Part shown: positions 1-64,000 of the stretch, piece after piece | Layout: every line of letters starts with the position of its first letter | How positions within the stretch are numbered: the stretch's first letter is position 1 | Source of the DNA: Gracilaria domingensis | Lineage: Eukaryota; Rhodophyta; Florideophyceae; Gracilariales; Gracilariaceae | Direction: 5' to 3' | Length of the DNA stretch: 64,000 nucleotides | Assembly: GCA_022539475.1 (NCBI GenBank) | Contig: VCMS01000097.1 | Span: 169,354 to 233,353 of the forward strand | Program-made: the position numbers and the translations under genes | The notes under the pieces: generated by a model | What the model saw: the letters and a program-made list of their open reading frames with translations, nothing else | What the model was told of the DNA's origin: nothing | Databases searched by the model: none

Positions 1-3000
1 AGAAACTTCATCCAAATGCCAATAGACCCTGAACCAGCAACCAACCAGCCTCCTGCAGACGTTGTCGCTCACGAGCCCGGAGTTGATGAGCGCAACTCTC
101 AGCACAGCCGAGCTAATTCGACACCACCCGATCATGTACAAGGAATTGTATCTGTCGCAGGACAGGACCGTGGACGATCTGGAGTTGGAAATAATGAAGA
201 TGAACACAGGAGAGAGAACCCTTTGGACGGCGCTGCCGATGCTGCACTGGTGAACCCTACTCGGAAAGATTTGCAGACTGTCCTCCCAAATGTTGTCGCC
301 AACTCTTTGCAGGCCACGAAGCAAGGAGCTCATTCAAACTATCCATCAGAACATAGCAAATTTGGACAGCCCAAAGGATTTACTAGTATGTTAAAGGCAT
401 GTGAAGGACGCTGTTCTTACGGTGGAGGTTTTGATGAAGACTTTCAAGAGGCAATGGATTTTTATGACTCTATGGCAAGATTGTGTCGACTTTCTGACGA
501 GGAAAGAGCCGAGGCACTTCCTGCAATTCTTTGTGACGATGCGCTTTCATTCTACATGAAAATGTACCGCGTCGGAGACTCCTACGAGACCATTCTTCAG
601 AAACTAGTGGACAATTACGTCAACGCCGAACAAAGAAATCGCACACTCATCCTTTGGCAATCAATGCGATTATCTCAAGCAATGCGTGAGAATCCTGGGA
701 GAAGTGAACTTGATGTGTTCAGATCATTCTGTCACAAACTGTCCCAACTGCAGAACCAGCTCGATCCAGCGTACAGGACGGACAATTTTCTAAGAGATCA
801 ACTGGTTATATCTGCTGATACAGCTCAAATAGCCCAATCACTTAGAGAACGAGTACCTTCCACATCTCAGGAGGCTCGAAGTAGGATTGCGACTTTCCTT
901 TCCAGTGAGCCGAGATCGGCAGAAGCATTCATGGTCTCACATGATAATTCATCTAGTCCTCAGGAAAGCGCCCTCTACAGTCTCGGGAACAGGTATGGTG
1001 GAGAAGCCAGGAAGAACTTCAGGAACTACGGCAGAAAGAAGAAGTACGATCGTCGGAACAGAAGAATATCGTCGAAATGGTTTTCGGGAAAGAAAGGATG
1101 CTACGTCTGCGGGGAGAACCATTTAGCACGCACCCGTCACTCTCCACAAGAGGTCAAGCAAGCAATCGAGAGAATCAGAACTCAAAGCCCATCCGCGTAC
1201 CTCTCTGTCGAAGATCTTTCATGCATTGCCGAAGACCTGACTACCAAGGAGAATACTGCAGACGATGTCAATGTCGTCTATTCTAGTGACAGCGAGGACT
1301 CACAAGCAGAAGAATCTTCCGATGATGACGCAGCATACATTGTAGAGGATGACATGTCTTTGCATGAATCAAATGAGATCTACCTCGCCAATGCGGCTTT
1401 TGTTCATGGTACAGGATTTGAAAAAGACCTGGCTGCCGCTACGCACGCAATGGAACTTGATCTGAAGCAAGGGGAGTCACAGACTTTTCGTGGACTTCAC
1501 ATAGACACGTGCGCCAACAGATGTTCAGTAATGTCTTATTCTCAGTACAAGGCATACTGTGAACAATTCGGAGTTCCTTGTAACATCAACCGTACCAATG
1601 GAAGACGTCTGAAGGGTATTGGTGGAAGTAGTGAACCAGTTGGAACGGCTGTCATCCCAGTTCCGTTCAAGGATCTCAACCTGGTAATTGATGTCACGTT
1701 TCAGATTGTCCAGGACCATGTTCCAAGTCTACTTAGTATTAAGGACATGATTGACAATGGTCTTGAGATCAGTTTACAGAAACAAGAGGTGATGTACAAG
1801 CATTTGAGCCAGCCTCTGACATTTCGAGACTACTTTCTCATACACAACTGGGATCGTGGTGACCTTTCATATTCCCTTTATACCGAAACCGAGCTGCGAA
1901 AACTCTATCGCGCATTTGGTCACCCGAGTGTGCAAGCACTTTCGAACGTATTGAAGCGAGCTCGTCCTCACGAGATGAAGCCTGAAGTACGAAACGCGAT
2001 TGAAGAGCTAACAAAAGCTTGCGTATCGTGCGCCGTGAACGCGTCCAAGCCCAGAAGATTCAAGCTGACTGTTGGTACTGAGGATCGCACTTTCAACCAT
2101 ATTGTAGCAGTGGATGTCATGTACATTAACCAGAAACCTTTATTGCACGTTGTTGATGAAGCAACGCATTTTAATGCAGCCCTATTCTTGAGGCGAATGA
2201 CATCATCTGAAGTTTGGAAGACGTTCATTCGTTGCTGGTCTCGCGTTTATCTTGGACCACCAGACTTCTTGCGTATCGACCAAGGAAGCAACTTTGTCTC
2301 CTAAGAGTTTCTCGAACTGTCCGAAGCAGATGGTATTACTGTCCTCCCAGCTCCAATCGAATCCCCTGCTACCATGTCACATGTGGAAAGGTATCATGGG
2401 CCACTTCGAACCGCATACCTGAAAATTCGTGCCTCACTCCCTCGCAGTGACTCTGACACTGATTGTCTACAAATGGCAGTTAAATCAGTCAACGACACGA
2501 TGGGACCTGAAGGCCTCTGCCCTACGTTACTCGTCTTTGGTGCCATACCACGTCCTGCAAGGAAAACACCAGCCGAAACACAGCTACAACGTGGCAAGGC
2601 CATTGACGCAGCAATGGACGCTGTACATCAGGAGCAAGCAAAACGGACGGTTGCATTTGGACTGAAGCAATATGCTGGCCCGAAGGGAAAGGAACATAGC
2701 GAAGAACTGGCTCAGCTACCTGCTGGATCTCCCATCTACGTCTTCAGAGATACATCTAAGAAATGGGAAGGACCATTTGAGTTTATCCAGATCGATGGGG
2801 AGACAGTGGTAGTTCAACTTCCTCATGGACGCCGCATCTTTCGATCAAGCGTGGTGAAGCCAGCTTCGAAACCTGCTGTTGCCCTCGGGTGTGTAACTGA
2901 ACAATCATCAATTTATGACGCAGCGAACGAATTTTGTGAAGCTCGAAGGAAGGAACTAATGGGTTTGAAGAACCGTGGAACATTTGCCATTGTCGATACC

Positions 3001-4428
3001 GATCAGATTCCAATGGAAACAAGGATATACGGATCAAAATGGGTAGATTTGGTGAAGTCTGTGGATGAAAAGGAATTGAAGAAGTCAAGGTTAGTTGCCC
3101 AGAACTACATGGATCGTGGTGCATTGGATATCGCAACGAAGTCTCCAACTGTCAGTCGTATGGGACAACGAATTGCGATTGCTCTCTGTGCGATATTTCC
3201 AGAACACACTCCCTACGTGCGCGATATTTCTCAGGCTTATATTCAATGTGAGTCGTTGATTGAACGCAACGTCTACGTGCGTCCGCCGCTAGAGATGCAG
3301 CTTGCGCCAGGGAAAGCGCTTCGCGTCTTGAAACCGCTATATGGTATCCCCGAAAGTGGATTACATTGGTTTCTGACCTATCATACGCACTACCGAGAGA
3401 AACTGGGGATGACACCTCCTCTTGCAGATACTTGTGTGCTTTTCCGAAGATCCGGAGACGAGGTAGAAGGTGTGACTATACTCCAAGTAGACGATTCATT
3501 TGGTCACGGTACGGAAAAATTTCTAAACGACGAGGAGCATCATTCGAAGACGTTCCAGTCCAAGCCGAGAACGAGGATTCAAGAAGGCTTTACACGTTCA
3601 TTCAATGGAATAAACATCACCAAGCGGCCTGGAGGACAAATGGCCATCGATCAAAGCAAGAAACTTCGATCCCTACAGCTCGCTCGAACGCAATCTGACT
3701 TTGTCAGCGTCCGTGCTCAAGCCCAGTATGTCGGATGCTGCACTAGGCCTGATATTTCTTCCGCCGTGCAGCTGTTGGCAAGTTCTGTGAACGATCCGCA
3801 CGCCGTCCACTTTCACAAGATGAACAATGTCATTAGACGATGTCATGACACTGCTGACACGGGACTAACGTACGTCCCTCTGGACAAGGACAGCATGCGA
3901 CTAGCACTCTTTACGGATGCGTCGTTTGCCAATTCGGACAAGATGAAGTCGCAGCTTGGCTTTGTACTTGTGCTAACAGACGGGAGCAATCGTGCAAATA
4001 TAATCCACTACGGAAGCAGCAAATGCAAACGAGTCGCACGATCTGTGATGGCGGCAGAAGTGCACGCTCTTGTGTACGGATTTGACCAAGCCTACGTTGC
4101 CAAGCATATGCTAGAAGAGATCCTTGGTCGTGAAATTGGAATTGACGCCTATGTGGATTCTCGTACTGTGTTCAACGTGGTGGCTAAAAACGGCCCTACA
4201 CCGGAGAAAAGACTTCAGATCGATGTGTCTGCCTTGAAGGAAAGTCACCAAAAAGGAGAGCTCAGGTACCTTGCATGGATTCCTGGAGAAGAGAATGTTG
4301 CAGATGGACTAACAAAGGGTCTCATTTCAGACAGTCACCCACTGTGGAAACTTATGACTACTAATGTCTTGATCGTCAACCCTTCTGGATGGGTTGAAGG
4401 GACAAGAATTGATAAGAAATTGTTGTAA
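1..4428 (+). pseudogene. Ty1/copia element 1 gag-pol polyprotein, 5' end outside window, one in-frame stop
   Basis: One frame runs from the window edge to 4428, broken only by TAA at 2302-2304. Order is gag, protease, integrase, reverse transcriptase, RNase H, which defines Ty1/copia. Gag carries a zinc knuckle at about 1101-1140 in which the last Cys is His (CX2C, then two His). The protease motif is IDTCA at about 1500 rather than the usual DTG/DSG. The integrase has the HHCC-type finger (GHPS then CVSC, 1918-2035), Asp in VAVDVMYI, Asp in RIDQGS and Glu in SHVERYHG; the last two are 35 residues apart counting the stop codon as one. RT has the QVDDS active site near 3486. RNase H starts near 3900 (LFTDASFA). 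The frame stays open left of the first ATG at 16 and resembles upstream gag of copia element 2, so gag is probably cut by the window. The stop in the integrase core makes the copy inactive unless read through. Confidence 0.93.
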
Positions 4429-4435
4429 TCCACAT

Positions 4436-4740
4436 TTCAAAAGAGAAAACTTGGAGTGTGGAAGATATAGGACACTGCATGTGGAATACGAACAACTATG
4501 CTCTACACGGAGGCGCTTGCAGAATCCAACAATGCAACAAATATTTAGGTTATGGCCGAGATGGTCATTGTTGTCTACACATATGCGTTGGCGAGAGTCC
4601 GCAATGATCAACATGCATCTTTACGTGATTGTACTGCTTTGCATCTATATATATTGTGCACAAGGAATCCGTAGAACTTAGATAGAAAAACAACAACAGA
4701 ATAAATCAACACAACTTGCATCAAAACTAAAACCCCCGAA
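4436..4740 (+). repeat. probable 3' LTR region of copia element 1
   Basis: A purine-rich stretch (aaaagagaaaac, about 4438-4450) follows the pol stop, as expected for a polypurine tract. The next ~290 bp are non-coding and contain a TATA-like run (ctatatatattg, 4645-4657) and an AATAAA-type signal near 4698. The matching 5' LTR is outside the window, so the ends cannot be fixed and the LTR call is inferred from position. Confidence 0.4.
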
Positions 4741-4937
4741 AGCCGCTATGCGCAACTTTCAACTGCAGGCAATTGCCGCTTGTGGAATCGGTAGATCGAT
4801 CGCTACGCAGCTCAACAGGCAGCCGGGTAACGACTCTATCTGCGAGAGCTCGAACTTGGGTTGCACAGACCAATAGAGGTCCGTCAGCCAGAGTAAGTGC
4901 TACACTGGAACCTACTGCACTGTTATCAGTTTGGTAG

Positions 4938-5681
4938 GATCTTCACACTGAGTCTCGACAGTACATCAATGCACGCGTTGGTTTCGGAATTGCTACTGGG
5001 CGAGATATAGAGGATGCCGAGAGTTTCATGGAGCACCTGGGTGGCTACACTTTTGGCATCTCTGCAAACCAAGGCGCACGGGTGAGATTATCCAATGGTA
5101 CCGAAATTGATCAGGACCTTGACAGGGAAGGCTACGAAAGATGTGCAGCCGAACTTGAGAGACTTGCACTCTCCTTAAATGAATCGCACGGACTTCACGA
5201 AGAGCGTCAACAAGCAGTGGTGAGCACTAGAAAAGACAGTGGACTCCCTAACTTCACGTACAATGGACTGTCGAAGTGGAAAACAGAAGCTAACTCCGGT
5301 ATTTCAAAAGTGTTGACATCCTTTCCGAACCTGGTTGCGTACCCTCAAGATGAAAACTGTGACATAGGGGACATTCGTTTCACGAAAAATAGTGGGGGGC
5401 TAGCCTTGGTTGAAAACGACCCCCAGTTCGACACACATTTAATCGTTGCTTTCGGGAATGCTTCCAATGATGGTCCTCTATATGAAATGGCAACCCTCGC
5501 AGTTCATGTGAAGGGAGACGACCCTCCACCAGCGGTAACATATCTTGTTGGTGGGGTGGAGGACGTGCATGAGACCATCAGAAGGGTGGCAGAACTGTAC
5601 GGGTACAGAAAATGCAAGTGTCAATGGTTTAGAAATGCTCTTGGAATTTGTTTCAAGTGCTACGATGCCTTTAATACTTAG
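4938..5681 (+). pseudogene. HAD-phosphatase-like protein, 5'-truncated copy
   Basis: The frame is open from 4938 (after TAG 4935-4937) and lacks the N-terminal ~80 residues present in the inverted paralogue at 5734-6645, including the HAD motif I region. What remains matches it throughout: GFGIATGR (HAD motif II), SANQGA, DSGLPNFTYN, a TKNSGG segment at the place of the conserved Lys, and FGNASNDGPLYEM at motif IV. The overall pattern resembles trehalose-6-phosphate phosphatase and Cof-like HAD enzymes. The first Asp of motif IV is Asn. An ATG at 5028 would give 217 aa. Copia element 1 ends just upstream, so truncation by its insertion is plausible; an upstream exon cannot be excluded. AATAAA at 5701 is a possible poly(A) signal. 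Confidence 0.65.
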
Positions 5682-5733
5682 CTATGATATGAGATCTCAG
5701 TAATAAAAGTGTCGTATATATCTCAATACCCTT

Positions 5734-6645
5734 TTATGAATCATGGTGGTTTTTATCGTGCTGCTTTTCCTCGTAGCCGTACAACAGAGCCACCAACATA
5801 ATTGTCGAATGTACATCCTCCACGCTTTCGAACAGGTTGTGTACTCCACCCGGGATACAATCTTCTTTGAAGTGAACGCCGTACACGCCTACCTCATGCA
5901 AAGGCCCGTCGCTCAAAGCACTTCCGAACGTCACGACGTCATCCGTATCAATAAATCTCGGTTCATTATCCACAAGATTTTCTCCTCCGCTTCCTTTTGT
6001 GTATCGCTTGTCCACAATTTCGCAACTTTTATCGCCGGGATAGATAACAAACGCATCCATCTTCTGCAACAGGTCCCCAATAGCAGAATCCACTTCTTCT
6101 TTCCACTGCCACAGTTTGTTGTACACGAAATTGGGAAGGCCACTATCACTTCTGGTCTCCACGAACCCCTTGTCATCATCATTCACAATACGATGCCTCC
6201 TATTCAAATCCCTTGCCAGGAACAGTAGTCCGTCAACAGTGTGGTCAAGGGTGTGATCATTGAATGCACCGTTAATTTCCCTCTCGTCAGAGAAACGCAG
6301 GAAAGCTCCATGATTCGCCGAGACACCAAACTTATAGTCTCCGAGTCCTTCCATTTTCCCCTCCACGTCGCCCACATCACCCCCTGTGACAAGTCCGAAA
6401 CCAACCCGTTCGTCAATGAACTTCATACACTTCACAACTTCTTCTGGAATTGACTCTCCTTCTCTTCTCAACGTTCCATCAACGGAACTTAATATACCGT
6501 AACCATTGGCATATATGAACTTAGACAAGGTATTTGGTGAAATTTCCGCCAAGTCTCTCTGTTCCTCTGCCATTTTTCCTGATACAGTCACCATACTGCC
6601 ACAAGTACCGCATAGACAGGAACTGTATAGACTTCTCAGTTTCAT
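5734..6645 (-). CDS. HAD-phosphatase-like protein (trehalose-phosphatase/Cof type), probably catalytically altered
   Basis: 303 aa from an ATG at 6645. Residues 51-60 (ILSSVDGTLR) match HAD motif I DxDGTL, but the nucleophilic first Asp is Ser54. Motif II is LVTGGD (86-90). SANHGAFLR (109-117) resembles the GSHG-type segment of trehalose-phosphatases. A Lys-containing TKGSGG follows, and motif IV reads FGSALSDG, lacking the first catalytic Asp. Length and order fit a HAD phosphatase with a C2-type cap. The family is inferred from motif order; substrate is unknown. Loss of the nucleophile suggests a pseudo-enzyme or binding role. It converges on the paralogue at 4938-5681, with stops 52 bp apart, an inverted duplication. 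No obvious signal peptide. Confidence 0.7.
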   Translation of the reverse strand: MKLRSLYSSCLCGTCGSMVTVSGKMAEEQRDLAEISPNTLSKFIYANGYGILSSVDGTLRREGESIPEEVVKCMKFIDERVGFGLVTGGDVGDVEGKMEGLGDYKFGVSANHGAFLRFSDEREINGAFNDHTLDHTVDGLLFLARDLNRRHRIVNDDDKGFVETRSDSGLPNFVYNKLWQWKEEVDSAIGDLLQKMDAFVIYPGDKSCEIVDKRYTKGSGGENLVDNEPRFIDTDDVVTFGSALSDGPLHEVGVYGVHFKEDCIPGGVHNLFESVEDVHSTIMLVALLYGYEEKQHDKNHHDS

Positions 6646-6909
6646 ACTTCTCTTGAAAGCAACCTTAAGTGCAGTTTCAGAAATGTTAGGACGCTACATG
6701 TTCAATTGCGAATTGACTGGTGCCACCAATGATGTTAACGATACCGAGCATTTGGCATGTTGCAATTAGACGCAACTGGACCAAAGACGTTTGACATTTG
6801 TTCAATTACCAGCCTGCCGCACCTTTTCTATGTTCATATGTATAGCCTTGTAATAGTATACTACTCTTAATACTCGCAAGACACACATAATTTACTAAAT
6901 ATCTCATTC

Positions 6910-7868
6910 TCATCCACTTCGAGGCGCTCGCAGCCTCATTATTGGCAAATCGTCATCACTACTACTCTCGAGCACTTCGGTTCTACCGGCGTCCGCTTCC
7001 ACACCAATCTCCACGACCACTTGGTCTTCGTCCATGTCAACCGCCCCAACCTCCTTATCGGACAACAGTTCATCCTCCGCCTCCTCCTCCTCGTCACCAT
7101 TGACAAACGTGGGTCGGAAATCCCGCACCCGATGAACAGCATCAGGTAGTGCGTAGCCCTCTGGTACCATGTACATGTGGTATCTAACCAGCAAATCCAT
7201 AGACTCGGGCCTATCCACCTTGTCCTTCCCACTTGCTCCAGCATGTGTCACATCACCACGGCCCACGAATACAGAGTACGGTGGGATGATTATCTTCTTC
7301 GCTGGATACACCTCCGACATCACTCGCAACTGTTGGTTGTTCATCCCCACCAGTTGATGGCTTCCAGCGCTCACCCAGAGAGGAAAGCCCTCTTTCCCAG
7401 AGGCCATTACAAAGTATCCGGGGTTGCCAGTATTCATTGTTTCCTTCGTAACCAGACCACTGAAGTCGGTGTGCAGCGTCTGGCGCTTGCACTTTCTCGT
7501 CGTCCCCAGAAATCGACCACCAGTTTTCGGAGTGTACATCTTCACAGCTTCCCTTTCATTGTCCCATAGTCCCAAAGCCGCAGCAATTGTACCCATTCGA
7601 ACATCAAGTAAAGCACGCGACCTTACAACCCACCTGAGCTCCTCATTATCCTCCGGCTTCTCCACCGTACCCCAACGTGTCGACATCACTCTCCCCTCAA
7701 ATGGTCCATCGCTACCGTCCTTCCATCCTTCATCATCGTTGATTATTTGAACAAACGACTTCTGTTCTTCTCCTTTCCGTATATCCGGCATCGCTCCATA
7801 CTCATTCTCGAAGAAGTCTACCAACTTCCGCGACACATCTCCGAACTCCTGAACTTCTTCCAACTCCT
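6910..7868 (-). pseudogene. 2-oxoglutarate/Fe(II)-oxygenase-like (double-stranded beta-helix) protein, 5'-truncated
   Basis: The frame covers about 315 codons from the junction near 7868 to the stop at 6910. It shows the iron-binding pattern of 2OG oxygenases: HTDF (about 7464-7475) as HxD, a distal His in GRGDVTHAG (about 7232-7258), and an Arg in LVRYHMY (about 7180). The C-terminal ~60 residues are acidic. At its 5' end it runs without a start codon into an SRP68 fragment, so the junction looks like a recombination breakpoint. TET/JBP-type dioxygenases ride on KDZ transposons in fungi, which makes such a domain here notable, but I cannot assign this one to TET/JBP; phytanoyl-CoA-hydroxylase-like families fit equally. 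Confidence 0.55.
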
Positions 7869-8545
7869 CCCATGTCCATGTTCTCCAAGCGCTTCTCAAA
7901 CAGCGGCGCAGCCTGGGTGTCCGCGCACAGCCTGGCCATGCCAGTGTAGATCTTGTGGACTTTCTGGTCGGCGTGCAAGGCCGCCGCCCACTGCTGGCGC
8001 TCCAGCGCCAGCGCGGCAACTATGTAGTAGCGGTACGCCTCGGCCTCGAACACGGTGGACTAGTCCACCACCTCGTGGCACAGCGCGGGCACCCGCTGCG
8101 CGTGATGCACATCGCGCGACAGCTTTAGCCCGAGGGTGCGGCGCGCGCGCGCCGCGCCGGCCGGCTGCTTGCGCTTCACGTCCAGGGAAAACGCCAACTC
8201 GCTCTTGGCCAGCACCAGTGAGATCTGCAGCGCGCGCGTGTTGCGTCGCACGGCGTGCGACGTCACGGGCGTGGCGCGATAGCGGCGCGGGTGCGATGGG
8301 TGGCGGTTGGAGCCAGCGGTAGTGGCGCGCAGTTGAGCTCCGCGCCGCGTGCAGTACCGCCGGTAGCGCAGTTAGTCGGCACGCTTGAGCCTGTGCGCGC
8401 TCTGCGCCGCCCTCACGTCGGACAGGATGCCCAGCGACACACGCGCTACCTCCTTGTCGCCGCGCGCCGCATCCTCGCCGCCGTTTACTGTTGGTGCGAG
8501 GGTGTCTGCGATATTTCTGTCTGACTGCTCTGATTTCGAAGTGTT
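7868..8545 (-). pseudogene. SRP68: SRP68 (signal recognition particle 68 kDa subunit) pseudogene fragment
   Basis: Reading the minus strand from about 8545 gives one frame matching the N-terminal half of SRP68, the RNA-binding subunit of eukaryotic SRP. It includes the family hallmark LRYRRYCTRR after a HRLKRAD segment, then ISLVLAKSELAFSLDVKRK, then FEAEAYRYYIVAALALERQQW and KIYTGMARLCAD. Two in-frame stops break it: TAA (complement of 8372-8374) and TAG (complement of 8060-8062). The remaining ~60% of the protein is missing; at about 7868 the frame switches to the oxygenase-like sequence. Base composition is strikingly GC-rich compared with both flanks. It is a dead, truncated copy. The intact gene must lie elsewhere. 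Confidence 0.8.
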
Positions 8546-9897
8546 TTACTGGATTGGGATAGAGGTACACCGGCGCTGCGTTGCGGCGTTTTGTTGTCTG
8601 CGCTCGCGGTGATGGTTTGTGGCGATGGTGGACACTTCATGTATGTTAAGGAGGTGCGGGTGGATTTAGCAAGATAGGAGACCATGCAGCGGCAAGGGGT
8701 AAAGTTTCGTTGACTGGGAAACATGACGTTTCGCAGACAAGAAACAGACGTATTGTGCCAGCACACATATGTGTCAACCGCTGATTGCTGGGATGAACGT
8801 TTCCAGGTTTCGTTTACGGATTTCGTGAACTCCTGGAACGCCCCTAAGGGGCACAGATCTGTACCCCTTACCGTTCGGGGGCTAAGTTGAAAATTCAGTT
8901 CAACTGCCAATCCATTCTGACAATTCACGGTCTGATGTTACTTCCATCATAATTGTCTTACGAGATGTGTTTGAATCACACTGAAAAATATTTAATTTGG
9001 CAGAACTTTAGTAAGTTCTGGATAGCTGCATGAACTGTAATTGACGGTACTAATTGAATAAGATTAATATTTTAACGAAATACAGATATAAGCTGAGGTA
9101 GGTCTATTATGAACGATTTAGCACCACCAACTCATATACCGCACATCAAGACTATCATACAGTAGACACGGCTTTGCCATTATGGCACCCGATCACCAAA
9201 AAAACCATCCGAGCAACCACTGGTTGTGTTTATCGCTGGTGAATGAATGAAGTTGATGAGTCAAAAGCTTGCAGTCCTCTGCACCTCTGATTCCGATGAG
9301 TTCGGGCCCGTTCTTCCCAGAGTTCTTTGCGTTCAACTACGCGCTTACCCTCGGTAAGGGCAAGCGTCGCGACAGCGTTCGCGTCATGTGGTGAAGATAA
9401 TAATCATGATGATGTAAAAAAGTTTTGCAGACGAAAAGTCTAGTTGCTAGGTACCAATGGGTGGAGCAAAACCGCACATCTCTTGCGGTACTAACTCATC
9501 TTAACCCATCGTATCAAGAACAGCAAGGAGACAAACATTCTCTCCCTAATGCACCTGATTGATTTATGACTGGTGCGTATGAGTGCGTCAAGATCCCGGA
9601 CACCATCAACAAGAACGAAACGTTTTGGGGTACCCGGCACCTTTTGCAACGTTTACGTAAACAAACGCTCTGCGTTACTTTGATCACCACTGTCAGCCGC
9701 AACCAGACGAGCAGTGCATTCAGTGCTCTTAGCATCGCAGCATTCCTCCAAACTCTTCGTTTGATGTCTATCGCTGTCAAACACATCAGCACATCTACAA
9801 TGGCCCCTTCGCGAAATCTCCAACCGTTCTACCATCAGTGGCAGGCAGGTGGAGGCCATGGCGCCGTCAAGCCACTGCCGCCTCAGCTTCCGGATCA
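8546..9897. other. intergenic, no supported gene
   Basis: No reading frame with recognisable protein character. AT-rich around 8940-9150. Nothing further can be supported. Confidence 0.5.
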
Positions 9898-11983
9898 ATG
9901 GCGCCCAGGAATGCCTTCCCACTGGACCGAGCAGTCTACACCAACCAAATAGCGCTTGCGAATTCAGCGGGTGTTCTACTTGCTACAATTCATCGCGAGT
10001 GTGACTTATCTCCAATATCGTGCCAGACGCACAATCGCTGTTTTTGATAGCTCGCGTGGAGCGGCCTATGCCACCTACCAGGTTTTCTTTTTCGTAGTTG
10101 AATGCATATGTGTGATTCCGCTCTTTTTCCAAACGCTGACTATATGGAACCTCACGCACCGGAATTGTGTCGATTTTAAACGCATTCCGATCCATTTGAT
10201 CAAGCAGCACTTTAAGCGAGACACAACAGACACAGCAAGCGGTGTGCCATCTGTTTTTCCTTCCGTCGCAGTCTACATCCCATGCTACAACGAGGAAGCA
10301 GATCTGGTGAAACAAACGGTGGAGAGGGCTCTCAAGATCGACTATCCGCCCGAACTTCTTAGTGTCTATTTGTGTGACGACGGTCAGGACTGTCTGAAAA
10401 AGACTATGATAGCTGAGTTGAGACGCCATTACTGCAATGTGTTTTACGTCACTAGACCAGAGCACAAGCATGCGAAAGCTGGAAACTTGAATTACGCCTT
10501 GCGGCAATCCCATAGCGACCTCGTGATTACTCTCGATGCAGATTTCATCCCGAGACCAAACATAATTCAGCGCCTCATGCCCTACTTTTATGTATGGAAC
10601 CCGAACACTGGTCTCTATGAGTTTAACGAGACCCTTGCTGCTGTCCAGAGCCCTCAGCATTTTCGAAACGTTTCTCCGCACGACAGCGATCCGCTCGATC
10701 AACGTCTTCTATTATTTATTGATGTGGCGCAGCCAGGAAAGGACTGGTTCAACGCTTCAACTTTGGTTGGTACAAACAATCTTATTAGTCGCGCTGCCTT
10801 GGAGGAAGCCGAATATTTCCCGTGCTACGCCATCACAGAGGATTCGGCAATGTCACTTAAATTCCATAGCCTTGGATACCGGACGTACTATGTGAACGAA
10901 TCTCTTGCGACTGGTTTGGCCACAAAATCTCTTCGGAGCCATCTTAGACAACGAGCGCGTTGGATGAAAGGAGATTGGCAGATCTTACTGTCCAAAAATG
11001 GCCCTCTGGTTGTGGACGGTTTGACTACGGCGCAACGCTTGCTCTATTTCGCTATGGGATTCTCAAGATTTATGTCTTTTTTTTTCACGTTCTACGATAT
11101 AGCTGCAATACTGTTTCTTTTGGGCGGCATCGCTCCGGTGGACGTGCAGTACCCCCTCGTTTTCATGTTCCATTTGGCTACGTTTTTGATTTTCACTGCA
11201 CTCTCAGAGTTCTTGCTTACGGCCGGGGGCACAGGACTGGCGAAATCTTCGGCGGCTACTTTTGTGTTTGAGGCTATTTTCCGATACACAACAATGAAAG
11301 GTCTCTTTGTATGCCTTTTCCAAGGACAGAATCTTGTGTTTAAGGTAACGGACAAGACAGGCACAACGAGAAACATCGCACAAGCGAATGAGAGCCAAGC
11401 TGGATTTATGAATGAAGCTAATTCTGGGTCTGCAGAAAGTCATGATATTTATGCTTCGGTATCTATCCCATCTCGTTCTGACGATTCAGACTCGAATCGA
11501 AGTGAGAGTAAAAATTTTGATGAGATCAACTCCTTCGGGTGCAAGAATATGAAAGCGCAAGAAGACAAGCAACTTCCCCAAAAGGAACTGTGGTCAAATC
11601 TACACCGGATTTGGTTCAATATTTTGACCTCAATCGTGCTAACCTTTTCAATCATATGGGGTATCTTTCGGACCCCAAACGTGCAGACTACGATCGATGG
11701 CATTCCCATTTCGGGAGGAAATGGAGATAGTTTGGTAGTGGTATTGGTCATTGGATTCACTGCGGCAAGTGTACTTTCCCATCTTCTCGCCATATACCTG
11801 TGCTTTGGACCATATACTTCGGAATGGATGTTGCCGGACGTTGTGCACGGGAGATGTGATCAGTTCGCCGTACATGACAGAAGTGGGAAGCTGTACGTAC
11901 CGTGGTCTTATGTCACTCTCGTGCCTGTTGCACGAATGGTACTTATCCTTGGATCTATTGTGTTTGTCCTGTTTCGCACGTAG
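9800..11983 (+). pseudogene. cellulose-synthase-like family 2 glycosyltransferase, 5' end disrupted
   Basis: The main frame (9953-11983, 677 codons) is a processive GT2 enzyme of the cellulose synthase (BcsA/CesA) type, a plasma-membrane enzyme polymerising beta-glycan from a UDP-sugar. Counting codons from 9956: IPCYNEE (108-114), Asp pair in YLCDDGQD (138-145), LDADFIPRP (193-201) with DAD, TED (294-296) and QRARW (332-336), i.e. D, DxD, TED and QxxRW all intact. Hydrophobic helices flank the domain, four to five after QRARW. No ATG lies between TAG (9950-9952) and the catalytic core, so the start must be upstream. An in-frame ATG at 9800 is cut off by the TAG. ATG at 9898 in another frame (MAPRNAFPLD...) would need a one-base shift near 9970. 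Either the gene is damaged, an intron is missed, or there is a sequence error. Confidence 0.8.
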
Positions 11984-12271
11984 AATGTAAAAATGTCGTT
12001 TTATATTGCATAGATTTAGAAATTAAAAGTTTTTAATAGGTAAAAGAATTGTGCAGCAAGATTTGATCTACCCGATGTACACGTAGCTAAGTTTCAGTAG
12101 TACGTGTACTCACACAGACTCGCTGGCACTTGTCTGGCAATGGTATCTCCCAACGCCGTTAAACAAATTTTGGAAGGTTTTTATTATTGGAAATTTTCCA
12201 TTTAATGAAGAACAAACAAACTGATAAATTAAATCTAATGAGAAGCAATCGAGCTCGGGCCTGAGTATGCC

Positions 12272-12676
12272 TCACAAGCCGCCGACGATCCACCACGGAG
12301 TGTCCATGCGAAAGCGGCCGCTACGGCTTTCCGCATCGCACAGCATCGTGTCATAGCTTTTCAAAGAGCAAAGACGTAGACCGCGCAACACGGCCGAAAC
12401 GGTAGCAACTGAGGAAGACATTCTTTCTTTGTCATCAACACGAAGAGCACCGAGATCAGACGCCTTTGCACATCCCAGCCCAGTGAGATCGACATTGCTG
12501 TTGAGATTCTGGAGAAGATGCGATTGATTCGTACGTGATTCTCGGATTGGGTGAGCGACAGAGACTCGAAATGAAGCCCTTTTCCGTGGCGGCAGTGCCT
12601 TGTCGGTACGACGGCGGGTGCGCAGTTTCTGAATTCCATGACGGGCCGCGGTCTTGAGAGTAGGTGACGGAGCCAT
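12272..12676 (-). CDS. hypothetical protein, 134 aa
   Basis: An ATG-initiated frame with a strongly basic N-terminal half (many Arg/Lys) and a hydrophobic C-terminus (TPWWIVGGL). No family recognised, no signal peptide. Overlapping open frames on the same strand make chance plausible. Listed because it is the best-formed frame between the glycosyltransferase and 15 kb. Confidence 0.22.
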   Translation of the reverse strand: MAPSPTLKTAARHGIQKLRTRRRTDKALPPRKRASFRVSVAHPIRESRTNQSHLLQNLNSNVDLTGLGCAKASDLGALRVDDKERMSSSVATVSAVLRGLRLCSLKSYDTMLCDAESRSGRFRMDTPWWIVGGL

Positions 12677-14303
12677 CTATTTGAACGTTTGTTTGGGTGC
12701 AAGTTGAGTAAGATGTACGCAATATTTATGAGCCACGGAGTTGGTGATTGGCGTGTCGAAAGTTAGTTTGTGGATGCAGTTCTGAAAATACTGTTCTCTC
12801 GTTTTCTAAGTGAGAGAGGTTGACAACGGATAAGCGAACAAGAGGCAACGATGTTGAACACCGATGAGAAGGGACGCAAAACAGGCAGTCAGTGAGGTTC
12901 GCAGAGCAAGAATGACGCGGATAACGTTGAGTGACGGGTGTTCAAAAGCACTGCGGGGCGGGAAAAATGATGATGTAGACCAAGAAGCACGAATGTGTAG
13001 CCGCAGCGCGTTGTGGTGACAGAAATGATCTGTGAGAAACGGGGGGAGGGAGGCAAGACGCTATGCAAGAGCTGGAAAAACAGGGTAAGAAGCTGGTCCG
13101 AACAGAGAAGAGTTACCTGTGAAGAAGACGGGCGGTTTGTTCAGAAATGCGGTGGCAGAGCGAACACAACAGCAAAAGGTGACGCGGGTGAGGATGGGAG
13201 GAAGATGAGAGCGGTTTGGAAAGAGCAATGCGGAGTGTCGGGAGCGATGAGCGGCGCAGCGACTGAAATGGTGAGTTGAGGTCTACGAGAACGTGTCGCC
13301 ACAATTCGAATCGCGCAAAGCTGACAGACCACGTGTGCAGCTTGTACAAAATGCGTGAAGGGCGGCCATACGTATCATGCAGTTGCATGTGACCCGGACA
13401 GCAAACACCCAAAAATGCGAGAATCTGATTGGCAGTATGCAGAAGATTTGCTGACATTCAACGGGAGCCAAACACAGGTTGAGAAGGAAAATTACCGTCG
13501 TCGGTACACGTGTACCTTCCAGTATACGTTGTTATTTTAAACGAGAAAGCCGCCCACGTGTGTGCGTGTATATCTATCTGTACTCATTCTGTACAAGGAT
13601 TGTGTCACACTGCTGCGCAAAGATTCCAAAGGTTAAAAAATGTTTCAATATTGTTAAACGCTGGAAACATGGAAATTTGATGCTTAAACATTAGGCATTG
13701 CTCAATGGTATATTGATTAATCGGCGGATTAGGGGATTTAGGGATTTAGGCTTCAATTTTTTTTATGAAAATAAACACGGTTAGGATGCATTCAAGAAGA
13801 CCTTTCTGAGCTTCAAAATAAATCTTGCTCAATATGAAATGACAGAATTCGTCACAAAAGCGCGCTTTTATGATTCGATTCTGTCATGCAGCAAATAGAG
13901 AAGGCCCGAAATAGTTAGCAGCAACTTGCATTAAGACAGAGACAGAAAGATGAATTACAATATTCATTGTATAAGGAGCTGGGGGGCAGCAAAGAGGTGC
14001 CAAGACCTTCAATCGGATGCCTACCAGACGGCTGCAGAACTCAGCAGGGTTCCTCAGCTTAGTACTGCCCCTTTAATATCACTACACAACTGGTACAGAA
14101 CCACTATTTCTGTCCTAAGAGAAAGGAAAGGCCTACCTATCTGGGTGTATGTAAAATACTTCAGACCTTGCCCGAACCTACGGATCAAGGATCATCGAGA
14201 GCTTTCTGTGCTTTGTTTTGCTTCATGTTGCACAACTCATTCAAGCTACCACAGGATCCGTTCCCTTTGCCCAGCACACACAAGTTGTGTGTGCTGATTG
14301 ATG
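12677..14303. other. intergenic, no supported gene
   Basis: Short frames only, none with protein character. A GGATTTAGG-type short repeat (ggggatttagggatttaggc) lies at 13733-13753. Nothing else supported. Confidence 0.5.
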
Positions 14304-14338
14304 GTCGAGGAGTGTTGTGTGACACAACACTCCTCGAC
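14304..14338. repeat. perfect inverted repeat, 17-bp arms, 1-nt centre
   Basis: Arms 14304-14320 (GTCGAGGAGTGTTGTGT) and 14322-14338 are exact reverse complements around a single G at 14321. No coding context. Could be a protein-binding palindrome, a hairpin RNA stem or a small transposon footprint. Confidence 0.9.
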
Positions 14339-14810
14339 AAGGCGGGTGATGCTCCACGGGGCAGAGAGGGATGGGAAAAGGGAATCAAGATGGCGGCTCC
14401 CGCGATTGATGTGGACCGCAACACCATCCGAGCGGCGTGAGAGGGAGGAGTAGCGAGCGCCGGCGATACATCCGCCTGCGCTTCGTGTAAGGAGCATCTT
14501 GAGCCGCTGCGTGTCAGAAATTCATTTCTTCGTTCGTTGGAATTCTACCTTTCTCTACCAGATTATTAAACGAGGTGACTAGTGACTTTTGAAGGCTCCT
14601 GTCAGTCAGTCAGATATGCGCCCCTGGAAAGAAGGCGAGTGAGCTCGGCGCTTCTCTATAGACGGTTTTCAATAAGGTTAGCGAGCGCTGCAGTCAAGAT
14701 TCTGCAATACGTGTGACATCTGCTGGATGTGTACGAATTTTGTTTCTCACAAATTGCGGAATTCTTCTTGCGTAAACTATGTTTATTGCAGTAACTGCAC
14801 GTTTCCGGAA

Positions 14811-14846
14811 CCGGATTGCCAAGAGCTGAAGCTCTTGGCAATCCGG
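14811..14846. repeat. perfect inverted repeat, 17-bp arms, 2-nt loop
   Basis: Arms 14811-14827 (CCGGATTGCCAAGAGCT) and 14830-14846 are exact reverse complements with GA between. It lies about 250 bp downstream of the stop of the minus-strand secreted protein gene ending at 15092. Confidence 0.9.
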
Positions 14847-15091
14847 ATTTGCGAGCTGATTGGGGGTTCATTATGTCTAAGCAACTGCTTTTTGACTCTT
14901 TTTTGGAGTTTCAAACTTTCGAATTTTATCGCATAGCGCTAAAACCACGTTGCCACCGCGTCACGGTGTGCACGTGTTCATTTTTTGGACCAAAGACTTT
15001 GTTTGGAGATCGCATCGCACGGCAAGTCTGTAGACGCATGACCTTTGACTAATCACTAAAAGTCTCCTACTTCCGGAAACGCAAGAAGCAA

Positions 15092-16890
15092 TCAGTTAAC
15101 ACCCGGATCCAAGCCGAATCCGATGCTGGTGATTCCAGGGCTCACGCCCAGAACAAGTTCACTCCCCCACGGATCCACCATTTCATACAATCCACTCACT
15201 TCAAAATTCAATCCAGGCTTTACAAACTGTCGAATGTGGTACTTACCAGGACCGCTTTTCAACTTCCGGCCAGATGCATCTGTGTAAAATACTCCGTTGC
15301 TTGAACCAGTACCAGAAACATTTTGGGATCCAAAGCTGCAATATTTCTCTCCGAAACGAAAAGCACGCAATTTAACCAGTCGAGAAGATCCATCATTTCT
15401 CAGAAAAGTCCCCTTAGCCTCGTTTCCAAGAAGAACAACTTCACCCAACTTTTTCCCGGAAACGATACCCGTGATTGGGTTCCTGGTGTCTATGTGGAGC
15501 ATTCCATGACCACCGGCGTCTGAACAAATAGTGCTCGTCGTCCATTCTTCATAGTTTCCTCTCATAAGCTCTCTGTTGTACGAGTACATTGGATTCAGTG
15601 AGTACTTGTTGATTGTGTTTACGGATCGCTTGTTAGAAATTCCACTGCTTTGTTTCAACGCCATTCTCATTTGCTCTTCTTCCTTGTTGATCCCCATGAA
15701 GCCACCGCCCCTCTTTTTCGTTCCTGTATATCCAAAGAAGCCCTTGTGCCTGATTTCAGCTACCAACTCCTTCGTCTCCGAATCGGCAACAGCGAAAATT
15801 ATCGTATGGTATCGAACGTTCACTCGACGCAAGCTGGACGTTTGTGCATGCATACAAAAGCATATGTAATACTGACCGCTTCGGAAAACGGTGCACTTAA
15901 AACCCTCATGCGATTCAGCCTCACGAAAATTCTTCCATGCTGTATAACCGAATTTTGGGGCATAGCCCATTGCAGCAACCGGTGATGATCCATGTTCATG
16001 ATCGTACGCGCTTTAAACAAACAAGATTGGAGAACGAATTGAGACATGAAATTAGTAAAGACCATTATCGCGGAATAAGGACTACGCGATTGAACTTACC
16101 ACCAATAGCAAGGGTCCCACTGCGGATGCCATGTGGGCCAGTGTCGCGCGCTAACATCGGGGTCTAAAGAATCCGTTTCCGGAGTCGTCCAATCCGCATG
16201 CAACTCATCAGGACATTTTCGATTTGGTATAATTGGTGCCGTCAAACGATAAGGTGGAGTGGGTGGTTTCGAAGCACTTCCATCTGCTTCTGCAATCATG
16301 ACGTACCAGGATCCGATCTTTCTCGAACCAGAAATTTTGCGATCAACCCACTGCTGAGAAGGAAGAACGGCGTACCCTGTGGCTCTTCGAGAAAATATGT
16401 ACGCAACTTTCGGCAGCCATCTAGAGTAGTTTTGATGAACGCCCACTGTGAATTTGCTCTCAAGCCGACCGACTCGTTTTACCCAACCTTCACTTTCCCA
16501 TCCTTCCAAAGTGACTATGGGAAAGTTGCTGTTGTTTACCATACCTACCATCAAGTAGATCTTTGCATCTCGATGTAGGTCAAGTCGAATGAATTCCTCA
16601 GTCACAGGCTGCTTGTAATTGGAAGCGTAAAACCAATCAAGACCGTGATACATGGTGGAAGATTCATTTGAAATTGGCGCAAAATGGTGCGTCGTACATC
16701 GTGGATGATAATCTGCACCTGTTAGCGAACGGCCGTTAACGATATGCCATGACGACACCAATACTGGGTTTAGGCTGGAAAAATATCTTGGGTGATCTTT
16801 GCAAGATATGGACTTCGAAGCAACTGATTCGAAGAGAAGAAACTGCGCGATTATGAAGAAGATGTGAGTCATCTTTTGATGCGAAGTCAT
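15092..16890 (-). CDS. secreted protein of unknown function, two exons
   Basis: Exon 1 is 16890-16100, exon 2 is 16010-15092, joined in phase 2 over an 89-bp intron to give 569 aa. The start is ATG at 16890 (or 16872). A signal peptide is visible (MTHIFFIIAQFLLFESVASKS from 16872). The mature protein has no domain I can name. It is Trp/Tyr-rich with an aromatic-Cys cluster directly before the intron (WDPCYW) and a YDHEHGSSP motif made by the splice, then a beta-rich C-terminal half. A TATA box lies 93 bp upstream. Intact frames, canonical splice sites and promoter make this one of the few convincing live host genes here. Role probably extracellular. Confidence 0.8.
16011..16099 (-). other. 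spliceosomal intron, 89 bp
   Basis: Minus-strand donor TG|GTAAGT at 16100/16099, branch-like TACTAAT about 40 nt before the acceptor, acceptor TTTAAAG|CGC at 16011/16010. Removing it joins two long frames in phase (exon 1 length leaves 2 nt, completed by C to TGC). Confidence 0.85.
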
Positions 16891-16982
16891 CGTTTGAACA
16901 CAGTAGAAAAGACTGAGCGAGTTGATCAAAGCCTTTGCACTAACGATGTGGCTTTTCTTCCCTCTTTAATATGGAGGTGTGG

Positions 16983-16992
16983 CTTTTATATA
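16983..16992 (-). promoter_or_regulatory. TATA box of the two-exon secreted protein gene
   Basis: Minus-strand TATATAAAAG, a consensus TATA box, 93 bp upstream of ATG 16890 with no intervening ATG in the expected leader. Confidence 0.65.
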
Positions 16993-17271
16993 GGGCTCTG
17001 GAAGGCAATAAAGCGCCACGTATTGAGCGCTTCTTCTTTATCTCAGCAATTGCCTTCCAGATATTTGATGCTCATTCAGCTAAAGATGACATTACATAAA
17101 CATATGCGCTGAGACGTTACACCTTTTCTGAATGCGTTCAACCTTGCCCTCATCCTTGTTGGCTAAATATCATTCATCTACAGATCACATCAAGCAGTAC
17201 AGCAGTTGCATATCTATTTCTATCTATTACGGTGCAGGAAACCAAGCCCGTGGAAATGAAAATTCTGAAAT

Positions 17272-17610
17272 GGAATTTCTGGAACTAGAAAGAATATTCA
17301 TATGGTAGGGAAGTTGTGGAGGAACGATCTTTCAGCCGCGAACAGTAACTTCGGTCGCAGCCCTGACTCAGTCCAGACCCATTGTCAATGCCGCTATGCT
17401 CCATCGTCAACCTGTACTAACCCCACTTGCTTCTAGTACCGGGTTTTTAAGCACCCGCACCATCCACGACGTTCCGATGGAATTGCACTCAACGCGCAAA
17501 GGTTTGCTTTTCGGAGAAGCAGTATCATGAGCGTTGGCTTTCCTGTGTCTCCCGCAGTCCCGAAGCAACAATGAACGCTCTGAGAGCTCAATGAGAGAGA
17601 AAATAATGAA
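17272..17610 (+). repeat. dispersed repeat R1, copy 1
   Basis: Aligns along its length, same orientation, with 21108-21466. Shared landmarks: GGAATTTC.GG.ACTAG near the start, CTTGCTTCTAGT, GACGTTCCGATGGAA, CATGAGCGTT, GTCCCGAA.CAA and a GAGAGAGA end. Roughly three quarters identical by eye. It ends about 35 bp before a hAT-like element. No coding capacity assigned. Confidence 0.75.
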
Positions 17611-17643
17611 GCAAACCAAAATGCCCCAGAAAAGGGTACGTGT

Positions 17644-18175
17644 CAGGCAGACATGACTGACCAACTAGTCCGAATGAAGTGGTCGACTAACTAACTAACG
17701 ATAATTTGTACCTAGTTAGTCACTCATATGAAACGTGTCCACTGTGTGCTATGTACACCGTGTAATGCGTGTTTGAGCCGCCGCCTGGCTTTTAGCGAAG
17801 AAGACAAGTGTTTGAGTTTAGAAGGTTTCTGTTCTAACAAAACTTGTCCATACATCTCCGAAGCGATCGAAGTGAACATTATGGCCTCAATGTCAATAAC
17901 GAATCTAAAACTGTCGAGCTTAATGCAGCTTTGGTGATTAAGAAGCAAGCAAGAATAGCAGCAAAACAAGAGACGAAAACCTGGAAAAGGTAACGAGTCT
18001 AGCACAAAGGTCTCAATATAGAACACCCCTGTAGCTTCCATCTAACCAAGCAGCAAAAGTGTGGGAAAACCTCCAGAACGCGTTAGATGACTAATAATCT
18101 GACTAACTACCCGAAAATAGTGGTGACTAGTGACTTATTACATACCCAATGTAGTTAGTCATGTCTACGGCCCTG
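17644..18175. mobile_element. hAT-like non-autonomous element (MITE), 532 bp
   Basis: Begins CAGGCAGACATGACTGACC and ends with the inverted counterpart GTCATGTCTACGGCCCTG. Flanked by GTACGTGT / GTACCGGT, an 8-bp direct repeat with two mismatches, the duplication length of hAT elements. Subterminal GACTAGT/TAGTTAGTC motifs recur and are shared with the elements at 21605 and 22134. No transposase. Confidence 0.65.
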
Positions 18176-18603
18176 GTACCGGTGGAGAAGTGAATACGTT
18201 TGCACGGATCGTATGGACTTTTTATTTTTCTTCATGATATATCCTATCTAACCGCTTGGGGTTATAGACTGGATATACACCGCAAACTATCCACGTAGAA
18301 CTCTAAAGAGGGCAAGGAGATCTCCAAGATGGGTTCCCTTATATGGAATTATCAAGAATATATGGCAGAAGCACTGTGAAAGCGATTCCATTCTTACGGA
18401 AAAACATCAGTAGACTCGAAGACGATATTTCAAAGCAAGATGCAAGCCGGAGCGCCACAAGAAACAGCGGGTCTCCTTCTGCGGTTAATTGTCCACTACT
18501 CTGTCAGCCACTACAAGCAACGCGACATCAACCTCTCTCTCCAATACACATGACTGTCGTGTCTGTATGAGCGTTTCTCCCATCACTTTCGTCGCCTCCA
18601 CTT

Positions 18604-18870
18604 CTATTCTCCTCCCAAATGTCTTGAACTTTCTGACTGGTATCTGTCACTGGACTGGTTCTGCTCTTCTGATGAGCCATGCGAAGGTTGAGAAGCATTG
18701 TTTCCGACGTTAGATGGGTCCTCGCCCGTACGACGGCGTGGTGGCAGAGGCGGCGGTAGAGGAGGTTCTGCTACAATGGCTTCGGGAGTTTGAGCGAATC
18801 CCCGCACCCTGTCTAAGACTTGCTCACGCAGATCGGGTCCCCTGGATTTATCTCTGTATGAACGGGACAT
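18604..18870 (-). CDS. small hypothetical protein, 88 aa, Pro/Ser-rich
   Basis: ATG at 18870 in a good context (aaaATGTCC). Sequence starts MSRSYRDKSRGPDL, has a proline run (PPLPPPLPPRRR) and a Ser/Gln-rich tail, so probably disordered. No family recognised. The 3' end may continue through an unseen splice. Weak call. Confidence 0.3.
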   Translation of the reverse strand: MSRSYRDKSRGPDLREQVLDRVRGFAQTPEAIVAEPPLPPPLPPRRRTGEDPSNVGNNASQPSHGSSEEQNQSSDRYQSESSRHLGGE

Positions 18871-20368
18871 TTTGTGCTTCGTTTGCGTATGGTTTGGAGT
18901 CGAAGGAGCAATACGGATTGTAGAAAAACAGGAGTTAAAGTGGGGTGAGTTCCCCCCAGCGAGTTGGCCACCGTTGTCTTCAAATACGGCGTGGAAGATT
19001 GCACATGAGTCAACGTAGCTAAGATGTGGGCAATGCATACATCAGCTTCCACAATGGTTATTACCAGTTGCAGCAACTTCTTTATCTTGGCTCCCCGATT
19101 ACATGTAAATTGTATTGTGATGGCAAAGACCTATAGCAGCGCACAAAATGACAGAAATGATCTAGTTGCGGCCAACACAACCTGAGTCAGGCTGTAGAAC
19201 GGCAGGCTCGCTGATGGCCGAAAGTAGAGTGAAAAAAGTTTTTGACGGTGTAAGCGACGAGTAACGAAAAGCTGGTACGTATGATTCATATGCCACTCTT
19301 CGCCAGATATCAAAGGTACAAAGGCAACGTACACAACCTAGGGCGCGCGAGCTCTTGACAAGGGCGCCTTGAAAAAGGTGATGCGCAAGCTTGCATCGCA
19401 CGTGAGAGCACCTCCTTGGGAACAGCGCCAAAAAGTTCGGAGCGTGTGCACGCGTGCAGCTGTACAGAAGGCATGCAAAGCCGAGAGTGGCTTTGTGTAG
19501 CAATCCGAATAAAACTTGTTTTGCGAATTGGTATCCTTATACCGTTTGTGTCCCAAGGACACGTCGTCAACACCGTCTAATCTCACCGACGGGACCACCA
19601 GCGGTGCGCAGGATTCACGACAGGACGTCGGTCCAACGGTACCGACGGGAACAAGAACACGGCATTCCATCTAAAAAGTTTGTGCGGTTTGCAAGTTAGC
19701 CACGCTGGCAACGTGCAAGTTCGTTATTGGTGGGTCGTTATTTGAGCACGGTCAGAAGTAATTGCGAGAACTATCAGCTAATCTCCAGCTGCAAACCTCT
19801 GGAATAACTTGCGTGCGACTGCCATATCGCACATACACATGAACTTTATCGTGAGCAACGCTCTCTGACTGGGCCCGGTGGGCAAGAGCTTGGGGTTCAT
19901 TTGGCCGGTGCTGCTCGGGCATAAATCCTGTCCATGTCTAGGAGTGTACGTGATATGGCTCCACATACATGGATACTTTTTTGACGTATGTCTCCGATCC
20001 GTGTTTCAAACTGGATCACACCCCAATTTTTCCTTTTTATATAGGCGCAGAGGAATAGATCTTTAGATACTTCACTAGCGTACACTGTTAACCTTCCAAT
20101 CGCCAACTCCCCACAATCGCTTAGTCCACGAAACCATGAACCAGAGAAAATAAAGCAGCCCAGAGTGGGTGCGGGCCGAAGTGACGTGCTCGGGTTCAAA
20201 GTTTTCGACGAAATTTGGAAGCAAGTTGGAAGCAGATGGAAGATGGGTATCCACATATGCTATTTAACACAACTACTCCGTTACCAACGGGTCGTAAGCT
20301 GTTCATCGTGCCTCACTCTATTGCAATCCAATCGCTGAAGATCCACTCCAACTGTACCGAAATCAACT
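18871..20368. other. intergenic, no supported gene
   Basis: Only short frames without protein character. A TATA-like tttttatatagg at 20033-20044 and tatttaa at 20261-20267 precede the Cys-rich gene and are its promoter candidates. Confidence 0.45.
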
Positions 20369-20968
20369 ATGGTCGCTTCCATGAAAATGTGGCCACTGTT
20401 TCTTGTCCTGTTCGTCGGCATGTCGTTCATCTGCTCGGCCGAGTCCAACTTGTTCTCGAAAGTGTTTGCAGCCAATCAACCGATCTACAGAACAGCTTAT
20501 GGGCATGGTTCTCGCGCAAGGATTCCCCAAGAATATTGCAATGATATCATAAAGAGTAGCGAATGTCAGACATGTGCAGCGTGTGACTTGAGTGAGGACA
20601 TTTGCACCAAACTTTTCGCTACGGATACATGCTGGCCGGCACCAAAGGATGAGAAGTGCGATTTGTGCTACGAAACTTTCGGTGACAAAATCTTCCCGGC
20701 CAGGCAGATCATGAAGGCAAATTCTTTCAGACGCTATGGGCGTTTTTCGCAAAGAAGGGCTTTCCTTTCTCGCATTGTGGACCCTACTCTTTGCGCAAAA
20801 CTTGAAGAATATGGTCTTTGTGCGGAATGCTTCAGTTGCACGGGATCGGGTTCGATGTTCGGTTCATGCAAGGATAAGTTCAAAACTGACATGTGCTGGC
20901 CTGTGCCAAAGGAAGAATCGTGTTACAAGTGCTTCGAAGAATTTGGAACAAATGTCTTCCCGGAGTAG
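20369..20968 (+). CDS. secreted cysteine-rich protein with two tandem Cys modules
   Basis: 199 aa from ATG 20369 (aactATGGTC). A clear signal peptide (KMWPLFLVLFVGMSFICSA) precedes a predicted cleavage before ESNLF. The mature protein holds two homologous Cys modules. The first has CxxCxxC (CQTCAAC) followed by DTCWPAPKDEKC and LCYETFGDKIFP; the second has AECFSC then DMCWPVPKEESC and KCFEEFGTNVFP. The repeated CWPxPKxExCxxC core suggests a duplicated disulfide-rich domain, extracellular. No known family assigned. AATAAA at 21069 follows as a poly(A) signal. Intact and well-formed. Confidence 0.85.
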   Translation: MVASMKMWPLFLVLFVGMSFICSAESNLFSKVFAANQPIYRTAYGHGSRARIPQEYCNDIIKSSECQTCAACDLSEDICTKLFATDTCWPAPKDEKCDLCYETFGDKIFPARQIMKANSFRRYGRFSQRRAFLSRIVDPTLCAKLEEYGLCAECFSCTGSGSMFGSCKDKFKTDMCWPVPKEESCYKCFEEFGTNVFPE

Positions 20969-21107
20969 AAAGTGCTGCGAGGAAGACAAATATGCTCACA
21001 AAGTAAAACTGCCATGAGATCGAGAGTGGTGGCCAAGTCACACTAATCGTGATAGATCCACTGACAACAAATAAAAATTATGAGCCAAGCTTTCTGCTTT
21101 AGGTTTT

Positions 21108-21466
21108 GGAATTTCCGGGAACTAGGAAGAGAACTTATTTGGAACGGAAGTTTTGGCGGGAAGAACGATCTTTTGGTCGCGCACAGTGACAAAGGCCCCG
21201 AAGCTGGCCGAGTGCAGATCCTTCGTCACTGCCGCTGTGCTTCATCGTCAACCGGTTCTAACCATGCGATACTTGCTTCTAGTTTAGGCTTTCTTAGCAC
21301 CCACACCACCCACCCTGGGAGCTGTGACGTTCCGATGGAACGCACTGAACGCGCAAAGTTTTGCTCTGCGGAGAAGCAGGCATCATGAGCGTTTGCTCGC
21401 CTGTGTCTCTCACAGTCCCGAAACAATAAAGATCGCTCTGAGAGCTTAACGAGAGAGACACAATAA
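21108..21466 (+). repeat. dispersed repeat R1, copy 2
   Basis: Same repeat as 17272-17610, same orientation, starting about 40 bp after the poly(A) signal of the Cys-rich gene. The pair flanks 3.5 kb including that gene. Confidence 0.75.
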
Positions 21467-21604
21467 GAGTACTAAAACTACTCCAATATACCTCTCGTGA
21501 CATAGACTACCACTAACTCCTCTTTTCTCTCAAGACTGATTGGCTGCAGTCTCAAATAATCCTATGCGTCACTGACGTATCTGAGATGGCATCCTGCCAT
21601 ATAT

Positions 21605-21796
21605 CAGGGCCGTATTTATACCTGACTACTTTACCAAATTATGAAGATTGACTGACTACTCTAGACTAGCAGTTCTGCTATTTAGCATTATTCATTTTTT
21701 TAATCATTTTTACAGCTTTTTGACTACCCGATTTTGGAATTGTGCGACTAGATGACTACTCATTCCACTATTTTAGTAGTAACAAATACGCCCCTG
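21605..21796. mobile_element. hAT-like MITE, 192 bp, perfect 8-bp target duplication
   Basis: Starts CAGGGCCGTATTTATACC, ends AACAAATACGCCCCTG: terminal inverted repeats typical of hAT elements. CCATATAT occurs exactly on both sides (21597-21604 and 21797-21804). No coding capacity. Confidence 0.85.
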
Positions 21797-22133
21797 CCAT
21801 ATATGCGATTGTCGCAATTCGCCCACCTATGCCCGAAAAAAAACCCGCCGCCGAAACATGTGTTGCACGAGTATCGTGAGCAAAATCCTGCAAAATCTTT
21901 GGAGAGACCGAGGGGCTAACAGGGACAGATTCTTACTAAAAAGGTGTCCTGAGGTTGTGTCTTGAGGTTATCCGGATTTAGAAACGCACTTGCTAGATCT
22001 GCAGTGAAGAAGCTCACGAAATGCTTTTTAGTTTTCGAAAATGACTGCTAATGAAGACGATGATGATGTAGCAGTTGCTCCAAAGATCATATAAAGATTC
22101 CCAAGACTTGGAATCTTAATGTGGTCTTTAGAC

Positions 22134-22316
22134 CAGGGCTGTATTTGTGACAGACTATTTTGCCAAATAATAGAAACTGACTGTCTACTTTAGAAGAACG
22201 ACTAGTCATGGTCCTATTTTTTCCTTATTTTCAGAGCGTTGTGACTAGTCGATTTGCCATTTTTGTGACTAGTAACACCTCAATTTACTATTTTGGTAGT
22301 CACAAAAACGCCCCTG
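22134..22316. mobile_element. hAT-like MITE, 183 bp
   Basis: Same family as 21605-21796: starts CAGGGCTGTATTTGTGACAG, ends GTCACAAAAACGCCCCTG, with longer terminal inverted repeats. Flanking 8-mers (ctttagac / agaaacga) do not match, so the target duplication is lost. Confidence 0.75.
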
Positions 22317-22429
22317 AGAAACGATATCTTTTACGTACTGCTTCTTAGCTGAATGCTATTCGTCCTTCAGAGAGAAGCCTTGCTAGATCTTTGCTTCCGT
22401 CGCCGATCAGTTGCAGAAGTGTAGTAAAT

Positions 22430-22599
22430 TAAGGAGGGTGGCCGTGCCAGGACTCGAACCTATGTCACGGACTTCGTGGAAAAAGTACTCACGATGCTTA
22501 CCAGCTGAGCTATGGCCGGTCATGTGCTTGCCCAGGGCACATGGCTGGAGGTGTTGAAGTACTGATACTGTCTTCGATCTGCAGCTCGCTGACGCTACA
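22430..22599 (-). mobile_element. diverged tRNA-derived SINE, third family member
   Basis: On the minus strand it has a pol III A box (TAGCTCAGCTGG, about 22501-22512) and B box (GGTTCGAGTCC, 22450-22460). Outside the tRNA-like part it still matches the 190-bp SINEs at 28709 and 37457: TGTAGCGTCAG..AGCTGCAGAT start, ACACCTCC, CACATG..CGGCCATAGCTCAG, and a CTTTTT run. The acceptor and D stems do not pair properly, so it is not a functional tRNA. Ends approximate. Confidence 0.65.
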
Positions 22600-23879
22600 C
22601 TGCCCTCCATGATACATCGACGTCTCTATCATTCGACATCATTCGCCATCCTTGAAAGATGAAGTCGAGTTGAACAGCCGTTCCTAGGTGTACCTGTAAT
22701 GCTGAGCGTTCTCGCTGAAAGTCTTTACTGGGGTAACTTTTGGTTGGTACAGTACTACTCGCGTTGCTAAAGCGTGTAGCTCCCAACGCGGGTTCATATT
22801 TTTGCATTTAAGGAGAACTTTTGTAACTTGTGAGAATACCTTAGGTACTGAATGAAATAAATGTGGCGAGTCACGTGGGCTGGGTGCATCAAATTACCAT
22901 CAGAAGCACTGGAAAGTGATACGAGCGCAACAAGTAATCTTCATATTGGAAGTTGAAGCAAAATATGGAAATGATACGATAGGTAAATTGGTTGGTCGAG
23001 AGATATCGCTCGCTTTTCAGATGATCGCGGGACTGCAACTTTGGATGACCCCGAGCCACATGGAAATCATTTCGTCATTTAACGACATTGTGAACAAATG
23101 TTGTCTTCTTCGAATAGAAAAGATTGATCGCTTAGAGGGTGATCCCCGTGCTTGTTGTGCATGCAGAATGTGCCTGGGAGCGCTGATGTGTAGGAAACTT
23201 GGGAAGTCGCATCCAAAGAGAATCAAAATATGGTGAATGAAGAATGGGACCAACAGGCTTCGTTTCCAAGACAACAGTAACAAGAAGTGTTCATTCATTT
23301 TACAATGTCATAATGCTTTCAGATCCTCTTAGTCAGAGACACAAAGCTGGAATCTGTCCGTGGTACTCTGTTTCGAGGCATTGCCCAACCGTGCGCGTTG
23401 TGTCAGAAAAGGACAGCATTTCTCTCAGGGAAGTGGTGGTGAGGAGGGAATTTCGACGTTCGTTGTTCCACGCAAGTTAACTGGAACGGCATACGTACGT
23501 GATGTCATCAGTTCGACGTGATCAATTTGACATGATCTCCGGCTGACAGTATGTAATGAATGCCACGTCATACACGAGGGCTCCGCCAAACGTGTTCCAC
23601 GTTATACATGCGGCAAACGGCACAGGTGGGGCCGTGTGCCACGTGTTCTCCTCGCTTCAAAATCCCATCCGCCCGGCGTGCTCGTTGCGCCTACTATCAT
23701 CGAGCAACAATGCACAGGAGTATCTCCGCAGAAGCTTGTGCGTCTGTACGACTCAAGCGCCGCTCTGGAGCTTCACCGCGCCATTCACCCTTGATACCGA
23801 CGGTACAGGTACTATCGGGCCGCCACCACGATGAGCGTCGGCCAATGCGTCCCCCGTCCGTGCTGTCACGCCGTCTGCC
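22600..23879. other. intergenic, no supported gene
   Basis: Short frames only. From about 23670 the sequence resembles the region upstream of the second membrane-protein copy (GGCGTGCTCGTTGCGCCTA.. compare 25453 on), so it is the 5' part of the duplicated unit. Confidence 0.5.
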
Positions 23880-25210
23880 ATGATCGTGAAAAGCTTTCTC
23901 ATCCTGGACAAAAGCCCTTCGTCTATCTCCCTGAGCTTTGCAGGTCAATGCCGGGCCAGCAACACGCTCCCTCCCCCTTGGCAGCGCGTTACATTCCCCG
24001 ACCTTCCCGTTCGGCGCCATTGGTTCTGGGATTCCTTCATGTACACGTGCATTCTCGCGCGTCTTCTTCTATTCCCTCTGTTTCTGGCCATGTGGCTCAA
24101 CCTGTCGATGTGCTTTGACGTGGCGATACGTCTCCTACCCGAAGAACCTTTCTTGGCACAGTTTGTCATTGTGGAGGCAGCGCTGGTCGTAATTTTGATA
24201 CGTAGGTTTAACCCGTTTCTACCGGTGAACAGAGTGCATCTGGACGCGAATCGAGGGAAGCTTCTTAGTTTCATTTCACGCACGCGCTTTTCAGATCCTG
24301 TAATAACTCACTTCGACCTTTCTCACGTCGGTTTCCTGCATGTCGCAGAAAGATTTACCAACAAATGGTTCCAGTCGTCTACCAGCCAAATTGTAGAGAG
24401 GACGTTTATGTTGGAAGTGGTCTCCATGTACGAACCCATCCTCATTGCGTGCGGGCGGGACCCTTCCGGTGTTACGGAAGTAGTAACACAGATGGATGAC
24501 TTCCGAGAAAACTGGCAGCGTCGCCCGGAAGTAAACGTTCCACTACCATGTGAGCTCCTTCAGCAGTATGGCAGCCGTTCCGGCTCCGTGAGAATCACGC
24601 AACAGTCAACTCTTGTCGCCGGCCAGCCGTTGTATTGCGAGCTCAAAGTGAAGGAAAGGCGCGACGGCTCAGTCTTATGCCATCGACGGCTGCGGCTTTG
24701 CGTCTGTTTGTCATTTCTGCTGCGCTATTGCATAGCGGCGTTGTTAATATGGAACCTAGCTACCTTTCTTTCGCGCTTGATAAAGCGCATAGCGTGGCGA
24801 TTGCACTGGGATTTAGCGCGAAAGTTGATGGGCGTGACCATCCTATGGATGGTGGCAGTTTTGCTGCTCCTGGCGCTGTATCTCCGACGAGAGGAGTGGC
24901 ACATACGGCGCGACGGCGTGGTGCGGCATCGAATCGGCGTGGCGTGCTGCGGCGGTTGGACGTCGCACGATGTGTCGCGCGCGACGGGGTCACGATGGAC
25001 GTGGCGGCCGCGCAGAGGCCGGGCTCGTTTGAGAGCGAGGGCGTGAACAAGCTGGGCGGCCGGCGCTTTGGGCTGAGCTGGCGCGACGGCGAGGGCCGCC
25101 AGGTGCTGCAGATTGGGCGGCTGCTCGGGGCGGAAGCGGCGTACCTCGCGGAGAAGATTCGAGCGGCGCGTCCGCAGCTGTTTGAGGAGGAGGACGGCGA
25201 CGCGCTGTGA
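23880..25210 (+). pseudogene. four-helix membrane protein, tandem copy 1, frameshifted
   Basis: Starts at ATG 23880 (MIVKSFLILDKSPSS) and matches copy 2 across its length. The frame is lost at about 24981-24990, where this copy reads gcgacgggg against gcgacggcgg in copy 2: one base is missing. Without a shift the frame runs to 25046 with an unrelated Arg-rich tail. The normal C-terminus (SFESEGVNKLGG ... EEEDGDAL) continues in the other frame to TGA 25208-25210. The hit is about 75 codons from the end, so a truncated product with all four helices could still be made. A sequence error is also possible. Confidence 0.75.
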
Positions 25211-25619
25211 GAGGCTCCAGCAGATCTCAGCCACGGTGAGTTGCCGTCGGTATCGGCTTTTCTGCCGAGGCAACAGTTGCTACACGTACACGTAGTCAAA
25301 CCGATGGGCTGTTTCCCAACCATAAAATTATAATTCTAATTTAATAGCGGCGATTCGCACTTTTGGCTGTTGACAGTGCTTACATATGCCACGTGGCTCA
25401 CGCAGCAAGAGGGATTGCGATTCAGGATTCAATCCATTCAATCATCTTCCGCCGTGCTCGTCGTGCCTATTATCATCGGGCAACAATGCAAGAGCGATCG
25501 TCGCAGACGGAGCCGGCACGAGCAGAGCGTTGCTCTCTAGCGCCACCTCGGCCTGCCGCGCCGCCGCCGCGAGGGGCGTCGGTCATGAGTCCCCCGCCAG
25601 CGCTGGAGCGCCGCCCGTC

Positions 25620-26933
25620 ATGGTTGTGAAAAACTTTCTCGTCCTGGACAAAAGCGCTTCGTCCATCTCTCTGAGCTTTGCCGGTCAACGCCAGGCCAGC
25701 AACTCGCCGCGTCCCCCCTCGCAGCGCGTGACATTCCCCGCCCTACCCGTTCGGCGCCATTGGATCTGGGACACCCTCCTGCGAACCCTCGCCCGCCTTT
25801 TTCTGTTCGCTCTGTTGCTGGCGTTTTGGGTCAATGCGGTGGTATGCTTTTTCGCGGCGACATCGTTCCTACCCGAAGAACCTTTGATAGCACAATTTGC
25901 GATTGTTGAGGCAGCGCTGGTCGCAATTTTGGCGTCTAGGTTTCACCCGTGGCTACCGGAGAACAGAGTGCATCTGGACGCCAATCGAGGCGTGCTTCGT
26001 AGCGTCGCTGCACGCAAGCGCTTTCTAGCTCCTGTACGCACTCGCTTTGAACTTTCTCACGTCGGTTTCCTGCATGTCGCAGAGAGATTTACCAACAAAT
26101 GGTGCCAGTCGTTTACCGGCCAACCGTTAGAGAGGACGTTTATGTTGGAAGTGGTCTCCATGTACGAACCCATCCTCATTGCGTGCGTGCAAGACCCTTC
26201 CGGTATTACGCAAGTAGTAACACAGATGGATAACTTCCGAGAAAACTGGCAGTGTCGCCCGGAAGTAAACGTTCCACTGCCATGTGAGCTCATTCAGCAG
26301 TTTGGCAATCTTTCTGGCTCTGTGAGAATCACACAGCAATCAACTCTTGTCGCCGAACGGCCGTCATACTGCATGCTCAAAGTGTATCGAAAGCGCGACG
26401 GCTCAGTCTTATGCAAGCGACGGATGCGGCTCCGTGCCTGTTTTTCATTTCTGGTGCACAGTTACACATTGGCGTTGTTCATGTGGGTAGTATCTTTGGT
26501 TATGTCGGGCTCGTTAGATCGCGACGCGCTTGCTCTGGAGCGAACGGTGATAATTGTGACTTTGTCATGGGTGGCGGTGTTTGTGCCGCTCCTCGCGCTG
26601 TATTTTCGAAGAGAGGAGTGGCACATACGGCGCGACGGCGTGGTGCGGCATCAAATCGGCGTAGCGTGCTGCGGCAGTTGGACATTGCACGATGTGTCAC
26701 GCGCGACGGCGGTCACGATGGACTTGGCGGCCGCGCAGATGGCGGGCTCGTTCGAGAGCAAGGGCGTGAACAAGCTGGGCGGCCGGCGCTTTGGGCTGAG
26801 CTGGCGCGACAGCGAGGGCCGCCAGGTGCTGCAGATTGAGCGGCTGCTTGGGGCGGAAGCGGCGCACCTCGCGGAGAAGATTCGACTGGCTTGTCCGCAG
26901 CTGTGTGAGGAGGAAGGCGGCGACGCGCTGTGA
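25620..26933 (+). CDS. four-helix membrane protein of unknown family, tandem copy 2, intact
   Basis: 437 aa from ATG 25620, chosen because all three copies align from this Met; the frame is open upstream to ATG 25386 but that part is not conserved as protein. Layout: hydrophilic N-terminus 1-50, TM1 about 55-80, TM2 88-107, a conserved soluble domain 115-260 (HVGFLHVAERF, LEVVSMYEPILIA), TM3 273-296, TM4 308-329, then a second soluble domain 333-425 (EEWHIRRDGVVRH, GLSWRDSEGRQVLQI, EAAHLAEKI). Paired helices followed by beta-type domains ending in a helix resemble bacterial-PH (DUF304-like) membrane proteins; this is inference only. No enzyme motif seen. Probably an integral membrane protein. 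It is the only undamaged member of the array. Confidence 0.75.
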   Translation: MVVKNFLVLDKSASSISLSFAGQRQASNSPRPPSQRVTFPALPVRRHWIWDTLLRTLARLFLFALLLAFWVNAVVCFFAATSFLPEEPLIAQFAIVEAALVAILASRFHPWLPENRVHLDANRGVLRSVAARKRFLAPVRTRFELSHVGFLHVAERFTNKWCQSFTGQPLERTFMLEVVSMYEPILIACVQDPSGITQVVTQMDNFRENWQCRPEVNVPLPCELIQQFGNLSGSVRITQQSTLVAERPSYCMLKVYRKRDGSVLCKRRMRLRACFSFLVHSYTLALFMWVVSLVMSGSLDRDALALERTVIIVTLSWVAVFVPLLALYFRREEWHIRRDGVVRHQIGVACCGSWTLHDVSRATAVTMDLAAAQMAGSFESKGVNKLGGRRFGLSWRDSEGRQVLQIERLLGAEAAHLAEKIRLACPQLCEEEGGDAL

Positions 26934-26977
26934 GAGGCTCCGCCGCTCAAGCAGATCTCAACTACCGTACCGTGGAA

Positions 26978-27045
26978 CGGTTTGAGGAGGAGGGCGGCGA
27001 TGGGCTGGCTGTGAGAGGCACCGCAGCTCACGTTGATCTCCGCTG
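26978..27045 (+). repeat. partial duplication of the 3' end of copy 2
   Basis: TTTGAGGAGGAGGGCGGCGA..GAGAGGC repeats the C-terminal coding end and the following bases (26895-26950; copy 1 equivalent 25180-25216). A short tandem duplication after the stop. Confidence 0.6.
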
Positions 27046-28045
27046 CCGTTCAACGTGTACACGCCGTGTGCTCGACGGAAGGTTGAGCACAAAACTGCGC
27101 CTCACATTTGTTACACACAACCGTTTATCTACCGTCGGTAATCGTCTGAGGTCATCAGCCCTCAATGGTCGCGGGGCAGCAATGCAGCCGCTGCCTTTGA
27201 CACGAGCTCTCTTGAAGGTACGTGTATGGAAGACAAGCCCTTACGAAAGGGTAGCCTTCTCAAAGGCGTAATTTGATAAGTGGCGCAATTTGATACGTTT
27301 AGAGCTCCAAAAATGTTCTTCACAGTGCGTAGATGTAACAGTTCAACGAAAAAGTTGGAAGTCTAGGACACGTGTACATAAATGGTTCCAAAATCTAAAG
27401 GTTTGTACCTACTTTGGGGCCCTGGTAGAACACTAGATTTGGCATACCAAACATTGGATATTTGATACCTACCGTGAAGAGGTATGTGAACACTTCTGAT
27501 CAGAAAACGTTTGCCGGTGAAGTTTGATAATACTGAAGAGTATACTAACTTTTCGATTGCTCATGTCATGTTCTTGTGTCGAATAACGTAAAACTACAAC
27601 TAAAGCTCATGAATTAAGTGTAATAGATTTGTAAAAAACAAAAGAGTTATATTGGTGCTTTGTTTTTATCTCGTCTCAATTTCTACAATAGTAAACCTTA
27701 TCACCTAGAAAAGCATTTTCTGAGCCTGGCAATGACTAATAGACAACTTTTTGCTTGAGATAGCAGTAAAAAGAACATTAGACTAGTCACTACTCTGAAG
27801 GTACATTTAGTGTTGTTGGTGCCCGAAACGTACCAAATTGAGCCTGCCATGCTTTTCTGGCATCTGAAGCACGCGCCATTTTACTCAAAAAATTATCTTT
27901 CATTATACCGTGCACTATCCGTTCCAAATTGCGCCGGTGAGAAGGCTACCGTCGTACCCGAGTCTGGGCGCCCACCATTGTTTCGCCCCGAGCCCCACGC
28001 AGATGACAGCTGCGGGACCGTCGTCGAAGCTCGCTGACCAAATCC
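27046..28045. other. intergenic, AT-rich, no supported gene
   Basis: No frame with protein character between copies 2 and 3. AT content rises sharply from 27250 to 27900. Confidence 0.5.
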
Positions 28046-29530
28046 ATGCGCCCGAAAAACTATCTCCTCGTCGACAAGAGCCCTTCGTCAATCTCCCTCA
28101 CCGTCGCAGACCGCCGCCACGCCTCAGGGACGCCACCCCCGCCCTGGCACCGCACGCCGTACCCGCACCCGGCCGAGGTACGCCACTCATTTTCCGACTC
28201 AATCCGGGCAGCCATCGCCCGTTACGCTGTACGCGCTCTGTTCCTCGCCATACTCGCAGTGGTGATCGGTTCTATCGGTTTCACGATCTTCCTCTTGCCC
28301 GATTCTCCGCTGTTCACACTTTGTACAATTGCTGAGGCAGCTGCGTTTAGCGCGTCAGCAATTGTGCTTTGGACGCATCGAGCTGCCGACAAGCTGCGTC
28401 TGGAAGCGGATGAAGGTGTGCTCGTTGCGGAGCACGTCTTTGCAGGCCGTACTACCTTGGACCTTTCTCACGTTTGCTGCCTGCACGTGGCTGAGAGATT
28501 TGAGGAAAAATGTAACCAGGTGTCTTGTTCGGGTGAATCTGTGAAGAAGATGTATGTGGTTGAGGTCGTCTCCATGTACCATCCCTTCTTCATTGCTTCC
28601 GAACGCAACTCTTCAACCATTTCTGAGGTAGTGCGACAGCTAGACCACTTTCTTAAAAGCTGGCAGAGTCGCACAAATGCTAAGGTGCTATTACCGCGTC
28701 TGGCCATTTGTAGTGCTGTCAGCTGCAGATGACAGTCACAGAGGGTCACGATAACACCTCCGCAGTGCCAGCTTGTGGAACACATGCACTGGAGCGGCCA
28801 TAGCTCAGTCGGTAACCACCTTCGTGTGCTTTTTGTGTGATCTGGGGGTCCTGGGTTCGAGCCCCAGTTCTGCTTTGCTCCCCTCACGGTTCACCATACC
28901 ATTCAACATTTTGGTCATTCGTCTGGCTCCGTGAGCATCACACGCCAATCGGCTCTTCTTCGTGATCGGCCCCACGATTGTGCGCTCAGCGTGCACGAAA
29001 CGGACCATGGGTCACTTTCTTGCTATCGACGACCCCGACTTTGTACATGTGCATGCTTCCGGTTCCTACTGCACTTCTGTGCAGTGGGGTTGCTGATATG
29101 GGTGGTGTGCCTTGCAGCCTCTGCACATCGCATGATGCTGTCGCAAGATGTTCACTTACGCCGAACGGTGGTGGGCGTGACCATAGCGTGGCTGGCGACG
29201 TTTCTGGTGCCGTTTGCTCTGCAACTATCCCGAGAAGCGTGGGAGATAACGCCCGGCGGAGTGGCTCGGTATCGAATCGGATGGGCGTGCTGTTCAATAT
29301 GGTGGTCTCGTGATGTTTCGCTCGCAACGACGGTCACGTTGGATCTCGCGGCCGCGAAGGTGCTGGGTTCTTTCGAGAAGAAAGGGATGAATAAGATGGG
29401 CGGTCGACGATGTGGGCTGAGCTGGCGCGATGGTGAGGGTCGACAGCTGTTGTCGATTGACAAGCTGCTGGGCGGTGAGGCGGCGTACCTGGCGGAGAAA
29501 GTGCGACATGTTTGGCCAGATTTGTTCTAG
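28046..29530 (+). pseudogene. four-helix membrane protein, tandem copy 3, interrupted by a SINE
   Basis: Starts at ATG 28046 (MRPKNYLLVDKSPSS). The first half is open to TGA 28730-28732, which lies inside the inserted SINE (28709-28898). The coding sequence resumes in the same frame after the insert (IQHFGHSSGSVSI, compare IQQFGNLSGSVRI in copy 2) and runs to TAG 29528-29530. SINE plus 5-bp duplication is 195 bp, a multiple of three, so the frame is kept but stops are introduced. More diverged from copies 1 and 2 than they are from each other. Apart from the insertion no damage is visible, so the insertion looks recent, or the gene may exist uninterrupted in other individuals. Confidence 0.8.
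28709..28898 (+). mobile_element. tRNA-derived SINE, 190 bp, in membrane-protein copy 3
   Basis: Starts TGTAGTGCTGTCAGC, ends CGGTTCACCATA. Carries an A box (TAGCTCAGTCGG, 28802-28813), B box (GGTTCGAGCCC, about 28854-28864) and a perfect 5-bp T stem (CTGGG/CCCAG). Flanked by CCATT on both sides (28704-28708, 28899-28903). Differs from the copy at 37457-37646 at five positions, all transitions. Confidence 0.85.
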
Positions 29531-31459
29531 GAAGAAGAGAGCGAGGGGCTGCATTTTGTGAGGGATCAAGGGCCGTAGTGGAGCGCTTGGGACTGGTTGT
29601 CAGCGAGTGGATCTCCGCTTCAGCGTTCGTCCGTAGTACGGACTCCGTGCTCGTCATCATGTGCATCATACGCTTCGTGGCTATCCCTAGTTTGTAACTT
29701 AACAGGTCGAACGGCGAGCCGCTGGTGGCGAGCACGCGACTTTTCCAACTGTATACCTTGTATACGGAATACAGGGGTAGGTTCTTTTAAAACATAAAAC
29801 TGCGGAGAAAATGAAATCTCAAACGTGAATACATTGCGCAGGGATTTGGCGCAACGCACGGCCGCACAACCAGGGGGGCAGGAGAGGCATCTACATAGCG
29901 CAATAGAAACTTTCCATTTGCTAGGCGGGGCCGAAGTCCGATTCCGTCCCTCTACCCTGCCAACCCAATAAAAAAAAGCTTGAGCTAATGTTTATAACGG
30001 TGGCTCTGTCCAATTCTGCAACACCCCGAAGAGTAGTTCTGCTAACTGTTAGATTTTCAACTTACTCGGATGTGTGATTGCCACCACGCTCCCGAGAGAT
30101 GCGGGAAAAATGGGGAAGAAAGTTGCTTTCTGTATACATAGGATGTCTACCCTTTAGGCACGTGCGAAAATAAAAGTGCTACAACATGGCGTCAGCCATG
30201 CTTGAGATGCTTTTTTAATTTAAAATTTACTGGTTTGTCAGCAAAAGCACTGCAAAAAGTAACGGAAGCGTAACAAATAAGAACCAAACCTCAACTGTGC
30301 TCTAGCACACTTACAGAGGTCAAGTTGATTTGTCTTTTGACACAAAAGATATCTTCAATATTGCACGCGACGCTAACATGTCCATCGGAAAATTAAGTAT
30401 GCCAGATTCTGTACATGATAGAGATCTTTAATCCAGAATAAATTAGAGCTGTATTTTAACACGTTTTGATGGGTAAAAAAGGGTCTGAATGTAAAAAAAA
30501 CCTGCGTTTTTGATCTGAATAGTTAAGTGTGCGACACTGTTTAGCACTCTATTTGTAGTACTTAGACGCAGTTTTCAATATGGTTAGATACAGTGCTGTA
30601 AAAACTACAAAATTGATTTGGAATACCTTTTTAGAGGCATTTGTTGTTGAACTACGATTTTTGCAAGAAGTGTGCTAAAGTATACAAACTCTACTTAAAG
30701 TGTGCTGTGGCACAGTTACGAAATCTGCCACCGATGTTACGCGTCCTACAACTTTCACATATACTGAAATATTGTCGAAAAGTAATGGTTGCCCCCAAAA
30801 CACTGTGTGTTACACGTTGCTTAGGAGCTTTAGGTGCTTTAAAGTTTTAATATTTTTTTGAGGAATTGTAACTTCTTGATGCTCAAAAGAGAGTGAATTT
30901 CCTGTTTTCCGGCGTCACCCCGGGCAATAATCTCGAGAAACGCAATTCAACGATGCCAAGTTTCAACAATCGATTAAAACAGTGGTCTCTGTCTCGCACA
31001 ATTTGGAGTTTTAGTTTTAATTATACAGCGCATCTCCGAATCCATCCAATAAAGTTGACCTCACACTGAAGGACCTCTCCTATTCTCCTCGAAGCTGCCG
31101 CAATGTATTAACTTCTCTTTCACAGGAACTATAGCCTTCGGACTAAGACAGCGAGAGAAAAAACAGTTCCGCTGCGTCACAAGAGAAGAAGAATAAGGTT
31201 TCTTCCTATGAAATGTTAACAGTTTTAAAACACAAAACGCAAAGCGACTAAACGATGAAAAGGAGAAAATTCTTTTCTGACACAAGCCATCGCAGTTTGA
31301 AGTACAAGGACGAGCGTGTCTGACCGAGCCTTAAACGTGAACGCAATAAACCACCTGTCTCTTACAAGGAAGTTTGTAATACTGAATCTTTGCGCAGATA
31401 TGAGAGCTTCATATTTCTTTCTTTTGTCATATAGGTTCAGCTCTTACAGCCATTTTTAC
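29531..31459. other. intergenic, AT-rich, no supported gene
   Basis: No protein-like frame. From about 30140 to 31060 it is markedly AT-rich. Nothing recognised. Confidence 0.5.
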
Positions 31460-31572
31460 TGTTATCGCACTAGTCTGGACTCTGATAACCTACCGGTTTT
31501 TGGTTATCGCACCCGACCAGTGCTGATTACCGAACTGGTCCGTGGTTATCGCACTCTTTCAGTGCGACAACC
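31460..31572. repeat. three tandem 42-bp hairpin repeats beside a tyrosine recombinase
   Basis: GTTATCGCAC begins at 31461, 31503 and 31545, exactly 42 bp apart. Each is followed by an inverted partner (GATAACC 31484, GATTACC 31525, GACAACC 31566) at 41-bp spacing. The last unit forms a near-perfect hairpin (GGTTATCGCACT, 5-nt loop, AGTGCGACAACC). Related GCGATAA motifs lie at 33743 and 33773 on the other side of the recombinase gene. Confidence 0.8.
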
Positions 31573-31858
31573 AGATCTGGGCTTTTATTGCTACCGTAGT
31601 ATCAAGTACTCACAAGCTATTCACATTCCTTGCTCATACTTTGCATTCTCTCACTGCTCTCGGCCTTCTAAGTTCCCCGCGCGCGCTGTTCTCTCTCAAG
31701 ATCTTTGTCCTCGACTACTTCTTCCGGGGAGACTCTTCGTTTCCGCCATAGTAGTTTACGTTCACCGTATTTCAGCCAGACATGTTCGCAATAGCCTAGA
31801 ACGCTTCGTTTCTCCTTTGCCGCTTCTCCTGACGCTTCTCCAAACCCATACTCTCAGG

Positions 31859-33703
31859 CTAAAGTACTTCGACGGCGTTGTTTTTATTATTAGTACTTCT
31901 CTTCTGTCCGACAGCGCTTCTCTCCGTCATCGAATCAGAGTTCAAAGGACGAACAGACACACTCTCTCCATAAATAACAGCTTGCTGCTGTTGCCCAACA
32001 GCGCCACGTAGATTGTGATAGGACGACAATGAGCGGAAATCGCGATGCCTACTGCGAAGAGCAACACTTGAATCATCAATTCCTGCGGCCTTCAACTGAC
32101 TTATCACTGTTGCTCGAAAGCCGTGCATAGTCATGTGGTCAAACACACCCTCGCTCTTGATACCTAAAGCAGCACATGGCTCGGTGAGGTATGTCCCTAT
32201 TGTGTTCTTACCAAGATTCCCATTCTTAAAGAAACTTTCTCGGCGACCTGCGCGATAGTTCACTGCGCCCAGAAATTTATCTTCGGGACCTTGAAACTTC
32301 CCGACAATGCCCACGTACTCCGCAATGTCTGGAAATGGATTCACAGCTCCATCGTAGAAGAACATATCAAACACCAGAATCTCATTTGCTGTAGCATTAA
32401 CCATCGCAAGACCGCCACTACGCGTCTTAGAGGCTCCATCACGATCGCCAATCTGCGGCACATTTCGCCAGGCTTTCACACCATCCCGTACTGTTTCAGT
32501 TACATCCTTCATTCGAAGACTCCACAACTCAGATTTTCGAAAGGCAGTCATGAGTACGAGATCGAGAAGAAGACGAGCCATAAACCCACGGGGTGTATTC
32601 TTAGACAGAAGTTCAGATCTGTAAAGCTTCGCAACATCCTCACTGGAAAGGTTGTTGTTATTTCTCCGGATTGCTCCGGCCGCTTGACGTTGTCGGATTT
32701 TGTTGTCGAGAGCAGCAATAACCCCGGTTTTCTTGTCCCCGAAAACCTTACCGGAGAACAGGTTCAGCTCATAACCCCACTCTGCAAAAAAAGGTCCTTG
32801 TATACCAGCAACATAGGTCTTCAAGGTTCCAGTTGCAAGTTCTTCTCCCGTACGTTGATTTCGATTGTGCGCCAAAAACTCAATGACTGCGCTATTAATT
32901 TTCTGAAGTTGCCATTCCTCCCAATCACAAAACCCAGAATGCAAAGGGATATTCTGTTTATCCTTGAACAGATCAAAACTTGTCAATGGAACAATTTGTA
33001 CCTCAAGACTTTTGTGGCGGTGCTGAGGTGCACCGGGGTCGTCCAAGTCAGCGAGCAATGGTTGTCGTAATACACCGTAATGTTTTGCGTAGCAACTGCA
33101 AAAGACAGAGAGAGCAGATTTCGTGTAACGTAGGTTGTTTCTCGGAATATGGTGACCCAGTAGTTCTTGTCCCTCTTTTGAGAGATCTAAATTGTTGTTT
33201 GCCTTCGACCGGCAAGAAGAAGTCGGTTCAGTGATCGTCACAGTTTGTGGTGTCTCTGTGGTGTTCCTTTCGGAAGTGATCACAGCACCCAGTTTCTCAA
33301 CTTCTTCTTGGTCGTGGTCGAAAGAAATGTGGGCTGCAGATGCGCAAGGAGGATAGCGACTGTGTTTACCACGTTCAACAAGAGGAAGTATACAGTCCTC
33401 GCCAATCGCTACATTGTAGGCACTGGGGGGAGGTGTGGGAGAAACTGCATCGCCTGATGCATGCGAGGGAGTGATCAACTTCGTGTGGTGTAGGGTCGAT
33501 GCTTCTGGAGGAGATGGTGTTGAAGGGATAATACGGTTGACGAACGATGGATTTGAGCCTGCAAATGCATCGGAGAACGTTGCCAATGGATCGTCAGGGA
33601 GCAAAGATGGAAAGGCGATGTCATCATGTTCATACAGAGCATGTATAATGCATTCACAAGGACCAGTGCACTCGCACGAGGAAGGTGGAATGTTTCCTTC
33701 CAT
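31859..33703 (-). CDS. Crypton-like tyrosine recombinase
   Basis: 614 aa from ATG 33703, intact. The N-terminal ~160 residues are low-complexity. The catalytic half has the tyrosine-recombinase residues: Arg389 (TAFRKSEL), His527-x-x-Arg530 (MHGFRATVISQLKAAG), His553 (RSRHRD) and Tyr562 (LSSYHNL), i.e. R, HxxR, H, Y in correct order. Residues 185-320 look like the SAM-like core-binding domain. A lone eukaryotic tyrosine recombinase without RT nearby fits Crypton DNA transposons, which move by site-specific recombination. DIRS or Ngaro are less likely because no RT of that type is seen. Hairpin repeats lie 290 bp past its stop. Only about 100 bp separate its start from the gag of copia element 4. 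Confidence 0.82.
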   Translation of the reverse strand: MEGNIPPSSCECTGPCECIIHALYEHDDIAFPSLLPDDPLATFSDAFAGSNPSFVNRIIPSTPSPPEASTLHHTKLITPSHASGDAVSPTPPPSAYNVAIGEDCILPLVERGKHSRYPPCASAAHISFDHDQEEVEKLGAVITSERNTTETPQTVTITEPTSSCRSKANNNLDLSKEGQELLGHHIPRNNLRYTKSALSVFCSCYAKHYGVLRQPLLADLDDPGAPQHRHKSLEVQIVPLTSFDLFKDKQNIPLHSGFCDWEEWQLQKINSAVIEFLAHNRNQRTGEELATGTLKTYVAGIQGPFFAEWGYELNLFSGKVFGDKKTGVIAALDNKIRQRQAAGAIRRNNNNLSSEDVAKLYRSELLSKNTPRGFMARLLLDLVLMTAFRKSELWSLRMKDVTETVRDGVKAWRNVPQIGDRDGASKTRSGGLAMVNATANEILVFDMFFYDGAVNPFPDIAEYVGIVGKFQGPEDKFLGAVNYRAGRRESFFKNGNLGKNTIGTYLTEPCAALGIKSEGVFDHMTMHGFRATVISQLKAAGIDDSSVALRSRHRDFRSLSSYHNLRGAVGQQQQAVIYGESVSVRPLNSDSMTERSAVGQKRSTNNKNNAVEVL

Positions 33704-33803
33704 CGCTCCGCTGCGGTTGATTGGCAGTGGGATTCCAACAATGCGATAAGCACGTTATATCAAAAACCTCGCGCGATAACGGGGCACTCGGTTGCTGATA
33801 TAA

Positions 33804-36800
33804 CTCATACTTTGGCCACAGAAAGGGTTTCTGGAAAGTGACAAAATTCGCATCAAACCCTTCGAAGAGAAGGATGATTACAAGCTCTGGCGTATTCGCA
33901 TTGAAGCTACTTGTGACGCCAAAGGAGTCGGAAACGCTCTTCTGATTTCGCGTAATCCTTTCAGCGCTGATGATGAAAAGCGTGAAGAGTTCATTCAAGC
34001 CCAGAAGAAGGCAAGTGGCATAATCGTGTCTGCACTGTCGAATGAAGCATTAAGAGTGGTCCAAACAGAAATTGGGAACCCTAACAAAATGCTGAAACGA
34101 CTGGACAACCGATATGCCTCGACCTCAACTGCTTCTCGTAAATCCAAGATTTGTGAGCTTGTGACACTACGATACACTGACGTCTCCAAAAATCTTGGTA
34201 AGCATGTTGACAAGATGGCCAGCTTAGTTGAACAACTCAACGGCATGGACACAAAGCTACCTGAAGAACTCTCTGTGGCACTTCTTGTGGCATCTGTAAA
34301 AGCACCACAGCTACATGCAGTGTGTGCTGCCATTAAGACCGTAACATCTGAGAATCTTACTTGGGATTTGGTTACATCGCGTCTACTCGATGAACACCGT
34401 GACCTGCCCACTAGCAGAACCGAACAAGCCCATGCAGCAAAATCGAAGTGTGGTATCTGTAAGAGACGAAACCATACCACTTCCAACTGCTTTCTAAATC
34501 CGAAGAACCCCAATAATCGTCTCAACCTGAGCGATTCGGAGAAGGATACAAGAAATGAAAGCAGTAGCCGTTCTGGATCTCGCGACCAGACACCCAATAA
34601 CAAGCAGAAGTCCAACGCATCTGCAAATTCTGGAAGTAATCATCGAACTAGAGCTGTTGTCGCCCATGCAATGCTGGCGCGCCCAAGTTCTGATGGGCTC
34701 CTCATGCTCGACTCGGGTAAAACGACTCATCTCACTCCTGACCATAAGGATGTCCACGGAATCGAATCATGCTCGATTCCCATTGCACTTGGAGACGACT
34801 CACAGATTGTCGCAACTGAACAAGGCACAAGGACAGTCCAATAGCAGTATGACAACACGGCTACATCGGTCGATCTGAGCAGCACTCTAGTGTCGCCTGA
34901 CATTGCTATGAGTCTATTGTCAATTCCGGCACTCACGTCAAAACAGATTGCCGTTCTGTTTATGCCAGATGCTGCTTTTCTAATTGACTTGACGGAAGAC
35001 TTTCAAATCATTGGTACAGCGCCAAAACATCCGGATGGGCTCTACTATATACCTACTTCTCCAAATGCTCCATCAGATTCCCGTCAAGTGAGCAGCTCGG
35101 TCCACAGCGTGATGATGGCTACCATTCCTAAGGTGTCCCAACACAGCAACCGCTTTGCTGTGCTTTCCTCTTTAGAAGATGACTGTAATTCTTCTGTCAA
35201 TTCTGAACCCAATGCAGAAGATGAAGCACCTCTTGTTGACATCAGCTCCGAAGAGGACGAAGAATCGGACATCAGAGATACCGAACACCAGAATACAGAC
35301 ACCATCAACGATCTCCCGACCCTTGTTGACGATACAGTTGATGTAACCTCGGTCGACGAGCAAATCGTCAACCTATGGCATCTTCGGCTCGCTCATGCAG
35401 GCTCTCATGATGCAATCGCTCGCATGCTTCGTCGCAACCTTCTCCCGCCGAACCCAGCGTTTGACACTGAATGTATCCCGTGCACTAAAGGTAAGTTCCG
35501 TAAATCTTTTTCTGGTAGTCTAACCTCAAAACTCAAACCTGGACATCTTCAGGTTCTCCCGAGGCGAATTTGTGGCTGAACGCAATCAGAGAAGAATTCA
35601 GCACCATCACCGCACTGAAGACCTATCGTAATGCAGATCCGGACCACGGCCCACCTATTCCATCAGGAGTCATTCTACGTCTAAAACGCGACCACAACGG
35701 CAAACCCTCACGCTTTAAAGCTCGTTTGGTTGCTCGCGGCAATTTTCAAACGGATTGTGAGAAGGACAGCCTCTACACACCAGTTCTGAATTTCGAGTTA
35801 TTCCGTCTCCTCCTTGCCTACTCACAATCGCAAGGATGGGACCGCCAACACGTGGATATCAAAGGCGCCTTCCTTCATGCCACCATACCATCCGAGAGCC
35901 CTATTTGGATACGGCTTCCCAAGATTCCCGGCATTGCGGAGGCTGACGGTCGCGTTGTTCAACTCGTGAAGTCCCTTTACGGCACCCGCGAAGCTCCTCG
36001 CCTGTGGTTCGAGAATCTCTCAACGTATCTTCGGTCCATTGGTCTCACTCAAGCCCAGTCCCATCCCTCCCTATTTACGTACACCTGCTCGGACGGTATG
36101 CTTGTGCTCTTGGTCTACGTTGGTGACATTTGCCTCTTTGGATCTGCCAAATTGACGGCGTGGATGAAGAAGAAGCTCTCCGACAACTACGAAGTTAGTG
36201 ATCTTGGAAAGGCTAATCTTTACCTTGGTGTCTCTATTGATGAATCGGCTTCTGGGACTCGTTTGCATCAACAGCCGCTCATTGACAAGATTATTACGCT
36301 CTCATCTATGTCGGACGCAAAACCAGTTGCTACACCCCTTCCAGAAGGCCCCTCCCTTTATGCACCGCGGCAGATACCGAGTGCAAATGAAGCGTTGGCT
36401 ATGGCTAATGTTCCATACAAGCAAGTTCTTGGCTCGTTGTTGTTTCTCAGCACTCGCACACGCCCAGACATTGTCACTGCAGTATCTATGTTGGGGAAAT
36501 TTGCCTCGCACCCGCGCCCAGAACACTGGCAAGCCATGAAACATGTTGTTCGCTACCTGAAGGGTACCAGGACAATTGGTTTACTCATTTTGCCCGATGT
36601 GAAGCCCCACGTCATTGCGTAGTCCGACGCTGATTGGGCACGGGACCTTGACAAGCGTCGATCCAGGGGGGGTTACGTACTTTTTCTGGACAGCGTACCG
36701 GTGATTTGGAGCTCAAAGTTGCAGAAGTCCACCGCACTTTCAACATCGGAGGCAGAGTTCTACGCCATGTCGGAATGTATCAGGGAACTGCACTGGGTTC

Positions 36801-37091
36801 GAAACATCTTAGAAGAGATTGGCAATCCTATCAGCTATGCCATTCCCCTATTTCAGGACAACTTGGGCACAATTTGTTGGTCGAAGGAATGCTTAGGACT
36901 ACGCAGAGTCAAACATATCGACTTGCGCTATTATCATGTTCTAGAAGCTGTGAAAAAGAAGACTGTTGATATACAGTATGTTCCTTCGGCGCAAAACCTG
37001 GCGGACATTTTTACGAAGTCATTGACGGGTTCTACGTTCGTGACTCATCGCAATTCTCTTTGCAATTCTCCCGTTGTCAGTCGAGGGGGGA
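33804..37091 (+). pseudogene. Ty1/copia element 4 gag-pol remnant with integrase core deleted
   Basis: A different copia lineage from elements 1-3. Gag runs in one frame from 33804 with a canonical CX2CX4HX4C knuckle (CGICKRRNHTTSNC, about 34450). Stop TAG at 34842-34844, then the same frame carries protease-like and pre-integrase finger sequence (LWHLRLAHAGSHD, CIPCTKGKFRK) to about 35545. There the frame shifts straight to RT, so the DDE integrase core is missing. RT (35570 on) has HVDIKGAFLHA and LYGTREAPRLWF, but the active-site box is YVGD rather than YVDD. Another TAG at 36620-36622 falls at the start of RNase H (SDADWARD), which ends at 37096. Non-autonomous, dead copy. No 5' LTR seen. 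Confidence 0.88.
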
Positions 37092-37372
37092 TGTGAGCAC
37101 GAGAACACACTGTTTGTATTTGAGTTGCATTTGTATTTGAGCACGAGAACACATTGTTTGTATTTGAGTTTGCATTTGTATTTAAGTTTGCATTTGAATT
37201 TACTATCGTGAGCTACCATATCTTAAGTACGCTACTATGTTTACGAGACCATTTCAGTCTCTATAAAAATCGGTGAAACAAAGTCATCCTACTTTGTTTC
37301 ACCCCCAGCTCTTCTGTGAAGTCAAACTGTACTAAAACCAATTCGCGATTATAACTTCTGTTCTCGTCAGCA
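37092..37372 (+). repeat. 3' LTR of copia element 4
   Basis: Follows a polypurine tract (cgaggggggA, 37082-37091). Starts TGTGAGCACGAGAAC and ends GTTCTCGTCAGCA, giving a short imperfect inverted terminal repeat with TG...CA ends. Contains a 44-bp tandem duplication (TGAGCACG at 37094 and 37138) and a TATA box (CTATAAAAAT, about 37261-37270). Sequence right of it resumes inside gag of copia element 3. Confidence 0.75.
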
Positions 37373-40300
37373 TCGGCTGTCTCCGTCCCAGAAGGCAGGC
37401 TATTTCTTGAATATCCTCGATGGTCCGGCTCGCACATTCTTCTTCACGAATGCTCGTGTAGTGCTGTCAGCTGCAGATGACAGTCACAGAGGGCCACGGT
37501 AACACCTCCGCAGTGCCAGCTTGTGGAACACATGCACTGGAGCGGCCATAGCTCAGTCGGTAACCATCTTCGTGTGCTTTTTGTGTGATCTGGGGGTCCT
37601 GGGTTCGAGCCCCAGCTCTGCTTTGCTCCCCTCACGGCTCACCATAGCTCGTGATGACATGACATTCGAGGACATGGCAGTACTCATGACTAACGAGTAC
37701 AACAGCAACGCTCGTCAGATTCAAGTGTATGGGATGTTGAATACACTCTGAATCGAGAAAGTGATGTCCGAAAATGACTTAAGCACCTTTTCAGAAGCAC
37801 TCACAAAGGTGGTTAGCATGATCGAAGAAGTAGCTCCACAATGTCCCCCGCATTTAAGGTCGGAGGCGCACAAAATCGGGTACCTTAGAAAGGCCGTTCT
37901 CGGAATCAATTGGGCCAAGTTACCAATCGGCAATATCCTTATTTCCAAGTACACGTTCAACGGCTTTATTACCGCGCTTCACGAAAACCTCCGACTTGAA
38001 GAGGAAATCAATGAAGTCGTGAAACGCTCCGATACACACATTGTCGAGGATGAAGAACCATTATGCGAACAATACGGTCGTAATCCCAAGCAAGTGCGCA
38101 AGCATAACCCTCGTGAAATCTATAACTTCCCAAACGCCCGTCATAAGGGACCGACCCGCTACGGTAACTACCGCTCTTTCAAAGAAAGCCGCCGTCGCGG
38201 AGAATGCCATCGTTGTCACACCATGGAAACCAGGCCACCGATGCAAACCTGGTGCTATCAGACACCATGTCCGCCAACGTTTTTTCAAATCCGTATATAT
38301 CGTATCTGATCTGGTTCTTACAATGGAGGGCGAGCAGAATGATAACGATGCATCAGAAAATATTGTGGAGCACACAGATGCAATTCTCGAAGAGACCTTG
38401 CTTTTCGACAAGCTTACGTCCCGTAATATAGACCCCTCTGAGAACGCTATCGAAGCTACCGATAAGGAATGGTTCACCAATCACCTATCCGCCACCATGA
38501 ACGAATCCAATCTCGACCTACCACCGGAACGTACGCATGGCGCGGATTTTCATTAGGACGTCGGGAGCTCAAGCCTCCCCTTCGCCATCCAGCACGTTGG
38601 GTAGCTTCCAAGCTAGCTCCCTATTTGAGGAGAAAACCCCCTGACAGCATTGTAGAAATTGATCTCACCCATATCTATTGTACGAAACTGTCAAAATCCA
38701 AGACCCAATCTCGCATGTACGGATTCTGCGTGGACATCGGTGCCCCACGATCGGTCATCGGCGTCAAGGAACTCCGTCGCATTTTCTCAAGCTTGAAAAT
38801 GTGCGTCCTAGATCTGCGTAGGGTGCCATCTTGCACACGTTTTCGATTTGCGGATGCCAACTTCGATTCACTGGGTCAAATCACTATCCCCCTCTCCACC
38901 CCTCCCAACATACCACCCATTCTCGTCTCTCTAGAAGTGGTCAAAGCAGATCCCCGCTCTTCTCGGAATGGACATCCTCGACAGATGATCCTTACTTGCG
39001 GATACCGTGGCGAACAGGCTGGTCAAGAGATCATGCATACAACCCCCGGATGGTGAGCCCACATAATCCGATGATTGGTTTGTGCCATTGCAAAGAGCAG
39101 GCAGACGTCACTTGTATGCCGAAATGCTTCTGCCAAGCAAGTCCTAATTCACCCGCACACAACTGCACAAACTACAAAAGCAATTATTACACCCGTCAGC
39201 GGACAAACTGTTCAACCTTCTGAAACGGTCAAAACCTGAAGATTCAACCCCGGAAACTCATGTGATTCTAAAAGATCTCACCAAACGCTGTGATCCCTGC
39301 CAGCGGATCCAAAATGCTCCCACAAGCTTCCGCGTTTCCGTCGGATCAGAGAACGTTTGCTTCAACGAAAAGATTCTTCTGGACATCATGTACATCGATA
39401 GGAAACCGATCTTGCATATCGTCGACGCAGACACGCATTTCTCCTCTGCTGCATTTATCCCAGATGTATCCACGAAGACCATTTGGAAAACAATACTGCT
39501 ATTCTGGGTCTCTATATATACTGGACTCCCGAACAAGATGCTCGTCGACCAAGGGAGCGCGTTTGGAAACCTTTTCATTGACATTGCCGCATCCTCGAAC
39601 GTGCATGTTGATCGCACAGGAGTGCAGGCTCATTCATGTCTCTCCATCAATGAGAGATATCACCAACCATTGCGCCAAACATATCGCAAGGTCATGGCCC
39701 ATGAACCAAACACTGACCCTCATCTCGCACTCGCTGTATCGGTCAAGTCAATGAACGACACATTAGGTCCTGAGGGTCTGCACCCTTCCGCACTTGTATT
39801 TGGCGAAATCCCACCTGTCTTTACGAGATCACAACCCCGTACTCCGCGAGCTACTCTTGCAAACCGCGCTGAAATCGCGATAACGGCTCGAACGGAAATG
39901 CAACGCATCATGTCGAAACTCAAGATTGACCGTGCTCTCCGCCACAAAGTACCGCCCGCTGCAAATACGACCTATTTTCCGAGAGATAAAGTGCTCGTCT
40001 GGAGGGAGAACATCGTCAACAATCGAATAGGCGAGTGGCTTGACCCCTTCACCGTCAGTTCCATAGAAACTGACAAGAAGATGGCATACGTTCAGGATGT
40101 TCCAATTGGAGCTGCTACCCCATTCGGCTTAGCGCAAATCAAACGCTATTACGAGCCCGAAACTCTTGCCAACTCGTTCTTCCTCGACCTTCACAACTCG
40201 CTGTCTACCTTTGGCTCCCCACGCGAAGGCTATGTATACCTTACCGAAATACTTGACAGGAACGACCCTCGCGTCCTATCCGAGCAAATGACCGAAGCCA

Positions 40301-41766
40301 AAAAGGCTGAAATCAAAGGTCTGTTAGAGGGAGGCACATTCAAAGTCATTCTCCGCGAAGAGATACCATCAGACGCAAATATCCTTCCCTGTCATTTCGT
40401 ATTCGCGATCAAATCCACCGAAGATGGTAAGATCAAGTATCGTCGTGCTCGATATGTAATTGGCGGCCACCGCGATAGACTGAAGAACCTCATGGTACAT
40501 AACTTAGCCACACTACAACCGCAATCCATCAGACTACTCCTTGCACTGGCTGCTATCTTCGGATTCAAAATTTGTACATCGGATATTACGCAAGCATACC
40601 TCCAATCTGCCGAACCTCTCTCGCGCGAAGCCTTTATCACCAAGCCCGTCCCCGAACTCGAGCTTGAACCATCTCAGTACCTCAAGCTTTTAAAACCTCT
40701 ATATGGTTTATGCGAGTCTGGAGACCTCTGGTTCAAGACACTAGACTCTCACCACAAACAAACGCTGGGCATGACACCGCTCAGATCGGATCCCGCTCTC
40801 TACTACTCTATGAACAACGACCTACTACAAGATTTGTCTGGATGTCACGTAGATGACTGGATACGTGCAGGAGACGACCGCTTGAAGTTTATTTGTGATA
40901 TGAGCAAGACGCAATTCAAAATGAAGGAGGAGCAATCACCACCATGTCTCTTTACTGGATTTTTGCTGAACCACAATCAGGACGGCTTCATCGAAATGGA
41001 ACAACATTCCTACCTGCGCAAACTAAAAGAGCTCTAACCAACCGATTCATTTTCAAGGTTCCGATCTATGCGTATGAAATTTGGGTGGCTCTCTAACACC
41101 CGTCCTGATTGTCTTTTCGAAATTTCGCAAATGGCGCAGGTTACGCAGGAGTACTTTGAGAAGAACAGAAGGGCACTCATCGCTCAGCTTAACAAAACCA
41201 TTCGATAAGCCAAGTCGAACCTTGCAGCTATGGCGTTTCCTTCATTGCACCTGCCTTCCCTACGATTGATTGGTTTTTCGGATTCCTCATTTGCAAAAAA
41301 CCAAGATTTCACCTCTCAGCTTGGTCATATTTGCCTTCTGGGTGATGAGACCTGGAAAGTCATTCCGGTTCACTTCACGTCATACAAATCGAGACGTGTA
41401 ACACGATCAGCAATGGCAGGTGAAGTAATCGCATTCTCAGATCTCTTCGACGTGGCTATCATCTTGGCCACAGAACTAAAAGTTCTGCTTGGGAGACATG
41501 TTCCAGTGCAACTATTTACCGATAGAAAATCACTCTTCGACGTTATCTCTGAGGGATCTGGAACCTCAGAAAAACGCATGATGTTGGACATCGCAGCAGC
41601 CCGCGAAGGATTCAAGTTGAAGCTGATATCTGACATCGGTTTTGTGCGAAGCTCTCATAATATTGCGGACGGCCTAATCAAGCGCATGCAACAAGCTTCC
41701 CTCAGAAATTTGTTATCATCTGGTTTTCTTTCGATTACACCAGGGCAGTGGATTGTACGACGATGA
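37373..41766 (+). pseudogene. Ty1/copia element 3 gag-pol remnant, interrupted by LTR element 4 and a SINE
   Basis: Same lineage as elements 1 and 2 but more decayed. The gag frame starts abruptly at the LTR (RLSPSQKAG, compare RLSDEERAE in element 1), is interrupted by the SINE at 37457-37646, resumes, meets TGA 37749-37751 and shifts frame in the zinc-knuckle region (CHRC, about 38206). The protease has DIGAPRSVIG at about 38740. Integrase plus RT is open from 39262 to 41037: Asp in LLDIMYID, Asp in LVDQGSAF, Glu in NERYH; RT LKPLYGLCESG and HVDDW. In-frame stops at 41035-41037 and 41206-41208 precede RNase H (GFSDSSFAK, 41270 on). Its 5' part is missing, consistent with insertion of element 4 and loss of the left half. 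Confidence 0.88.
37457..37646 (+). mobile_element. tRNA-derived SINE, 190 bp, inside gag of copia element 3
   Basis: Same element as 28709-28898, same orientation, ~97% identical. Flanked by GCTCG on both sides (37452-37456, 37647-37651). The interrupted gag codons rejoin in frame (N-A-R-D-D) across it, which fixes the element ends exactly. A and B boxes present at about 37550 and 37603. Confidence 0.9.
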
Positions 41767-41778
41767 AATTTTTTTATG

Positions 41779-42807
41779 CTACTCTTGCCTATAGAATTCC
41801 CGTACCTCAGCAACATACAACCCCTCGACACCATCCCCACCACAGGCCTTAATAGCCTCTGCTGATAATTCGAGAGTGTGTTTTTCTTCATTATCCAATA
41901 CTTCTACCTCATCTACAAGCACACAGTGATCCACTTGGTTGCCGGCCCTCAAACGGACCAAAAAGACACCCTTCTTCCGTGTTCCGAGCCATTGGAATTT
42001 GTCCCTCTTGAATTTTGGTTCTCTTATTTTTTTCAAGTTCAGCCTCGGCGACACTCTATGGAGTGAGCACTGGGTGGTACCAATGGATTTAAATTTCAAC
42101 TCTTCCGCTTGAACCATCGCCTTCCACCCTTGTGCAATTTCGAGATTCGCAACTCTGCCCACTGCATTTGCTACCGAGAACTGCAAACATCCTCCTTTCA
42201 TTTCTGGAATTACCATAATCGCACTCTGCTTATGGAACGCACGCGCGGTCTTGCTCTCCCCTCGCGCGCCTGGACCAACTTTTGCAACCGAAAACCCGGG
42301 ATGCAATGTGCACCATCGTTTGAGCGAGTTTCGAATAACAACACTCGCTCTTCTTCGATTCCCCTTGTGTATTCTAGGAACGGGTGCAGGTGGGAGGGGT
42401 AACCTTTTCGCCGTTTCCGTTTCGCCATTCAACTCAAATGACACATATCTCCAACCTGAGGTCTGCAAGGACTCAACATCAATTGGGAATCTAGATTCAA
42501 TTCGATTTTGGTTGCTACACATGGCCCCAAACTGAAGTCCACGGCACCCTGTTTCGAATCGCCCCGGCTTGTACGCCATTATTTTCTCTATTGCCCATCT
42601 TCTCTTCTCACTATCTACCCCTCTTCGCACTGGCCTTGGTTTTTGTATCTTCGTTTTGGTCCCCTTACTACTGCTGTCCTTCAGGATCAGCTTGGCAGTA
42701 CCACGCAGCGCGGTATTACTCTTATCACTGGTTTTCTCCTGCTCGCTCAATGGCTGCGTTACCTTGGAGCTTTTTAACCCCATGCTGCTGTCAAAGTTAT
42801 GGAACAT
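41779..42807 (-). CDS. unknown protein with possible papain-fold (Cys/His) C-terminal domain
   Basis: 342 aa from ATG 42807, intact. The N-terminal ~75 residues are Lys/Ser-rich and probably disordered, followed by a conserved-looking segment (YKPGRFETGCRGLQFGAMC). The C-terminal part has Cys207 in GGCLQFSVANAVG, His294 in NQVDHCVLVDEVEVLD and Asp299/305, an arrangement like the Cys-His-Asp triad of papain-fold peptidases (C39/OTU-like), with the beta strand GVFLVRLRAG before the His. This is inference from spacing; no family is recognised. A TATA box lies 92 bp upstream. It sits between copia elements 3 and 2, its stop 13 bp past the RNase H end of element 3, so it may be host or element cargo. 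Confidence 0.6.
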   Translation of the reverse strand: MFHNFDSSMGLKSSKVTQPLSEQEKTSDKSNTALRGTAKLILKDSSSKGTKTKIQKPRPVRRGVDSEKRRWAIEKIMAYKPGRFETGCRGLQFGAMCSNQNRIESRFPIDVESLQTSGWRYVSFELNGETETAKRLPLPPAPVPRIHKGNRRRASVVIRNSLKRWCTLHPGFSVAKVGPGARGESKTARAFHKQSAIMVIPEMKGGCLQFSVANAVGRVANLEIAQGWKAMVQAEELKFKSIGTTQCSLHRVSPRLNLKKIREPKFKRDKFQWLGTRKKGVFLVRLRAGNQVDHCVLVDEVEVLDNEEKHTLELSAEAIKACGGDGVEGLYVAEVREFYRQE

Positions 42808-42898
42808 GGCGTCATTCCATTCAGAAGTCTAGCCAGTACCACTACCGAACCCAGCACATATGATGCCGATGCCAACCATCTTTCTTCTCTTTCGATTG

Positions 42899-42910
42899 CT
42901 TTATATATAT
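42899..42910 (-). promoter_or_regulatory. TATA box of the papain-fold-like gene
   Basis: Minus-strand CATATATATAAAG, about 92 bp upstream of ATG 42807, the same spacing as the TATA box of the gene at 15092-16890. Confidence 0.5.
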
Positions 42911-43903
42911 GGTCCTTATGCACCCGCTACTGTTGCGATGAGACGGAAACCACTACGAAGGAACGTCAGCTTTTTTCGTGGCACCCGCTTGTTTATTCCC
43001 TTAACTTATTTTTCATAGAAAAACGGCAGTACCGTCGTAGGAGGGCGTGTCAATTCGGACTGACGCACATGCGACAGCCTGTCGCTCTGTGCTACGACCT
43101 TGCTGAAGAAACGGATTGACGAGGTAGCTCCAGTGAGCTCGCCTGCACCTCAAGGCGCAGGCGACCTCCTGCCGTCGTTCTTAAGCCATTAGCCCCTCGC
43201 AGCACAGCTGCAAGGGAGAGCGGGCAGTTTTAGTCTGAAGTTCAATAAAGAAACTTCATCAGAGCACGAAGAGACGTGCTCCCTAAAACCTTTGCTCTTA
43301 AACTAATTTGATTGAACAAAGTCAGCTTCTGTACAGGCGCTTATGTTTGTACGACAGAAGAGGAAGTGTCGAGTGTTGACAGTGACCTGAAACGGAATTA
43401 GGTCGTTTCTGATCAGCCTTGTTGACCTTGAATTGAAGGTTTACAGAAGAGGTAGCTACTTCAATTTTACTGATCTGAATGTACTGGATAGGGAATATAC
43501 TACACACAGTATGACACCAGTATCAGTACATAAAGGACTAGTCTAGATCGAAACGAAATAAAAGAGAGCGACTATCGATTATTACAACTACTACTATTAT
43601 ACCCCAACTGCATCCATCATTATCCCGGTGTGTTTGCTTCACAGCAACCTCAACCACAGGCGACCACACGTCAGTGGCATCGACAGAACATCCACCACTC
43701 AGCTACCCAGCAGGCCGAGTGACGGCGTAGTTCTGTGAGAAGTTCAGGCTACGACATAACAGCTCACCAGAGAGCCGCTTGTAGGTTTAAAAACTTTGAG
43801 CAGCCATACTGCACTGTCCGCAGTAGACTGCTACTTCGAGGCTGAGGTTTTACAGTTATAACTGTATGGTCGACCACAATTGTAACAATTACTCAGCTTG
43901 ACC
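42911..43903. other. non-coding region upstream of copia element 2, possible LTR/leader
   Basis: No protein-like frame. Contains hairpins (CGCCTG...CAGGCG, about 43140-43170) and AATAAA at 43244-43249 and 43557-43562. Likely includes the 5' LTR and leader of copia element 2, but without the 3' LTR the ends cannot be set. Confidence 0.35.
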
Positions 43904-46132
43904 ATGTCGGAGCCTGACGGAGTCGCAGCCGTGGAAGCCCTGAGAGAACAGATTGAATCTGGAGAAGGAACTAATGCCGTTATTGGACTGAGTGCCGAAG
44001 CTTTACGAACTTTCAATGAAGCTCTTTACGATGCGGTTGGAGATCCGGACCCACCTCTCCCAATAGCTCCTCGGATGTTCTGAAAGACTACAAGGAAGAA
44101 CTAGAGACGTATTCAAAGGAGATGATGGATGCGTTTAAGGAAACTGGCGCTAGTGATGAAGGTTTATGGTACGAGTTCACTTCTAGCTTTCGCCCCGAGA
44201 CCTTTGGTTACATTCCTAAGGCCACGACAGTACGTTGGATCAACTACTTGATCAAAAACGGTGTTTGGGTTCGACGTCAGCAAGGATACAGACGCGCGAG
44301 AACCCTTGTGGACTGCCTCCAGCAGCCGAGGTTTATTCCAGCGCAACAGACACCAGTCGCTACGAACATTTCTGCGCCTCTCGAGAATCCAGCCACAGTC
44401 CCGATTCAGATGGATGATGATAATGCTAATAGTCGTCTGACAGTTGAAGGCGAACTGCCTCTACCGAGTCGCGCAGCTTCAGTTCAAGACTCTAGGGCAC
44501 ATGGCCGTGCCGCTATAACTGTTCCCAAAGATAGATAAGCCGCACGTAATTCTCGAGCCGAACAAGGTGACCCTGCAGCAGTGGATACATCCCAAGACGG
44601 ACTTCGGGACGTCCTCCCAAACGTGTATGCGAACTCTTTCCAAGGTACCAGGCATCGCAGCAATTCCAATGCCAAATCCGGCGAGCGATCCACCTCTGGG
44701 CTTGCCAACAGTTCAAACAACATGCTGAAAGCGTGCAAGGGAGGATGTTCGTATGGGGGAGGATTTGACGAGGACCTTTAAGGAGCTCTAGACTTTTACG
44801 ATTCGATGGCAAGAATGTTCCGCCTATCAGATGATGAGAAGGCAGAAGCACTGCCAGGTATTCTTTGTGACTATGCACTTCAGTTCTACATGGAAGAGTA
44901 CCGAGTAGGAGATTCGTACCCAGTAATCTTGCAGAAACTGGTTGATACTTACATCAATCCTGAACAACGTAACAGAACCTTTATCTTGTGGCAGTCCATG
45001 AGACTTTCTCAGGTCATACGAGAGAACCCTGGGAAGAGGGAGTTGGAAGTATTCCGATCTTTCTGCCACAGACTGGTGCAGCTCCAGAACCAACTCGACC
45101 GTACCTACAGGACGGACAATTTCTTGCGAGATCAATTGATTGTTTCGATGGATACCTCGCAAATTGCCCAGTACTTACGAGAACGAGTTCCGGGCTCATC
45201 ACAGAAAGGACGCAGTCGTATTGCCACGTTCCTATCAAGCGAGCCTCGATCTGCAGAAGCATTCGTAGCGTCCAATCAATCGTCAAGAGCTGAAAGTCAC
45301 GCATTCTACAGTTTCGGTAACCGATACGGAGGTGATGTAAGAAAGACGTTGGAAGGTAATGGCAGACGTAAGAAAGATAATCGACGTGGGAGAAGAACAT
45401 CATCTAAATGGTTGGCCGGTAAGAAAAGCTGTTACGTATGCGGCGAAAACCATTTGGCTCGCACGCGTCATTCCCAACAGGAGATCCACGATGCCTTTGA
45501 AAAGATGAAGAGCAGCAAACCATCCGCGTAACTTACTGTTGAAGATCTTGTCAATGTTTTTCAAGACCTCACCAATGAAGAAGATCTCAATGACGCTGTC
45601 AACATCGTATATTCAAGTGATAGCGAAGCCTCAGACAATGATGATGACTCTGACGAGGAAGCAGTGTACATTGTGGAAGAGGAACTGTCATTACACGAGT
45701 CTGATAAGGCTCTCTTGGCCAATGCATCATTCTTACATGGGATTGGATTTCACAGAGATCGAGATGCAGCACTGGCATCGATGGAAGAAGAATTGAACAA
45801 AAGAGATTGCGAATCTTTTCGTGGACTCTACATCGATACCTGCGCCAACCGTTCTTCGGTAATGTCTTGTTCCCAATACAACGCTTACTGTGAACAGTTC
45901 GACGTACCGTGTACTATGGATCGCCACAATGTCAAACATCTCAAGGGCCTCGGTGGTAGATGCACACTGATAGGAACCGCCACGATACTGGTTCCGTTCA
46001 AGGACTTGAACCTGGTACTCGATGTGATCTTCCGGATTGTCAATGACAACGTCCCCAGACTTCTAAGCATGAAGGACATGGTGGATATCGGCCTTGAAAT
46101 CAGTCTACACAAGCGTGAAGTCATGTACAAAC
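43904..46132 (+). pseudogene. Ty1/copia element 2, gag and protease only, 3'-truncated
   Basis: Closely related to element 1. An N-terminal gag piece starts at ATG 43904 (MSEPDGVAAVEAL) and ends at 44083 in another frame from the rest. From 44122 one frame continues with TAA at 44536-44538, 44779-44781 and 45529-45531. It includes the shared block CSYGGGFDEDL/DFYDSMAR and the CCHH-type variant knuckle CYVCGENHLARTRH (about 45433). The protease has IDTCANRSSVMS (about 45835). Homology to element 1 stops at about 46132 (KREVMYK), before the integrase. Unrelated low-complexity sequence follows. Dead copy. Confidence 0.88.
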
Positions 46133-46447
46133 CGGAGTTTAAGGCCGAGATGAGAAGCAAGCGAATAGAACCAGGCAGGGAAAGCCCGCAGAACGACGAA
46201 GTGACGGAGAGGAGCAACAAAAATTACAACCGCGGGGGGTGGAAACGGGAAAGAACGATAACGGGAACAACGATAAAACAGATAAATCCACCACGGAGAA
46301 AACGGAGAGACGAGGAACCAAGTAGAACGGACTTCGGGAGAGAGAGTCACGCCCGCACAAGGCGAACCCAAAGGTAGGGTATTGCGGACGCTTTGCTGAC
46401 TCACGAAAGACGAGCCCAGAATATGGGCTGTGTGAGTAGCAGTGAAC

Positions 46448-46530
46448 GTGGGGGAGGGGGGGGGGTGAGACCAGGCCGCCAAAGTGGGAGAGTGAGAGAG
46501 GTTGAGGATTTGGGGGGGGGGGGGGGAAGG
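46448..46530 (+). repeat. G-runs, potential quadruplex
   Basis: Two poly(G) tracts, about 46450-46465 (one A and no other break) and 46512-46526, in a purine-rich stretch. On the minus strand they read as proline codons in a chance frame. Confidence 0.7.
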
Positions 46531-46639
46531 TTGAGACGACAAAGGGAAAAAGAAGGAAGAAGAGATGAGGAGTGAAGGTGGGGGGAGGTCGTCGGAAGGG
46601 AAGTGGTATGGCTGGAGTTGAGTCGGAGGCGACTGCTCC

Positions 46640-48814
46640 GGCCTTTTTATGCACAAGCGCACCGTCGATTCCTGGCGTAAATTGAAGGTACAGCGGGCTT
46701 GACAAATGCCTACGTCGTATCTACCAACGGGAACGACGTTCTGAGCAGCAGGAAGTTGACCAGACACCTGTGGAACAGCGGCAGAACTACCCGCAGCAGC
46801 GGTGGCCGCCACGGCTTGAGCCGGTGAAACTTTGCCCTGAGACGAACCAGTGAGTTGTAACGCGATTAATTCGGTGGTGGAAACACGTCTCGGGAACTCC
46901 GTTTTCGCACGCATATAAGCGGTTACGGGCACAGACGCTTGCTCTTCGGGGGTCAGTGCCTCAAAATTCGCCACAACAGAGGGCATTTCTCTCATTGAGA
47001 GGTTTCAGTTCGGAGCTGCATGTCCACGTGCGTAGCATGTGTGACAGATCAAGGGGTGTCTTCCAGAACCCCATGGATCTTGCATCGTCACCGTTCTTGG
47101 TCTACCCAACCAGGTCGCTGGTAACCACTCCCTGAATAGGGTACTTGTGGTCCGCGAAGGCGGGGACGGTCTGCCTAAAGCAGTGAATATTCCGTCTTCG
47201 ACGAGGCTTCTGACGTAGAAGGCAACTCCGTAGTCGGGATAGACGCAACGTCCGCTTGTGGGAGGTGCAAATTATCCACTTCGTGGCCAGAGAAATCCTG
47301 CAGTAGCAGTGAAACCGATGACGGCGCTCCATCCAAGTGTAGTGCCTGGGTTGAAACCCAGTGTCCGGAGCGTGCGCGCAAAGCTGTGCGCAAGCTTCGG
47401 ATACCGGGTTTCCCTTCGTGTACTGTGCTAACTCCAGATAGGTAGTCTTCCTCCGGTCTTGCTGTTGTTGGGCAACCAAAGTGCGAATAGCCGGATTCAG
47501 TCCGTTGATCAACAAAGTGCAACGCTCATTATCGGAATAAACATTGCCACAGCGGTGGAAAGCATTGTTCAAGCGTACCGAGAACTCGGTTTCCGATTCC
47601 TTCGGGGGCTGTTTTGTCTCCCGCAACGCGGTGATTGCCTCTTCAATAGCAATCCCCGTAGCGTACGAGCGCAGCAAGTACTGCACGGCCTCGGGCCAGC
47701 AGGTAACCCCTCCTTCAGAGGCACGTGAGGAACTTCTTACAGAGGTGAACTGATCTTCAGCGAGTCCATGTAGCAAATACGGTAAAGCGACATAGGCTTG
47801 CCCTTCACTCATGCCGAGGATGTCAGCTTCCGCTACAAAGCGTGAAAGGAAACCCATCACCAAGATTGGGTCTTCTCCAGTGAAGAACTGGTTTCGAAAA
47901 ATGAGGGACATGCGCTTGATGCAGTCCTTCACATTACCCGTACCTCGGGGGGTACCATCCAAACTGGAATCTTTCATACGGTAGTACCGGTAAGAAAGTA
48001 ACATTTCGTACAAGGGATTTGTAGGCTTCAGCTCCTTCGAACCGGAGTGCTTTCTTCCCTTCTCTCGCGTGCGAAAACCACTGCTGATGGTCGAAGAAGG
48101 ACGCGAGCCCGACTCGCGACCGCGGCGTTCAACATCAACTGATGAGTCCGACGTAGAAGATTCCGCTGAGCGGTTTGAAAAACCAGAAGACTGGGACGAA
48201 TCCGAATCATACTCGGCAACATTTCTCTTCTTAGAGCGGTGCTTCCTGGAATTGCGGTCACGTGTCAGACGAGACGTACCCGCGATTGCGGCAGCCGGGC
48301 TATCATCCTCGCGGATGGTGGCATCCAACGTCTCAAGACGGCCAAGAATCCGAATGAATTTCGTGTCCACCTCCTCGATGAAACCGAGGTATCCTGGTAG
48401 AACCTCCAAGAGAAAGTTGACATCCTTTCGTAAAATACGTAGATCCTCAGACACACCTCCGGTGAGGGTAGTGTCAATCTTCACACGAATCGTATCCACC
48501 TCGGAAACGAGTGCAGCATGGGAACTACGCATTACCGCGGTTTGGGCCTCAAGCACAAGAACTTGAGCCTCCAACTCGATTACGAGCGCATCTTTCGTCG
48601 CAGCAGCGGGTTTAAAACCCTCCAAAGGAGCAGATGAGAGCTCAGCTAGTGGGACGTCCGACGACTTAGGCGATTGCTTCCGGGTTTCCTGCTTCTTCTC
48701 AACTCTAACAGGAGGCTCTGGAACAGACCGCGAACGCAAAGGTAGACCTGACCCGACAGACCGAGCCCTAGAAGGACTCGAGGGTTTGCCGGAACCCATC
48801 CGTGACAGGGACAA
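46640..48814 (-). pseudogene. decayed retroelement gag (no pol)
   Basis: Minus-strand frame from ATG 48814: a Ser/Arg-rich N-terminus, a coiled-coil-like segment (ALVIELEAQVLVLEAQ), then a typical retrotransposon gag core (NQFFTGEDPILVMGFLSRF, SYATGIAIEEAITALRETKQPPKESETEFSVRLNNAF, LINGLNPAIRTLV). Around 47400 the genuine frame shifts by one; the original frame runs on to 47102. Near 47020-47060 a CCHC knuckle (CHTCYARGHAAPN) has its last Cys codon position occupied by TGA. A further gag-like segment (MPSVVANFEALTPEE) extends to about 46640. No protease, integrase or RT follows, so the element is truncated or non-autonomous. Lineage (gypsy or copia) cannot be told from gag alone. Confidence 0.7.
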
Positions 48815-49940
48815 AAGACCAGAGACCTAGGAACAACCAAGCGAACAAAAACATTAACCTCGAATGATGTGGAGCAAACCCTTTGGGGTCTCTTGGTTTT
48901 GTTAACTCCTTTAAAGATTCGTACCTGGGTGATGAAGGTGTGGGTGAATCATGGATATGAGCCCTTCATGGGAGGAATGAACGCTGGTTTTAGCTTACCT
49001 TTCTTAGGTGGACTGGATTCTGACACCATTGCTTAGTGTGGAACACGTGGGATGTGTGTAGTGTGCATGGGTGCATTGTACCATGAGGTACCCTGACAGT
49101 GGGTGATCCACGTGATGGACCGCATGAGGTGTGCACTACTTTAGTTAATACTGGTAGTTTAATGTTTCACTAGACCTACTTAGGTGAGTGCGACGTCGCC
49201 GTCGCGAGCACTTAGTAAAGTCAACCAAGTCTCGGTTCGAGAACTGCCACTCGGAAGTCGGAACACTTCAGACTCATCTCCTGAGTGTGGGCTCTTGTCG
49301 TCGCTGCTCTTGCCGGTGCACAACTCCACACGGAGGGTCACCGCAAGTGGTATCAGTGCGCAAACTTCCCTTGGGAAGCCTTAGGGTCTCTGAATACCCA
49401 GTGAGGGTTGACATTTTGTTTTTTTCTTATTCCTGAGTGCAGGACAGATTTCCGCCCCAGTATTGGATTCTTTTGTTGTTTCTTTTTTGTTTTTCTTCGT
49501 CTTTCGGGCCTGTTGCCTGCTTGCGCATGGCCCTCGACTCCTTTTCTCTGGATCTTTCTTTCCCTTTCCCTTTTCGGGCTACGCCTTCTCTCGGAGTGTA
49601 CAGTCCACTCTCCTGAGTTTCCCTACATTTTCTCCCATTCTTTCTGGGGGTTTCTCACCTTTCTGGCTTCTCAATTTCACCTCTGTAGGTTCTACCTCAG
49701 CCCAATACTGTCTTTACACCCAGATTCTCGGTGGCAACAGAGACTGTACAGCCGAGCTTCCATCCCAACAGGGAGCAGGATCTCGAACATCCTGTGCGTG
49801 TTTCCCGTTTCCGGGCTTGCACCACAAATGAGAGCAGCGTCCTCCCAAGAGTGACGATAACTGATAAATCGGGCGAACCAACCGTACCAACGGGAACAGC
49901 CGTATGCGGAATTAGGGACAGTTGGACCAGATTGCTGGGA
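48815..49940. other. non-coding, possible LTR and primer-binding site of the minus-strand gag element
   Basis: On the minus strand TGGTGTCAGAATCC (complement of about 49014-49027) resembles an initiator-Met tRNA primer-binding site (TGGTATCAGAGC-type) and would end a 5' LTR lying to its right. The partner LTR was not found. From 49410 the region is T/C-rich. No supported gene. Confidence 0.3.
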
Positions 49941-50839
49941 CGTCTGTCTCTTGCAACCGCTAGTTTTTGGCTAGGGTCGTCCAGAAAGTGGCAAGGGTCG
50001 TCCAGTAAGTTTTTTGAAAAAATATCGAGATCATTTATTTCAAAATTTGGAGATAATTGCTTGGGTCGTCCAGAATCGCTGTACAGTAAATACTGGTTGG
50101 TTTTCCACTTGTGCTAGTCCCTTAGTCGAGGGCTACCTCAAAGGTATTTCGCAAAGTCTAGGGTCAGTTTCCATTAAGGCGCACGTTACACGATACCTTC
50201 TGCGAAATGATACCCTGCAACGCATGGAATAGTGGTGCTAGTACAGATGATGCCCATTCTGCCCATTCTGAAATGATACCGTTTCATTCGTATCTATTCT
50301 TCTATCTACCGCTTTTGCTAACCACTATTTCGCTATATTACATGTACCATTTCCCCATGATGAAGCGGAAGTAAGTGCAATCTGCGGCAGCTGCCGCAGA
50401 CTGCACCTGCACCAAAGTGCGGTATCGGTAGAACACATATCCCTACTTGAGGAACCATGCCCAGACACATACGCGTTGCACGTTCAATTCACCTGCAACT
50501 CGTGAGCTACGTCCGCGTCAGAAGTCATTTACCTGTATATGCAAGCACAAAGTATCCATAAGTTAGCCAATGCTCCATTGGATACATTTCAAATACGATG
50601 GAACGTACCACTGGTCAAGCGAAACAGAAACGTTGCGCTAGAAAAGGCGAGAGACCTAGTAAATCGCAAAAGGAAGAAGAAGAAGGAAAGGGATCGGTTA
50701 GATTAGCAACAATCCATTCATCGTAAAGTGCGAAAGATGGCGAAGCGAGAACTCACAAGCAACGAAACCAAGAATGCCCATGCAACAAAGATACCGTAAG
50801 ATGCAATTCACGATACACGACACGCTAATGATGACACTA

Positions 50840-51290
50840 TCGCGCAATCCAGTCAACCAATATCGCCAATACATCAAAAGTAGTGCAAGACGCGAGAAAA
50901 TAAAAGAGTCTATGGCTCAACCAGGTCAACCAAGATCGCCAATACAGCAAAATAAACGTGAGGTGCAAGAAAAGAGACGAGCCTATGAGGCAACCAAGTT
51001 AAACAATATCGCCAATGCACCAAAAGTAACGCAAGACGCAAGAGGAGAGAGACCATCTTATGGCGCAACCTAGTCAACCAAGATGGCCAATGATGAAACT
51101 ATCGCGCAAGCCAATCAACCAATATTGCCAATACACCAAAAGTAGCGCAAGACGCGAGAAGAGAGAAGAGTCTATGGCGCAACCAAGTCAACCAAGATCG
51201 CCAATACAGCAAAAATAGCGCAAGATGCGAGGAGCTAGAGACGTTTATGGCGCAACAAAGGGAACCAAGATCGGCAATACAATGTGATAG
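50840..51290 (+). repeat. subterminal degenerate tandem repeats, transposon copy 1
   Basis: Repeated blocks of the form GTCAACCAAGATCGCCAATA ... AAAAGTAGCGCAAGACGCGAGA, period roughly 65-80 bp. CACTA-group elements commonly have such subterminal arrays as transposase-binding regions. Confidence 0.65.
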
Positions 51291-51987
51291 GTTACACGAA
51301 CAATCAGAGGTCGATCTTGAGAGACGAAATGAAATTGGTCGCGTACTTACAGTCGTCGTGAACGTCGGAAGAAATAGAAGGGAGGCGCGTCAAAGAGTGG
51401 TTACCTTCTTGAACGAATAGAACGAGTTGGAGGGTAAAAAATGGGAACCCGGTAACCCAAAGCTTATTTCCTGCCGTTTACATGTCGCATAGCGCGAAGA
51501 AACGTGGTAAAGATGGGTTAGTTTAGAGCAAAGATACGTAGAGGGATATGAAAGAACGTACGAAAACACTGCACGGAATACATTCATGAGATACAGATGA
51601 TGTCCGCTTTATGGAGGCGTCTATTAAGCGGACATGAACTTCATGCGCTTGAAGCGTACCTCATTCTCTTCTCCGCCCTCTACTTCGTAGCTAGTGCGAG
51701 GGTGGAAAAAAGTACGACGGAGCGGAGTAGAACGCGAGGATGTGGATTGCACGGATCACGACGGTAACGGAAGGTGGGACGTCGGACGGGCCGCGGCGGC
51801 GTCGGAGGGAAGAGATTTATTTTTTTGGGCGAGATTGTAGGCTGTACAACGTTGCAAAACCACAGGTTTATAACCAGTGGTAGATAATACGAGAAGTACA
51901 TCCTTGTGTTGAGGTCGACGTGTACCTACGTTCTTTTTTGAACGAAAGTACGTGATTTAAACTCAAATTATATTCTCCGTTCTCAGC

Positions 51988-54330
51988 TTGAAGTCGGCCT
52001 TGACTGTCTCTCGACCTCTTTCTCCCCTCGGACGACCTTCCTTTACCGTCTTTGTCGTCGCCTCTCCTTCATTTCTTCTTCCCATGGTGTACTACTGTAC
52101 ACATAAGAAGCGTGGTTGCCCGTTCGTTACTCGCCGAGGAGTGTTATCTCTTCAACAGCATGTTAACCATTGCCCGTTTCGTCTGAAAGCCGCGCTGGAA
52201 GACGACAATAGGCGGCCCATTCGAAGAAGCAAGCGTCTCAAGCTTTCTGCACCCGCGCCCGCATCCGAAACGGTCCCTTGTCGCCTTCCCGAGCCTCCGT
52301 TGTCCGAGGACATTGTTGACCCCATTCCGTGCGCCCCTCCCATTCCGGACGGTTCGCATTGTGCTTCTCCTTCCCCGGGTCCCGCGGCATTAGAGCGAGA
52401 ACACGGAAGCAGTTCCCGCCCAGTGCCTTCTGAGGAGGTCCTCGGTGATTTGCATATGGATTATCTCACGGTGTGTCTGGCTTCAGTAGCTTCCCACCTT
52501 GGTCATCGTGAAGCAGACGAGCTAATTGGGCTACTTCGGGACCCGCGATTCTCGCAAAAGCGATTCAACGAGACCATAACAAGTTCTAAGCGCTGTACAG
52601 AACTGAAGAACGCCATTTTCGAACGATACGCCTCAAAAGACGGTTTCAATCGAAGAACTGTCTCGCCAGAAGGATGTAAGTTCAGCGCCACCCTGTACAC
52701 GAGAGACCCCGTTCAGGCACTTGTGAAACAGCTCCAGTTGGCTGACATCGAAAACACATTCTTCTACCCTATACCTCAGACCCAGTCCATGAAAACCTTT
52801 CACCCCATGTCCGTCTCTCTCGCAAGAGACGCCACCTCAAATCTTAAGGAAATTATGATGGGCTTTTTAGATACTAGAATAGAGAGGTAATCCCAAGAAA
52901 TACGTTACAGTGAATCTTTCGTCGGTCTTCTGCAGTTATACACCGATAAGTTTTCAACAACTCTAAAGCAAATATTGGCTACCGCGTATCTTCTTCAACT
53001 CATCTTTCTCAACTTCTCCGACGAGCTACGGCGTAAGTGCATCCGTGATGACCTCACAGTAGTGGCATAATTTTCTACCATACTGGTCTAGGTTTCCGCA
53101 TATGAAACAGACGCAATGCCATTCGTTTCTAGCGAGTCTCTAAGCGGGTCCAGGATGCAAATCCTTCGAAAATTTCTTCTTCAAATCCTGGAGCCCATTC
53201 TAAACCTAATGGAGAAAGGTTTTCAGTTCATCTGCGAAGACAAACTAAGTCAAGTGTACTATTCTCTGCAATTTTTCGCGCGAATATTACTGAGGCTAAG
53301 AAAATTCTGTCTACTCTTCATGGGACCAAAACGGAGAGCCCGTGTCATATATGGAAAGCCCCTCCCTCATCTTATGCAGTAATGTTCTTACCTCATTCAC
53401 AGGACCCTCTCAAAACCACACCAAAAGCGTTAGAAAGACATACTCAGTTATTCTAGAATATGCGAAGAAAGACGATGCAGAAAGAAGTAAACGTCGTGCG
53501 AGGGAGAGGAGAGCTCATGCGGATACTCTCATGCGTTATGATTCCATATCTCTTATTCCCTCGTTCATCGAAACCCACGTGACCGTAGGATTCATCCAGG
53601 GGTCATTTCCATGCAGCCTGCATGGAAATAGGACTGACTGAGTCTGTTTGGAACAAGGAAAGCTCTCTTCGAACAGTTACGCAACTTGCACCTCGGCATA
53701 TTGGAACTGATTAATACTCCAGAAATCGAGAGACTGTAGTCAGAGACCCTAAGCACTGCAATCAAATCATCCGCGTCACTTTCATTTCGAACGATACGTA
53801 CTGAAATCCTCAACTTTACAAAAGCGAATCTATCCCCCATGCAATGCAACTTTTCTGCCGGAGGTTTGCATATAGATTTGTCCACGCTGAAGAAAGGCAG
53901 GTCACTGAATGGAACCTTCACCAAGGCAGATCTTCTTTGAATGATGGAGGCCAAAGCATACAAAGAAATTTACATGTTTCTCCTTTCATGAAGGAATTCT
54001 TTGAAATCTGATGGGAAGCGCAGGACACGGCCCGAATCAGAACAATTTTCTCTCAGTACTCGGACGTCGCTTGTACTAATTATAGGTGCAATTGTGGCGC
54101 ATGATGTAATGAAAGCTCTATTTCGTCTCTTCGGTGGCAGATTGAAGCCTTTAAACGCTCCTCGACAAAGTCGTCGGCAGCGATTCATAGCTCTGGAAGT
54201 GGAACTCTCACGTTTTATCACGGCTCTTAACAGAAGAAGAACTAACACCATTGGCAGCATTTTACAATATCTCCACAACACGTCGATTTATGTCATCTCT
54301 TGTATTGTTGGTGACAGGCCTTGTTAACGG
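51988..54330 (+). pseudogene. Plavaka-like transposase pseudogene (copy 1)
   Basis: Near-identical to the first third of the intact transposase at 56760-60035. The start ATG of copy 2 is TTG here (51988); the next in-frame ATG is 52084 (MVYYCTHKK). Open to TAA 52888-52890, about 300 codons. Beyond that, stops at about 53068 and 53089, frame changes near 53270 and further stops destroy the catalytic region, though homology continues to about 54210. The N-terminal zinc-finger part is still open, so a short DNA-binding fragment could be expressed. Confidence 0.85.
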
Positions 54331-55204
54331 GAGGTGAAGCGATACGATTTCAACATTGGAACTATTGTCATATGCCACGAGCTCAAGCACGCCGGGTTGA
54401 AGGGTTTTCATGACTACCATCTGTTTTTCTTTCAGCTACGACTCTCGTCACCTTTTTCTTCCATAGAGTTTTATACTGAATGAATTTAGCATATACGAGG
54501 ATCATGTAGTAGAAAGCCTATCAGGACTCCATTTAGTTCTTTCTAGAGTTCCGCAGAGAAATTTACTACCACTATAATTCGGGTATTCTATGGTCGTTGA
54601 AGGCCTTCATCGCTGTTTGCCCGCCCGTCGGAACGAACCAATTAAATTCAGATATTAACATAAAACGTCAGAGCCGGTGCGCTTATGCTATACGATAATA
54701 CCTCATCGTCTGTCTCTTGCAGATGCTAGTTTTTGGCGAGGGTCGTCCAGAAATTGGCAAGGGTCGTCCAGTAAATTTTTTGAAAAAATATCGAGATCAA
54801 TTATTTCAAAATCTGCAGATAATTGCTTGGGTCGTCCAGAATCGCTGTGCAGTAAATACTGGTGGGTTTTCCACTCGTGCTAGTTCTTTAGTCGAGGGCT
54901 ACCTGAACTGTATTTCGCGAAGTCTAGGTTCAGTTTCCATTAAGGTGCACATTACACGATACCTTCTGCGGAATGATACCCTGCAACGCATGGAATACTA
55001 GTGCTAGTACAGATGATGCCCATTATGAAATCATACCGTTTTATTCGTATCTATTCTTCTATCGACCGCTTTTGCTAACCACTACTTCGCTATATTACAT
55101 GTACCATTTCCCCATGATGGATCGGATGTAGGCCCAATCTGCGGCAGATGCCGCAGAGGGCACCTGCACCAAATTGCTGGATCGGTAGAACACATACGCA
55201 CTCC

Positions 55205-55237
55205 GAGAGGATGAGGCGCGAAGCGCCTCATCCTCTC
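55205..55237. repeat. perfect inverted repeat, 15-bp arms, GAA loop
   Basis: Arms 55205-55219 (GAGAGGATGAGGCGC) and 55223-55237. Absent from the corresponding place in copy 1 (about 50450), so inserted or expanded in copy 2. Confidence 0.85.
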
Positions 55238-55238
55238 C

Positions 55239-55290
55239 GTTCCTCATGTAGGGAACCATGCCCAGATGCATGGTTCTCTACTTGAGGAAC
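55239..55290. repeat. imperfect inverted repeat, 22-bp arms
   Basis: Arms 55239-55260 and 55269-55290 (GTTCCTCATGTAGGGAACCA... and its partner) pair with two mismatches. Copy 1 has only one arm (about 50443-50462), so copy 2 carries an inverted duplication. Confidence 0.8.
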
Positions 55291-55619
55291 CTGCACCTGC
55301 AACTCGTGAGCTACGTACGCATCAAAAGTCATTTACCTGTATACGCAAGCAGAAAGTATCCATAAGTTAGTCAATGATCCGTTAGATACATTTGAAATGC
55401 GATGGAACGTACCATTGATAAAACAAAACAGAAACGTTGCGCTAGAAAAGTCGAGGGACCTGGTAACTCGCAAACGGAAGAAGAAGCAGGAAAGGGATCG
55501 GTTAGATTACAAGCCCACCATATCATCGTAAACCGCGAAAGGTGTCGAAGCGAGAACTCACAAGCAACGACACCAAGAATACCCATGCAGCAAACATACC
55601 GCAAAATGCGATAAACGAG

Positions 55620-56040
55620 AGAGCAGCCTATGTCGCAACCAAGTACCAGAATCGACTATCCCGCAAGCCAGTCAACCAAGATCGCCAATACAAGAAGATC
55701 AACGTAAGGCGCGAGAAGAGAGGCGAGTCTATGAGGCAACCAAGTCAAACCATATCGCCAATGCACCAAAAGTAACGCAAGACGCGATAAGAGAGAGACC
55801 ATCCTATGGCGCAACCTAGTCAACCAAGATTGCCAATGATGAACCTATCGCCCGAGCCAGTCAACCAATATCAACCAATATCGCCAATACACCAAAAGCA
55901 GCGCAAGACGCGAGAAGAGAGAAGAGTCTATGGCGGAACCAAGATCGCCAACAAACCAAAAGTAGCGCAAGATGCGAGAAGCTAGAGACGCCTATGGCGC
56001 AACAAAGTGAACCAAGATCGGCAATACCGCGTGATAGGTT
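55620..56040 (+). repeat. subterminal degenerate tandem repeats, transposon copy 2
   Basis: Same repeat type as 50840-51290 (CAACCAAGATCGCC, GCGCAAGACGCGAGAAGAGA) at the equivalent distance from the transposase. Confidence 0.65.
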
Positions 56041-56759
56041 ACACGAGCAGTCAGAGATCGATCTTGAGAGACGAAATGAAACTGGTTGCGTACTTACAGT
56101 CGTTGTGGACGTCGGAAGAAATACAAAGGACGCACGTCAAATAGTGGTTACCTTCAATCACGTCAATGTTAGTAGCAAGACGTAGAACAAGATGGAACAT
56201 ATCGTAAGCAGAACGTAGTTGAACAAATGGAACGAGTTGGAGGCTGAAAACGGGAACCCGGTAACCCAAAGCTTATTTTCTGCCGTTTACATGTCGAATA
56301 GCGCGAAAAAACGTGGTGAGGATGGGTTAGTTTAGAGCAAAGATACATAGAAGAATATGGAAGAGAACCTACGAAAAGACTGCACGGAATACATCCGTGA
56401 GATACGGATGACTCCGTCCTACTTTTTTCCGCCCTCTACTTTAAGGAACCTCCATAAAGTACAGGGAGGAAAAAAGAAGGACGGAGCGGAGTATAACGCG
56501 AGGATGTGGATGGCACGGATCACGACGGTAAGGGAAGGTCGGACGTCGGAGGCGCGGCGGCGGCGGCGGAGGGAAGAGATTTATTTTTCTGTGCGAGATT
56601 GGACAGGTGTACAGCGTACAACGTTGCGAAACCACAGGTTTATAACCAGTGGTAGATAATACGAGAAGTACACCCTTGTGTTGAGGTCGACGTGTACCTA
56701 CGTTCCTTTTTGAACGAAAGCACGTGATTTGAACTCAAAATATATTCTCCGTTCTCAGC

Positions 56760-59700
56760 ATGACGTCGATCTTGACTGTCGCTCGACCTCCTTCTCCCTT
56801 CGGACGCCCTTCCCTTGCAGTCTTTGTCGTCGTTTCTCGTTCAGTTCTTCTTCCCATGGTCTACTACTGTACACATAAGAAGCGTGGGTGCCCCTTCGTT
56901 ACTCGCCGAGGAGTCTTATCCCTTCAACAGCATGTCAACCATTGCCCGTTTCGTCTGAAAGCAGCGCTGGAAGACGACAATAGCCGGCCCATTCGGAGAA
57001 GCAAGCGTCTCAAGCTTTCCGCACCCGCGCCCGCATCTTCCGAAACGGTCACTGCCCCTTGTCGCCTTCCCGAGCCTCCAGTGTCCGAGGACATCGTCGA
57101 CCCCACTCCGTGCGCCCCTCCCATTCCGGACACTTTGCATTGTGTTTCTCCTTCCCCGGCTCCCGCGTCATTAGAGCGAGAACACGGAAGCAGTTCCCGC
57201 CCAGTGCCTTCTGAGGAGGCCCTCGGTGATTTGCATATGGATTATCTCACGGTTTGTCTGGCTTCAGTAGCTTCCAACCTTGGTCATCGTGAGGCGGACG
57301 AGCTAATTGGGCTACTTCGGGACCCGCGATTCTCGCAAAAGCGATTCAACGAGACCATAACAAGTTCCAAGCGCTGTACAGAACTGAAGAAGGCCATTTT
57401 CGAACGATACGCCTCAAAGGACGGTTTCAATCGCAGAACTGTCTCGCCAGAAGGATGTAAGTTCAGCGCCACCCTCTACACGAGAGACCCCGTTCAGACA
57501 CTTGTGAAACAGCTCCAGTTGGCTAACAACGAAAACACATTCTTCCACCCTATACCTCAGACCCACTCCACGAAAATATCTCACCCCATGTCCGGCTCTC
57601 TCGCAAGAGACGCCACCTCAAAACTTAAGGAAATGGTCATGGGCTCTTTGGATAGTAGAATAGTGTGGTACTCCCAAGAAATAAGTTACAGTGAATCTTT
57701 CGTAGGTCTTCTGCAGGTGTACACCGATAAGTCTTCAACAACTCTAAAGCAAACATCGGTTACCGCCTATCCTCTTCACCTCATATTTCTCAACTTCTCC
57801 GACCAGCTTCGCCGTAAGTGTATCCGTGATGACCTCACAGTAGTGGCATACTTCCCTACCACACTGATCGAGGTTTCCGCATCTGAAGCAGACGCAATGC
57901 CATTTGTTTCTAGCAAGTCTCTACGCGAGTCCAGGATGCAAATCCTTCAAGAATCTCTTCGTCAAGTCCTGGAGCCCATTCTAAATCTCACGCAGAAAGG
58001 TTTTCAGTTCATCGGCGAAGACAAACTAAGTCGAGTGTGCCATCCTCTGCTTGCAAGTTATTGTGCGGATATTCCTGAGGCTAAGGAAATTCTGTCTATT
58101 CTTCATGGCACCAAAACGGAAAGCCCGTGTCATAGATGCAAAGCCCCTCGCTCATCTTTATGCAGTCCTATTCCCACCTCATTCAACGGACGTTCTCAAA
58201 AGCACACGAAAAGCATCCGAAAGACATACACAGCTATCTTGCAACATGCACAAAAAGACGAGGCGGAAAGACGTCCACGTCGTGCGAGGGAGAGGAAATC
58301 TCAAGCGGATACTCTGATGCGTTCAAATTCCATATCTCTCATTCCTTCGTTCCTCAAAACTTCCGTAAGCCTTGGAATGATCCCGGGATTGTCTCCATAC
58401 AGTCTGTTCTCATTCGAACCATTACACAACTTGCATCTCGGCATCTCAAAGTTGATAAAAACGGCCACAATCGAGAGACTGCAGTCAGACACCCTGTGCA
58501 CCACATTAGGAACATCTGCATCGCGTTCATTTCGAACGATACGCACCCAACTCCTCAACCATGCAAACGCAATTCTAGCTGCCATAGAACGCGATTCTCC
58601 TGCCAAAGGTTTACATATCGATTTCTCCACGCAGGAGAAAGGCAAATCTTTGAATGGTATCTTCACGAAAGACGGTCTCCGTGGAATGCTGGAGGCCAAA
58701 AACTACAAAGCACTTGACATGGTCTTTCCCTTCATAGGAGCATTCTTTGACATATGCTGTGGAGAACAGGACGTTGCCCCAATCACAACCGTTTTCTCTC
58801 AGTATTCGGACTTGCTCTCGACCTTATTCAGATACAATCGTGACCCGTATTGGACTGAAAGCTCTCTCCTGTGTCTTAGTTCGGAGATTGAAGCCTTCAA
58901 GCGTTCCGCAACAAAGACTCTGGCGGATTTTCATCCCTCCAGACTGGGAACTCTGAAGTTTCATCTTCTCGATCATCTCGTGGACGATATTCGCCGTCTG
59001 GGAAGTATCAAGTATTACGACGCAGGCATATACGAACATGCACACCTGCTATTTAAAAGACACTACAAAAAGACGTCCAGAAGAACAGCAACGGCTGTGG
59101 AGGAGACTATTCGCTCCATTGAGCACGGACATGTTAGAAAGCAATGGAATGGCAATACTCCTTACCAGCGTAATCCAGGTTTACCAGGAACTTCCACACA
59201 GCTTCCTCGGTTTGCAATGAGAGGGCGTTCTTTCACTTTACGAGCTCTTCAACATTGTGTTTCAAGTATGTCCAGTTCAAAAACATGGACTGCTGTTAGA
59301 GAAATGTTCTCAAGTACGGACACAAGGTCGATTCTTGATCAAATTGGTCAACAGGCCCTTCCTCCTTTCCTCAGTCTCGTGAAAGAAACACTGGATGAGC
59401 ACTCTATTACATACTTCCCAGAAAAGACAAGGATAACTCTGGTGAATTCGGCCGTCGTGAAAGGCGGTTTCGTTCCGACTCTTGAACACTTCGATTCGTC
59501 TTCTAAGGCACTTAAGCTGGGACGACCCAAATACCCCATCATCCAACGTGTCTTCGCTTCTCCAGCATTTGGTCCCAGTAGAAAGCCAAAGTTTTCCACT
59601 GTATTGGTAAGCGGAGAAGATTCAGAGACTTGGGTTGCCCAGGTAGTCGCTCTGATTCGAATATCTCTCCTTGATTCTGCACTTACCGCACCAGAGGTGG

Positions 59701-60035
59701 CATTCGTCCGGTATTTCGAGGTTTTACCCCCCGCAACAAACATCGACCACATATTGAAATGCATATCTTTACGGTGGGCTACAAACGATGAAAAGAACCA
59801 CACTCTTCCGTTCCCTCGTCATTCCAAAGCGGAGACTATCGTAGAGTTAACTCCTTGGTACGGGATGGTTCCGGCTTCTGCACTACAGGGAACTGTCCAT
59901 GTTGTTCGATCAAACTACCCTGCTCCACCTTTTTGTCCTCCACTTCAATGGTTCCAACACCGATTCTACATCAATCGATTCTATCATGATTCAGATGAAG
60001 GACCAACTGAGCACGTTGATCTTGTACAGCCTTAA
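56760..60035 (+). CDS. Plavaka-type (CACTA/KDZ-related) transposase, intact
   Basis: 1,091 aa from ATG 56760. Residues about 35-65 form a C2H2-like finger (CTHKKRGC ... QQHVNHC), followed by a basic Ser/Pro linker. The catalytic part matches Plavaka transposases of the CACTA group: VYTDKSSTTLKQTSVTAYPLHL with the first Asp (about residue 322), LRRKC and VVAYFPTT, a Cys pair PCHRCKAP, FEPLHNLHLGISK (about 552) at the second metal-ligand region, and KFHLLDHLVDD ... YEHAHLLFKRHYKKT (about 733-770) at the third. An all-DDE RNase H fold is known for the family; exact ligands here are inferred. It would cut and paste the element in the nucleus. Its TAA (60033-60035) shares TTAA with the stop of the convergent gene. 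No damage seen. Confidence 0.87.
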   Translation: MTSILTVARPPSPFGRPSLAVFVVVSRSVLLPMVYYCTHKKRGCPFVTRRGVLSLQQHVNHCPFRLKAALEDDNSRPIRRSKRLKLSAPAPASSETVTAPCRLPEPPVSEDIVDPTPCAPPIPDTLHCVSPSPAPASLEREHGSSSRPVPSEEALGDLHMDYLTVCLASVASNLGHREADELIGLLRDPRFSQKRFNETITSSKRCTELKKAIFERYASKDGFNRRTVSPEGCKFSATLYTRDPVQTLVKQLQLANNENTFFHPIPQTHSTKISHPMSGSLARDATSKLKEMVMGSLDSRIVWYSQEISYSESFVGLLQVYTDKSSTTLKQTSVTAYPLHLIFLNFSDQLRRKCIRDDLTVVAYFPTTLIEVSASEADAMPFVSSKSLRESRMQILQESLRQVLEPILNLTQKGFQFIGEDKLSRVCHPLLASYCADIPEAKEILSILHGTKTESPCHRCKAPRSSLCSPIPTSFNGRSQKHTKSIRKTYTAILQHAQKDEAERRPRRARERKSQADTLMRSNSISLIPSFLKTSVSLGMIPGLSPYSLFSFEPLHNLHLGISKLIKTATIERLQSDTLCTTLGTSASRSFRTIRTQLLNHANAILAAIERDSPAKGLHIDFSTQEKGKSLNGIFTKDGLRGMLEAKNYKALDMVFPFIGAFFDICCGEQDVAPITTVFSQYSDLLSTLFRYNRDPYWTESSLLCLSSEIEAFKRSATKTLADFHPSRLGTLKFHLLDHLVDDIRRLGSIKYYDAGIYEHAHLLFKRHYKKTSRRTATAVEETIRSIEHGHVRKQWNGNTPYQRNPGLPGTSTQLPRFAMRGRSFTLRALQHCVSSMSSSKTWTAVREMFSSTDTRSILDQIGQQALPPFLSLVKETLDEHSITYFPEKTRITLVNSAVVKGGFVPTLEHFDSSSKALKLGRPKYPIIQRVFASPAFGPSRKPKFSTVLVSGEDSETWVAQVVALIRISLLDSALTAPEVAFVRYFEVLPPATNIDHILKCISLRWATNDEKNHTLPFPRHSKAETIVELTPWYGMVPASALQGTVHVVRSNYPAPPFCPPLQWFQHRFYINRFYHDSDEGPTEHVDLVQP

Positions 60036-62426
60036 ACATTAAGGGCTCCATCTTCTACATGTTCACCTTGTGGTGCCTTTTCTTGTGATCCTGTGTTAAT
60101 TCCGAAATCGTTCATGTCCATTTCCTTGAACTCCATATCCCCTTCCTCGCATTCACCAACGAAGCAATCGCTAATAGACCCCAATCTTCGGCTCACACTG
60201 TCAATAAAAAATTGTTCTTTCACAGTGAGGTAAAGTCTTCCGTTCGACGGCATTCGATATCCAAATGTAGCCTCTCTCATGTCATTACCAAGAACCTTAG
60301 TCCAATCTTCCGTTGTCGTTCCAAAATTATGAAACTCGCTGGAATTGGTCCTCAAGACATGTTGCCTAACATCCCCCAGAACATTCTTTAAACACAGAGG
60401 TAGCAGTTCAGCAAACTTCTTTGTAAACAGTTTCTGTCTCTGGCCACCCCTTGACACATCCGTACTTAGAAGGCTCACAACCGTCAACACCCAAGCGTCC
60501 AAACGTGCGAGCAACAGTATTGTGCCATCTAAAAAGGTGCCCGTATCCTTGTCTTCCACATCATACCCAATAAACTCCTTCAGCACTTGTACCCCGACAC
60601 GGTTTCGGAAGAACAAATCTTGATCTTCCGTCGGCATATCCTCGACATTGTCCGCATTAGAGTACTTTAGACGAACAAATGGGGCTTTTCTCCACCATGA
60701 AGTGTTCGGTACACCATTTTCGTCAAAACGCAGTATGTTCTCCTGCGCTTCCTTCAACTGCATTGTGAGTTCGTCAGCATTCTCTTCTACCAGCTTTGTT
60801 CTTCTCCAAATCAGATCGTACCCCAGGAGCAGAAATAGTTTATCCCTCGTATTTCTCTTACGAACGCCCACGACGTCACTCATGGTCTGCCGCATTCTCT
60901 GCCTAAGGCACATATCTGCACAAAGTTCCAGTATACACCTGTCGGTAAGAGATGCTTTTCTAATACCTTCCCAGCTCAACTCCTTCAACTCGCTTTCAAC
61001 CATTTTCTTCAGCAAAGCATCTGGCCCCCCCTCTACCGACGGTGTGAACATGCCAAAACTGCCCAAGAGCTCCACGGGGTTTTTAGGAACCATGTATGAA
61101 CCACCTTCCTCCGGCTCAATAAGCCCTTCCCCACTCTCAGTTGCGTCTTCCACCTTCTCGGCACGGTTACCCCAATTTCGGGTGAGCGACTCACCTTCGA
61201 GCCATAGCTCACTTGTTTCTCTCCTTGCCCACGTCAGCATGTTGTGATACACTGCTCGAGCAACCCCTCGAAACTCGTCGCACACCTCAATTTTATGCTT
61301 CTTTCGACCTGTCTGCCCAGGTTCACCAGCACGTGTACTCCTATCTCCCTCCTGTTTCAGTGCCCCTCTTAGCCCTTCAATGACTAGATCCTTCTCTTCA
61401 AGCCTCTTTTTCAAAGCCGTACTCTGCTCTTGGGCGACCTTCACTAGAATTCCCCGAACCATCAAGTCCTCTTGTAGCGTCTTAACCTTTCTTTCAAGCA
61501 ATTCAGTTCATTTAAAAGATCAGGTCTGTTCATAGAGCTTGAATTCACACCAGTTTGGATATCTTCCGTTATTTCCCTAGCTTCTTCGGCGACAGGCCCC
61601 GGTAATGCCGCAGGATTCGGTGTTATTTCGTTATCGGAACTATCCTCATGTGCCATAGCCTTAGCCACGAGAGGCTGCAGGCGTTCTGTGTCCACCCTTG
61701 GCACGGCTCCGAGCTCCAACTCCCGTGTATGTCCTCCTCCATGGCATGGTATATCAGATGAATTGGGCCTCGTACGAGCTGCAACGGCCCCCGTTCTGGA
61801 AAGAGGGGAAGGTCGAAAAGTAACTCGTCTATCAGTTGTCTCTCGATTTCTTATTGTGTTTCTCCCTTGTCCGGACCCATTGCGAGGCATGATACGATTC
61901 ATAGCGGCCCCAGTTCTAGAAGAGAGGGATGGACGTGACGATCTTAATATACTAGGACTCTCACGACTTCTCGTCATTGTCCCTTGTTGTCCAGATCCAC
62001 TGGGCGGCGTAACCCGCGCCCCAGTAGCTCCGGTCTTCGATATCGGCCGGGACATGAAGGTTTTGGTGTCATACGAACCTCTTCGGTTCCAGTTGTCATG
62101 CCCTCCTGTCCTGACCCGCTTGGCCGAGTTACCTCATCTTCTTGAGGAGCAGAGACAGATGCACGATTTGCATTATCGGCAGTTGACGGCACGACATCGT
62201 TCGCTGATCCACGAATTCTTGACGCAATCCCGGAAGACGCTCCGCTGCGAGATGGGCGAGAGAGTCCTGTAGAAGGACGCCCACTGACTCTCTCCTTCGT
62301 CGAGGACGACTTCCGTTTAGGAAGTGCGGTGCTTGTAGCCTGATTCGTATCATCCGATGCTCTTCTCTTCTTCTGTCCACTCTTGTTCCGCTGCGTACTA
62401 TTTCGCTTTCTCGGCGTTATACCCAT
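60032..62426 (-). pseudogene. large Ser/Arg-rich coiled-coil protein, convergent with the transposase, two frame breaks
   Basis: ATG 62426 (MGITPRKRNSTQRNKSGQKK) starts a basic, disordered region of about 300 residues with imperfect SRTGA and P-x-GSGQ-G repeats. It shifts frame near 62050 (an AAAACC run) and again near 61495. The last part, 61501-60032, is open for about 490 codons: a coiled coil (LERKVKTLQEDL ... STALKKRLEEKDLVIEGLRGAL) then an alpha-helical domain (DKLFLLLGYDLIWRR, LDAWVLTVVSLLS) with no recognisable family. The stop, complement of 60032-60034, overlaps the transposase stop. The breaks may be decay, sequence errors or unseen introns. Position suggests an accessory element protein. 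Confidence 0.6.
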
Positions 62427-62460
62427 GCTGTGGAGATAAACAGGGTAATGAAACGAAATT

Positions 62461-62493
62461 GTTGGGGAGGGGGGAGGGGGTGGGGGGGGGGGT
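62461..62493 (+). repeat. G-rich tract
   Basis: Broken poly(G) runs (ggggaggggggagggggtggggg...) between the coiled-coil gene start and the SET gene; potential quadruplex in the upstream region of the minus-strand coiled-coil gene. Confidence 0.7.
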
Positions 62494-62675
62494 GCATGGT
62501 TCAGATATTCCGGGAGACTCCGCAGTTCCTGCTTTTTAGGAATTTGAGGTGCCCAATGGGTCGCAAATATCGCCGTTACAGATGAAGAGCTCCAGTGTAC
62601 ATGTACAACAACGCGTATTGCAGGCAGCTGCAACACTCACAAGCATATTTACTTTGTATTCGCTACTGAACTCAT

Positions 62676-63352
62676 CTATTGCTCCAATGTCAGAGCCCAG
62701 TCCCAGGCGTACTGCTCTCCGTAGTCGAAATACAACTCTTCGCCCCTCTCAATATCTCTTACTGCTCTACAACGAAGTAGAGCATAGTTAGAAAGGTCTG
62801 ACTTGAACTGTATCACGGACTTCGCTTCCACCACCTGCACATTGGCACTTCGAGTCCTGTTTGACCAGGGCTCCGATAAATCGGGATCCCCGGCATGATA
62901 TCCGGCGTCGTTAATGTAGCCCCCGATACAAAAAGGCGCCGGGACAATGTAGACTTCGCTCTCCTTTCTATCCTGAGCCTGTCCTGGTCTGTTCCTCAGG
63001 TGCAGAAACTCCGTATCAGTCACAGTGACCATCATAGAAAACAACTTGTACCGCACTGGAGTTGCTCCGAGACAGCCACTTCCATACGTTAAGTGTCTTT
63101 CCTTCCGGTTCGTCAGATCCGTGTATACCAAAGTTCCATAGAAATGACAGATAGTTTCCCCAGCCAATATCTTATGTTCCGTGAACACCCCCATACCAGC
63201 ACGGGGATGTCGGATCTTAGAAGATGCTATATGTAAGCGATATCGATTGGCTTCAACAGTCAACAGCATATGCATATCCATAAGATTCAGAGCTCCTCGG
63301 TACTTCTCCTCCCAAAGATCTACAGTACCTCTCCGCACTTGTCGACAAGTCC
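62676..63352 (-). CDS. SET-domain methyltransferase, C-terminal part of a probable methyltransferase-SET gene
   Basis: The open frame ends at 62676 and has no ATG near its 5' end; ATG 63282 (MDMHMLL) is the first possible. The domain is complete: AGMGVFTEHKILAGETICHFYG (start of SET), GYINDAGY (the N-x motif region, with Asp-Ala in place of His-Ser), ANVQVV, and AVRDIERGEELYFDYGEQYAW (GEEL.DYG plus C-terminal Tyr). SET proteins methylate lysines, usually of histones, using SAM. The 5' part overlaps the frame of the amino-methyltransferase-like segment, and the two probably formed one protein across a frame break near 63330. Confidence 0.75.
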
Positions 63353-63850
63353 CAGTCCTTCCAGTATCTTCCTAGGAACTGAGTAATATGTCCAGGCATC
63401 ACTTGGTACTGGGGGTAACCAAATGGAGCCTCCCATTCAAGCCGACCTCGGTCCCGATGTGGAACCCGTTCATAGGTCGTTGAAGCCGCATCCACCACCT
63501 CCTGTTCAACCAGGATGTCATTCTTCCCCCCCCGAATAACTTCGGCCATAAGAGTCGTTAGATGGTGCTTCGCATGGCTGAAACATGGCCTATTCTTCTC
63601 GCACCCCAAGAACTTCCTATGCTTTGTCAGCGATAGGCACGCCATACCCGTAGAAAAAAGTTCCCGCGAACATGTCCATGACAAGATCACCCGGTCTTGT
63701 GAAGCGACATATCAACTCCTTCATCAACTCCCTCGACTTCTGCTCCGGTCTCATGTACTGCCCACCTGGTACTGAGCTACCTGGCTCATGTACCTTCCAT
63801 GTCAACCACTCCCCCGCCCTCGGTTTGGGCACCCGGTCAATTACATTCTG
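63253..63850 (-). pseudogene. amino-methyltransferase-like domain (DNA N4/N6 type), frameshifted
   Basis: Frame 63850-63617 reads MRPEQKSRELMKELICRF then PGDLVMDMFAGT, matching SAM-binding motif I and the preceding KP..L helix of type II/III DNA amino-methyltransferases. At a T6 run (complement of about 63653-63660) the frame shifts by one; the continuation GMACLSLTKHRKFLGCEK is the expected next strand-helix-strand with the acidic SAM ligand, then ends at 63253. The motif IV (D/N/S)PP(Y/F/W) part lies upstream: TAA 63851-63853 cuts the frame and the rest of the window has further stops, so I do not see it. Function as an active enzyme is doubtful in this copy. Confidence 0.6.
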
Positions 63851-64000
63851 TTAGCCGGGAAAGTGGAAGGAATGAAATTGTTTCCTCAAAAATGGAATAA
63901 GACTGCCTCCTCCCGATCGTTCGACAATCCACGCTTCACCCATGAACGTCCCTTAGCTACTCGTTACGTGCTGTATCCCAACACTTCCGTTGGATTCCCT

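What the first reader, a model, noticed from the sequence alone, without database searches (positions are those of the whole stretch)
54707..64000. Plavaka/CACTA-like transposon with candidate methyltransferase and SET cargo
Seen: an intact Plavaka-type transposase, a convergent coiled-coil gene, then a SET domain and an amino-methyltransferase-like domain on the same minus strand, with no gap over 300 bp. Known: KDZ-type elements in fungi carry TET/JBP DNA-modifying genes. Inferred: this element may carry both a DNA and a protein methyltransferase module, a way to modify its own chromatin. I know of no description of this combination.
Basis: partly seen in the sequence, partly recalled or inferred. 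Interest (0 to 1): 0.85.

Follow-up and report, generated by a model that had tools for sequence, protein, structure and literature searches.

The report
Giant Plavaka transposon with methyltransferase cargo
In an unnamed, probably fungal genome, a very large jumping gene with some 500 copies of each of its ends carries a protein that joins a DNA-methylating enzyme to a SET domain, so the element may write its own epigenetic marks.

Summary
The contig ends at window base 64000, inside the element, so other copies in the same 77.9-Mb assembly were read. The element is a large DNA transposon with a Plavaka transposase: 492 exact copies of its left end, 514 of its right end, and an exact 2-bp target duplication in 10 of 20 end pairs read. 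Predicted full length is about 22.4 kb; five pairs lie at 22.2-22.9 kb, but none of the six longest has a duplication (probable misassembly).

Gene order: transposase; coiled-coil; a 1,055-aa frame fusing an N6_N4 DNA methyltransferase (7.9e-15) to SET (1.5e-7); a ParB-like gene with a possible dioxygenase tail; two HAD hydrolases; a Rossmann-like gene; a second coiled-coil. The MTase and SET parts show purifying selection (pN/pS 0.34-0.40), the coiled-coil N part hardly (0.86). The window copy itself is frameshifted.

ParB+MTase in algal transposons, TET/JBP in Plavaka and SET in other transposons are in print. My searches listed no report of this fusion, though one key older paper was not held and Repbase could not be searched. 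Function is inferred: most likely self-marking against silencing. New variant of a known kind.

The parts
54707..54721 (+). Left terminal inverted repeat (CGTCTGTCTCTTGCA)
   Evidence: 492 exact genome copies, reversed control 0; in 8 of 8 fetched loci (L001-L008; L001 and L002 share flanks) similarity starts here and leads into the Plavaka side
54733..54842 (+). Subterminal repeats with GGGTCGTCCAG, candidate transposase binding sites
   Evidence: repeat family D17; the binding role is a guess
55671..56007 (+). 73-bp direct repeats upstream of the transposase
   Evidence: repeat family D1
56733..60032 (+). Plavaka transposase, 1,100-aa open frame
   Evidence: PF18759 8e-19; C(2)C at residue 466 and H(3)H at residue 744
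60035..62426 (-). Coiled-coil gene; main open frame 60035-61507; frameshifted in this copy
   Evidence: 832-aa open frame in the C171 copy; 87 scored of 795 candidate places; indels; no Pfam, NCBIfam or PDB match at E<=1
62679..64000 (-). C-terminal half of the DNA methyltransferase-SET fusion gene (SET 62679-63371, MTase C part above it); frameshifted here and cut by the contig end
   Evidence: 150 scored of 526 (SET) and 150 of 771 (MTase) candidate places
49941..54219 (+). Older, decayed left part of a second copy with the same left end, directly upstream in the same orientation
6913..7873 (-). Fragment of another copy: C-terminal part of the ParB-like gene with HxD...H...R (possible 2OG dioxygenase)
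   Evidence: window 6021-7020 is 98.7% identical to C296:16301-17300; 7625-7873 matches the C171 ParB gene; motif by eye
5737..6693 (-). Same fragment: HAD-family hydrolase gene 2
   Evidence: PF08282 1.1e-4; 125 scored of 931 candidate places
4965..5678 (+). Same fragment: HAD-family hydrolase gene 1, interrupted by a Copia-like retroelement (window 1-4962); the rest of the fragment and the right end lie left of the window at C97:163973-168386 (L009 4620-9033)
   Evidence: PF08282 1.6e-6

Best explanation
Shown: this is one family of a large DNA transposon with a Plavaka transposase, inverted CGTCTGT.. ends and 2-bp target duplications, predicted full length about 22.4 kb, with hundreds of end copies and shorter derivatives. 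Its cargo includes a single open frame that joins a beta-class DNA amino-methyltransferase to a SET domain, under purifying selection comparable to the transposase. Inferred: the fusion protein enters the nucleus, is guided to element DNA (by its own N-terminal half, the coiled-coil protein or the ParB-like protein), methylates DNA (6mA more likely than 4mC, from the DPPF motif; recalled rule) and a histone or other lysine nearby, and so keeps the element's chromatin permissive, or marks its ends, against host silencing. The ParB-like protein's possible dioxygenase tail and the HAD hydrolases may oxidise or further modify the mark.
For: Ends: 492 left and 514 right exact copies. TSD: exact 2 bp in 10 of 20 end pairs read (of 44 found), about 1.25 expected by chance; no pair has a 3-bp duplication. 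Cargo inside the ends, expected versus opposite orientation: SET-left end 22 vs 0 of 29; HAD2-right end 16 vs 1 of 19; Rossmann-like gene-right end 19 vs 0 of 22. MTase and SET in one open frame; 10 of 150 SET hits report a 1,055-aa frame (one with a stop in the match) and the 10 paired MTase hits report the same length. Selection: MTase part outside both search queries pN/pS 0.37 (40 copies), SET 0.40, coiled-coil N part 0.86; transposase dN/dS 0.48 (window vs C171); mutation-matched shuffles reach the observed synonymous count in 7 of 2,000. Motifs: DPPF before FxG (permuted order), NLS-like PKKKRKV, SET GxG and ELYF.YG. The weak nearest PDB chains for SET are KMT2A, E=0.18.
Against: No methylation or expression data; the anti-silencing step is untested. 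The SET part has NDAGYH where I recall NHS in active SET enzymes. None of the six longest end pairs (22.2 kb or more) has a TSD, so no complete 22-kb insertion is proven; the longest pair with a TSD is 21.3 kb. 33 of 104 transposase hits were not linked to cargo, and other pairings in the capped lists are partial (for example coiled-coil-SET 53 of 87, ParB-HAD2 18 of 66). In the shuffle test the number of stop variants is not unusually low (380 of 2,000 shuffles have as few). The window's own MTase-SET copy is broken.
Confidence: 0.5

Rival explanations
1. Same element, but the marks are repressive: the MTase-SET protein limits its own copy number by silencing old copies, as the rotifer N4CMT/SETDB1 pair silences transposons.
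For: A bacterial-type N6_N4 MTase fused to a chromodomain, together with SETDB1 variants, acts on transposons in rotifers (PMC8885841, passages). Hundreds of end copies and many shorter end pairs fit a self-limiting element.
Against: Selection at the level of the element should favour spread rather than restraint; DPPF points to 6mA (recalled), which a 2025 paper links to permissive chromatin (PMC12695648, title and start of abstract in a search listing).
Confidence: 0.2
2. The methylation is a transposition signal, not a chromatin signal: methylated or hemimethylated ends control transposase binding, as Dam sites do for Tn10 (recalled).
For: Repeated GGGTCGTCCAG and 73-bp motifs next to the left end could be both methylation and binding sites; the MTase lies inside the mobile unit.
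Against: Does not explain the fused SET domain or the ParB-like, HAD and Rossmann-like genes; the target motif is unknown.
Confidence: 0.15
3. Passenger cargo: gene capture by a large transposon without benefit to it; the genes are kept by chance.
For: Large transposons carry accessory genes, mostly of unknown function, and some lack a transposase (PMC12477816, passages); the coiled-coil N part evolves almost neutrally (0.86).
Against: MTase and SET parts show pN/pS 0.34-0.40, close to the transposase (dN/dS 0.48), in copies where the coiled-coil part shows 0.86.
Confidence: 0.1
4. Artefact: unrelated repeats next to each other, or a chimeric assembly, that only look like one element.
For: The contig ends in the element; six of six longest pairs lack a TSD; 13 of 20 indels against C171 lie in the last 160 bases.
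Against: The junctions recur at many loci with near-constant spacing and 0 or 1 case in the opposite orientation.
Confidence: 0.03

Closest known systems
Plavaka transposons with TET/JBP (PlavakaB; PMC12730594: abstract, passages, sections 20 and 26 read)
   Same: Plavaka transposase, short TSD, DNA-modifying cargo gene
   Different: Termini here are CGTCTG..CAGACG, not CATCA..TGATG or TGT..ACA; cargo is an amino-methyltransferase-SET fusion plus ParB-like and HAD genes; no TET/JBP profile hit in the Pfam scans made
Ectocarpus Sola1-1_Ec32, 21.5 kb, with a 1,104-aa ParB + N4/N6 MTase protein (PMC12477816, passages)
   Same: Very large DNA transposon with prokaryote-type ParB-like and N6/N4 MTase domains, proposed there to modify its own sequence; similar proteins cited from green and red algal transposons
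   Different: Different transposase; there ParB and MTase share one protein; here they are two divergent genes and the MTase is fused to SET
[quoted passage not shown]
   Same: Giant gene-rich repeats associated with a Plavaka transposase
   Different: The passages name tyrosine recombinase genes as cargo, not an MTase-SET fusion
HarbingerS / MuDR transposons of oomycetes with SET methyltransferase genes (named in the introduction of PMC12730594; originals not read)
   Same: SET methyltransferase carried by a DNA transposon
   Different: No DNA methyltransferase fusion is mentioned there; other transposase families
Rotifer N4CMT (PMC8885841, passages)
   Same: Permuted beta-type N6_N4 MTase of bacterial origin fused to a eukaryotic chromatin domain
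   Different: Host gene with a chromodomain and 4mC activity; here a transposon gene fused to SET, activity untested
Phage N6_N4 methyltransferases (phrog_67 and others)
   Same: Best profile match 3e-21; tblastn matches in 232 phage records, all under 60% identity, best E 3e-9 among the 20 rows listed
   Different: No close relative found in viral contigs or prokaryote genomes by a search that reaches close relatives only

Membership tests
Plavaka transposon superfamily | Plavaka transposase domain (PF18759) | tested here: met
   68.5 bits against a cut-off of 26.3, E=8e-19
Plavaka transposon superfamily | C(2)C and H(3-4)H motifs between second D and last E | tested here: inconclusive
   CHRC at 466 and HLLDH at 744; catalytic D/E not mapped
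Plavaka transposon superfamily | TSD of 2-3 bp | tested here: met
   exact 2-bp TSD in 10 of 20 pairs
PlavakaA or PlavakaB subgroup | Termini TGT..ACA (A) or CATCA..TGATG (B) | tested here: not met
   Ends are CGTCTGT..ACAGACG; feature from PMC12730594 section 20. So not filed in A or B
beta-class (permuted) N6/N4 DNA methyltransferase | PF01555 domain above cut-off | tested here: met
   55.8 bits against 26.7, E=7.9e-15
beta-class (permuted) N6/N4 DNA methyltransferase | Catalytic DPPx before the SAM-binding FxG motif | tested here: met
   DPPF at 521, DMFVGT at 723
beta-class (permuted) N6/N4 DNA methyltransferase | Methylates DNA | not testable with these tools
   needs an assay
SET domain | PF00856 above cut-off | tested here: met
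   36.8 bits (window) and 32.2 bits (C171) against 22.4
Active SET lysine methyltransferase | NHS active-site motif (recalled) | tested here: not met
   NDAGYH at residue 978; GxG and ELYF.YG present. So filed as a SET domain only; activity uncertain
ParB superfamily | ParB N-terminal domain by profile | tested here: inconclusive
   phrog_3264 E=9.6e-4 and DGLHR motif; no ParB hit in Pfam, NCBIfam or PDB; core without a phage match
2OG-Fe(II) dioxygenase | HxD...H...R in a profile-supported domain | tested here: inconclusive
   motif by eye; no Pfam hit at E<=10; single-sequence model pLDDT 33
HAD hydrolase | PF08282 above cut-off | tested here: met
   22.5 and 28.5 bits against 20.9
Algal ParB-MTase transposon accessory protein | ParB and MTase in one protein | tested here: not met
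   separate divergent genes

The most novel reading that the evidence does not exclude
A selfish element that carries a whole base-modification and chromatin kit: one polypeptide writes a bacterial-type DNA mark and a histone mark together, a ParB-guided dioxygenase oxidises the marked base, and the HAD and Rossmann-like enzymes process it further, giving the element a chemically distinct DNA/chromatin identity inside a eukaryotic nucleus.
Probability: 0.15. Interest if true: 0.92.

Novelty: new variant of a known kind. Interest (0 to 1): 0.66.

Why it matters
Whether transposons actively write their own epigenetic state is an open question. A high-copy element whose DNA-methyltransferase and SET domains sit in one open frame under purifying selection makes it testable: native long-read data from the host should show amino-methylated bases on its copies. 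It also links two separately reported cargo types (ParB/MTase in algal transposons, SET in others) in one Plavaka element.

Tried and rejected
Telomeric or LINE-like end attachment: considered because copies seemed to share one fixed end and to be cut variably at the other, and because 16 of 16 SET hits within 3 kb of a contig start face the same way. Rejected once the second end and the 2-bp TSDs were found; (TTAGGG)4 is absent from the assembly.

Exact inverse of the left motif as right end: rejected; all 8 fetched left-motif loci lead into the Plavaka side, and the right end differs after CGTCTGT.

The right-end module as a separate transposon inserted in C42: rejected; it carries the matching inverted end, its Rossmann-like gene lies beside a right end in 19 of 22 places, and C42 has a TA duplication.

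Structure of the possible dioxygenase: single-sequence model unusable, so no fold search was run. Relatives in viral contigs and prokaryote genomes, by a search that reaches close relatives only, and of the ParB core in phages: none.

Bias told: loci used for pN/pS were picked by protein similarity to the SET or MTase query, so the MTase part outside both queries was recomputed. I gave 29 of the 30 SET-search loci and 16 of the 30 MTase-search loci (45 of 60); those aligning over less than half of a region were dropped by the script, leaving 39 to 45 loci plus C171. Pairwise counts of related copies are not independent. These Nei-Gojobori-type counts ignore transition bias and can understate the ratio; the coiled-coil part in the same script is the control. 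The 20 end pairs read for TSDs were chosen by hand out of 44, to cover short and long sizes.
Full report
What was checked. The window is contig C97:169354-233353 of a 77.9-Mb, 680-contig assembly, unnamed and probably fungal (my inference; the organism was not identified). The contig ends exactly at window base 64000, so the element could not be extended to the right; other copies were used.

One fused gene. In the copy on contig C171 the methyltransferase-like and SET regions lie in one 1,055-aa open frame: N6_N4_Mtase at residues 516-753 (7.9e-15), SET at 883-1042 (1.5e-7); the best phage profile is phrog_67 DNA methyltransferase, 3e-21. Ten of 150 scored SET hits report a 1,055-aa frame (one of them with a stop in the match), and the 10 paired MTase hits report the same length. 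DPPF (521) precedes the FxG motif (725), the permuted order; an NLS-like PKKKRKV is at 202; the SET part keeps GxG and ELYF.YG but has NDAGYH where I recall NHS.

The window copy. From 56463 to 64000 the window matches C171 at 97.3%. Relative to C171, 60032-64000 has 20 indels, 13 of them in the last 160 bases of the contig, so some may be consensus errors. In this copy MTase-SET and the coiled-coil gene are frameshifted; the transposase frame is open. Copies with open frames exist elsewhere.

Finding the other end. C171 shows a ParB-like gene divergent from MTase-SET (1,087-aa frame, running into another Plavaka element's end). Two other ParB copies have 1,308-aa frames without an internal stop. 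The stretch after ParB in C296 (L075) matched window 6021-7020 at 98.7%: the far left of the window holds a second, fragmentary copy in reverse orientation, with the ParB C-terminus, two convergent HAD genes (PF08282, 1.1e-4 and 1.6e-6) and a Copia-like insertion; it continues in L009 to the end motif TACGTCTGTGTTCTGCA. The C42 copy carries the same right-end module joined to a shortened MTase gene, an internal-deletion derivative; L016 and L022 show other internal deletions.

Genome-wide tests. Left end: 259+233 exact copies, control 0. Right end: 254+260, control 2. Only the first 100 places of each were listed. Among the 86 left ends on contigs up to C57, 44 pair with a right end in the expected orientation within 30 kb (control: 14 have one in the opposite orientation, under a looser rule), with frequent sizes near 10.3, 13.8 and 22.7 kb. 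Adding the pieces (9.3 + 2.8 + 4.1 + 6.2 kb) predicts 22.4 kb. Linkage, expected versus opposite orientation: SET-left end 22 vs 0 of 29; coiled-coil-left end 10 vs 0 of 16; HAD2-right end 16 vs 1 of 19; ParB-right end 4 vs 0 of 11; Rossmann-like gene-right end 19 vs 0 of 22; transposase-cargo 71 vs 0 of 104. Between capped lists the pairings are partial: SET-MTase 108 of 150, coiled-coil-SET 53 of 87, ParB-MTase 35 of 66, ParB-SET 29 of 66, ParB-HAD2 18 of 66, HAD2-MTase 26 of 125, junction-coiled-coil 10 of 40, Rossmann-HAD2 49 of 131. The 600-bp transposase|coiled-coil junction is whole in 40 of 40 scored places. Misses are not proof of absence.

Target duplications. Of 20 end pairs read, chosen by hand from the 44, 10 have an exact 2-bp duplication and none a 3-bp one: 7 of 7 pairs up to 15.4 kb, 3 of 7 from 16.8 to 21.4 kb, 0 of 6 from 22.2 kb up. 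I read the decline as misassembly of long, nearly identical copies; composite elements are the alternative.

Selection. pN/pS is 0.34 (MTase part, 42 copies), 0.40 (SET, 46 copies) and 0.86 (coiled-coil N part, 44 copies); 0.37 for the MTase part outside both search queries (40 copies). A mutation-type-matched shuffle reaches the observed synonymous count in 7 of 2,000 runs, but has as few stops as observed in 380 of 2,000. The same call gives dN/dS 0.48 for the transposase and 0.53 for SET (window vs C171), and 0.51-0.58 for the transposase of the two window copies. The methyltransferase frame therefore looks useful to the element.

What stays weak. ParB rests on phrog_3264 at 9.6e-4 and a DGLHR motif. 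The dioxygenase tail is an HxD...H...R reading by eye with no profile support. The Rossmann-like gene (a glycine-rich motif by eye) and both coiled-coil genes have no significant match. HAD2 reads SVDGT where HAD1 reads DVDGT (HAD1 translated by eye from the sequence), so HAD2 may be inactive.

Known work. Plavaka elements with TET/JBP, and SET genes in HarbingerS/MuDR, are in PMC12730594 (abstract, passages, sections 20 and 26). A ParB+MTase protein in a 21.5-kb Ectocarpus Sola1 transposon, with similar ones cited from green and red algal transposons, is in PMC12477816 (passages). Giant repeats flanked by a Plavaka transposase in Amoebidium are in PMC11244446 (passages). Passages of PMC8885841, PMC13297926, PMC12633428 and PMC9674265 were also seen. 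Eight searches were made: 2 papers; 0; 172, 15 listed; 1; Plavaka alone: 11, 10 listed; 1,866, 15 listed; 144, 15 listed; 3. No listed title, abstract start or passage that I saw describes an MTase-SET fusion in a transposon. The library holds open-licence papers only; Iyer et al. 2014 is not held, an earlier book chapter cited by PMC12477816 was not looked up, and Repbase could not be searched.

Conclusion. A giant, abundant Plavaka-type transposon with a fused DNA-methyltransferase-SET gene and more modification-type cargo is well supported; what the cargo does is inferred.

Noticed in passing
window 1-4962 and L009 9034-9539: Copia-like LTR retroelement (two large frames; 506-bp LTRs 99.6% identical) inserted in the HAD1 gene of the fragmentary copy; ACA on both sides.
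   Followed up: partly
C171:9501-12806 (L074): A second, different Plavaka element (PF18759 2.9e-6) with a related CGTCTGTGTTTCC end abuts the cut ParB gene.
   Followed up: partly
window 49941-54706: Decayed older copy, same left end and orientation, directly followed by the main copy: nested or tandem insertion.
   Followed up: partly
window 31859-33754 (-): 631-aa frame that looks by eye like a tyrosine recombinase (Crypton-like); not searched.
   Followed up: no
window 9953-11983 (+): 676-aa membrane glycosyltransferase-like frame (by eye), possibly a host gene.
   Followed up: no
window 23835-26933 (+): Two neighbouring 83%-identical stretches with membrane-protein-like frames (local duplication).
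   Followed up: no
genome-wide: 16 of 16 SET hits within 3 kb of a contig start run off in the same direction: the assembly seems to break inside this element.
   Followed up: partly
end pairs of 10.1-10.7 kb on C2, C8, C19, C26, C27, C32: A frequent size class of end pairs, perhaps a successful shorter lineage; its content was not read.
   Followed up: no
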